This document shows positions 1 to 64,000 of a DNA stretch of 64,000 nt, in pieces. Numbering within the stretch: position 1 is the stretch's first letter; each line of letters starts with the position of its first letter. Both the position numbers and the translations under genes were made by a program. The stretch lies in assembly GCA_916613615.1 (NCBI GenBank), contig OU744724.1, positions 24,042,171 through 24,106,170 on the forward strand, in the 5' to 3' direction. The notes below the pieces were generated by a model that was not told the DNA's origin, ran no database searches, and saw only the letters and a program-made list of their open reading frames with translations. This DNA is from Steromphala cineraria (Eukaryota > Mollusca > Gastropoda > Trochida > Trochidae).

Positions 1-700
1 AACTCTACCCCAGTGTATTATTCTTCAGCCTTTGATCAATTACATTTTCTTCAAGTTTACTTTTTCTCGTGGTGGCATGTGAGAAATATGTCTCGCCATG
101 AATGTTCATTTGGATTACAGCACTTTCAAGATATTTGAAGTTCTAATTAATAATACTACAACCTTTTTAGATTGATACTACAGGGATATATATATCGTCT
201 CGTAAATCATTTTCGTTAACATGCCCCCTTTAATACGACAATCAATAATTCATAAACGTGACCCGGTTCTGGCAGCAATTTAAAACAATTTAAGGTTCAC
301 TTCAAAGATCTAAGTTTGGTGATGTATGGAAAGGTTCTGTTCAAAATTCGTAAAAATCATGTCATAATATGAACCAAATCAAAGATGCTCAATCCTTCGA
401 AGATTGAAAGGTACTTGAACACAAAAAGTGGATCGCACGTGTAACCCATGCTATCTGAGACGTGTTACGTGGCACGCACCTGCATGCATGTGATGTAATC
501 CAAAGAATTACGTTTAAACCGTAGAGAACAGGATATGTTTCAAAAGAAAAGTAACGGATGTCTAAACCCAAATAGTTTTGTTCGATCCTGGTTTTCGGTG
601 GTCATGTATTTTCAATTAAATTGTTTATGGGCCTTTGATAACACACCCAAGATTCTTGTGAAAGAAGACCTGAATATTCTAAAATTGCTAAAATTCGGGG
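1..700. other. Non-coding flank, no gene recognised
   Basis: AT-rich sequence without a convincing exon on either strand. The only open frame of note is short (about 60 codons, minus strand) and has no recognisable motif. A degenerate MITE begins just downstream. Confidence 0.5.
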
Positions 701-707
701 GTCAGAC

Positions 708-905
708 AACTTAGCAGTAGCACGTTTTTAGGGGGGAATGTCGGGAAAATCGAAATAAATGGTTCCAATTGAAAGACAATGTATTAAAACTAAATGAACA
801 ATAGTAAACCAAATATATAATCTAAAGTTCAGCCATACGATTCCTTTTCCTTCGTCGGTAATATTTTATAGGGGTTTAATTTACGTGCTTTTCATATAAT
901 TCTAC
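708..905 (+). mobile_element. Partial copy of the TTAA-flanked MITE family
   Basis: The stretch starts with GCAGTAGCACGTTTTTAG and follows the internal sequence of the roughly 350-bp MITE family found intact at 33085-33430, 40460-40795 and 58350-58730. The right terminus is not recognisable here. The copy is diverged or truncated, and the LINE starts about 50 bp further on. Similarity was judged by eye. Confidence 0.6.
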
Positions 906-1032
906 AGCATCACCCTTTGAGTTAAATGGAGGAATTTATTATATAATCTTCACTTCAATCTTTATTTTCGGTACTGAAAAGGCCACAGGCCTATAGTACA
1001 ATACATAATACATTTGATTTTACATATACTAT

Positions 1033-4000
1033 TTATGTAACAATATGGTTTCTATATACAGATGCGTAGAATATATACATGGACAGGTTTTCGATTTCTT
1101 TGTTATCTAAACTATTTAATAGTTTGGAAAATTTAAGCATGTTTGGATGTACATAATACTTTTCTTTAATATATTTCTTTCTTATGCTACTGTAGATCGG
1201 ACATACAAGTAAAAAATGATATTCATCTTCAATTTCATTTGATTGGCATAATTGACAGATTCTTTGCTCTCTACTAATATTTATATATCTACCTTTCTCA
1301 ATGTACAGTTCGTGTGACGAGCATCGAAAACGTGCTAGACTTATTCTGTACTTCTTAACATTTAAACAAGATAGATAGTATTCGGTATGGATATTTCTTT
1401 TAAACAGTTGATATGTGTCACATTTGCTTGAAAGAGATAGTTTTGCCTGCCAATTTTGAAAATATATATCTTTTAATCTTTGACTAAATGTTTTTATGAA
1501 TTCTGGATATATTCCATTTTCCTGATTGTGCCAAATATTTCCAAAGCCAGTTGAGAACAATAATTGTTTTACATCTGTCACCCAATTTTTATGTCCATTT
1601 CTATCAAATAGCAACATCATATCATAGCATTTCTTTGGTAAGCGATATGAGGGCATATATACTAATTTCATCCAATACCGAATTACCTTACAATAAGAGT
1701 AAATATATAAGGGAAACCTGCCACATTCACCATATACCATAACACTTGGAGTATTCTGTTTAACACCTAAAAACTTTTTACAGGCATATAGATGAACCAT
1801 TTCTAATTTTGCAAATGTATTCAATCCCCAAATTTCTGCCCCATACAAAAGAATTGGACTTATCTTAACATCAAATATTTTGAAAAAAGAGTTCATATTG
1901 AGATCACCTAATATACGAAGTTGTCTTAAGATTCCTAACAGTACTTTCTTCGCCTGCACAGCTGCGTACTTTGCATGTAATGCCCAGGATAATTGGCTTG
2001 TGAAATATACACCAAGATATTTGTAAGAATTTGTAGTTTCAAGTTTACATTTATTGTAGTACCATCTCTCATGTTTTGCTAACTTTCCACCATTCTTAAA
2101 TACCACTACTTTTGTTTTATCTAGATTTACTGTTAGTTTTGACTGCATACAAAAGTTTTCGAGTTCATATATTTGCCTTTGTAGACCCATAACTGTACTT
2201 GATATCAAGACAATGTCATCCGCAAATAGTAAAAGAAATAATTGAAAGATATCTGGATGTAACTGGATACCGTGTGTGCAGTTATTTTCGATCTGTGTGG
2301 CCAATTCATTTATGAAAAAACTAAATAAAAAAGGACTCAGTACACAACCTTGTCTGACCCCAATTTGTATCTCAAAAGTTTCTGATAGAATATTCTTATT
2401 TCTGACACACGCTTTTACATTTTCATATATTTGTCTTAATAGATTACTCATTTTTGGGCTAAGACCATGTTTATTTAGAATATTCCATAATTTATTTCGT
2501 TTCACCGAATCAAAGGCTTTAGCAAAGTCGACAAATAAAGCATAGAATTTCCCCCCTTTAACATTTAGATATCTCTGGACAATACTTTGTAGGATAAACA
2601 TATTATCAATGGTTGTATAACCTTGTCTAAAACCTGCTTGGCATTCAGTAAGCTTGTCCATTGTTTCGCCCCAGAAGACTAGTCTCTTGTTTATGATTGA
2701 AGTAAATATTTTACTGAAAATACTGAGCAGTGTTATCCCTCTATAGTTGTTTACATTGTCTAAATCACCATTTTTGTGTAAGGGGATAATTATTCCCATC
2801 GACCACTCTTTTGGAAAGGTACCTTTTTCGATTATCAGATTGAATAATAAATCTAAGTACGGGGTTAAAAGATCAGCTGAATATCTGAACAATTCGGGAA
2901 TCATATTATCTACCCCTGGCGATTTCTTGAGTTTCATGTTATTTATACTCTCAAATATTTCCTCTCTAGTTATGGGTGAATCAAGTATCTGTTTTGTCAG
3001 TTCACAATCTACGTCAGAATGATTGATAAATACATCATCTTCGAAATCGTTATGGTCACTGTCTGGTATATTTTCACATGAATACAACTTTTTGAAGTGA
3101 TCAAACCAGTGTTCTGTATCAATATTATTCACGTCTGTAGGTTTTACATTGAGACGTTTTAGCTCATTCCAAAATCTTTTCGAATCATTTATGCTATTTT
3201 CAATTATTGATTGTTTGTTTCTGTAATATTCCATTCGTTTTCGTTTACACAAAGAATCATATTCATTTCTTGTCTTATTATAGTTTTCTAATGAAGTTAA
3301 ATCTTTACATTTTCTGAATTTGTTCAAAGATCTACATCGTTGGACTTTCAATTTTCTGCATTCTGTATCATACCAGTCATTTGCATACGAATTAGCTTTC
3401 TTAACATTTCTCTTCATATCAGACGCAGCTAGACTCAGTGCCTCAACAATATACTTAATGCTTCTATCAATGCACGTAAATGCGTTATCTACTGATTTGT
3501 CAAAAAGATTCTGTACATCATCAGATAAGAGATTTTGTCTAAACTGTTCCAGTTTATCCATATCCCAGACAAACTTAAAACCAGTCTTACTATCAGTATC
3601 GCGCACATCTGCTTGATGTGAATGAAGCGTTCGTAATTGTAGAGTGAGCGGGAGATGAGACGACTCGGCTCTGGATGGTATGTTGAAGTCATTAACGGAA
3701 TCGAATAAAACTGAAGATGCTATTATATAATCAATTACGCTGGCACCATTAGGACCGATATAAGTAAAATCACCAGTTTCTGAGTCAGAGCCGCATCTCC
3801 CGTTCATCATATGAATATTTAGTACAGAACATAAATCAAGCAAGTGTGTACCGAAATTGTTTACTGTCTTGTCGACGGAGAATCGTTTAAGATTGAAGCA
3901 GTCAAAAATAGATTCAATAAATGAGTAATTTTCGTTTTCTGTAAATTCTAATATATCGTCTTCAATGAAATCTGGTTTTGTTCCAGTTCGTGCATTAAAA

Positions 4001-4554
4001 TCTCCGCCGCACAAGATGCAAACATTCGGTAACTCTGAGATTATTTCTAATAAGTTATCATGGAAAATAGTAATTCCATTTTTACATTCTAAATGAGATT
4101 GATTATACCAAGTAGATGCTTCTGGGTGGATATATGCACATGCATATAACAGATCATTATCAAAACCAAACATTGTTTTATCAAATACAATGAATATGCT
4201 ATTTTCGGTGATTTTTTTAGATTTTATGAACTTTCTGAATTGATTTCTTACAAACACTATGATTCCGCCAGAAAGCCTCCCAAAATTTGATATTTTCTCT
4301 GCATGTTTGGTAATTGATAAATAATCTGGAAAATGTCTTATTAAGTCAATGTCATTACACCAAGTTTCAGTGAAGCCAATGATATCAAATAACTTAACAT
4401 ATTCAATAAACTCGTTATCAGTGAACTTCTGTTTCAGGCCAGATACATTCCAAAATATGAAATTAGCAATGTTATCTATGTATGGAAGGTAATTGTCATT
4501 TGTATTATTTTCCTGTTGGAACTTCGAAGAATCTTTTAGACCCTGGCCACGCCT
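1033..4554 (-). CDS. LINE ORF2: endonuclease and reverse transcriptase
   Basis: This frame codes the replication enzyme of the retrotransposon: it nicks target DNA and copies the element RNA at the nick. An apurinic-type endonuclease comes first (N-V-S-G, T-E-T-W and G-G-D-F-N-A-R motifs, then S-S-H-L-P-L). The reverse transcriptase follows, with NNYRGITLLS, VDFAKAFDSV, GVRQGCVLSP and the catalytic LLFADDIVLIS near 2210-2235. The C-terminal end (about 1300-1180) has a cysteine/histidine cluster, CQLC then EDEYHF and C-P-I-Y. The frame is open from directly after the ORF1 stop at 4557-4555. Its first AUG is only at 4173, downstream of the first two endonuclease motifs, so an AUG start would remove part of the active site. 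About 1173 codons are open. Expression by readthrough or reinitiation is inferred. Confidence 0.9.
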   Translation of the reverse strand, partial: RRGQGLKDSSKFQQENNTNDNYLPYIDNIANFIFWNVSGLKQKFTDNEFIEYVKLFDIIGFTETWCNDIDLIRHFPDYLSITKHAEKISNFGRLSGGIIVFVRNQFRKFIKSKKITENSIFIVFDKTMFGFDNDLLYACAYIHPEASTWYNQSHLECKNGITIFHDNLLEIISELPNVCILCGGDFNARTGTKPDFIEDDILEFTENENYSFIESIFDCFNLKRFSVDKTVNNFGTHLLDLCSVLNIHMMNGRCGSDSETGDFTYIGPNGASVIDYIIASSVLFDSVNDFNIPSRAESSHLPLTLQLRTLHSHQADVRDTDSKTGFKFVWDMDKLEQFRQNLLSDDVQNLFDKSVDNAFTCIDRSIKYIVEALSLAASDMKRNVKKANSYANDWYDTECRKLKVQRCRSLNKFRKCKDLTSLENYNKTRNEYDSLCKRKRMEYYRNKQSIIENSINDSKRFWNELKRLNVKPTDVNNIDTEHWFDHFKKLYSCENIPDSDHNDFEDDVFINHSDVDCELTKQILDSPITREEIFESINNMKLKKSPGVDNMIPELFRYSADLLTPYLDLLFNLIIEKGTFPKEWSMGIIIPLHKNGDLDNVNNYRGITLLSIFSKIFTSIINKRLVFWGETMDKLTECQAGFRQGYTTIDNMFILQSIVQRYLNVKGGKFYALFVDFAKAFDSVKRNKLWNILNKHGLSPKMSNLLRQIYENVKACVRNKNILSETFEIQIGVRQGCVLSPFLFSFFINELATQIENNCTHGIQLHPDIFQLFLLLFADDIVLISSTVMGLQRQIYELENFCMQSKLTVNLDKTKVVVFKNGGKLAKHERWYYNKCKLETTNSYKYLGVYFTSQLSWALHAKYAAVQAKKVLLGILRQLRILGDLNMNSFFKIFDVKISPILLYGAEIWGLNTFAKLEMVHLYACKKFLGVKQNTPSVMVYGECGRFPLYIYSYCKVIRYWMKLVYMPSYRLPKKCYDMMLLFDRNGHKNWVTDVKQLLFSTGFGNIWHNQENGIYPEFIKTFSQRLKDIYFQNWQAKLSLSSKCDTYQLFKRNIHTEYYLSCLNVKKYRISLARFRCSSHELYIEKGRYINISREQRICQLCQSNEIEDEYHFLLVCPIYSSIRKKYIKEKYYVHPNMLKFSKLLNSLDNKEIENLSMYIFYASVYRNHIVT

Positions 4555-5763
4555 TTATCTGCGCCGATTCCTGTTTGAGCCACGAGGATCAGTTCTGTTC
4601 TCACGACTCTGGTCTGCTCTCGGTGCCGAGTTGGCCTGTGCACTACTTGACTCTGTGGGCCTCCCTGAATCTTGCTGGGTGCTGGTCTCACTTGTGCTGG
4701 GTCTCACGATCGTATCCTCTTTGGCTACATCCATTAACTTGCTCCCTTTGAAGAAGAATCTTCTGTCCGGGTGCCTCGTTCGCTGCCTGTATAGCTCTTG
4801 TCTCTGTAATGTAGTGAGGTCGTTCGCGATGCCTATTCCCTGTTCCTTGAGTATGTCCCTCATCTTAACAGAATGCCACTTGTCTTCCCAGTGCTGCATC
4901 CTCACGATGACAGGTCTGGGGGCATCAGTCTTCCGGGTAGAGATCCGATGGGCTCTCTCTATATCACGCGGGACAAGAGGGGGTAACTTTTTCTTGTCAC
5001 GAGCAATATTCAGGATTTCTATGACCTTTGCTTTACTTTCTGTATATGTTTCTTTTTGTGAAGCCTCTTGAATCCCATAAAGCACCAAATTATTCCTCCG
5101 GTTCCTTTGTTCCTGTTCTTCAATTCTCTCCTCTAAACCTTCTATGTAGCCGTCAATATCACACAGTTTTTCATTTAGTGCATCCATATCCGTTCTTAAG
5201 ATTTGCTGTTCCTGTTTGTTTGTCTCAAATTCACTTCTTAATTTACAAATGTCAGATTTAATGAAGTTTACGTCCTCTTTTATCGATTTTATGTCAGAGC
5301 GTACTCTTTCTTCCGAGTCATTTATTTGTTTCACGATGTAGTCTCTCATCTCATCTAGTTCACGGTTCGCAGGACCGGGGTTGAGTTCGATGTCTCCAGC
5401 TAGATGTATTGTCGAGGGTAAGAACGTGTAAGCTGATGGCGAGAGTTGTGAGTTGGGCGATCTGTGTAAGTGGGTCCAGCTTGTGACGTCACAGCCCTGA
5501 CATGCATGTAAACAATGATCGCTTATCGATCGGGAAGTGAACATGCTATCAAAGTTCATCATCAAGTGTTCCCCATAACTTGTAAGAGAGAAGCCAAGTA
5601 TCAAGTGAACAGAAATCACAAATGCACATATTGAGAGGCGATAAGGCATATCCGAACTGTCACTGAACGGGGTGTACCTGTAATCAACATGGTCGATCTG
5701 ACGTGTCCCGGTTGGATGTTTAAATCGTCCGATCCTCGCTCTATAGAGCGATATGTCAATCAT
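4555..5763 (-). CDS. LINE ORF1: RNA-binding coiled-coil protein with 2A motif
   Basis: A 402-residue protein. Residues 41-60 form a hydrophobic segment (SICAFVISVHLILGFSL) that could act as a signal or membrane segment. A 2A motif follows at 123-131, then a heptad-rich coiled coil (about 133-225) and an RRM-like core of the L1 ORF1p type (RRNNLVLYGI, then ERAHR and RPVIVRM). The tail is rich in Ser/Thr/Arg/Asn and ends in basic residues. By family knowledge ORF1p coats the element RNA and acts as a chaperone. ORF1 ends in TAA directly followed by the open ORF2 frame with no frameshift. The start at 5763 is the first in-frame AUG I see; a second Met at residue 39, just before the hydrophobic stretch, is an alternative start. 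Confidence 0.85.
   Translation of the reverse strand: MIDISLYRARIGRFKHPTGTRQIDHVDYRYTPFSDSSDMPYRLSICAFVISVHLILGFSLTSYGEHLMMNFDSMFTSRSISDHCLHACQGCDVTSWTHLHRSPNSQLSPSAYTFLPSTIHLAGDIELNPGPANRELDEMRDYIVKQINDSEERVRSDIKSIKEDVNFIKSDICKLRSEFETNKQEQQILRTDMDALNEKLCDIDGYIEGLEERIEEQEQRNRRNNLVLYGIQEASQKETYTESKAKVIEILNIARDKKKLPPLVPRDIERAHRISTRKTDAPRPVIVRMQHWEDKWHSVKMRDILKEQGIGIANDLTTLQRQELYRQRTRHPDRRFFFKGSKLMDVAKEDTIVRPSTSETSTQQDSGRPTESSSAQANSAPRADQSRENRTDPRGSNRNRRR
5371..5397 (-). other. 2A (StopGo) ribosome-skipping motif in LINE ORF1
   Basis: Residues 123-131 of ORF1 read GDIELNPGP, matching the 2A consensus D-V/I-E-x-N-P-G-P. In known 2A peptides the ribosome fails to join the last Gly to the following Pro and continues, giving two proteins from one frame. 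Here that would release a leader of about 130 residues with the hydrophobic segment, and an ORF1p starting at Pro131. Activity is inferred; the motif is seen directly. Confidence 0.85.
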
Positions 5764-5915
5764 GATGAATGAACGAATGCTCTACAATGCTAGATGATCT
5801 ACCTCTACCACTTTAGATACTTGGGAAGGATGATAAATTACCAAATTACCCACTTTCTTTCTCCGCTGTTGATATGACACGACTGCTTAGTAGGGGCGCA
5901 TAACTCTTCGATTCT

Positions 5916-7593
5916 ATTATATAACGACGTAAATGTAGTCTATAAGCAATTATAAGCATGCAGGACATTTCTAAACGATTCTAAGCAGTTTTAAAACGGA
6001 AGGAACCATTTTTGGCCCGCTCGTGACGCCTTATCCACGTTAGGCCTAGAATCTACCAACCTCCAATAAGTTAAAAAATGTGCTCACACAAAATATGACC
6101 GCTTTGCTTAATACATTCTACTGATTTCTTCTACAACTATTGGTACCTCCTTTAAATAAAAATCGTAAAGATATTAGTTAGGTGGTTTTTTGGTTTTTTT
6201 TGAATGATGTTAATATTTTCCATCAGTTGTTATATTGAATGTATCTGTTACACAGCGAAATAATATTACAAGGTTTTATAATACATAATTTCTAAAAATG
6301 TTTACATTTTTAACTATAACCCGGGCATCAAATTTTAAAACTAGGTGTATAGGTGGCCAAAAAAAACCAAGGATTCTTTACAGGGTATTGTTTGAAAAGG
6401 CAATAAATTTAAGAGCTTGGTAAAAAGTTTGCTTTCACAATGAAACTGATTATGTTCAGTGGATTGTTATCCAGGATACTATTTTATGATGTAAGATCGA
6501 TATTTCCTTTAACATATTGTTAGGAAATAAATAATATATATTAATAATTTTATTTAATAACTTTTCTCCCCTTTAGAACACTAAAGGATTGAAGAGATTT
6601 TTATTCAATATTTTACGAATGCTTTATATCGAAATACGGCACATAACGGAAGGGGAGATCACTCTAATCTCAGGTGCCACAAGCAGACGACACGCGAATC
6701 TGCGACTTTGTTTTCGTCCCTGTTTCTTGCAAACGTCTGCAAAAATTGTTGATGGTAAGTATCTAAATGTAGAATTTACAGTTTTCCAGACAATTGATGG
6801 GTTTAAGCTTTATTTTTTTTCATAATCGTAGGAAATTCTTGCAAAATAAGATCTGTCAGACTGATGTTTTGGCCTTGTTATTTCGAGTTCTTGGACTATG
6901 TAAAAGTAAATCAATATCACTATCTTGAAATTTGTTATTTTGATTTTGTTTGTACTAGATGTTGGGTAAAGATCTAATCATGATATAAATTATGCAGGAT
7001 CAGATCAGGTATGTTTGTTATGACGTTTAATTATTGATGCCAAATATAGGAATCTACATTTGACTGGACTGAAATATTCTTTTCTTTGATAATCTTGTAA
7101 GTTCTAGCAAAGATTTGTCGATCACTTGGAAACTTAAATATCATATTACCTGTTATCGATATGGGGTTTTTAACACTATTTGTCTATGTAATACAAAATC
7201 AAAATACCACAACTTTTCAAAAACAAAACTATAGGCTTTGTTAAAGCTGAAAGTTTAAACAGTAACAAATTACTGTTGAAGTTTATTACTGTATGGTATT
7301 CAACCTAATAAGCGCCACGGGCGCCTTGAACAAAGTGAATACGCTGAATTTATTATTTTAGTACCGCTGATACATGGGTGGTTATCAGACCTATTTATAA
7401 ATACAAAACCCTTTGGGCAGTGCTTATTGGAGCAGGGCGCTTATTATGTCGAATACGGTAATAATACTGGTAGTCAATTTATAATAGCATTGTTTTGCCA
7501 CAAGTCACCAATCAAGCAAAGTATTTACTTTCAGTTTACAGAGACCAGGGTTTGTTGAAGTCTTGACCATTCCAGAGATGAAGAGGAGGCCCG
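5916..7593. other. Upstream region of SPDYA, no gene recognised
   Basis: Non-coding AT-rich DNA with homopolymer tracts. A plus-strand frame at 6589-6825 has no recognisable motif. A TTTCAG acceptor-like site near 7533 precedes the first SPDYA coding exon, so an untranslated 5' exon may lie in this interval. Confidence 0.4.
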
Positions 7594-10500
7594 ATGACTC
7601 TTAAATTGCCTAATTTTGAGGAAACCTATCAGGACACATTTATAAAACTATATGAGCGTCTGAATAACCAAAACACAGAAGAGTACACAACCCTGTTTCC
7701 ATATTACACCTATCCTCTTGTGACAGTTGCTTGTGGACAGCCAGTCCACACCAGCAATCACATGAAGAGACAGAGGACAGAGACCCAGCTGCATGAAGAG
7801 GGTCATGTAGAGGAGACTTCACTTCATGTTCCAGCCAAGAAACAGAAGAAGTCATGCTTTGTTGTCAAGGGAAAGGAAATGAAGGCTTTCTTTGGATTAC
7901 TTGGTATGTCTGTGTTACTGTTGAAGGACTCCTGCAGTGTAGTTGTTAGTTTAGAATACAGTTACTTGCTGAACCTTGTACTAGATGGTTCATGTGTTAA
8001 AAACATGAAGTAACTAGATTAGCGTTTGCGGGATACCGCAAAAGCAGAGCAGCCCCTGAACTTGGGGTTTCGCCTTACCCTGTTCCGCCTTTTACAGGCC
8101 TCACCAAATTGGGAATTTTCTCGTGACCTTGACCTTTGACACTCAAGGTCACACAATCAATGAACACATTTCATTGAGTATAACATTATTGTAATGAAAT
8201 AAAGTGTTAAAATTTAAATTAATTCATTTTCTCCATATATGTTGACCTTGCTGTGACCTTGACCTTCGACAGTTCGTACCCAAAACTTTTTGAAAAATTT
8301 GTACTTCTCAAGAGATAATATATACAAAATCTAAACTTCATAGCACAAAAACTTTTCAAGTTATTGTGTTTACAAGGAATTGCAATAACTCATCTCATGA
8401 CCTTGACCTTTGACCTTGAAGGTCACACAATAATTGAACACTTTTTATTGAGTATAACAATCATGTATTGATTAAAAGTGATCATAGTTAAAATTAAGCA
8501 TTTTCGCTAAACCATGCTTAAGTCATGACCTTGCTGTGACCTTGACCTTGGACGGATTGTAGCCGAAACCTTTTCAAAATTTTTTACTTTTCCAAGGATG
8601 ATATATACCAAGTTAGAGCTTCATAGCACAAAAACTTTTCAAGTTACCGTGTTTACAAAGAATTTTGCGGTGATTTTATAACTCGTGACCTTGACCTTTG
8701 AACTTGAAAGTGAACATGTCATAATGATCCCCTGGAAGTATTAACATTTTGACATGTTCATGAGTTCTGAAAAGCTAAATGGGATAAAGTTATACCCAAA
8801 TTTAGTGCATTTTGTAATAACTCATATCTCATGACCTTGACCTTTGACCTTCAAGGTCACACAATCATTGAACACTTTTTATTGCGTATAACAATCATGT
8901 ATTGATTAAAAGTGTTCATAGTTAAAATAAAGCATTTTCGCTAAAACATGCTTACTTCATGACCTTGCTGTGACCTTGACCTTTGACGGATTGTAGCCAA
9001 AACCTTTTCAAAATTTTTTACTTTTCCAAGGATGATATATACCAAGTTAGAGCTTCATAGCACAAAAACTTTTCAAGTTATCGCGTTTACAAGGAATTCT
9101 TAGAGTGAATACATATCTCGTGACCTTGACCTTTGACCTTGAAAGTGAACGTGTCAAAATCGTTCCCCCGAGGTATGAGTAGTAAGGTATGAATAAGAGT
9201 TCTGGAAAGCTTAGTGGAAAAAAGTTATAGCTATTTGTACGAGTGCGGCGGCGGCGGCGGCGGCGGCGGCGATGGAAACTTCACAAAAACTGATAGCAGC
9301 CCCGTCCTTAGACGGGGCTGCTAAATAGGTTATGCTAACTTTTTGCCATTTAGCAACCATAATTTTTTAAGTTAATGCAAGAAAAGGATTTATGTCTAAT
9401 AGTATTATGAGAATTAGGAACTGCAACAAGGTCAAATCAATGGAAATTTATCCAAAGTTTAGACTAAGCATTAAAAAGCCATTACTCTTATCCTGTATCA
9501 GTTTAGTTTTGTTAGATCATCAGAAAGTGTACAGTACTGTACTGCATGTGGTTGTGATAAAATATTTTTGCTTTGAGTCTTTTTATTCTTGCAAACAAAT
9601 TCTTATTAAAAATACATTTAATTCATGAATCTTTGCAGCTGATGAATTGATACAAGACTTCCTTGATATGGACAGTTGTATGAAGATAGCAGACAATGTA
9701 AGGTTATGCTTTATATTTTTGTTGTTTTCAAAAACTTGCTCAACACTGTTAATCTTCATTTTGTAATATATTCATGAAATATTACATCTATGAAATTATA
9801 GCATCTGATAAATTAATCTTTAAATTTGTTATACATCCATATTTTGTTAAGAGTACATTTAAGATTATTTATGATTTCAGTACTTGATAGCAATGGTATT
9901 TGCTTACTTCAAGAGAGCTGGATATGCCTTGAGAGAATATTCTAGGACAAACTTCTTCATTGCATTGTAAGTTTATTAGTCTAGGTACAAATGAATATTC
10001 ATTAAAACAGGATTAAATAAATATGTAAAATATAATTGTAAGTGTATGTATTATCTTGCTTGTTTTTTTCAATTGTCAATAAACACCATTTGTCACTTCA
10101 CCACTAAACCTACTACATTTCAAGAATGAAATGATTAGCAGAATAATTTAGCATCATAAAGTATTATTATTTTGTGTAGTGCAAGACTGTCAATCGCAGT
10201 CTATTGAATTCTTATAAATTTCCATCTTTTGTTAAAAACATAAGTGCATAAAATGAGCAGAAATGTCCACAAAATTTAAATATTTTATAATGTATTTTTA
10301 ACTGTCAAGGTATCTTGCCAATGATGTTGAAGAAGATGAAGAAGAAATCAAATATGAAATATTTCCCTGGGCCCTTGGGAAGAAATGGAAGAGGAAATAT
10401 CCAGGCTTTCTATCAAAGCGTGATAAGTTGTTGAAGAGAATTGACTACAGAGCTATAGTCAGTAGACGATGTTGTGAAGAGGTAATTGCACTAAAAAGAT

Positions 10501-12081
10501 ATGAAAAATACATTTCTAATATTATTAAGCAATTTGTAAATTATCTGTGAAACACTACCTGACAGCTTCGGTTCAGTGATACCTGAACATTTTTGCTTAG
10601 GCTTTCATTTCAGTGTAGTAACAGTTTTTTATTGCGTTTTACTGTTGATCTTAGACTGACCAATAAGGTGGGCCGTCCCGCTGAATTCTGACATTTGCCA
10701 CCCAGCCAATCAGAAAAGATGCACTAGCTGTCTTGCTGGAGACTGTTACATACTCACAGTATTGCATTTCTGATTGATGCAGTGTTGAGTTCAGCTTCAT
10801 TCAGAAAACCCTGATTGACAATCTTCAGAATCTTGATTAATAATCCTATTGCTGGGATGTTATTTGGGTTATGATTAAATTTTTGTTTACTTTCTAGTTG
10901 TCAATGACAAATACTGATTGCACATTGCACATTGCACAGAAGATCACAAAATTAGTGTATGCAAAGTCAATACTTTAAAAAAAATGAATGTAAGGGGAGA
11001 AAACTGTTGTTATAAAAAAAAATTTGTACTACCCTCTGGTTTCTATTTAAAGAATTTTAAAAAAGAGTATATTTGTTTTATCATTAGAGCAAAAACATTT
11101 CATACAACCAAAATATGATCATCTTGATTAACAAAAACAAGATTTGTTTTTTAAGAATGCATCAGTCGACACACTGTCATTTAGAACAGGACGTAAGATA
11201 TCATATGTTTTTCTGTTCACATGATGAATGTGCGATTTCGAACTGTTTGTGATGACAAATTTATTTTATTGATTTGCGGGTTACTTATTTGCATACAAAA
11301 GGTCATCAGGACGACCTCTGATACTGGTCATAGTTAGACAGTATAAACAACTATGGAACTGTCAATCTAAATCTATTTAGATTGAGTTTGTATCAAGGCA
11401 TTGCTTTCACAGGAATAGAGAAGTTGTTCCAGAGTTGTCCTTATTGTTCAGCTAATTGAATGTTCCTGGGGAAAAGCAGATGGTAATAATGTTTGTTCAC
11501 TTATGTTATTCATCATATAATGATTAATGTAAGGATAGCTCATTCTGTGGAACATTTCTATACATAGATAATGGCTATTGAGCCAACACACCGGATATGG
11601 AACCGAGAGCGTCCTGAACACCACGGAGGAGCTGTGAGGTCCTATCTGCAGGATGTGGAGGACACATACCCTCGCGGACCTGATGCAACTCCAAGGGAAT
11701 GTTTTCTCTGTGATATGACAGACAGTCAGTATGACTCTGCAAGCCCTTCAGGCTTCTCCTGGTACATTTCATCTACTGACACTTCACCAGAAACCAACAG
11801 TGGCAGCAATCCCTCAAGATTTGACATGAAAGGTACAATAACATTTATTGCCTCCTGACAGAGAGACTAGAATTCACAAAGTTTGTAATGACCGAAAACA
11901 TTGGTCTGATCATATTTGTAGACACTTTGCATATTGAAACTAACAAATTAATTATCAACCTTTCAAAGCTGGTTTATATATAATTTCTGTTTGGCTGAGA
12001 TAGATGATTCCTTTTACAGGCCTGAAAAAAACTCTCCCATTGCAAGGTGCAGATGATGTGTGGCCGACAGCTGAGGAATGA
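7594..12081 (+). CDS. SPDYA: Speedy/RINGO protein A (CDK1/CDK2 activator)
   Basis: Speedy/RINGO proteins bind and activate CDK1 and CDK2 without being cyclins, and act in meiosis, the G1/S transition and telomere attachment in germ cells. Coding exons: 7594-7903, 9639-9697, 9881-9966, 10310-10481, 11568-11832, 12020-12081. Phases join cleanly to 317 residues, close to the human 313. The RINGO core is unmistakable: ELIQDFLDMDSCMKIADN, YFKRAGYALREYSRTNFFIA, EIFPWALGKKW and RIDYRAIVSRRCCEE, then MAIEPTHRIWNRER and PRGPDATPRECFLC. The last residues (DDVWPTAEE) fit the acidic vertebrate end. The basic, poorly conserved N terminus precedes KKSCFVVKGKEMKAFFGLL. The start is the first ATG after an in-frame TGA five codons upstream; an upstream ATG at 7580 is out of frame and stops quickly. 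Intron 1 holds a 1.3-kb repeat element. Confidence 0.95.
8033..9325 (+). mobile_element. Non-autonomous element rich in TGACCTTTGACCT sites (copy 1)
   Basis: It begins ACCGCAAAAGCAGAGCAGCC and ends in a GC-rich hairpin (GCAGCCCCGTC, loop, GACGGGGCTGC) preceded by a CGG triplet run at about 9247-9273. In between, blocks of roughly 300 bp repeat the phrase TGACCTTGACCTTTGACC. A shorter copy with the same ends lies at 62838-63792 inside an RTF1 intron. There is no coding capacity. The terminal hairpin and CTAA end recall Helitron-type ends, but the assignment is open. It lies in SPDYA intron 1. Confidence 0.75.
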
Positions 12082-12707
12082 TTGACGACAGATGTCGATG
12101 ATGTACTGTGATATATATAACAACTTACTGTGATATGGTTTTTAATCGAAATGGAGAAACAGGACAAAAGTATGCTGTGTTTGGGTAGATCATATACGTA
12201 AAAGGGACTATTACATTTGCTGGTTAACACAGAGTATGATATCAGCTATAAGATGAAACTCTGGTGTCAAATTTTTACAATGATTATTCAACATAGCAAT
12301 ATTCTTGTTTCAAAGATTTCAGTCGTTTACCTCATCAGGCCTTTAACCCTTATGTGTCCCTTGGTCAAATTAAAAATTTATTGATATAGAATAACAATAT
12401 ATTAATAGAGATTACATCAAAAGGTTGCTGGCCAAAGACAAAATCCATGCAGCTTACTGGTATATGCTCTTTATTACATACACTTGGCATGAGCCACCGC
12501 TGTCGTCAATACTAGTCTCAAAGTTAACTTATTTACAACAACCAAGAAACATAAGACGACTTTTGTCATGCATTCTTCAATGAGATGAAGATGAAGATCT
12601 TCTCTGGGTTTGGAGATATGTCTGTAAACTTTTTTATGTTTTTCAACATTTCTTTTACAACTTTTTCACGCTAAAACACAAATGTTTGAAAGTGTCTGTC
12701 AAATATG

Positions 12708-12800
12708 GGAGTAGTTCATCTAATATAAACTTGTATTCTGACTCCTGCCTTCGTCGATGAAAGCAGTAGCCGGAATACGAGTTTATATTAAATGAACTCA
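12708..12800. repeat. Foldback inverted repeat (about 36-bp arms)
   Basis: The left arm (GTTCATCTAATATAAACTTG and on) pairs with a right arm ending GAGTTTATATTAAATGAAC across a loop of about 15 nt. A few mismatches are present. It is probably a small foldback MITE in the SPDYA 3' region. Confidence 0.75.
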
Positions 12801-13560
12801 TATGGGAGGGTCTTCACCTATGAAACCTTATGTCAACATCCCTGAAGAAGTAATCAAGTAAAGTACAGATGGTCAAATGTTATAAAATCATCTTCGTATT
12901 TATCAGTACTAAGTAAGGAAAAGTGAGTGCTGAGAATTGTAGCAACTCTTGAAATGTTAGACTTGCATTTCTGATGCACCTTGACCAAGTTAAAAGATTG
13001 TTTTCTGATTCTTGTTTATTATGCATATTGATCTCAGCTTGCTTGCTCTAATGAAACTTAAAAGAATAAATATGTGAATGTTGAACACCTCATGTTATTC
13101 TTATTTCATATAGTAATGATGTATGAGCTCATTGGTACTGTTCATTTGTATAGCAACATGCTTACATAAGATTTCCAGATTTTGCACTATCCCAAGTTTT
13201 GAGAACGGAAATTATCTCATAATAACAGATATTTAATTCAGAATTCATATAAATCAAATATAATTTGTGAGATCAAGATGTTTATTTTGAGGTTTTAATT
13301 TTATGATGAACTCTCAATTTAATCTAGTAGATGAAATTAAGACCGACAAAGTTTTTAAAAAATAGTGACTCTATTCCAGTTCCATCATACCTCGTTAAAG
13401 AATTGATGTTGGATAACTAATACAACTTGCTTCATGGAATTTATTTTTGTGACTGTATCAACACTAAGTAATAAAAGGTTAAGCATTTTTAATATGACAC
13501 AGACCGTAAATGTATCAGTTTTCTTTGTGATCTATTTGAAAATATTGAGAATACTATAAG

Positions 13561-13697
13561 TTATACCATTCAGAGGCGGGGTTCACGGGGAGATATCAGC
13601 CTCGAGCTTGGTGTTATGGGACAAGCCGAAGGTGAGTTGCATAACACCTAGCGAAAGGCTGATATCTCCCCATGTACCCTGCCTCTGAATGGTATAA
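13561..13697. repeat. Long foldback element (about 60-bp arms)
   Basis: The left arm starts TTATACCATTCAGAGGC and contains GGGGAGATATCAGCCT. The right arm is its near-perfect reverse complement and ends GCCTCTGAATGGTATAA. The loop is about 20 nt. As RNA it would form a long hairpin. It lies between the two convergent genes. Confidence 0.85.
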
Positions 13698-14005
13698 AGA
13701 ATTTATCTTACTGAATGTTTAAACAAAACGCATATAATATGAAGATAGAGAGTAAGAAAAGCTTTAACTGCGTAAGCCCTTTGACTTTAGTTTGTTCAAA
13801 GCTACATGATATCGGTTGATCAAAAGTAACCAGCTTGATCATGTGTTCGAGGTAACATATATTGTACAAGACGCTCAATCTGCATGCTTTTTTCATGCTT
13901 TTCAAATGATTTATTATCCCGCTCATGAGGGTGATATCAGTATTTATCCAGGGTCACGTGAACTAATCAGAGATCGAGATTCTTACATGAGGTAGGATAA
14001 AATCT

Positions 14006-14011
14006 TTTATT
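14006..14011 (-). terminator. Poly(A) signal AATAAA at the end of the TRMT61B-like gene
   Basis: On the minus strand an AATAAA overlaps the TAA that closes the long last-exon frame (which includes SWNEILDECEENG and GCLVKEKK). This supports a transcript end here, even though the reading frame of the last exon is not settled. Confidence 0.5.
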
Positions 14012-17000
14012 TTCTTAAGAAACAGGAAGTTGCTTTTGTCATACACAACTCTACAGCATACAGTTTCTTTTCCTTCACAAGACAACCATTTTCTTCACAC
14101 TCGTCCAAGATTTCATTCCAGCTGAACCACCTTCTGCAGAATTGCTATAAAACCTATTGCAAACAAGAAGTTTACAATTATTTTTACAATATTCATTTAA
14201 TAATTTCTTTGAAATGCATTGATCTTATAACTGGCAATAAGAGGGGCTCAAGAATTTACTATATATATACTTATGTTTACTATATAAGAAATTACTATAT
14301 AAGTAGGATACTATTTCTCTTTTGATTAAGGACTAAATTTGATTTGTCTGTCAAGTTGATTTTGCATATTTTGCCAAGGGGGCTTAAAGGCACCACTCGA
14401 CCGCGTTTCGTCCGCCATTTTGAAACGTTAGCATTCCGAGAAAACAAATGTGCTGTATTATGCTTATTCATTAATAAAATAAAGAAATAATTACTTGACT
14501 GATATAAGAAGAGTATATTCACAAATAATTCATAATAAAAGTTACCAGTTACAACAACATTTTGTCGTAATAATGCATTCCACGGTCGTAGCTTCGAAGA
14601 TTGGCTTCATTTCACGATTTTTTTAATTTTCGAGCGATACACTTTATTCTTTGGCAAATTGTTTAATCTTTAACAACTGCAATGCTAACCTTACAATCAT
14701 AATTGAAATTAAGTGTGAAATTATCATGTAAAAATCATTTATAACTGTAAACAGGAAAGTCCTCCTGAATTTCGTTTCCACAAAAAATACCCCGCTCGAA
14801 TGGTCCCTTTAAGTATTCTCATGCATATTGCCAAGGGGGCTTAAGTATTCTCATGCATAGCATGCTCCTCTCAATAACTGGCAATGGGTTTAAATGTAAG
14901 TGCACATTGTTATTGTATTGTTAAGTCTTGTATTAGGGAAGGAACACTCTCAATGCTTAAACTGTGATAGGGAATTTGCATTACTTGTAGGTTGTTGTTG
15001 TGATAGACATATTGATGTAGTTTCTCACCTGAGTTTGAACATGTCGTCTTTTGTTTTGGTCGACAAACATAAGGCCAATTACTTTCATCATATTTCAAAT
15101 CTGTGAAATCAAAACATGTCAATAAACAGTAGACATCAAAGTCAAAATTGTTAAAAAAAACATAAGATATGAATTTTATGTAAGGTGAGTTGTACTTTGA
15201 CGAGTTGATGGGTTAGGTTCTTTAAGAATAAATTTTAAAAATAGAGCCATGGGCTCTGTAGCTCATCAGGCATCATATCAAGTTTGCTTTATACAGGCCA
15301 GATGAGTTAAAAATGAAACTGATGTTTTCTATTGCAAGAAAACCTATAAAAAAATGACAAAACAAATGTAACGATTTCGGAATAAATTTCCTTACCCAAA
15401 TGATTTATTATTATTCAACACTTTCTAGATCGCCAATATTAGACAGTAAAAGAAGTCCAAACTAAAATATCCAAGGAGAAATAAATTTGCCATAGACTGT
15501 CATCTAATGGAGAAAAATAGGTTTTTAAGATTGTGACCCCTGTGACCCTATTTGGGGTCATGGGGTCACGAAACCTACAGTTTAGAATCCCCATTGGCCA
15601 AGGAGTCTGCACATATAATTTCAGCTCTCTAGATCTTTTGGAACTTAAGAAGAAGATGAAAGTAGGTTTTTAGGGTTGTGACCCCTGTGACCCTATTAGG
15701 GGTCACAGGGTCAACAAAGTTACAAATTAGAATCCCCATGGTCCAAGGAGTCTGCACATATCATTATTAACTCACTAGACCTTTTGGAACTGGAGAAGAA
15801 GATGAAAATAGGTTTTCAAGGTTGTGACCCCTGCGACCCTATTTGGGGTCCCAGGGTCACCAAAGTTACAAATTAGAATCCTAATTGTCCAAGGAGTCTG
15901 TACATATCATTTTTAACTCTCTAGTCCTTTTGGAACTGGAGAAGAAGATGAGAATTGGTTTTTAAGGTTGTGACCCCTGTGACCCTATTTGGGGTCATGG
16001 GGTCACGAAATCTACAATTAAGAATCCCCATTGGCAAAGGAGTCTGCAGATATCATTTTCAACTCTATAGTCCTTTTAGAACTGGATAAGAAGATGAAAA
16101 TAGGTTTTTAATGTTGTGACCCCTGTGACCCTATTTGGGGTCATGGGGTCACGAAATCTACAATTAAGGATCCCCATTGGCCAAGGAGTCTGCACATATC
16201 ATTTTTAAATCTCTAGTCCTTTTAGAACTGGAGAAGAAGATGAAAATAGGTTTTAAAGGTTGTGACCCCTGTTTCCCTATTTGGGGTCACAGGGTCACCA
16301 AAGTTACAAATTAGAATCCCCATTGTCCAAGGAGTCTGCACATATCATCTTTAACTCTCTACTCCTTTTGGAACTGGAGAAGAAGATGAAAATAGGTTTT
16401 TAAGGTAGTGACCCTTGTGACCCTATTTGGGGTCACAGGGTCACCAAAGTTACAAATTAGAATCCCCATTGGCCAAGGAGTCTGCACATATCATTTTTAA
16501 CTCTCTACTCCTTTTGGAACTGGAGAAGAAGATGAAAATAGGTTTTAAAGGTTGTGACCCCTGTTTCCCTATTTGGGGTCACAGGGTCACCAAAGTTACA
16601 AATTAGAATCCCCATTGTCCAAGGAGTCTGCACATATCATCTTTAACTCTCTACTCCTTTTGGAACTGGAGAAGAAGATGAAAATAGGTTTTTAAGGTAG
16701 TGACCCTTGTGACCCTATTTGGGTCACAGGGTCACCAAAGTTACAAATTAGAATCCCCATTGGCCAAGGAGTCTGCACATATCATTTTTAACTCTCTACT
16801 CCTTTTGGAACTGGAGAAGAAGATGAAAATAGGTTTTAAAGGTTGTGACCCCTGTTTCCCTATTTGGGGTCACAGGGTCACCAAAGTTACAAATTAGAAT
16901 CCCCATTGTCCAAGGAGTCTGCACATATCATTTTTAACTCTCTACTCCTTTTGGAACTGGAGAAGAAGATGAAAATAGGTTTTTAAAGTTGTGACCCCTG

Positions 17001-20000
17001 TGACCCTATTTGGGGTCACAGGGTCACCAAAGTTACAAATTAGAATCTCCATATGCTAAGGTACCTGTACACAAAATTTCAGCTCTCTAATGTGTATGGT
17101 TCATGAGGAGAAGTCGAAAGTGTCAAAAGTTTACGGACGGACCGACGGACGGACGGACGCCGGACGACGGGCCATGCCATAAGCCCATCTGGACTTTCAG
17201 TCCTGATGAGCTAAAAATGGTTAAGTTAAAGTTATAAAGATGTTTCATTACCCTCTTGTGATTTGGCTATTTTCACTGGTTGAACAAGCCATTCCCTCTC
17301 CCTCTCTTCACACACTTGTTTGATGTGCAAAGGGAGATTATTCTTCTTTAAATACTCATCCAATTGAAGAATAGATGTCACACTGAAAGCAAAGATTATG
17401 CAAGATAGTGTATATGATAACTTTAAGCAGAATATAATGCAGTGACATCTGAATTTACATGATGTTGTAAAATAAAGTGGTTAGTGAATTAAACAAACGT
17501 TTTATCAATTAAATAGAGAACAAAGTGAAAAGGACTTAAAAGTAAAACTATCAAAATACCTTGGAAAAAACACTGCAACACACTTTCCCATCTTTAATCT
17601 TGCAGAGATGAAAGAAAGATGTTTCACAAGACTGTTCATTGGCAAATCAGATGATATCTGAAAATAAAGCAATGCACACACTTCAATAAACAAAGCAAGT
17701 AAAAAAATAGAGCATTTGGCTCTGTAGCTTATCAGGCTTTACATTTGATTTTGCTTTAGGGTGTGGCCAATGTGGTTCCCCTCTTAGTAAGGGCCACAGG
17801 GTCACAAAATCAACAATTATTAATCCTCGCTAGTCAATGAGTCTGTACACAAAGTTTCAGCTTTCTAGGCCTTATGCTTCTTGAGAAGGAGATGAAAATA
17901 GGTTTAAAGGATGTGGCTGTTATTAGGGGCCACAGGGCCACCAAAGCTACAATTTATAATACTCACTAGTCATATAGTCTGTACACAAAGTTTCAGCTTT
18001 CTAGGCTTTATGACTGGAGAGAAGATGAGAATAGGTTTAAAGGATGTGGCCTCTGTGGCCCTTATTAGGGGCCACCAAAGCTACAATTTATACCCCTCAC
18101 TAGCCAAGGAGTCTGTACACCAAGTTTCTGCTTTCTGGGCCTTATGGTTCTGGAGAAGAAGTTGAAATTCCACAAAGCTTACGGACGGACGTCGGACACC
18201 ATGGCATGCCATAAGCCCATTGGGCCTTACACCCCAGATGAGCTAAAATCAACTTCTTGGATTAATTTGTTGTACTTATCAGCTAGCTAGACCTAGTTAT
18301 CTAATTACAAAGAAGAATAACACAAAAACAAGCATTGATTTTATTCTTACTCCATCAAATTGGATATCCGGGGATAATTCATGAATGTCAGCTTCCAAAT
18401 GAATCTTCATTGACACGTCTTTCCCTCTTCTTTGAGATATGATCTCTCTCCATGTCTCAAGGTTATTCACACAATCCTCCAAGACCTCCCCCATTTCAGT
18501 CACACAGTATACTTCCCCTGTCTCTCCTACTGGAAAGGGAAAAATAGAGCCATGGGCTCTGTAGCTCATCAGACTTATGATTGGGATAGTTATTTAAGGT
18601 TTTGACCCCTGTGACCCCAATTGGGGTCAAGGGTAACCAAATGTAAAATTTAGAATCTAAATTGACCAAAGAGTCTACACACAACTTTTCAGCTCTCTAG
18701 ACCTTTTGGAACTGGAGAAGAAGATGAAAATTGGTTTTTAAGGTTTTGACACCTGTGACCCCATTTGGGGTCTTCGGGTCATGAAATCTACAATTAAGAA
18801 TCCCCATTGGCCAAGGAGTCTACTCACAACTTTTCAGCTCTCTAGACCTTATGGAATTGGAGAAGAAGATGAAAATAGGTTTTTAAAGTTTTGACCCCTG
18901 TGACCCCATTTGGGGTCATGGGGTCACGAAATCTACAATTTAGAATCCCCATTGGCCAAGGAGTCTACTCACAACTTTTCAACTCTCTAGACCTTTTGGA
19001 ACTGGAGAAGAAGATGAAAATAGGATTTTAAGGTTTCGACCCCTGTGACCCCAATTGGGGTCATTGGGTCACAAAATCTACAATTTAGAATCCCCATTGG
19101 CCAAGGAGTCTACTCACAACTTTTCAGCTCTCTAGACCTTATGGAATTGGAGAAGAAGATGAAAATAGGTTTTTAAAGTTTTGACCCCTGTGACCCCATT
19201 TGGGGTCATGGGGTCACAAAATCTACAATTTAGAATCCCCATTGGCCAAGGAGTCTACTCACAACTTTTCAGCTCTCTAGACCTTTTGGAACTGGAGAAG
19301 AATTGAAAATAGGTTTTTAAAGTTTTGACCCCTGTGACCCCATTTGGGGTCATGGGGTCACGAAATTTACAATTTAGAATCCCCATTGGCCAAGAAGTCT
19401 ACACACAACTTTTCAGCTCTCTAGACCTTTTGGAACTGGAGAAGAAGATGAAAAAAGGATTTAAAAGGGTTTGACCCCTGTGACCCCATTTGGGGTCATG
19501 GGGTCACAAAATCTACAATTTAGAATCCCCATTGGCCAAGGAGTCTACTCACAACTTTTCAACTCTCTAGACCTTTTGGAACTGGAGAAGAAGATGAAAA
19601 TAGGTTTTAATGTTTTGACCCCTGTGACCCCATTTGGGGTCATGGGGTCACAAAATCTACAATTTAGAATCCCTATTGGACAAGGAGTCTGCACATCAAA
19701 TTTCAGCTCTCTAGAGTCATTGGTTCTGGAGAAGAAGTCGAAAATGTGGTTAAAAAAGGTTACGGATGGACGGACGGACGCCGGACGCCTTGCCATGCCA
19801 TAAGCCCATCGGGTCTTTCAGACCTGATGAGCTAAAAATATAAGTTGACAGAGACCAAAATATTCAAATGATTCCTTTGAATGAATCTTTAATAAAGAAT
19901 TGTTCTGTAATCAATATTACTAGTTGCATGCAGTCAGGTTTTTAAATGTCAATTTCATATTTGTTAATATTGATGAAATCTTCATGAAAAGAATACCTAC

Positions 20001-23000
20001 ATTGTAAGTTCAAAAAGCATTTTAATGTTAAAGTTCACATAACCACAAACATATTTCATTATTTTCTTTGGAATATAGAAAGTCTGATTACAATATTGTA
20101 TAGTGCGTTAAAGATCGCTACTCAAATATGTTTAGTTTGGTAATGAAAGTCGTTTTTGAAAGCCGCTTAGACCTATCTGACAAACAAATGAATGCATGAC
20201 TGGTCACGCCCCCATTTTGTGACGTCATAAACAGAATCAGCCTCATTATCTATACATCTATCGTAACAATACCTCAGAAAAAAAACCCAATAATTAACGA
20301 TTTTCAGAAAATGTTTTCCACTCAGTTAGATAAATCATTTGACAACGTAACACTACTAAGCATTTGGTGTAAAAAGATATCTACATCAATGGTAATTAAA
20401 CATTTATTTAGGCGGTATTTCAGTTGAAATCGAAAATCGAGAAGTGGTAAGGTCGAGGTTAGTTGATGTTTAAATACAAAACCTCCTTCACCCTTAATTC
20501 ATTCTTCTTGATTCATCTCAGATCTAAATAAAAGTAATGGGGTATAAGGGACTATATGTAAGGATGTGGATAAAAAACAGTTATTCTTCATCACTCCAAA
20601 TTTTAAACTGCCATTCGAAGAGTCTAGATTGAAGGCATTCTATTTACTCTAAGATCACCTGTCAAAGAAGGAATTCATATCAGTTTTGTAAAACAACCTT
20701 TATGATCATAACAAACTTAGGTGACTCTATGTTAAATGTATTATCCCCCGCCTCGCGTTTAGCGTAAAGCGGGGGATATAGTATTGAGCAGCGTCCGTCC
20801 GTACGTACGTACCCCGACGGATGAAATTGAGTAACTCAAAAACTATTGACTATTTTCATTTTTTGTATATAGCAATCACCATGAGAGCAAGGTCCCTCTA
20901 GAGCAGGGTTCGAAATTAGTCCTATTGGGGCACTAGCCATTCGGACTAGTGCATTACAGTGAGCACTAGCCCAAAGATATTCTGACTAGCCAAATACACC
21001 AATATAATCATATTTTCTTTAAATTCAACTAGTCCTTCGGACTACCAATGATTGCACTTTACTAGCCCAGCAACTTTTTCACTAGCCATTGGCTACCGGG
21101 CTAGTGCTAATTTCGAACCCTGCTCTAGAGGTTCATGACCTTGACCTTCATTTCAAGGTCATTACGAGACTTTAACATTTCACCCTTGTCAGCGGGATAT
21201 CTCAAGAACCATTTACTGGATTCTCTTCATAATTTACACAAAGCATCTTATTGAGGAAGCGCCGGGCCCAGTCGATTTTGGTGACCTTCACATTATTTTC
21301 AAGGTCACAGCGAGACTGAAAATTTCAGCATTGAAACCTGCATTTTGGGCTTGTCAGCGGGATATCTCAAGAACCATTCACTGAATTCTCTTCATAATTT
21401 ACAAAAAGCATCTTATTGGGGAGGCGCCGGGCCCAGTCGATTTTGGTGACCTTCACATTATTTTCAAGGTCACAGTGAGGCTTATATATATGGAAGACCC
21501 AGGGACCAGTTGATTTGTTGTGGTCTAAATGACATCTAGTAGCATGACAAGTGTAGACAAGTGTTTCTATGTATACAGTATGCATTTTGTTCACATCAAT
21601 TTGCGGCGGGGGATCTTGTCACCTTTGTGACAAATACTTGTTTAACTAACAGATATATTTTCTCATTTGTACCTGTCTGAGAGAAATATGCTGCTGATGC
21701 TGTACACTGATTGATTTGTCGACCTATGTGAAGCATGGTGTCCCCCTTCTTTACATCTAGTGCATGACAAATCAGTCGGTAGAGCTGAATAAGAAGACCA
21801 TATAATCTTAGCATTACAATCAAAATTTCATCAGAAATCAAGGGTATTTTTACAGGAATTCACAGAAAAAATAGATCCGTCCTCCAACTGAATTGATATG
21901 AAAAAAACAAATATATATTTTACCAGCATATGTCCTTGGCTTACTAATAACTGAAATGACAGTGAAATCAACATTCAGTACCTAGAATATGTTTTCTCAT
22001 ATGAAACACTTGCCAATTACATCAGATATTATCACACCAGGGGCTTTTGCAGTACAATCATATTTGACATAATACCCACTTAAAAATAGAGCCATTGGCT
22101 CTGTAGCTCATCAGGCATCATATCAAGTTTGCTTTATACAGGCCAGATGAGCTAAAAATTAAACTGATGTTACCTATTGCAAGAAAACCTATAAAAAAAT
22201 TACAAAACAAATGTAACGATTTCGGAATAAATTTCCTTACCCAAATGATTTATTATTATTCAACACTTTCTAGATCGCCAATATCAGACAGTGAAAGAAG
22301 TCCACACTAAAATATCCAAGGAGAAATAAATTTGCCATAGACTGTCATCTAATGGAGAAAAATAGGTTTTTAAGATTGTGACCCCTGTGACCCTATTTGG
22401 GGTCATGGGGTCACGAAATCTACAATTTAGAATCCCAATTGGCAAAGGAGTCTGCACATATAATTTCAGCTCTCTAGACCTTTTGGAACTTGAGAAGAAG
22501 ATGAAAATAGTTTTTTAAGGTTGTGACGCCTGTGACCCTATTTGGGGTCACAGGGTCACCAAAGTTACAAATTAGAATCCCCATTGTCCAAGGAGTCTGC
22601 ACATATCAATATTAACTCTCTACTCCTTTTGGAACTGGAGAAGAAGATGAGAATTGGGTTTTAAGGTTGTGACCCCTGTGACCCTATTTGGGGTCATGGG
22701 GTCACGAAATCTATAATTAAGAATCCCCATTGGCCAAGGAGTTTGCACATATCATTTTTAACTCTCTAGTCCTTCTGGAACTGGAGAAGAAGATGAAAAT
22801 AGGTTTTTAAAGTTGTGACCCCTGTGACCCTATTTGGGGTCACAGGGTCACCAAAGTTACAAAAATTGAAAAAGAGGGGGACCATTTAAAGGTTTAGCTT
22901 TCAATGAAATAAGTGAGTTGTCTTGGTGTTCTAGATCCAATAGTGAACAAACTCTTCCATTTGAATATACTCAAACTTTAATAGCATTTGTGATTTCTAC

Positions 23001-26000
23001 TCACCATATGGAATAAATATACAGTTACCATGCATACATGCAATACCTAGATTACCTCACAGAGTAAGTTACCAGAAGAAAGCGCTTATTGTTTCACGAG
23101 TCAAAAACATGTTTTGGGTGATAAAAAAAAGTGCTTACTGCATCTAATACGGTCTTTAACAAACCTGTAAACTGAGGAGACCTCTGTTCCCATCCAATGT
23201 CTCTACAAATGTCTCAAGAGTCGGATGAGACACTAACAGAGATGGGAAATGTTCCAATTGTAACACACTTCCTGGTTGTGTTCCAATGATGTCACTGTGT
23301 CTCAAGTTGCGCTGTGGCAGTGCAAGCTGGCCAGAATCTGTGAGTTGTGTCACACTCTGGATCTTCTTTCCTTTCCTGTTCTGATTTAGATACTCTACAC
23401 ACACATAGTCACCATAATTAAATATTGAGGAAGAAGTGGAATTAACTCCCTGCTCATCCTTGGATTGTTTGAAAACTTCAGTTTTTATCAGCTTTAGGAT
23501 GAATACTGAAAGAAAAACAAACATTTGAGAGCGAAAAATCTTTATTAAGTACTGGATAAGTACTTCAAATAAATTTTTGTATCTTAATACTTTTTAAATA
23601 TCACCTGTTAAAAAACATATTATTACAATAGGAAATACAAAATAATAGGAAATACAAAATACTATGAAATAAAACAATTCTTCATGGCAGAAAGATAGCA
23701 CATTTCGATGTGGATACCACAAGTTAAAAAGTAAAAACATAATTACCTTGCAAATAAATCTTGCTTAACAAAATTTTCAGTTGCATGAAATATTTATTGT
23801 TAAAAACAACTGATTTTAGTCTACAATTTACTTTAATTATCATAACATATATATTATAAATCAGAAATAAAAAGAATTACGTGTTTGTCTTTCATCACGT
23901 TTGTAAGGATGGCATTTATTCTCAGCTGAAATTCAAAGAATGAAATATCAAATCAACTGTTGAATTAATGCAAAAATAGATGCAAAATTTGTTTTTTTAC
24001 AGGTATTGCAACTCATTATCAAAATCAGAAAATTTAAAATTGGACACTGGCTATCAATAGATATATCAGTATGCTACAGATAAAGTAAAAACCCTTTTTA
24101 ATTCAAACAATCGGTTTCAAAAGAAATTGATGAGAATGTTTTTGATAAGCATTGATATTCCAAATAGCAGTATTTAAGATTGGTATCGTTCATCATTTCT
24201 GTATTGCAAATTAAATAGCAGGTTGTTTTTATATTGCAATATACCAATATACAGATAATACCATGCATCCTTTAACAGTATCCATTAGATGTCTCTTCTA
24301 ACAAGAAATATTATTGTAGCAATAAAAGAATTGATGACAATGAAATTGATGCTGCACCTGCGTTAACTTTCCATAAGGTCAGTGTATCTTCAAAGACTCC
24401 CTCGACTCTCAGTGAAGGACAGGACGTATGTACCGCCCGTACACACGATAACACTGTGCTCACACTGAAATAGTCAAGCATCCTTAGTCTAGTCATGACA
24501 CTAGTGGTATCCAAAATGGATCATAAGAATGTATATGAACAACTAAATTTGAAACTAAGGTGGCCTTTTTTGGCAAGTTGGGCATATTCAACATCATTTT
24601 GAAAACACAACTTTGCTTCTGAGTTGTTCTCACAGGTTTTATTATTTCTATCATTAAACTGTTTTCAAACTTAATATGGAGCATATAAAAATGTAAAAAC
24701 AGCTTTTATCCAAATTTTTTTAATACTTAACAGGAAATTTGATCACTCAGCATGTATACCAGTAGTACAGATTGAAGCTATTGAGGTAAAAGACAAAACC
24801 ATTTTAAGTGACCAAATAAAAATAAAAAACTTGTTGGCAATTGCAATAACGAATATAAGTTAGTGATAGTTTTGTATCTGATATATAAACTTGGTTAAAG
24901 AAAAGATTATTCTTGCAAGAACTTTTCAACATATCTTCCACAGCAAAGCATGAAAACTTTTGGGAACAAATGATATGAACTTCTTAAATAATGCTTCCAT
25001 TATTAAAGTCCTTGTGTCAGTTTTGAAGGGCAAATCATAAAGCTTTAATGCTATCAAAAAATTTACTGAAGGAGTTAAGGTGTTATTTCCGGTCTTGATC
25101 AGATGATAAGATATTGTCCGGTCATACTCTACACAATCTACAATATGACAGAAAGGTTGACCTGCTTATGTTCAGATCTGATAGTATGTGAATGTGATAG
25201 TATGCCAATCTGGGTCCACAGCTGCAACGTCGGATTCAGTTCAACATGACATTTGTGGAATGATGTGGGACACCATGGCTTGAGCCAAAGGACATGGACA
25301 GTGAGTTAGAAATTTCAATATTGAAGCAAAGAATATGCGCAAGAATCTGAAAATTGTTGCAAACAGCAGGGGAAATATTGAAGTAACAGATGAACTGTTT
25401 GCCTGAGATGTATAAATAGAAACAAAGACTTAACTTTACCTTGGTGTATACACAAGAATGACAGCTCCAGCTTTGAGATTTATTGACACATTGTCAAGTG
25501 CATCAACTGGGTTTTTCATGTCCAGAAAAACCTTAAACAGTAATAAAAGAGCAACATAATCCAAAGTAACTGTTACTTCTGACCTGACATAAATTAATAT
25601 TTAAGCTTTTCACATTATTTGAGGGAAATCGTGAACAGGAGGTTTTTTTATGACGAAGAATCTTAAAGGGTTAATATTTGTTTTGTTCATCAACTGATGT
25701 TCCGAATAAATGATCACAATGAATCCAAATCAAAATTTGAGGATGGAAACACTTTGAGCAAAATATGTCTTGCAGTGAGTGAGTAAAATACTTCATTTAT
25801 TTTAAATAAATATCATTTAAATGTTTGAGAGTAAGATCTAATGGAATATATATTGATATTGTATTTATCTATAGGGTAAATAGATAATTATAAAAGAATC
25901 ATACCGCATCAATATCGAATAAATCCTTGTCATTGACCTTTGTGATGTCCCCATGCAAAAATCTGATGTTGTTAGAGGTTTCACATCCAGTTTCATAACA

Positions 26001-28221
26001 CTGATTGTTCCATTTGTCAACATTTTCTTGGGCAAGTTCAGACATAATTTTATTTTTCTCTATGGAGACCACTTGACCACTGCTTCCAACTATGTAAAAA
26101 GGAAGCATACTTGTGAGAAAGAATAACTTGTCTAGTGAAAAGTTAAGAAGCTCATTGGATAGTAAATTTCTTTGTTGCTATAGATGCAATGTGTCATTAC
26201 AGATACGTTAATTGTTATCAACCAATATATCTTGTATTATCAAGGTTTGAGTATCTGCACCAGACCAAAACAAGGAATCTATTGCAATAAAGATTATATA
26301 ACTTGTTCTCCTTCATCAAACTTTTTGAACATTTATTTTTAAGCTGAATGGTTAATATAATGCATTACATCTTACTTTAAACATTGAGCTTTTAACTCTG
26401 TAACAACATCCTGCTACATCAGCGTATATGTCTCCGCGTTAGGCTACAACCTATCCCCTGATATCCTGCTAAGATATTCTGCCGTATCACTATATATAGC
26501 AAGCCAATCAAATGATGCCCTTTCAGCGATAAAGGCAAAGTTGTTTCTTGGCTTTGTTCCGCGTGATTCAAATTAACCAATGGGAGTGCTATTAGATAAT
26601 AAATATGATTCTCATTGTAGGCTCCCGCTAAGCTCCAAATCACGCTCTCTTAGATTTCCACGAGCGACATCACTAGACAACAGTGTATGGAGTTCGAAAT
26701 AGTTTGACTGAAAACAGACAGGCTATAAATAGCGCTGAGTAACCACCCGTCAGCAATACGGCTGAATAGCACAGCAGGATATCAGGGGATAGGTTGTAGC
26801 CTAACGCGGAGTCATATACGCTGATGTAGCAGGATATGTAACAAGGGATTGTTGGACTTAACTCATAAATATGTTTTGTTCTAAGATATAAATAGTTTCA
26901 ACTTGTCATTCTTACAGCTACCTTACATCAAATGTTTACTTTATCAATGTTGGTATGCTATCATAATAATAATAATGCTGACCTGCTCTAGAGAGTAGCA
27001 GGGTTGTCCCCCCTGCTCCACTCCCTGCTTCAAGCACTCGGCTACCTTCGTGAATATCAGCCATGTAAATCATAGAGGTCACCGTCTATGAAAAAGATAT
27101 TGCTTGTTAACTTGTATGTTTATTCATATATATACAGTTTATAAGAAAATTGACAAATTTACCTGTTAAGTGAATAATGTCACATACACAAAATGATATA
27201 AATACACTCTCTCTCATTCAATCAACAAGGCTGCTAACAGAAATATTTTCAAGACTGTATTAAATCAAATACTCAATCATATATATACCTTTGGATTTGC
27301 AGCAACCAATTTTTTGGGTATTAAGGTGATAAAATCTTCTAAAGTTGGAAAAGAGATGAGGGCCATTTTGTTCGAAGTAATCTTAATAATTTGACCAGGT
27401 TCTTTGTGGATAAGTTTATCATGAGACAAATTTCCATATGATTTAATATGGAAGAATTTTCCTTTCTCATGTTTAAACATGTATTTGTATTGTTGAGGTC
27501 CTTTAGTCCATCCAAATAGATTCAGCACAACTAGGCATCCATACTGAATTGTTTTTGGTGAAAATTTTTGCACATGTGTTGCTTCAGATACATTGTGTAA
27601 ATCTATCATTTCTGTCATAGTCACAGAATGATTCTTTACATTTGAATATGGCAAATTAACAGTTTGTTTATCTAGATCTGCAATCAAGTCTTTGGGTAAA
27701 TGTCCACTTAACCTTTGCAAGGGTAACAAAGTCTTTTTTGGAAATTTTGTTCTATTAGGGTTTCTACCATTAATTTCATCATTATTTTGAAAGTTCCTGA
27801 TATCAACATTCATGTTTTTGTCTATCAATTCTTCATCTGGTTCACTCCAGTCAAAATATGATGCAGAAGATTGATTTTTGTGAATTCTGGATTTCTCTGT
27901 AGTAAGTTTTTTTGTTCTTTCAATGTCTTTATCTTTATCAGAGTCAAAAATTCGAGTTGCCTGAAGCTCATGTGGTAAAATATGTGATAGCCTAGCAATT
28001 GGAGACACCATCTGTTTCCGTTGTTTTGGAAAATTTCTCCCCTCATCATAATAAGTTTTTTTATTGACCGGATTATCATCGTCATTTCCTGATCCAAAGG
28101 ATTTTGCAAAGGCTAAAAGTTGCCTGCCAAAAAAGATTTTAGCCCTATCATTTGTAAAATTGAAAACCAACTTTAGCCTTGAAGAAGGTTTCAAACAGGA
28201 TTGGCCCAAATATAAAGCCAT
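14007..28221 (-). CDS. TRMT61B: TRMT61B-like tRNA m1A58 methyltransferase with two modules
   Basis: TRMT61B methylates N1 of adenine 58 in mitochondrial tRNA and also acts on mitochondrial rRNA and mRNA. Exons read from high to low: 28221-27289, 27085-26983, 26089-25905, 25531-25440, 24464-24358, 23505-23165, 21784-21673, 18529-18351, 17657-17560, 17382-17252, 15100-15029, then an uncertain last exon from 14133 to 14007. Every junction up to 15029 has GT..AG ends and matching phase, giving about 784 residues. Exon 1 gives a long N-terminal region with two copies of a P-x-x-RLS-x-x-LP motif (residues 74-86 and 167-179), then the small barrel. Module 1 has VLEAGSGAGG (SAM loop) and FLDMKNP. Module 2 repeats the fold with a degenerate loop. 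Without the exon 5 to 6 splice, module 1 would end by itself at 24311. The last exon could read in another phase than the one supplied by 15029, so the C terminus is unsure. Confidence 0.8.
15237..17215 (+). mobile_element. Tandem-monomer element, copy A (about 11 monomers)
   Basis: It starts GAGCCATGGGCTCTGTAGCT and ends near CCTGATGAGCTAAAAA after a GGACGGACGG run and CATGCCATAAGCCCAT. TAGCTCATCAGG and CCTGATGAGCTA are a 12-bp inverted terminal repeat. The body is about 11 monomers of roughly 145 bp, each with GTGACCCCTGTGACCC, a GGGGTCAC palindrome partner, TCCCCATTGGCCAAGGAGTC and GAACTGGAGAAGAAGATGAA. It lies in intron 10 of the TRMT61B-like gene. Open frames inside it are repeat artefacts. 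Confidence 0.85.
17703..18249 (+). mobile_element. Tandem-monomer element, copy B (GTGGCC subfamily)
   Basis: It has the same ends as copy A (GGCTCTGTAGCTTATCAGG at the left, GATGAGCTAAAA at the right, preceded by ACGGACGGACG and CATGCCATAAGCCCAT). The monomers carry GTGGCCCTTATTAGGGGCCAC instead of GTGACCC..GGGTCAC, so this is a second subfamily. About three monomers. It lies in intron 8 of the TRMT61B-like gene. Confidence 0.8.
18541..19842 (+). mobile_element. Tandem-monomer element, copy C (about 8 monomers)
   Basis: Left end GAGCCATGGGCTCTGTAGCT, right end CCTGATGAGCTAAAAA, with about eight monomers of roughly 144 bp that resemble each other more than those of copy A, suggesting recent local expansion. 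It starts only about 12 bp upstream of the acceptor of exon 8 (18529, minus strand), so one end lies in the splice-acceptor region. Intron 7 of the TRMT61B-like gene. Confidence 0.85.
20751..21625 (+). mobile_element. Element with GC hairpin end, interrupted by a hAT-type MITE
   Basis: The left end is a hairpin (ATCCCCCGC..GCGGGGGAT, about 20745-20789) followed by a CGTCCGTCCGTACGTACGTA run. The right end has GGCGGGGGATCTTGTCAC. The body has two copies of a block of about 180 bp containing GTCAGCGGGATATCTCAAGA and GGTGACCTTCACATTATTTT. A MITE at 20904-21122 is nested in it. Intron 7 of the TRMT61B-like gene. Confidence 0.7.
20904..21122 (+). mobile_element. hAT-type MITE with 8-bp TSD CTCTAGAG
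   Basis: Perfect 16-bp inverted ends (CAGGGTTCGAAATTAG and CTAATTTCGAACCCTG) are flanked by a perfect 8-bp duplication CTCTAGAG at 20896-20903 and 21123-21130. The CAGGG start, 8-bp duplication and TCTAGA core fit hAT elements. It is 219 bp and non-coding, with ACTAGCC motifs inside. Confidence 0.9.
22083..22866 (+). mobile_element. Tandem-monomer element, copy D (right end missing)
   Basis: The left end matches copy A: GAGCCATTGGCTCTGTAGCT and then about 270 bp nearly identical to 15243-15510, followed by four or so monomers. It stops abruptly inside a monomer near 22866 with no terminal block. Intron 6 of the TRMT61B-like gene. Confidence 0.8.
24358..27549 (-). other. Module 1: intact m1A58 methyltransferase domain
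   Basis: The module comprises the barrel (end of exon 1, from about residue 225: QYGCLVVLNL to FPTLEDFI) and four exons. They carry, in order, VLEAGSGAGGTTLLLSR (motif I, glycine-rich SAM loop intact), VGSSGQVVSIE (the acidic residue that usually binds the ribose), FDIDA then VFLDMKNP (motif IV, catalytic-type Asp) and LKAGAVILVYTP. The last exon aligns without gaps to the human ITQVIELL..RDWLV stretch (hydrophobic pattern, with W near its end). Phases at the four intron positions inside it are 0, 1, 0 and 2. The usual C-terminal G-H-T segment of the family is absent; the chain runs into module 2. Confidence 0.8.
26407..26836 (+). mobile_element. MITE with about 65-bp inverted repeats and 8-bp TSD
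   Basis: The left arm (ATCCTGCTACATCAGCGTAT and on, to about 26470) is almost the exact reverse complement of the right arm (about 26772-26835). TGTAACAA occurs directly before (26399-26406) and after (26837-26844). The interior is about 300 bp without a gene. Intron 2 of the TRMT61B-like gene. Confidence 0.9.
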
Positions 28222-28942
28222 AATTGATTTTTCAAACTGATTTATATATACTTGACTCAGGCAAGTTTATACAATTTCTTTTCAAGACATGGAATGGTTT
28301 TGAAATCAACCATTTTCCTTTTTTTCAGTTTCAGCACTTTGGAAATAAAACATATTTTTCCAAGGGTAGCCATCTATGTAAAGACAGATATATTATTTTC
28401 GCATCATGAGTATGCTTTTAGTATTCATTCCTTATTCTCGATGTTTGTCAGTATTTTTAGAAAGAGCTACATTTCACATACAGATAATGTCAAAATTTAT
28501 ATAAACAATAGGAAAACCACTAATGAAGAGTCGCAAATATTTATACGGAACTACTTTATAGTGCCTGAGAAGTAAAGCTACTACTTCCGATGACCTGTCA
28601 ACAAGCAATCGTCCTCAAGCACCTGTCGCTTGCTGGACTTTGTGGATTAGTTGTACAAGTTTTTCCTCTTTGAGGTTAAGTTAAAAACATGTCATAGTTG
28701 TGATACGGATATTTGATTTTAGTTTTACATACAAGTTTTGCATTTTTCAGTTCTTTAGAGTAATCACTGATATTTTCGCCGGTAACTTAGTGGACATGAA
28801 TGAAGCCAACTATCAACTTGCATTTTATACGACCATATTTAGGCTTTTATAAGTTAAACAATGACATTGAGAATTTACTAAGATGAAATAAACTCTCACA
28901 TGGTCTAAAAAATTCTAAGATCTCAAAACAACCATTTTAACA
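28222..28942. promoter_or_regulatory. Shared upstream region of two divergent genes
   Basis: The start codons of the TRMT61B-like gene (minus) and the M14 carboxypeptidase gene (plus) are 721 bp apart, head to head. Both promoters and 5' UTRs must lie here or further out. I see no TATA box or clear initiator. Bidirectional promoter use is inferred from layout only. Confidence 0.4.
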
Positions 28943-31921
28943 ATGGAGGGTTCTACACAAAATCTGTCTTCAAGATTATATCAAATCTATGGACCTTTAT
29001 GTCACCAATTTCTCATTCTTTTTCTTTTACATGTGAACTTTTGCATGACAGTTGATGTAAAACCTCAAAAAGAACTTTATCTCCCAGACTACTCTTTTTA
29101 TCACAATCTTAGTTCAATTCAAAGAGAACTTCAAGCTCTTGTTCATAAATATCCGAATTTTGTGAGATTGAACTCAAATTATAAGTCTAGACTTGACCGA
29201 CCACAAATGCTTCTTCAAGTGACAAATTTTACTCATGACTCCTTAAGCACAATAAAAACCGTAAGGAAAGCCAAACTGTTCCTATCATATGGAGAGCATG
29301 CAAGAGAGTTCCTTCCAGTAGAGACAATGTTTTTCCTCATCAAAAACCTGACAGAAGGTATACGCTCCCCAGAAGGAAGTGGTCCATGGTCGTATTCACA
29401 CTATATCCTCACTCATGTGGATTTACACTTACTAGCAATGGCTAACCCTGATGGCCGCATGAATGTTGAGTCTTCGCACAACTATTGCTGGCGGGGAACA
29501 AGTACAGGAGTTGATCTCAACAGAAACTTCAACTGGGAGTATGGCAAGAAGGGCAGTTCGGCTGACCCCGCAGATGAAGAATACAGGGGACCTCATGCTT
29601 TCTCAGGTATTTATTATTCTTCAACTATATGACCATCATACAGTACGTAGTTATACTCAGTGAACAATTGTAACAGATGATGAATAATAATGAGGCAGGT
29701 GGACAAATACCCAATACCTTGAATCATAGTTGACTCTGTCTTATTTTACAAAGATAATATTTAATGATAATCAATAAAGTATGAAAATGCTTTTCTCTTT
29801 CTCCGCTTATTTTGGATTTCATTATCTTTTATGTTTCAGAACCAGAGAGTATAATTTTCCAACAACTTACTCAGGACATCCAGTTTGACTTGTTTATTTC
29901 ATTCCATTCCGGAATTCGTCAGATATACATTCCATACGCAGGTAAGTGTTTGATGTTTATGTTTATGACAAATATATAAGCAGTTAAAGTTGTAATATTT
30001 CGATAAAATATTTTCTGAATGTCCTGATGATTTACAGAGTCACTTGTTATCTTACAGACACATACTCACAGTCTGTTAAACGGAAACCAGCCAATATAAA
30101 TGGGATCACAAACTTGGCACGCCTGCTTGCATCGTCAACAGTACACAGGTACCAGTACGGGAGAGCAATGGATCTGACATACTACACTGCAGATGGGACT
30201 TCCTTTGATTACATGGCAGGTATCAGAAAAGTAAGTTATTTTACTTAAGAGCTTAAATCAGCAGAGCAGAATGACTTGTATGCCGGTAGTACTGCAATTG
30301 CATAGTACTCATCAATAATTTTAAATGATATACATGTACAGGAATAAATTTACCTGCGAGTCCTGCTTCAAATATTCATAAAATTTAGAAAGGACTCATA
30401 GAATTTTAAGCTGCGAGTCCTGTGATGCATATTTCTTTTGTGATCATACTATGTGCTTACTTATTAAAGGACTCATTTAAATCAGCTTGGACTTTTTGGT
30501 AGCAAGTCCCTTGACTCAGAGGGTAATATCTGTAGATTGATCGCTGCATGTATGTGCTTAAAACTTTATTATCATGTTCAATGTTTCAGATTCCCTTCTC
30601 ACTAGCGATAGAGCTGTGGGGAAGTGCCAACCATAGAGGCGCCAGCTGCTTTGATGAGTTCAACCCTAGAAGTGAGAAACTTCAGGTATGTCACAATGTG
30701 AAAGGAATCACAAATATCTTATATTTCGTTAAAATTCAAAGATAATAATTCTTAATTTAAAGGTAAATATAGGAATTTGTTGTGTTCTTTTTTTTTAAAT
30801 GTAATCTAAATTTTAAGAATCTCATTGCTGGATTTATCACTTTATCAAAGGATTTCATTCCAATATCATTGAAATCAAATCATTGATTCTCTCCCTTTAT
30901 ACTAAGATGTTACTGTTTTCTCATCTATGATCTGACTGAATCCAGGTTGTCAGTGAGTGAAAGTAACATCATAATATAAAAACACGAGCAAATAAACCAT
31001 ATGATTTCAATGAGATTGGATTTCCAGGAGTTACATTTCTTGACATTACAGTATGTTATGGAGACTGACTGTGTATAACAGATGTTTTCAGCACTGAAAT
31101 ATTAAACAATGATCTGACGTAAAGAATAAACTGATGAAGTTACATGTTGCTATAGTTGTTTATTGAAAATGATGACCCAACTAGATAATGAAATGTTCTC
31201 TACATATTGTATACTTCACTGTTGATGTTCTCTCCCTAGTATGAGGTCTCGCTCATTCACCCTCTGTACGTGAAACTTCTCCAGTACATGATCCAATGGA
31301 AGACGCCATCGAAATCCATCCAAGTAGAAAAGAGTAACTTGTTGCACAACAAATTTACATCAATGAAGGTTGGTTTTCTTCTTGTGTGAACATGTATTGA
31401 TGGCAACTATTGGTTTAGTAATTTTTGAAATATTGTTTTATAATGATCAGAGTGAATTAATGTTAAATTTGTATACTGCTTCATTGAATAGTGATATATT
31501 CTCTTAATTGTAGTACATATTATTGACTTTGAATATTTTTCCCTAATAATTAAAGTTTTTACTATTTAGATTATAAAAAATCCCTGCAAAAAGTATTGTG
31601 ATGTTTATCGTATAGAATTTTATCGTCATAAGTTTTTTGATAAGTATTGTAGTGTGAAACTCAATAAACTGGCCAGCCACACTGCTCTTTGCACAGATCA
31701 ATTCAGAACCTTAAGGTTTTTTTTCATTATCATTTCAGAAGCCTGCTCCTTCACATTTCACGGTGTATTTGTTTCTGACTGCTGTTGCCTTGGTGATTCT
31801 CATCTTGTTTTCACGATACCGGATAGTAATGTGTCCAGCATGGCAGCATCGACGGCGAGTAATACGACTCAAGACGCTCAGTTCTACACTGTCATTGTGG
31901 GGCTTCGTCAAGTCTATGTAA
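28943..31921 (+). CDS. Membrane-anchored M14 zinc carboxypeptidase
   Basis: M14 enzymes remove C-terminal residues from peptides with a single zinc ion. Exons: 28943-29606, 29840-29941, 30058-30230, 30590-30685, 31240-31368, 31739-31921; phases agree and give 448 residues. A hydrophobic stretch (HQFLILFLLHVNFC, about residues 21-34) looks like a signal or anchor. Zinc ligands are visible as H-A-R-E in SYGEHAREFLPVE and the His of FISFHSG. NPDGR and GVDLNRNFNWEYG supply the substrate-binding Asn-Arg pair, YTADGTSFDYMAG covers the active-site Tyr region and SLAIELWG carries the catalytic Glu. The last exon encodes a transmembrane helix (FTVYLFLTAVALVILILF) and a basic cytoplasmic tail. I infer a type I or tail-anchored surface or secretory-pathway enzyme. 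It resembles little-studied M14 proteins of plants and invertebrates more than pancreatic CPA; the exact subfamily is not clear. Confidence 0.9.
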
Positions 31922-31979
31922 CAGTTTGGCTTATTGAACACTATGCATAGAAACTATCTGATTTGGTAAACCAGGATCT

Positions 31980-31985
31980 AATAAA
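31980..31985 (+). terminator. Poly(A) signal of the carboxypeptidase gene
   Basis: AATAAA lies about 60 nt after the TAA stop, a normal place for a short 3' UTR. Confidence 0.65.
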
Positions 31986-31999
31986 CTGTGGTATCTGAC

Positions 32000-33080
32000 C
32001 AATCTTACTCAAAATATTTAGGGTGGTCTGGGTGAATTTTGTTTTGTTTCCACAAATCTTCCAACATGACCTCCATTACCTGCTTGACTGTTAAACTAGT
32101 TTCATGGTTTTCTGATATCCCCATTAGGGGCACAATTTTTCGAAACTACCAACTGGTGCACTCGAGGATTTTTCATTGAAGGGTCATGAGGAAATTTGCC
32201 GAGCGCTTTGGCTTGGTGTCCCATATATTTGAAGAAAAGGATAAGTTACTATTGTAAAGGCTCCAATCTGTTCAGAATTGGTCAAATGTCTCACTGTCAT
32301 TTATATGTATTCCAAGAATTTGACTTGAATGTATTAACAAGCAAATTAGGTTTTTACATGTGAAAAGTCAGTGTTAACTGTACAACTTCCTGCCAACAAC
32401 ATACTGGTAACTGCTCCCGCCAGTGCCTTTACACAAACTACCATCATCCATTTGCGCACAAGTTGAGTCTCGGAAGGTCTCACGGGGCAAACAATGTACT
32501 CATCTTCCTTTACAGTTGATTGCTTTCTCATATTCTCAAAGTTTAAAGGTATTTCACTCTTAATTGTCATCTTTTGGTGAAGTGAACTACGAATTGTTGT
32601 TTCCGACTTGAAATTCATCATTGATCTCTTATTGTTTATGAATGAAAGTTAACTTTTGTATGGTTGATAACACTTTGTGTTTTTGATGATTTCCATTTCA
32701 AGATCACAAATAGATCTCATGACGAATATTAGAGCTTCCAGTATGATTTATGAAAGAGCTTTATCAGTGCAGAGTTGAAATCCAGATAATTTGGAAATAT
32801 TAATTTATTTTACGTGATTGTTATCAAACACCAATGAAGCAATAGCACATCCGATCTATATTGATGTTCTAAGGCAAAATTAAAATAATAAATGTTTCTC
32901 TGGCTTTGAGTTTGATTGGAAAAATCCTTGAGTGGTTGGCATGAAATTGTTATAGTATGACACTGTTGCAATCATCTCTTCATTCATGTGTGCTTGTAAA
33001 TCAATGTGCTAATGTTTCCATTTCCTGTAGTTCTTTGTTACAATCAAGCTTATTTCTATATTTCTAATTACCAGTGCCCT
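32000..33080. other. Non-coding stretch downstream of the carboxypeptidase gene
   Basis: No exon is recognised on either strand. A minus-strand frame at 32346-32621 shows no family motif. Confidence 0.5.
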
Positions 33081-33084
33081 TTAA

Positions 33085-33430
33085 AGGGGCAGTTGCACTT
33101 TTTTAGAGGGAATGTAAGTTGATGTCAGGAAAATTAAAATTAATGGTCCCAATTGAAAGCCAACATATTTAACCTAAATAAAGCAGTTTTTATTCAAATA
33201 TAGAATGTTAAGTTTAGCCATGTGATTCCTTTTTCTTACACAAATGAATTAAAGGTGTTCGCACAGAATAGCCACCAGTGGATTTTACGTGAATCTTCAT
33301 ACTTTGTCCTCTGACTATGGATGATTGGCTATTGTAATGAGATTTTTGACACTAATACATTTAGCATTAACTTACAATCATCAGTGAAAATTTTATTAAA
33401 AAAATTATTAAAAAATGTGCTACTGCCCCT
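33085..33430 (+). mobile_element. TTAA-flanked MITE (piggyBac-like), copy 1
   Basis: Ends AGGGGCAGTTGCAC and GTGCTACTGCCCCT are inverted and flanked by TTAA at 33081-33084 and 33431-33434. 346 bp, non-coding. A TTAA target and short terminal repeats fit piggyBac-type MITEs. Confidence 0.85.
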
Positions 33431-34699
33431 TTAAGAAAGCCTTTCAACCAGAACCTTTTCACTCTTGAAAACAATCTGCCTGAGAAACATATATGCGGTT
33501 TTACCTAAGAATATGTCAATCACAATGAAATTATTATCCAAATGGGGATACTTGCTTTATATATATGCATTTTTAAGTTTTACTGTATTTATGAGGGAAT
33601 TTATGATTTTGTAATGATTTTGTTTTCCAAACGGTATGTCTTGATAATTCAATCTGAATCTATTTTTGTCAACTTTGTTATGTGGTTTGTTCTGGGGTTT
33701 GTTTTGTCTACCAGGATTATTTAATGAAATCAATGCTCATTTACAAGTTAATATTCCAATTTTACTTGCAATTTATGTTTACCATTGTGTGTACTTTGTA
33801 CATATTTTGTGATTGTCAAGCTTTTGCTGCTTCTGCATAATGTTGCTTTATATTGCCTGTTTCTGTTTGCTCGTTGTGATAAGTCTATTTTCCAAATTAA
33901 GTTATGCTGTCTATGACTGGTGATGGCCCAAGAAGTTGCCAGAATATCCTTTAGCAAGTGGCCAGTAACAGATTTTGTTACAAACATTGAGTTGACTCAT
34001 ATCGATCACTGGGAATCGTTTGCATTAAATAAATTATTAATTTAGCATTTAATGGGTGATGGGTGGATTTAATGTCCTTCCAATTTTGCTTCGACAAAGC
34101 CATATCGTCGAGGTTATCTTATTACAGCGTTTGATGTCTCCTTTGTGAAGATGGCATTGGGTATAAAGGGTGAGTTTTAAACCCATATATATATATATAT
34201 TAAGATATATATGAATTAAAACTTTCTTATGTCAAATAGATTTTAACTCAGCCGTATGAAGGCCAGTGGTCCATTATATAAACAATTTCCCTCAAAAGAT
34301 AGAATTAAGATCCTCCCTTTCTATCCACAAAGCAGTTTGTTGGTAGCGTTAAGAGACTGGGCAATAATGAATTGCCTCCCTTACCATATTGATTGAATAA
34401 ACAATGAAAGGTAGCTTAATTGAAAAACAAATTGTTAAGATATCGCATTCCTTAGAAACTTGAATCAGGGTCCAACATAGAATGAGTAAAACTAAGTTTA
34501 GCGACAGGAAAAGTTAGTTAGCACTGTATGGGTTTGTGTATTTACCTTCTAGAATTGTCTTCAATATGTTTTTGACAGACTGTGATGAAAACTATCAGAT
34601 AGATGATATGTAGGATAATGAATAGAATTTACCCTTGTGTCTTCTGATATCATAGATATCACAAATTGATGTTTAATTAATCTTACTCATCTTACATAT

Positions 34700-34758
34700 A
34701 ATATAACATATAACATATAATGGGCCGGTGGCCCCTTTACGGAAATAAACACAGTTTC
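34700..34758 (+). mobile_element. 59-bp LINE 3'-end insertion with 15-bp TSD
   Basis: The insert includes GGGCCGGTGGCCC and CTTTACGGAAATAAA. The 15-bp string ACTCATCTTACATAT lies directly before it (34685-34699) and after it (34759-34773). The hairpin plus AAATAAA layout matches the 3' end of the LINE at 950-5915, so this is probably a severely 5'-truncated copy of that or a related LINE. Confidence 0.75.
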
Positions 34759-35464
34759 ACTCATCTTACATATGTTTGATATGAGAATAAACAAGGCTAA
34801 AATTCTCTTTATATAAAAAATTGTATTAGTAGATGAACTGACTGGATAGCAAGTACCATTCCTCTTGTAATTAAGGATGAAATCTTTCTGTGATATGTCA
34901 TCCCTGTGAAGTGCTTAACGAGATGTCAACAATTTAATTCATCATGTGAAGGTTTATGATGTGGCATTTTATCAGTTTTTCTTCCAACTCTTGTTGGTAA
35001 CATCTTATTGATTGAATATTTTCATTTATTATATCATATAATTCTTAAATTTCTACATTTTTACACCAATATTCCATATTATGAGTAGACCTTAGTCTCA
35101 ATACGTAGCTGTCTCATTGTTAAGATCACTAGATTCATTTTTAGTTATAATAATGTATATCATATGTTGTTTTATTTTGTATTTCCCCTCAAGAAGTCAA
35201 TGTTATTAGAGATGAGATTTATTCTGAAGCAGTTATTCTTGGTTGTGTTTGCATTTTTTGTGTGATTTTTAGTTTTAACAAATTTATCATTTTTGCCGTT
35301 CCAATATATCTTGAAATAAAAATTCAAACATCCAATTTGAAATGAAATGAAAACTCAAGAGAATAGAGATACTTGCCATTTAGATAGTTAATAAATGTAA
35401 CATTGTTATATTAGGATCACACAATCAGTATTAGTACCAATTCTTGTACTTTTGAGTTGATGCT

Positions 35465-35545
35465 CTTGCAGGATTTGAACCCACACCCTTTGAGTATGTG
35501 AACGTCGCCAGCAATAACCAAACCAGAGGTAAACTGTTGAATTTG
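35465..35545 (-). repeat. Possible tRNA-derived SINE or tRNA pseudogene fragment
   Basis: On the minus strand GGGTTCAAATCCTGC resembles a Pol III B box. About 40 nt upstream, TGGTTATTGCTGG is a weak A-box match. No clover-leaf could be drawn with confidence. Confidence 0.3.
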
Positions 35546-36248
35546 TACTAGCGCAGACAGTGTGATCCTGCATATAACGCTGTTAAACCAAAGAGTTTTT
35601 TAAGTATAAATATGGTTGGAAGATTAATTTTGGATTGTCAATAGAATATGAGATACCGGTACATAGAGATTATTATCGAAGGAAGTGTGTTATATGAATT
35701 TTACAAAATGAGTGTGAATGTTTGTTATACCTGAGCGAGACTTATAAACAAATTTGCACAAGTTTTAAGTCATATGACACATTACCTAGGGTAGTAATTC
35801 TCTATTACCAATTTATTCTCTCTACAATTATAAAAAAATGGCCTGCCTCCCCAGAGTACAGTAACGTCGCAATGGTTTTATGAAGTCCCAGTTGAAATGT
35901 ATTGGGAGTCGGTCGAGCAACAACAATAGTTGCTAGGCAAAAGTGACATGTGCACATCTGCTCGTATTGAAAATAATTTTTTACTTGTATTCCACCCTTT
36001 GGCCAAAAATGAAAAATATGGATGGGGTGATGAACTGAATACCAGTGTTTTTTTATGGACTGGACAATATTCCAGTGAGGTGGTTTTGGTGCAAAATGCA
36101 TTTATTATTACTGTTCCCATTCCTGCATCTGCTTTTTCAAAGATTTTTCTTTTATTGCTTTTATTATATCAATTATTGCATATTTTATATACATTCTTGA
36201 ATAAAAGCTCTTTTTATACTGGACATGTATTGCCGTTTGTCTAATTTT

Positions 36249-36395
36249 TAGCTCATCTGCCCTGCAAGGCCCGATGGGAATTTCGACTTCTTCTCCAGAA
36301 CTATAAGGCCTAGAAAGCAGAAACTTGGTGTACAGACTCCTTGGCTAGTGAGGATTATAAATTGTAGCTTTGGTGGCTACAGGGGCCACGCCCAT
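36249..36395 (-). mobile_element. Fragment of the tandem-monomer element, copy E
   Basis: TAGCTCATCTGCCCTGCAAG and the GATGGG, TCGACTTCTTCTCCAGAA, GCAGAAACTTGGTG and TGGCTACAGGGGCCAC blocks match the right end and last monomer of the GTGGCC subfamily in reverse orientation. Confidence 0.8.
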
Positions 36396-37060
36396 AAAAC
36401 AATCTTTGAATACCAAGTTACACAGCATCCTTGAAGACCCAGTGACTCGCACAGCATCATTGAAAATCAATGCACAAATGCTTTTCTTGAAGACCAAGTA
36501 ACACAGAATCATTGATAACCAAGTTACACAATATCCTTGAAGACCAATGCACCATTTCTTTCCTTGAAGAACAAGTTAGACAGCATCATTGAATGCCAAG
36601 TTATACAGCATCATTGAATACCAAGTTAGAGGGCATCAGTGAATTCCAAGTTACACTGTATCCTTGAAGAGGAATGCACAAACATGTTCCATAAAGACCA
36701 AGTAACACAGAATCATTGATAACCAAGTTACACAGTATCCCTGAAAACCGAGACACGAATACTTTCCTTGAAGTCCAAGTTACGCAGCATCATTGAATAC
36801 AGAGTTACACAGCATGATTGAGGACCTAGTTACACAATGTTCTTGAAGACAGAGCCTCAAATCACAGGAACCCGATATCGTAAATAAAAGGTCTTTCTTA
36901 CTCACGTTTTAACTACATTTTATTTACGGTATCGGGTTCCTGTGCCTCAAATGCATTCCTTGAAGACAACATTGAAGACCCAGTTACACATCATCCTTGG
37001 AAACCAACGCACAAATGTTTTCTTTGAAGACAAAGTATCACAGCATCATTGATTACATCC
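36396..37060. repeat. Degenerate tandem array (CATTGAA..CCAAGTTACACAG units)
   Basis: Phrases such as CCAAGTTACACAGCATC, TTGAAGACCAATGCACAAAT and CATTGATAACCAAG recur in shifted order every 35-50 bp. The array is diverged and is interrupted by the 82-bp MITE at 36863-36944. Confidence 0.75.
36863..36944 (+). mobile_element. 82-bp MITE with 27-bp inverted repeats and 8-bp TSD
   Basis: Arms CACAGGAACCCGATATCG.. and ..CGGTATCGGGTTCCTGTG pair with about one mismatch and are flanked by CCTCAAAT at 36855-36862 and 36945-36952. The 8-bp duplication suggests a hAT-like transposase. It is nested in a tandem array. Confidence 0.9.
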
Positions 37061-38500
37061 CACTTTGACCTCGGCGTCCATGGCAACCATTCATAAGTGT
37101 CCTGTTCATTATCGATAACGGGAACTCTTAGGCCAAAGAGTCCTGACATCTGATGCAAGAACACCTTTGTAAACCTTTCCTACACAAGGTTTAACCGGCC
37201 TGTAGTGGGGGGCCCGCCCCCCCCCCCCCCCCCCCCCCCCCCCACTAATTCTAGGGGAAATTTGTTTGTAAAATTTCTTTTACAGACTATCAAAAACAAT
37301 CATAATACGTTTTCTTTGAATCAAACTATTAAAATCACATAATAACACTGTAGACTTTAGTTTGCACTAGAAATAACAAAAACAAGAAATAAACATATGA
37401 TTATATGATTTATGTTGCACTACTGTACAACTACACACTACTATTATTTCAAAGATAAGCTATAACATTTTCGCTAAACCTGTTATGGAAATGGTTAGAT
37501 TACCTTTTTATTGGAATCCAAGGGAACTGTTTCTTAAGTAGAAACCATTGTCAAAATTCAACTACAATAGGACTCTAATAACGCGTCTTAGACCTTCAAA
37601 ATCAAAAACGAAATGGACAACCTGTGAAACTTGAAGCATTCTCATATTCACGAAGTTTGCAAGCCTAAAACATTTACTTCGTGCCTTGCGCTTTGACACG
37701 CAAGAAGCACGTGCCTCGCGCTTTGACACGCAAGAAGCACGTGCTAATACACCTTTTATGATACTACACACGTCATTCATAAATAAGTTATTGACATTGT
37801 ATTTAGAGGCGTCCGTACGTCCGGATTCTTGTCTTGTCTTCAAATTTGGTCACAGCCTTACTTGAGGAAATATGCAGACATCAGTCTCTTTTGGTGATCT
37901 TGACCTTATTTTCAAGGTCACAACGGCATTTTGACCACTCTGCGCCTTATACAGGCCTCTCGGACAAAGTGTCCCTGCAATTATCCGATGCATGTCATTA
38001 ACTATGCTAGTAACTATTACTTCATGATTTATTACTTTATTGATTCATGAACACCTCGGCCTAACGACTTCGGCGTTCATAATTCACGTGCGCGAGGGTT
38101 CATCTAGCTTGAACACCTGGTCTCAGTCGGTAACTATTACATAGATGCAAACCTGAACCAAAAGATTCCATAAAGTCTTCATACTGTCTGAAAAAGGGAC
38201 GCTACAAGAACAAGTAAAAAAGTGCACTAGTAGACCAGTAACTGTAAATAACAGGGAAAGGACAAGCAACCGATTTTGAGCAGAACATAGAAAACGTTCA
38301 ATATATTTTGTTTTTGCCTTACTGAAATTTATCATAAATCACGATAAGCTATCAATATTAATAAAATATCCTAAAATGAATATATGATTAATTCCTGACT
38401 AATCCTGAATAAGCCTTACAAAAAATGATTTGCAATGACCGGACAAAGTTTTCCACGTAATGTGGCTTTACTTTGGATCTTTTTTCTGTTAATGCAAAAA
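37061..38500. other. Non-coding stretch with poly-C run and small tandem duplication
   Basis: No gene is recognised. It includes a run of 27 C at 37217-37243 directly after TGGGGGGCCCG, and a duplicated 32-bp unit with CGCTTTGACACGCAAGAAGC at about 37688-37743. Confidence 0.55.
37217..37243 (+). repeat. 27-nt poly-C homopolymer
   Basis: A pure C run preceded by TGGGGGGCCCG. It could form i-motif/G-quadruplex structures or could be a sequencing or assembly artefact; exact length is unreliable in such tracts. Confidence 0.8.
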
Positions 38501-38504
38501 AATT

Positions 38505-39736
38505 GGCTATTGGCTCTTAAGCTCATCAGGCATTCAATTGTGCTGTAGAGTGTTGCCAATGTGTTTTCCTTTTGTAGGGGTCACAGGGTCACCAATCCTA
38601 AAATTAAGCAAATAGGCGAGAAGTTTTCTAGACCTTATACTTCTGGAGAAGAAGACTAAAATAGTTGTTTTAAGGGTGTGGCTACATGCCCACCAAAGCT
38701 ACAATTTTTAATCCTAAAGTCAAGTCAAGTCAAGTCAAGTCAAGGAGTCTGTACACAAAGTTTCAGCTTTCTATGCCTTATGCTTCTGGAGAAGAAGATG
38801 AAAATAGGTTTTTAGGGCGTGTCCCCTGTGGTCCTTATTGTGCCAACCAAGGTTTCATTTTATAACCCTCACAAGTAAAGGAGTATGTACACAAAGTTTC
38901 AGCATTCTAGGCGTTACAATTCTGGAGAAAAAGATGTAAAAAGGTTTTATGGGTGTGGCCCCTGTTGCCCTTATTAGGGGTCACATGGCCACATAAGCTA
39001 TGAATTATATTCCTCACTAGTCAAAGAAAATGTACACCAAGTTTCAACTTTCTAGGCATTATGCTTCTGGAGAAGAAGATGAAAATAGGTTTTTAGGGCG
39101 TGGCCCCTGTGGTACTTGTTAGAGGCCACAGGCCCACCAAGCCTACATTTTTACTCCTTACTAGTCAAGGAGTATGTACACCAAGTTTCAGCTTTCTAGG
39201 CCTTATGCTTCAGGAGAAGAAGATGAAAATAGTTTTTTACGGGGTGGCCCCTGTGGCCCTTATTAGGGGTCACAGGCTTACCAAAGCTTGTCAAGGAGTC
39301 GGTACTCAAGGTTTCAGCTTTCTAGGTCTTATGCTTCTGGAGAAGAAGATGAAAAAAGTTTTAAGGGCTTGGCCCCTGTGGTCCTTGTTAGGGCTACAGG
39401 CCCAACAAGCCTACATTTTTTACTTCTTACTAGTCAAGGAGTCTGTACACTAAGTTTCAGCTTTCTAGGCCTTATGATCCTGGAGAAGAAGATGAAAATA
39501 GGTTTTGAGGGCGTGCCCCTGTGGCCCTTATTAGGGGCCACAGGCTTACCAAAGCTCCCAATTTTAATCCTCACTAGTGAAGGAGTCGGTACTCAAGGTT
39601 TCAGCTTTCTAGGCCTTATACTTCTGGAGAAGAAGTCGAAAATGCACAAATTTTACGGACGGATGGACGGACCGACGCCGGACACCATGCCATGCCATAA
39701 GCCCATCGGGCATTACAGGCCAGATGAGCTGCAAAA
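38505..39736 (+). mobile_element. Tandem-monomer element, copy F (GTGGCC subfamily)
   Basis: Left end TTGGCTCTTAAGCTCATCAG, right end CATGCCATAAGCCCATCGGG then GGCCAGATGAGCTGCAAAA, preceded by an ACGGACGGATGGACGG run. About eight diverged monomers carry GTGGCCCCTGTGG and TCTGGAGAAGAAGATGAAAA. A short (AAGTC)n run sits near 38715-38742. Frames inside (for example 39100-39788) are repeat-derived. Confidence 0.85.
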
Positions 39737-40459
39737 TTTAAATGTCGAGATACGGGTTTTTTTTGGTCAAATTTCCAAAACAAGTTAATACAAATATTTC
39801 CATGAGAAATATAAAGTTACCGCTATAAATGTGTCCTGAACTAGAACTTGAATATTGACAAATAGATCATGTGTACACAGGGAACACAGGGAACCCCTAT
39901 ACATGTATAGAATAGTTATACCTTGTGTCTAATCGCTTGATAAAAGAGCATAAGTAAATTCAACCACTCGTGACATGGGTTTATCGATCTATCGATTATT
40001 CCTAAACATGACTGCGTCTGTGAACCGTGGCGACCCTCATACCAGCCTCAATCCCCTTTCTTCAGAAAACCCCCCTCCACTCCTAGCCCCCTTGCGTAGC
40101 AGTTCCCCCATGTTGTGTGATTGCTTGGGGGAGTTTACCATGATTGTTCAATAAAATTCTGTGATTCCTGTTAATAAATGGGGTAATAAATGTCACCCCT
40201 GCCGTTGTTCCGTTTGATACACAAGATCAAATATCAATATCTAGAAGTATCTCAAACAAATAGTAGAATTGGGGAGGAATATTTTACATTATATAATTTT
40301 GAATATTTTCAATTTCCTGCAGATTGATGTGGTTGAGCACTGTTATTGTAAATATCAGAGATTTCTTATATAATAACGGAACCCTGTTTTAGCCATTATG
40401 ATCTTTGGCACTGGCATATTGTAGTGACGATTACCCTAACGCAAGGAATGTGCCATTAA

Positions 40460-40795
40460 AGGGGCAGTAGCACGTTTTAGGGGAATATAAGGTAATGTCA
40501 GGAAATGAAAATGAATATGACGGTGTTCTTAAACTCAATGAAGCAGTGATAAATCAAATATATAATGTAAAGTTCAGCTATGTGTTTCCCTTTCTTACAC
40601 AAAATGAATTAAAGGTATTCACACAAAAATGGCCTCAAATGTACTTTATGTGAATCTTTAAAGTTCGATCTCTAACTATATTTATTGGTTTGTGTAATGG
40701 GATTTTTAACACTATCAAAATAATATATTAAGCATAACGAACAATTATGAAAATTTTAAAATATGAAATTTTCAAAAAAACGTGCTACTGCCCCT
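40460..40795 (+). mobile_element. TTAA-flanked MITE, copy 2
   Basis: AGGGGCAGTAGCACG and CGTGCTACTGCCCCT form the ends, flanked by TTAA on both sides (40456-40459 and 40796-40799). Internal sequence matches copies at 33085 and 58350. Confidence 0.9.
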
Positions 40796-41814
40796 TTAAA
40801 TTCATAGCATATCAAGAGCTTTGATAGTCTAGGTGCTTGACCGTTTAGAGATAATACGGTAAACAGCAATTGAGTGAGTGTATGTGGGGTCTATGATTAT
40901 CAATATGCGTGGTACTCACCTGTGAAATAGCTCAGCTTTGATAGACTGTTCGCTATTTATATGAATGTATATGTATGAATGTGAGGTTACACTGCTACAC
41001 GGCTTGTAAGCGTTATGGACTACCTTTCTACACCTGAGACTACAGGTGGAGGTTATGTGAGGGCGGCTTGTGACACAAGGACTTGATCCGTACATGGGTG
41101 TATCTACAGTGAGTATTGTAGTTTTATTAATGATATTAGTGTTCTCACCACCTTTTGATTGCGAAAATGAAACGAGAGAAATCTAATTACATGTTGTCAT
41201 TATGCCAATGTTTTTTATTTAATTGGGTTATCTATCAATTATCTCAGATTTATGCGAATCTATTTTGACAGTTTTATTTCTTATCAAATAATGGACATTT
41301 GTTTTGGTTGATTATGATAAATATTTTGGTGTTTATTATCAAATCTTGCTAATTCTGTAATTCTGTATACTTTCACTACTGAGTAAATATGAGAAGGGCG
41401 ATTTTCTATGTTTTGTAGTTTTACAATATCAGAAATTGTCCGACCAATTACACAAAACTATTCAATCAGATCTGTTCAAATCATGTACATGTCTTTTACC
41501 TAATTGGAAGAAATGAAGTGCTAAATTACAAGGCTTGCTAATAGTCATTTTATAGAATAAGACTTTCTCGGACCAATTGCAGAAATACATGTATTCATTC
41601 TTTCAATTATTTTTATGGGGGATGAGTTGGGTCAAATGTTGTGCAAGAGACATCTAGGTATGGTCTCGATAATGGAAAGTTTTAGTTATGGGTTGTACTA
41701 AACATTGACTTATAGTTGGTCAGGGATGCACAGTCGGGGGTATCAGTGAGCCACGCTCACTTTTTTACTTGTTTCCATCGTGTATCAATTTATTTCCCGT
41801 GCCCCAGTGCCTAA

Positions 41815-42172
41815 AGGTGACAGTAACACATTTCAAGGGGGAATATAATGTGATTTCAGGAAAAAGGGGAAAATGGTTTCAATTGAAAGACGATGTATTT
41901 AAATTAAATGAAGCAGTAATACATCAAATATATAATGTAAAGTTCAACCATGCAAATCTTGTTCTTACACAAAATGAAATTAAAGCTGTTCACACACAAA
42001 TGGCTGCAAATGGACTTTATGTGAATCTTTATTATTTGTTCACTGACGATTGGATGATTGGCTTGTGTAATTAGATGTTGACACTATCAAAGTAATACAT
42101 TAAGCATTAACGTACAATTTTCAGTGAAAATTTTAAAATTATAAAATTTAAAAAAAATGTGCTACTGTCCCT
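41815..42172 (+). mobile_element. TTAA-family MITE, diverged copy 3
   Basis: The left end (AGGTGACAGTAACAC) and right end (GTGCTACTGTCCCT) are mutated but inverted, and the interior follows the family. An open frame at 41769-42074 lies across it and is not a gene. Confidence 0.8.
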
Positions 42173-43097
42173 TGTTAACTAACATTGTATTGTAAAAGTT
42201 GATCGACCTAAAGATGTAATACATTTGTTTCTACTTTCAAATGAAACAGATCTTTAAATGTTGAATAACCTTATCAGACTACTTTCTCAATCAATGTTAG
42301 AGACTAAATGTGTGAGGCATTTCGTGGTAAAAACATTTGTCCGAACATTTAACCAATGGTCTATTGATTCTACACCTTTACCCGCTCTTCTATCCAACTA
42401 ACCAAGTCACAGGAAACTCAAGGGTCAGCAGCAAGGCATAAAGCTGACAGTTCGGAAACTGGCGTTTTAGGCTTTGCGTAGGAAGATGACTTACCAATGG
42501 CAATTAGTTAGACTTACAGCCATTCCAAAGTTGCTTTCGAAACTAGGTTTCTGTACATATCCTGAAAAGAAATTTTAATTGATATATGATTTTCTTTGAA
42601 ATTATATAGATATACGACTTTTTGTCGATGTAACCAACAAGAACGTTCTATGGTATATCCTTTAGTCCCATTTATCGCTTGCTATCATAAACGTTGTTTG
42701 TTGTAATAATGTAGAATAGAGAAGCTTGCACCACTCTGAAAGACGATCGCTTATCTGAGTATATTTATCAATTCTGTCTGTCTAGTGAACAAACACTTTC
42801 ACACAAAAGTCTGCTCAGTTTGAAAGGATCCTTCGATGAGCTTGTAGGTAGGTAAATATTTCCCTCTCGGTTGTGGAGCATTCTCACGATCATAACTTTG
42901 TGTCATATATCTATAGAGCCATATATATATATACGTCTAAAGAACTGTTCGTGACAACATTAACTGTGATCAACACGAGAAAATATACTCAACCATAAAG
43001 GTTAAGGGTTACCTCAATATTCAGTATGAAGTACCATATTGTACATAATATGTTACATAACATAACATACATAACTTTAATAAACATCAATTTTGAA

Positions 43098-43325
43098 AAA
43101 AATAGAGCTCTGTTACTCATCAGGTTATCTCATATATTTTCATAAAATTGTCTCAGGGTTACCATATTAGGAGTGAGTGGGAGATTCCCATAGCAGGGTT
43201 GTTTGGGTGTGTCCCACTGCCCCTTATGAGAGGTCCAATGAATAACGAATCTGTAGATTTAATCACCGTCAGCTAATGAGTCAGTACACAAGGTTTAAAC
43301 TTTTAATGCCTTTTGCTTGAAACGC
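43098..43325 (+). mobile_element. Degenerate tandem-monomer element, copy G
   Basis: AATAGAGCTCTGTTACTCATCAGG at the left, and GTGTCCCACTGCCCCTTATG and GAGTCAGTACACAAGGTTT inside, follow the GTGGCC subfamily with many changes. No right end is seen. Confidence 0.6.
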
Positions 43326-44514
43326 GTGTTTTAGACTATACTTACTGAAATACAACGTGATCTCTTATATCATTTTCTAACAAGTATACAGTTAATAGTA
43401 TAGTAGAAGTAATATACATGTATATATATTGACGTAAAACAATGCATTTTCTGTGACCGGATTCACATTACAGCTCGTATGATAGAACACTTTTAATTTT
43501 ATAAGGTGTACAAATGACACGTTTTGCTCTTTTGTAAACTCAAATTTTTCGGAAAATTTGACAAAAGTTGTCTGAAATGTTGGGAGATACAAATTGTTAA
43601 TGAAAATTTAGCATTCAAATTTTAGAAAATGCGATATGAAATTATCGCGAAAAAGCATGTATGTCGGTTTCCGTTGGTATAACAAAGAATACCTTATGTC
43701 TTAGACTACAAACGAATAGGATTCCTTGAATTGAAACTGATTTTAGCTTACAGAGACATTAAAATCAACACTTTCATTTGAATTAGTTGCAAAACGTATA
43801 TCGTGCAAAATGAAAGTAGACTGACATGTCTATCTGAAGTGCTTGCATTGACGACATCTGAAATTACTAATGGTGAATTTTACAACTTTATATGATAAAC
43901 TTTCAATCCTATCTCAAAAGTATTGGTGTTTATTTATCCATCAATACTGCCTCCCTTAAAAAACAATAACTTTCTGAACAAACTTAACTGCTGCTGCTAA
44001 GGTGCAAAACTTGTTTACATTGACAACAAGCAATAAACGCCTCTATCGTAATCAAGTGTCAGGACCCACCCCTTTTTATATCAAATCGCTTACATAACGA
44101 CGTTTATGGCAATAAACTTGGACAATAAATACACAAGGGTCATTTATCTGGAGCCACGGGGTGTCATGCTGATCGAGTTCTTACAAATGTTTAGGCGACA
44201 TATCTGTACTTGAAGAGTGAAATGAGCTCTGGACGTGATTGATTCGCCCCGAAGTGATTGGTTCAGTGCAAAGCGTGTATTTCTATCACCTGTATACGAG
44301 TGCACAGCAACTATCCCGGTGTTGAAGAGTTTAAACATGTTCAAGTAAATAAATCAAGCGGTGGATCACTTGAAGGTAGCTGAGCTACTGTCTGGTGTGG
44401 GTCCTCTCCAGGCAGGCTACGAGGCTCACTCGATAGAAATATTAAATACCTCGTTAGATCACAGCCCGGAGTGGTAAGCCGTGTAGACGCTGGTCTCCGT
44501 GACACTCAGACTTA

Positions 44515-44760
44515 CAGGTGAACAGCAAGGCGTCCAAAAAGTACCATGTTGTTTCACTCAAACTCTCAGGAACGATTTAAACGCCCAAAAACTGTTATGC
44601 TGTTTCACTGAAACTCACAGGTTGTCTAGGAGGGGCGTCCCAAAAGGACTGTTTTGTTTCACGTAAAATCTCAGTTTTGTGAGAGGTGCGTAATACCTTG
44701 TTTCACTTTATCTCTCAGCTTTAAAGGAGGGGCGTCCCAAAAGTATGCCTACAATGCTGT
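44515..44760 (+). repeat. Degenerate tandem array, about 65-bp units
   Basis: Four units share GGGGCGTCCCAAAAG, CTGTTTTGTTTCAC and AAACTCTCAG-type blocks with variable spacing. Function unknown. Confidence 0.7.
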
Positions 44761-45840
44761 TGAAGCTCTAGATTAATATTCAGTCTCTGGGAAAAAATCA
44801 AAACTGATTATTTTAATAAATAAAAGTAAAGAGCCTCATAGATTTGAATATTTCAGTTCACTTCCTTTTCAAGTGGATATGTAAATGTCAAAATTTTAAC
44901 TTTAACTTTAACTTTTAACTTTAGTTTGAGTGTAATTCTGCAGATGCACCAACTCTCAGGAATAAAGGAAGGTCCCCAATTATCCATTCAATCTCACAAA
45001 TATAAGTATATCGTGCTTTATGGATTGGTTGTCTTCGATTGATGGAGATCGCATTAAAGTTAAAATATTTTTAAAAGTTTTATCAGAGTCTGAGCATAAG
45101 AAAAACAATTAGTTCATATGCAATTGTCAAAATCTGTAAAACACAAACTTCATTTTAAAATTTTTTTAATTGTAACAGCGATATTAGTTTGGTAGATTTA
45201 GTTGCTGATAGCTACTGCCTTGGTACTTTAGAGACCAAAACAAGAAAAAAGTCAGGGTTTGATGTCACCCAAAATGAGTACAATTTCTTGCCGCAAAACG
45301 GTCACCTTTTCACTGGACAAGACGGTGAGATGTGTGTAGGCCGATGGATCCGTTCTATATTCTAAAGTAAATATTTCTAAAGGAAAATATGAAGGATCAA
45401 GTGAGTAAGTTAATGCCTTACTCCGCATGGGCAATATTGCAGCCAACAGCGAAGGGATGAAAGAAACAAGAAAACGTGTCGTTATACTTTATTACAAGCG
45501 TTAAAGTAGGCGTATAGTACATTTGGCAAACCTAAAGTCCTAAACATATGTTCTTGGCTTGATGGATTATGGTTGATAAGACGTATAACTACATAGTACA
45601 TAAACCTTAGGGTATACATCGAGTCCTATTCAAAACTTGTCAAAACTGGACATAATGACCAATAATAATACAGCCGAGTTGACTCCGCCCAATAAAAAGC
45701 CAGACACATTGACCCGTGATCATTGATAGACCTTAGGCCGTAAACGTCACTCCATATATCATTTGAAAGGTGCTATCGCTCTTACTATCTGAATCACTAT
45801 CTTACATAAAGGCGAGTACAGAGACCGATAAGTACAAAGT

Positions 45841-45857
45841 GGGGCGGGTATAAAAGA
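45841..45857 (+). promoter_or_regulatory. GC box plus TATA box of the gene at 46437
   Basis: GGGGCGGG is followed directly by TATAAAAG. This is a strong core promoter by sequence. The next coding region on this strand is at 46437, with a 5' UTR of roughly 560 nt. A very short intron (46006-46052: GGGAG|GTACAT to TTCAG) is possible but unproven. Confidence 0.55.
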
Positions 45858-46436
45858 TTGGGGTAAAGACTATTACTTTTTATCTCGTGAAGATATACAG
45901 CCGTGCGCCGGTGAGGAGGCGTCAGTAGGACTACTCAGTACAGACGTCTGTTCCTCAGGCTAGCAAATACCTGTTGATAATCAGTCAACTTAGAACCCTT
46001 GGGAGGTACATTTGATGTTGGGATTTCAAATAATAATTGTTTCTATCTTCAGAGTTGAAGACGGTGGTTGCGGAGGACTTTGAAGATCAGAGAACGATAT
46101 TGTTCTCAACCGCAGCTGTTGTGGTTACCCAAAGTGGACGTTACCATCTGGGACGTTTTGGATATTACTTCCTAGAAAAAGCATGATCAACATAAAGACA
46201 CATTGTAAGGAAATGTTGAACATAGTGTAATTACTATATTAAAATGTTTTAACAACATGTACATTGTGTTACATTGAGACTGTGAGTGAAACACTGTTGG
46301 TATAACTGTTACAATGTCCTAAACTGATTGATATAAGTGCTACTCTGTCTCATCTTAAACCTTTGGAATTTAGCGATCTACAGTGTCAAATGTAAAACAT
46401 ATCATTGTGAGACAAAAGAAAAAGAATTCAGTGGCA

Positions 46437-46811
46437 ATGGAGGAAGACAGCGACAGTCTTTTCACGATCAACGAGGAGGAAGATTCAGGGTCACGTGATC
46501 AGCAGCCCGAGTCACGTGCTTCCTTCTACATCGTTGGTTCCCACAAGGTACGCTTTCTGCCATCAGTGAACTTTATCTACCAGCGTCTCAACTTCACTGA
46601 CCGGTGTGGGTCGGTACCGCCCTTCGTCAAATCAAACGTTCAGAAAACAACCAGACTCTCCTCGGAGTCGTTCATCCTCCGTGTGAACTATTTGCGACGG
46701 AGACGGGAGGCGAGCACTGACGTCAACAAGACACGTAGCGAGGATGACGTCAGAAGGGTCAAGTTTGCTGACTACTCACCGCGCAGATCAGCTGTCTCGA
46801 ATACATCTTGA
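46437..46811 (+). CDS. Small Arg-rich protein with two RVxF-like motifs
   Basis: A 124-residue single-exon frame in a locally GC-richer stretch. I do not recognise the family. It starts with an acidic segment (MEEDSDSLFTINEEEDSGSR), which is followed by SFYIVGSHKVRFLP, a basic region (YLRRRREAS) and RRVKFADYSPRRS near the end. KVRF (residues 37-40) and RVKF (107-110) both fit the protein phosphatase 1 docking motif R/K-V/I-x-F. KVRF is also the docking sequence of GADD34/PPP1R15A, but the eIF2-binding W-E-x-x-A-R-D-R block of that family is not present. The frame is open without ATG for 18 codons upstream; ATG at 46437 is the first in frame. No signal peptide or membrane segment. A GC box and TATA box lie upstream. 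A PP1-regulator role is inference. Confidence 0.6.
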   Translation: MEEDSDSLFTINEEEDSGSRDQQPESRASFYIVGSHKVRFLPSVNFIYQRLNFTDRCGSVPPFVKSNVQKTTRLSSESFILRVNYLRRRREASTDVNKTRSEDDVRRVKFADYSPRRSAVSNTS

Positions 46812-47734
46812 TATTGGTCTACAATCTATCATATTGTCGTGGACACCGCGGACTTCTGTTGGTTGACTAGTCCTGTTTATAACTATGAACGTCTACGCAC
46901 ATAACATGCAATGTGTGTTTCCATGTAGGCACCGACCGGGATACGAAGTAGTAGATAAACTAGTAAATTATCAAGAGTTATTCAATTCTTGATAGTTTCT
47001 GGTTTAGCAAATTTGTGTCTGATTATTTGAACATAGTATATGCATTATCAAGCAGCGCAATCTCATTCAAATCAGATCGGAACTTATCACTCCTACCTCG
47101 CTGCGTTTTTAAGTGTGATAAGTTTCGATCTGATTTGAATGAGATTGCAAGCAGCGTTGCGTTCACCACTGAGGAGTCTGACTGACCAAAGACGTATACA
47201 GACATCATTGTTGATATGATTACCACGAATTATTGAGTGTTGAGTTTACGAGATCGTAAAAACATATGCAAAGCATACTTTCGGTTCACAGTAACTGTAA
47301 GTAGCTTTACCAAAATGAGCCACATCGCCGTCATACTTAGAAATCTATATAACCAAATCATATGTTTACTTACTTTACTCTCTCTTTAGCGCATTGATGC
47401 AACATTTGATTGACATTTCCGAGGAATTAAGAGAAAAACAACTTGTTTCCAGATAGATGGCCCATACCTGACGATTCCAATGACAAACGCAATAATATAT
47501 GGTATCCTAAGGGTTTCTCTTATGACTCCATTAAATACAATTGTCCATCGATTGTTTGTTGTTAAGACATCTTTTTATTTTCTAAAGCTGTTCTGAATGT
47601 ATAATGTTTCTAAAGTGGAGTAATGATGTTATACAATGTTGTTACTTATTATGTTTATTGACTTGTTTATTAATCAATTCTCAAGCACAATGAATCTTAA
47701 TAAAATGTATATATATTCTTGTTGCATTACTGAT
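46812..47734. other. Non-coding stretch with foldback
   Basis: The 3' UTR region of the small gene, then AT-rich DNA. It contains the foldback at 47050-47157. No other gene is recognised. Confidence 0.5.
47050..47157. repeat. Foldback inverted repeat (about 40-bp arms)
   Basis: The left arm GCAATCTCATTCAAATCAGA.. and the right arm ..TCTGATTTGAATGAGATTGC pair over about 40 bp with one or two mismatches around a loop of about 23 nt. Confidence 0.85.
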
Positions 47735-48222
47735 TTCATCTTCTTCTCCAGAACCATGAGGCTTAGAAAACTGAAGCTTTGTGTACAGACTCCTTGACTA
47801 GTGAGGATGATGAATTGTAGCTTTATAATAATAATAAAGGCAACAGGAACGTCCTTCAAATCTATTTTCATCTTCTCCTGAAGTATAAGGCCTAGAAAAC
47901 TAAAACTTGTCGCCTTTATACAGTGTTTAAAATATTGCCCGTCTGCCATATTGCCAGGACTGGTTACTTTTTGGTCAGAACTGGTAACTTTTTGGTCAGG
48001 ACTGGTAACTTTTCAAGTTTTTTCTTAAATTTCCCAAAGGAATTGACCAATGAATTTTCAGGACAGGCTAGATTTCCAATCTATTTTATACACTGCTATA
48101 TACTTAATTTTATGGTTGGTGACCCTGTAGCCTCTACAAAGGGGGAAGCACATTGGCCACACTCTACATCATAGTTGATGATGAAGTCTGATGAGCTACA
48201 GAGCCAATGGCTCTAATTTTTA
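47735..48222 (-). mobile_element. Tandem-monomer element, copy H, reverse orientation
   Basis: CATCTTCTTCTCCAGAACCA, GTACAGACTCCTTGACTAGTG and the end block GATGAGCTACAGAGCCAATG fit the family on the minus strand. A repeat of about 20 bp containing ACTGGTAACTTTTTGGTCAG (three copies, about 47958-48018) is inserted in the middle. Confidence 0.75.
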
Positions 48223-51200
48223 CAAAAATCATTTTTACCCTCTTTTATGTCAAATGCACACATTCACAAGTTTCGAAAATATATTAATTGATGCATATAT
48301 ATTCCCGTTAAATTCCAAATAGGAATGTATGTAAATGTATTATAGCAATAACAAACATGGGCAGGAGTTTCTTAAAGTCAAAGAGACACTCACCGATTTT
48401 CTATTAGTTTAACAATGAACTGAAATGTGGGGTAAATTCAAAACACCAGAAAATTTCCACCAAAATTATGAATATAAGGCTTATAATTCCTACAAGTTAT
48501 ATAACCTATCAAACGCTTTTGACTTCGACTACCCGCAGATTGTTTCTAAAGCTGACAAGAGTCTGTATCTTGTGTTTAATTGGTCTGTCTCTGATCAGAT
48601 AAAGCTATACGTTTAGTGAGTCAGAGCTGACGTTCAAGCTTGTAAATTTATAATAATCACATAGTCAACAGTCATCTTTATATATGTCTACATGCAATTC
48701 AAAAGAAGCACTATAATTAATATGTACTTAATTCCTACAGGCTATGACAGAGGGTTAATTACCATGACAATGAATGTGAGATATGAACCATAGCTGTGAC
48801 AAATGTCGGGGAATATGATATTGGATTCGTTTATTACCGTATTATTTGCAGATTGGTACAGTGAACATAGCTACAGGTATACATATATATTACAATGGAT
48901 TAAACGTTGACGGACAATTCCTCTTACCAATTCATTCATTTAATTTGAAGCTTTATAGGAGGTTAAATACAGGTTTGAAACATTTGCCTTATTTTGATCA
49001 AAGATCTTGAGAGATCCTTATTGAAAAGCTATTAACTTTACATTTTATTTGAAAGAGTTTCCATATATAGCATAACGCATTGCTTTTAGGTGTAGAAAGT
49101 TCAAAATGACATACAATAATCAAACTTGTTCATAAAATTGTTGAAGAATGAACATCAATGAGGAAACGGTCAATACCGCAATGGGTGACGTATCATCTGC
49201 TAATTCCGTATTAACGAAATTGGGGGCCGTATTTAAAGGTAGACATGAGAGTGAAATGAAAACAATGCCAGGTCTGGGCAGCATTGAACTAGTCTGTAAA
49301 AGATGTTAATAAAGTAGTGCTTGTAGATAAACCTGTGACCATTCAACGCAATATGGACATCAGTTTTGCTTGGCTAAAAGCAGACTATACAAAAATTTAG
49401 TCCGGTACTCTCCACATAAATTGGCAGTCGTGCACAATACTCCAAGTAAGGTCCATCAGTGCCTCGAATTATGTCAGTTATACACTATCCAAATCATCCT
49501 CAATAATATAATTCAAATATAATGTTTACTCTAGACAGGGAAGTATAATACTGTTATAAGATCCCTGCTCTAGATAATCAAGGATTCCTTCGCAATATGG
49601 AAGTGCCATCTGCTGGAAGGTCAGATGGTCTTGAAGTTAGGTTGTTGTCCTGATTGGTTACCTCCAGAAGAACCAAAACATAGAAGAACTTCAAGAAGTC
49701 AATTGTTAAATATTCTGAGACAGTAAAAGCGGTATTATATGAAACTGACAACTTATACGAACATGAACTGTATACCATCAGGACAACGTTCGGGACAAAC
49801 AACACATTTCGCTGTTACTACATTAACTATATTTCAAATACTCGTCTATCCTGGGTAACTCACGTTATTAAAACGATTCAACTATCTGAAAATACACTTG
49901 CATGGTCGCATTTACGCTAAAGGTATCTGTTTGTAAGTGCCAAGATGACTATACAGCCTATAGGGAAAGCGTAAGGTAGCGTTTTTCAAGAATGGAATAA
50001 TGCATGCATACCGTTGCATGCTTGAAGTCAAAGGCTTAGTTTTGCATGGAAACGTTTATGCCCTTAAGACAATTAGTTCATCACTCACATCTTTGCAACA
50101 ATTTGAAGACATGTTTGTGCATTCTAGCCTTAAATGTTGAATATTCAAACAGTTCAATCCCTAACCATTGTCAAACTATCAACTTAAACAGTGTCATTCC
50201 GCCAAAGTGATGTTGAATTGCATCCAACGTCATCTGAAGTATGATGGCTGCGGACACAGACACGTAAAAATATTGACTGCATCGGACATACGGTATTCAC
50301 GTACTGTCAAGACATTGGTCGGACTTATTCTAACCGTTCGGTCATATTCCAAAGAGGTTAATGGACTATATCTAATACAGTGACATACAGCAACGTTACA
50401 AAATCTTGACATTGCTAAACCAAGTTTCATATTATCTCCAAACGTTTAACTACAAGAACTTTTGACGACTTTTGATCAGCACTAAAGCTTCAAGATAATT
50501 ACGATAAGTTTACGCAAAGGAAGGGTCGGATTATTTTACAATATAAATAAATTAGATATACGATCGACAGTTCCATATTTTGCAATTCTATAAAACCAAA
50601 TATAACAAACTGTTGATGTAAATTTATTTACATTGGTGATTTCAGAACAGTTTTTTCTTGTTAGAGAGTCGTCCGGGTTATAAAGGTCAAATGACCTTGG
50701 TGACCAACTGTCAGCTTGTATCGTGGGCTTATTTTCCTAATATATGAACGATTGAGTAACCCTTGTATGTACAGATGTGTCAATATTTTGAATAAAGCTT
50801 TTAAATATAAATTGTACAAACAATTATGACATTTATCTACATAAATATTATTATACATGTACACGTATATATACGAAATGTAGGAACTAAATTTTTGATA
50901 TCTGGAAGAACAGCTTTCCATGAGTATGTCATCATATTAGTGAAACACCTTTTAGAAAAAGATTAAGTTCCATACGCTTTTTGCAATTTTTTCTCTTGTA
51001 GGTGTAATAATGTACGTCATCGATAAGATGTTATTTCAACCATAAACACGACAACCGTCATCTGAGAGAGTTCTGCTCAAATGGTAAGCCAATGCGTACG
51101 ACAAGAATTATAACATTAAACACTCATTCTCAATGAAAGTGCACAATTTGTTAAAAACGATGTCGTCTTGATAAATATTTTAAGATGTCACGAATACAAC

Positions 51201-51517
51201 GTAACTATGTCGTAGTTATATATCAATACCATCGGAAATTGAATTTTTCACTAGAAAATCAAGAAAAATATAAATATTTTACTTCTAATATTTATACCAA
51301 AGACTCAATTGCTATGGAACATGCCAAATTGGTAATGTCCCCCACAAGAGATATTACGTTGTTAAAGCAGCTGATTTGCAGGTATAAGTCTTAGAAGCTA
51401 TAAAAATCCTCAAGATATAGAAAACCCTGTTCTCTTTGATATTTTAAGTGATCATATAAGAAAAGCTTACTAAACTTTTCCAAAAATGAAATTTAGTTAA
51501 TGTCGCTGTTTTTTTAT

Positions 51518-52689
51518 GTAATTTACGTTATGGTTCTTTAAAATCAGCTTTGAAACAAGGTTATGCGCAGTGAACATGAGTAAATATAATTTTCCCGTGA
51601 GTTGTATAGTGATTAAAAAGAAAATCCAAGCAATTGTCACTGTTAACATAGTTGCTGGTGTTTCTGACATTAATATCCGCTAAGGAGCAGGCGTATGGTT
51701 AAGGCTGTAACCTACGTTATGGGTTTTTTGTAGATATTTAAAAAAGTAATGTCCTTAAAACTCATTTTAAAGATGTTAAAGGTTCTTAATTTTGCTTGTA
51801 AGTAAACAACATCGCTCCAACGCAGCCATAATATTTGTTTGACTCGAAGAAACCCCGCTTTGTAATTTACGTTATGTAATTTACGTTATGTTTGCATACG
51901 TTATTTGTACCAAATTACCAAATATGGAGGAGTATTGCAGAGATCGAAACGTGTGTTGGACCAGAAATGCAAGAAAGAGCATTACTATTTAAGTTAAGTC
52001 ACTTACTTCTTAACAAAATGTTTTATGAAATTCACGTGTGATTTAGGTTTTAATCTACGCCTTAGGCCTTTTAAATGTGTAAAATAGGCCTAGAAATATC
52101 CGAAAACTAGTAGTAACACGAGATAGGATAATATTCAAAGTTCTGTCTGTTTCTCAAGTTTGATTGTAAATTTGTAAATAGACAAACACAAACTCGCATG
52201 AACTAAATACCACTCTATTTGAACGATCTTGTATTTTACGTTATGAGCCCGCGACGATCGACCTCTTTGATCCGATCAAAAACACCAGTTCATCAAAGTC
52301 GTACAAAAAAAAGTTCTAATCTATTGAACTAATTTTAATATGTGTAAAGATGGTATTGTTACACTAATTATAAGGACCAAAAGGCTTATTTCAGGTCTTG
52401 TAGCGGTTTGAAGACATGCGTACTTCGCCATTATTATCTTCAGTCTACCGGGAAAAAGACTTGTCATATTCGCTTATAGATAATTATTACTGTTTACAAG
52501 TCAAAAGTTAGAACAGTTGAATTTTATGTTGTACTTAACAATAGTGTCTAGTTCTTGCGGCAGAGGTTATGTACCGGTATTTGTTTTGAAAGAGTCATAA
52601 ACTAAACTCTTCAGCTTGCAAATGTGTCGATAGAAACTGAATATATCGTTTCAAAGTTACTTTGTATTGGTAATGTAATTTACGTTATG
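51518..52689 (+). repeat. Cluster of a dispersed 15-mer GTAATTTACGTTATG
   Basis: Exact copies at 51518-51532, 51862-51876, 51876-51890 and 52675-52689. One-mismatch copy at 52231-52245, two-mismatch copy at 51707-51721. All are in the same orientation, with unrelated sequence between them. The core TTACGTTA is close to the PAR-bZIP/CREB-like site TTACGTAA. Confidence 0.7.
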
Positions 52690-54359
52690 TTTAGATGTAT
52701 TCTAGCTTATGGCAATTGGGTGTTACACAATGTCATACATATTGTTACTTTTTGGTCGTTTTCAGGAATAAATAATCGGTTTGTTTAACATAATAAATAA
52801 ACCTTTGTTGTTGACACATTTTCGAGGTTTTTGTTTGTTCTTCAAAGTTTTCTTCATCAGAATGGATTGAAAATTGATAAATATATACATAGTCTATAAT
52901 TTAGATTTGTCAAAATGTCTTATCGCTTTACACTAAAATGTAACTTGTTAATTTGATAGCTACAATATTTCCTGTTTAAATCTAATGTAAATTAATAACA
53001 TTTGAACAGTTTGTTAGTTGGAGGTTGATTGATGTGGAAACAGGGTCCTTTACAAATAGCTTTACAACGTTAAATTCTGAGACATTGATATGTCATGTTT
53101 GGACAGCTATAACAATAAATCTAGTAGGAATTATTTGATGAAACTTTATAATCATATTCTATGAGTAGAACACATTCAAACAACATCAATAAAAGAATCT
53201 GATATTGACTTTCGATTTTTCCGAAAAACACATCTTCAATTGTGCACTTTCATTGAGAATGAGTGTAAACTTCAAAAGAAACAAAAAGTCATTGTTTAGA
53301 AGTTGAGTGGGAGTTTTTAACTATCCGAATATATATAGAGTTAGTTATAAATAAATATCAGAAGAATATTTTATTTAATTGAGCCAATGTGTATGTAGCT
53401 CATCAGGTCGTTATCTTTAGTTGAAATAAGACGAACTCAATTCCAACCTCTCCACTGCTATAAAAGCTCACATCTTGTATATTTGTATAAACAGAGCTAA
53501 ACTGCAGGATGTACGACAGAACAACGCTTGAAATCGTACATATATTTTTAATCATCACTTCTTAACTTATTATGGACAGTATTTTTAAGTGCCCGGTAGT
53601 ATTTTTTTTTCTCGAAGATCAACAAACAATGGGACGGAATATGAAATGGAAGTATGAAATATTTGTTTTGAAGATTGAATATATGAACTTGCGAAATTTA
53701 CGTAAAACTGTACTGTGTACATTTCTTTATGGCTTTAGGCACGAGGCAGACAAAATTAGACTTTTACTTTAGGTTCAAGTGACGATGGTAACAAACTATT
53801 CACTGATATTTTGATTGCTGAAAAGATCTGTATTTCTTGTTTACATCATGTTTTCACACAAAGCATACTATGCAAATGTGCTACATTGAAAAAAAACGTT
53901 ATTTTGTAAGACAAGGGACTACTCCTGTTCATTCCAGTACAAAGTCAGTACAGATACCAACTTCACAGTACAGTTTGACGAAACTAAACTCTGTGTATGA
54001 TATTTACCTTCCCCTTTAAAGACCATGACACAATGCTAACAAATTGGTTGCACCAAAGACGTATATTAGTAGTTCTATCTTTATGTCTTTGGTTGTACAT
54101 AAATTTGGAAATGAAATTAAAGCTTTCAGGGGCGGACATCGGGAGTTAGTTTGGAAGGAAAAGCCCTGTGGGTGTCACACAATTAATGTGATTGTCGAAA
54201 GGATTATTTGGACTGTGGGTAATAACATTTTGACATTAACAAACATGTTTAAAGAGCAAGTCCAGGTCTGTCGAGAACTGGCCAACTAGCCAATTCTTTT
54301 ATATTTAATGAAGTTATCGGTTATGATTATTATAATTTTTCTGAGACTGAACATGAGTC

Positions 54360-54510
54360 TAGGGGTCTGCGGCAGGGTCGTGTTCTCCCTCCCTACTTGT
54401 CAGTTGTCCAGCTCGAGATCGTGTGAGGCTGCCACATTTACAAGTGCTCTCATCTTGCCTGTCAACACTCGAGTAGGGAGACGGGTTGGTTGGGGATCAG
54501 TCTAACACCC
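54360..54510 (+). pseudogene. Possible reverse-transcriptase fragment
   Basis: In one frame GLRQGRVLPPYL resembles the RT motif G-V/L-R-Q-G-C-V-L-S-P. The stretch is GC-richer than its surroundings and is followed by stops. Too short for a firm call. Confidence 0.3.
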
Positions 54511-54526
54511 AGACTGTTGTACTAAA

Positions 54527-54742
54527 TATACTCCTCACAAAAATTTAAGCAACAATATTTTTATCATTCCAGGTAGCCTTACATCGGGAAATAATGAAGG
54601 CAGATTAGTCTTTAGGATAAATAACCCTAATTCAGATAATTGATCACATTGAACAAACACAACCATACCTAAAACATGAAAAATGAACAAAATGCTATTG
54701 TTATAAATTTCACATGTTGCTAAATGTTTTGTGAGGAGTATA
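54527..54742 (+). mobile_element. Mariner/Tc1-type MITE with TA target
   Basis: TATACTCCTCACAAAA at the left and TTTTGTGAGGAGTATA at the right are inverted repeats that extend inward to TTTAAGCAAC and GTTGCTAAA. TA flanks the ends. 216 bp, non-coding. It lies about 1 kb from a mariner transposase relic. Confidence 0.8.
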
Positions 54743-54764
54743 ATATTATGACCTTATTAGGAGA

Positions 54765-55090
54765 GCAGCATAATTCATATGTAAGGTTTACTTAAGGTAA
54801 ACAAAGAGGTCTCAGGAAAATTAAAATAACTGTTACCAATTGCATGAAATACATTTTAATCAACAGTGGAGGTTAGGCGGGTTGTGTGAGTGCATTGCGT
54901 ATGTGTTTGAAATGATTAATTATTAAGTGTCAACACAAAATGGGCGCAAGCAGTTTTTGCTTGGTGCTGGATATAATCTTATTTGAGTTATGAGATGTTT
55001 GACCCTCTGAAGGTAATACATGTGGCATAAACTAATATTTACTGGGATAAATTGGAGTGAATAAAATTTTAAACAAATATCCTACTGCCC
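54765..55090 (+). mobile_element. Strongly diverged TTAA-family MITE
   Basis: The start (AGGAGAGCAGCATAATTC) and end (ATCCTACTGCCCGTTCAAC) and several internal phrases (CTCAGGAAAATTAAAATAAC, TTGCATGAAATACATTTTAA) follow the family with many changes. Confidence 0.5.
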
Positions 55091-55739
55091 GTTCAACATA
55101 ACCTCTTGCAAAGCAAATCTTGATGTGTATTCAACTCCCATTATCTTATAACATATTATTTATGTATTATTTTGAGAAATATTCATGGACTAAACATTAG
55201 TTTACTTGTGGGTTGGTAGCAGTAGTTTATACATGTTATTTGCTGAGTACTTCATATTGATATATTGGGACAGGAAAACTCAGTAATGTGTGAAAATGTA
55301 ACGTAAAGGGCAATGTCGAAAGAAATTATCTCCCCAAAAAGTCGTTCCTGACACCGTAACCATTTAGCGCTTTCTTTTTTTCAGGATAATGTAACTTATT
55401 TCCACAATTTTATGAATGTGAATATCCAAAAGATTCGAAACCTTAAGATATCTGAATGGACTTTTCTCCCCTAAACTTAAAAAGTATAGTTTTATCATAT
55501 CACGCGATTATTTCTACTACCACATTGTCTTCTTTCTTTTCAGATAACTTTTGATGCTGATGAAACGTGGGAGTGCTTTTTTCTTTAATTATGGGAATGT
55601 TATATGTCTGGATTGATAACATGGGAATGATAAAACCAAACAATCTTCCCTTACAATAGAATTGTTTATGTATGTTGAATATGTCTTAATAACTACAGCC
55701 CATTGACAAAATACCTTTCATCATTATAATGCCTGCGGG

Positions 55740-56290
55740 TAATGTTTTATCTTTAACGTAGCAACCTTTGTGCAATCAGTCTTGTCAATGCTGAATTCCT
55801 ACGTTGAAAATGTGTTGACGTCATGTTAGTGCTGCATAGTATCAACCGGTAATTGTTTGACCCTTTTGGAGGTATTCCACATTCCCTTAAAATACCAGAA
55901 TTCACCTTTCCTGGAACAGCCATTGCCTTCCTTTGGGTCGGTGACCTCACATATTTGAACTCTTTTGACTGCTTAATTGTTTTCTGAAAATGGTGGACCC
56001 ACCAAGTTTCACCCATAGTTACAATTTATTTAAGGTAGCTGTCAGCATCGGCTTAATTAAGGCTTCATCCTCTTTTGAAATGATGTGTCAGGAACGCTTT
56101 TGTTTAGACTTCAAAAGCTTTGGCACCCATCATGCTGAAACCTTTGTCATTGCCAAAGTTTCAGTTATAATTGAATTAACACTCTCTTTGTTAATGCCAA
56201 GTACCCAAGCTATAAATTGTTCAGTAACTCGCAGGTCATTCATCATTGATTTTTGGTACCATTTAAGCTGAAGCTACCGTTTTTGGTTGA
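55740..56290 (-). pseudogene. Mariner transposase relic
   Basis: Minus-strand fragments match mariner-family transposase in order: a helix-turn-helix/linker part with VSIITETLAMTKVSA-like wording and WVPKLLKSKQK, then GETWWVHHF (the D-E-T-W block with the first catalytic Asp position apparently changed), a QSKEFK..SPTQRKA stretch, GKV and RRNSALTRLIAQRLL. Stops and frame changes interrupt it, so it is inactive. Terminal repeats of the parent element were not found. Confidence 0.75.
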
Positions 56291-56800
56291 CAAGATGTTT
56301 GTCCTCAGTGCTGCTTTGGCCATGCAATTAAGTAAGTTGAACACATTTAAAGTGTTGCATATCAAGGGCACCATCTGCTTATTTCTCAAACATATCATCA
56401 TGAATGTCTTTTAGTTTTTGACCCTTTTTATGCAGATAATTAATCATGACACCATATGTTGCACTTTCGGATAAACAGACCCCACTTGATTGTGTGACCT
56501 GTCACTCAATAAGTTTTAACCCAATGTGTTGAACTTGGTATTGGTAACAAGGCATGAGGACCATGATAGTGCATGTGAACAGCATGTGAACAGCGTAGAA
56601 CCATTGTGTTGCAGAGGTTACCAATCAAGGTTTACTGGTACCACTCACGACTAAAGGTTCCACTTGAATCACACCTTTAGATCAAGAGAGTAATTTTAAT
56701 TTTTAATATAATATTCAAGATAGTACTTACACAAAACCTCTAACCTCAATGTTCTCTAGAATCCAAAAGATGCACAAGACAGGTTATACTTGGACATGTT

Positions 56801-56810
56801 TTTATTTATT
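56801..56810 (-). terminator. Poly(A) signal of RTF1
   Basis: Overlapping AATAAATAAA on the minus strand about 66 nt after the RTF1 stop codon. Confidence 0.7.
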
Positions 56811-56875
56811 TCGATACTATTTACATTACAAGAATACTCATGTACACACTAAAACAATGACAATAACAAGACACA

Positions 56876-64000
<7,125 letters not shown>

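What the first reader, a model, noticed from the sequence alone, without database searches (positions are those of the whole stretch)
14007..28221. Two tRNA m1A58 methyltransferase modules in one gene: an active-looking one and a degenerate one
Ten to eleven minus-strand exons join in phase into one reading frame that contains the TRMT61B fold twice. Module 1 keeps the SAM loop (VLEAGSGAGG) and motif IV (FLDMKNP). Module 2 keeps the fold landmarks (YG..V, HPTLE, VGETGEV, LKMGK, EWLVQP) but has HIGRQIN in place of the glycine loop. Yeast and human cytosolic enzymes pair a catalytic Trm61 with a non-catalytic Trm6, while human TRMT61B is a homo-oligomer. Here the same division of labour may have evolved again in a single chain. 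I do not know of a described mitochondrial enzyme of this form.
Basis: partly seen in the sequence, partly recalled or inferred. Interest (0 to 1): 0.9.

Follow-up and report, generated by a model that had tools for sequence, protein, structure and literature searches.

The report
tRNA methyltransferase with a built-in dead twin
Thirteen exons are predicted to be spliced into one protein that carries a tRNA-methyltransferase module twice; the first copy keeps the methyl-donor site, the second has lost most of it and likely serves as a built-in silent partner, the role a separate protein plays in the cytosolic enzyme.

Summary
A 13-exon model on the minus strand (28221 to 14113) reads through to 812 residues and holds the TRMT61B module twice. 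Module 2 matches human TRMT61B (2B25, E 1.5e-9). The six introns of each half have the same phases in the same order (0,1,0,2,1,1), and five of six pairs fall in the same column of the family alignment, so module 2 is an exon-by-exon copy. Exon 7 bridges the modules: it encodes module 1's last strand and module 2's first domain in one frame, with no methionine. Module 1 keeps 10 of 10 scored SAM-site columns; module 2 keeps 3. Against the simple reading, both modules lack four residues at or near the A58 pocket that the family conserves, so the substrate may not be A58. TRMT61A and TRMT6 lie elsewhere in the genome; no better TRMT61B was found, by an insensitive search. Best reading: a single-chain pseudo-dimer, catalytic half plus SAM-dead half, working like PRMT7 or Trm61-Trm6. 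RNA, a structure model and two-module relatives were not obtained. New variant of a known kind.

The parts
27289..28221 (-). exon 1: basic N-terminal leader, two TRMT61B leader motifs, module 1 FKBP-like domain (aa 1-311)
26983..27085 (-). exon 2: module 1, SAM loop VLEAGSGAGG
25905..26089 (-). exon 3: module 1, ribose E356 and adenine D393
25440..25531 (-). exon 4: module 1, catalytic D411 in FLDMKNP
24358..24464 (-). exon 5: module 1, end of the Rossmann core
23881..23925 (-). exon 6: module 1, C-terminal tail, first part
23165..23505 (-). exon 7, the bridge: module 1 last strand (LFILKLIKTE) and module 2 FKBP-like domain in one frame, no Met
23522..23524 (-). the only in-frame ATG between the last intronic stop and exon 7; lies in the pyrimidine tract of intron 6, poor start context
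21673..21784 (-). exon 8: module 2, HIGRQIN in place of the SAM loop
18351..18529 (-). exon 9: module 2, VGETGEV, ribose E lost
17560..17657 (-). exon 10: module 2, ISSDLPMN (Asp kept, conserved Pro lost)
17252..17382 (-). exon 11: module 2, end of the Rossmann core (EWLVQP)
15029..15100 (-). exon 12: module 2 tail, NWPYVCRP
14113..14153 (-). exon 13: module 2 last strand GFIAILQKVVQLE and stop TGA
14006..14011 (-). AATAAA, about 100 bases after the stop; candidate poly(A) signal (17 AATAAA occur on this strand between 28221 and 13500)

Best explanation
A TRMT61B gene whose exon block has been copied in tandem is predicted to encode one likely mitochondrial protein with two methyltransferase modules, of which the first keeps the SAM site and would do the chemistry, while the second has lost most of that site and likely serves as a fixed, non-catalytic partner. 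In bacterial TrmI and human TRMT61B equal subunits make the enzyme, and in the cytosol catalytic Trm61 pairs with Trm6, which cannot bind SAM. Here the pair would be covalent: two chains would make a pseudo-tetramer with two active sites. Shown by sequence: two modules, duplicated intron layout, bridging exon, retained and lost residues. Inferred: splicing into one mRNA, import into mitochondria, pseudo-dimer assembly, catalysis by module 1. The substrate is likely a mitochondrial RNA, but because residues at and near the A58 pocket are changed in both halves it need not be A58 of tRNA.
For: One chain: 13 exons in phase, GT-AG introns; exon 7 holds module 1's conserved last strand and module 2's first domain in one frame, no Met between residues 472 and 618. 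Copy of a TRMT61B gene: phases 0,1,0,2,1,1 in both halves, five of six intron pairs in the same column of the family alignment (chance of five exact coincidences about 1e-9 to 1e-11 under random placement); module 2 to 2B25 E 1.5e-9; TR61B_FKBP-like domain in two stretches of the chain; grouping of module 2 with this genome's TRMT61A rejected, p-AU 0.0026. Division: scored SAM-site columns 10 of 10 in module 1, 3 of 10 in module 2; core profile score 125 against 52 bits. Precedents: Trm6 lacks SAM binding and pairs with Trm61 (PMC5007650, passages and section 8 read; PMC5372732, passages); PRMT7 has tandem cores with only the first active (PMC12153873, passages).
Against: Both modules lack the Tyr and Asp of YPKD, the Gln of TQ and the tail His (0 of 4 each). 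Module 2 keeps the catalytic Asp and the adenine Asp, so SAM binding is not excluded by sequence alone. Module 2's first domain has net charge +1 against a family median of +7 and +9 in module 1, which does not favour an RNA-gripping role for it. In 12 pairwise alignments without the family, pair 3/9 is off by 2 residues in all 12 and pair 6/12 coincides in only 5 of 12. No relative with two modules was found in what searches listed. Module 2 given alone scores PF21985 at 22.3 bits, below its cut-off of 27. Mitochondrial import rests on composition of the first 45 residues alone (7 K/R, 1 D/E).
Confidence: 0.6

Rival explanations
1. The chain is one protein, but module 1 no longer makes m1A58: it binds SAM and methylates another RNA or another position, or it is a SAM-bound structural factor.
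For: Module 1 keeps the SAM site but has N, T, T and Q where 113, 121, 121 and 117 of 121 family rows have Y, D, Q and H; this genome's TRMT61A and a Thermaceae TrmI have all four as well. Human TRMT61B has a second, ribosomal substrate, m1A947 of 16S rRNA (PMC5025228, passages).
Against: The catalytic Asp and the LDMxNP motif are kept; the D335A mutant of human TRMT61B is dead (PMC5025228), so retention suggests catalysis. Of the pocket residues named for yeast Trm61 (PMC5007650), module 1 keeps Asp203, has the family's Tyr for Phe229 and a Pro at the place of Pro231; only Gln235 is plainly lost, Gln92 and Pro205 not being conserved in TRMT61B itself.
Confidence: 0.25
2. Two neighbouring genes: a short TRMT61B ending after exon 5 or 6 and a separate module 2 gene starting near 23524.
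For: An in-frame ATG exists at 23524; retention of intron 5 gives a stop at 24313-24311 (read); AATAAA occurs in exon 6 and twice in intron 6, ATTAAA once each in introns 5 and 6.
Against: Module 1 would lose its conserved last strand, which lies in exon 7. The ATG sits in the pyrimidine tract of the acceptor, with C at -3 and T at +4. Module 2 would have no targeting leader. AATAAA is common on this strand (17 in 14.7 kb) in a 35% GC window.
Confidence: 0.07
3. Module 2 is a decaying remnant with no function, carried along in a working protein.
For: Fast change: end branch 7.6 against 2.7 for module 1; SAM site mostly lost.
Against: Seven exons, 974 coding bases, stay open with GT-AG ends; 36 of 90 family-conserved columns are kept, nine of them where module 1 departs; at 24% identity to module 1 the copy is old, and neutral decay would be expected to break the frame (inference).
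Confidence: 0.06
4. Module 2 is a captured TRMT6 or TRMT61A, not a TRMT61B copy.
For: Trm6 is the known SAM-dead partner in this family (PMC5007650).
Against: No PF04189 match in the chain; genes matching PF04189 and PF08704 lie elsewhere on the same contig; the two TRMT61A introns seen break motif I and a site before SPC, unlike either module; p-AU 0.0026 against module 2 with TRMT61A.
Confidence: 0.02

Closest known systems
TRMT61B (mitochondrial m1A58/m1A947 methyltransferase; human structure 2B25)
   Same: Each module has an FKBP-like domain, Rossmann core and C-terminal strand; module 1 keeps the SAM site and catalytic Asp.
   Different: The 121 rows held are 294-594 aa, the size of one module. 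Here two modules, 812 aa, and residues at the A58 pocket changed in both.
Trm61-Trm6 (TRMT61A-TRMT6)
   Same: A catalytic half paired with a half that lost SAM binding (PMC5007650).
   Different: There two genes of different make-up; here one chain of TRMT61B descent. Genes matching both families exist separately in this genome.
PRMT7
   Same: Two methyltransferase cores in tandem, only the first binds AdoMet; a pseudo-dimer in one chain (PMC12153873, passages).
   Different: Protein arginine methyltransferase, another family and substrate; no PRMT domain among the matches here.
Bacterial TrmI
   Same: Same two-domain subunit; homotetramer (PMC4125815, PMC5372732, passages).
   Different: Single module, all subunits equal.

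Membership tests
TRMT61B | TR61B_FKBP-like N-terminal domain (PF21985) | tested here: met
   34.1 bits for the chain, cut-off 27, two stretches (only the one at 523-571 is placed); module 2 given alone 22.3 bits, below the cut-off
TRMT61B | SAM site (motif I E/G/G/G, ribose E, adenine D, catalytic D, and the M, P and Y conserved beside it) | tested here: met
   module 1 10 of 10; module 2 3 of 10, so not met by module 2
TRMT61B | Y and D of YPKD, Q of TQ and tail H, at or near the A58 pocket | tested here: not met
   0 of 4 in module 1, 0 of 4 in module 2
TRMT61B | one module per chain | tested here: not met
   812 aa with two modules; 121 family rows 294-594 aa
TRMT61B | mitochondrial location | tested here: inconclusive
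   first 45 aa have 7 K/R and 1 D/E; no predictor on hand
TRMT61B | homo-oligomer | not testable with these tools
   structure prediction switched off
TRMT6 (Gcd10p) | PF04189 domain | tested here: not met
   no match in the chain; found elsewhere in the genome
PRMT7 | tandem cores, first active, second without AdoMet binding | tested here: inconclusive
   sequence pattern alike; AdoMet binding not measured
PRMT7 | PRMT family domain | tested here: not met
   none among the 15 families listed

The most novel reading that the evidence does not exclude
An animal mitochondrial RNA methyltransferase has reinvented the Trm61-Trm6 split inside one polypeptide by tandem exon duplication, a covalent pseudo-dimer with one live and one SAM-dead half, and has rebuilt its base pocket for a substrate other than canonical A58.
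Probability: 0.4. Interest if true: 0.8.

Novelty: new variant of a known kind. Interest (0 to 1): 0.6.

Why it matters
It would be a third route, after Trm6 and PRMT7, by which a symmetric methyltransferase gained a silent partner, and the first in mitochondrial tRNA modification that my searches turned up. Because both halves sit in one gene with the same intron layout, the origin is legible, and it makes testable what a SAM-dead module contributes: binding, assembly or substrate choice.

Tried and rejected
Relatives: three protein searches. One search gave 2 hits of 7992 scored candidates, both of single-module length (Pogona, Ptychodera). One search, words from module 2 only, gave 0 of 3250. 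The vertebrate row in the query swamped the list.

Complementary decay: profile scores favour module 2 for the first domain (27 against 13 bits) and tail (4.4 against -3.4) and module 1 for the core (125 against 52), which tempted me to claim complementary division; the charge of the first domain points the other way (module 1 +9, module 2 +1), so I do not claim it.

Age: the tree pairs the modules at 85/83 with long branches, and an older origin of module 2 is not rejected (p-AU 0.138; 9 of 121 TRMT61B rows and 4 of the 22 loci used). Undated.

Dropped: one search's TRMT61A row was read on the wrong strand (replaced); donor match counts are offset by one base and not used. Alignment A4 misplaces the end of exon 7 and gave no result.

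A second TRMT61B: (Ptychodera TRMT61B against the own genome) ranks module 1's exon 2 first (E 0.127) and four weak places on C36 (E 3.4 to 9.1). A canonical copy should score better; but the search saw only one of the 13 exons here, so it is insensitive. (PF08704) also missed this gene's exons.

Full report
What is there. On the minus strand, 13 exons from 28221 to 14113 join in phase, with GT-AG introns, into 812 residues and a stop. The stretch after the stop carries AATAAA at 14011, one of 17 on that strand over 14.7 kb, so weak evidence alone. The start ATG has A at -3 and G at +4 (sequence), and the first 45 residues hold 7 basic and 1 acidic residue, as expected of a mitochondrial leader but not proof.

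Two TRMT61B modules. A module 1 query (about residues 201-497) matches human TRMT61B 2B25 at E 2.8e-33, a module 2 query (about 499-812) matches the same entry at E 1.5e-9. That 2B25 is TRMT61B is recalled; the entry itself says 'hypothetical protein', PMC4125815 labels it human Trm61 and PMC5372732 lists it under the Trm6-Trm61A complex. The modules match each other at 24% identity over 212 residues. Pfam finds TR61B_FKBP-like in two stretches of the chain and GCD14 in module 1 only. Module 2 also has the C-terminal tail, in exons 12 and 13.

The exon layout is duplicated. Introns 1-6 and 7-12 have phases 0,1,0,2,1,1 in both halves. In an alignment of both modules with 121 TRMT61B proteins, made without intron knowledge, pairs 1/7, 2/8, 3/9, 4/10 and 6/12 fall in the same column; 5/11 lies in an unalignable linker, 34 columns apart. 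Five exact coincidences would have a chance of about 1e-9 (Poisson) or 1e-11 (hypergeometric) if six introns were placed at random in 870 positions. In 12 pairwise alignments of the modules alone, pairs 2/8 and 4/10 coincide in 12 of 12, 1/7 in 9 of 12 (off by one in 3), 3/9 is off by two in all 12, 5/11 is off by 3 to 8, and 6/12 coincides in 5 of 12. Phases do not depend on alignment. This genome's TRMT61A has the two introns that I could place elsewhere.

The bridge. Exon 7 begins with LFILKLIKTE, the counterpart of human TAFLVKLRKV (one search shows the human letters), and runs on without a stop or methionine into module 2's FKBP-like domain. The first methionine after residue 471 is 619, inside module 2's core. 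A separate module 2 protein would need the ATG at 23524, within the acceptor's pyrimidine tract. So sequence alone argues strongly for one chain; RNA would prove it.

What each half keeps. Of 90 columns at least 95% conserved in 121 rows, module 1 keeps 50, module 2 keeps 36, both keep 27. At ten SAM-site columns, chosen from motif I and by counterpart to the yeast Trm61 structure (PMC5007650, section 8 read), module 1 keeps 10 and module 2 keeps 3: one glycine, the adenine Asp and the catalytic Asp. At four columns at or near the A58 pocket both keep none: the Gln is the counterpart of yeast Gln235 (PMC5007650); the Tyr and Asp of YPKD and the tail His I assigned from conservation and recall. 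All four are present in this genome's TRMT61A and in a Thermaceae TrmI, so the change is not an artefact of comparing with vertebrates. Other named pocket residues survive in module 1: Asp203, an aromatic residue for Phe229, and a Pro at the place of Pro231. Both modules read PSV followed by S/T where the family reads (A/P)N(I/V)TQ, a hint that the pocket change came before the copying. The rows are 117 named vertebrates, one acorn worm and three without a name.

Genome context. The window lies on a 75.6 Mb contig of a 1.27 Gb assembly. A gene matching PF08704 (TRMT61A by sequence) is at 13.88 Mb and one matching PF04189 (TRMT6) at 55.90 Mb on the same contig, so the chain is neither. The acorn worm TRMT61B finds the window first in the genome, weakly (E 0.127).

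Descent. The best tree joins the modules with each other (85/83) and places them with TRMT61B (77/78), with long branches; module 2 with TRMT61A is rejected (p-AU 0.0026), module 2 outside module 1 plus TRMT61B is not (0.138). The copy is old; whether it is confined to this lineage is unknown.

How it likely works. TrmI assembles as a tetramer, TRMT61B is reported to do so too, and Trm61 with Trm6 makes a heterotetramer, Trm6 being unable to bind SAM (PMC5372732 and PMC5007650, passages). A chain with a live and a SAM-dead half would fill two places of such a tetramer, as PRMT7 does within its own family (PMC12153873, passages). The catalytic Asp, whose loss kills human TRMT61B (D335A, PMC5025228, passages; that D411 is its counterpart is from alignment and recall), is kept in module 1. 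Whether the product is m1A58 is open because of the pocket.

Papers. Nine searches gave listings with the starts of abstracts; passages were read in five papers (PMC5025228, PMC5372732, PMC5007650 with one whole section, PMC4125815, PMC12153873). TRMT61B with mollusc, oyster or bivalve gave 0 papers each. The library is open-access only.

Noticed in passing
27289-28221 (aa 69-89 and 162-182): The short TRMT61B leader motif (L-S-P-L-E-R-V/L-S-x-L-L-P) occurs twice in exon 1; weight-matrix scores 8.3 and 6.9, next best place -6.5; 43 of 121 family rows match the pattern I used to build the matrix; the HMM built from them reports only the first (1.3 bits). Two leader motifs for two modules; role unknown.
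   Followed up: partly
28946-29632, + strand: Start of a zinc carboxypeptidase gene (Peptidase_M14, E 1.1e-22), head to head with this gene about 0.7 kb away; a shared promoter region is possible.
   Followed up: no
15500-20000 and 22300-22900: Introns of the module 2 half hold many near-copies of a 'tgaccccaaatagggtcacaggggtcac'-type unit, seen by eye; 22200-22450 resembles 15350-15600.
   Followed up: no
1033-5781, - strand: Two long open frames of 1173 and 408 residues; the larger reads like a non-LTR retrotransposon reverse transcriptase (by eye, not searched; the smaller has no Pfam match at E 0.001).
   Followed up: no
G000 C36 51.73-51.82 Mb: Four weak matches to the SAM-loop stretch of TRMT61B within 90 kb (E 3.4-9.1), perhaps a clustered family of other methyltransferases.
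   Followed up: no
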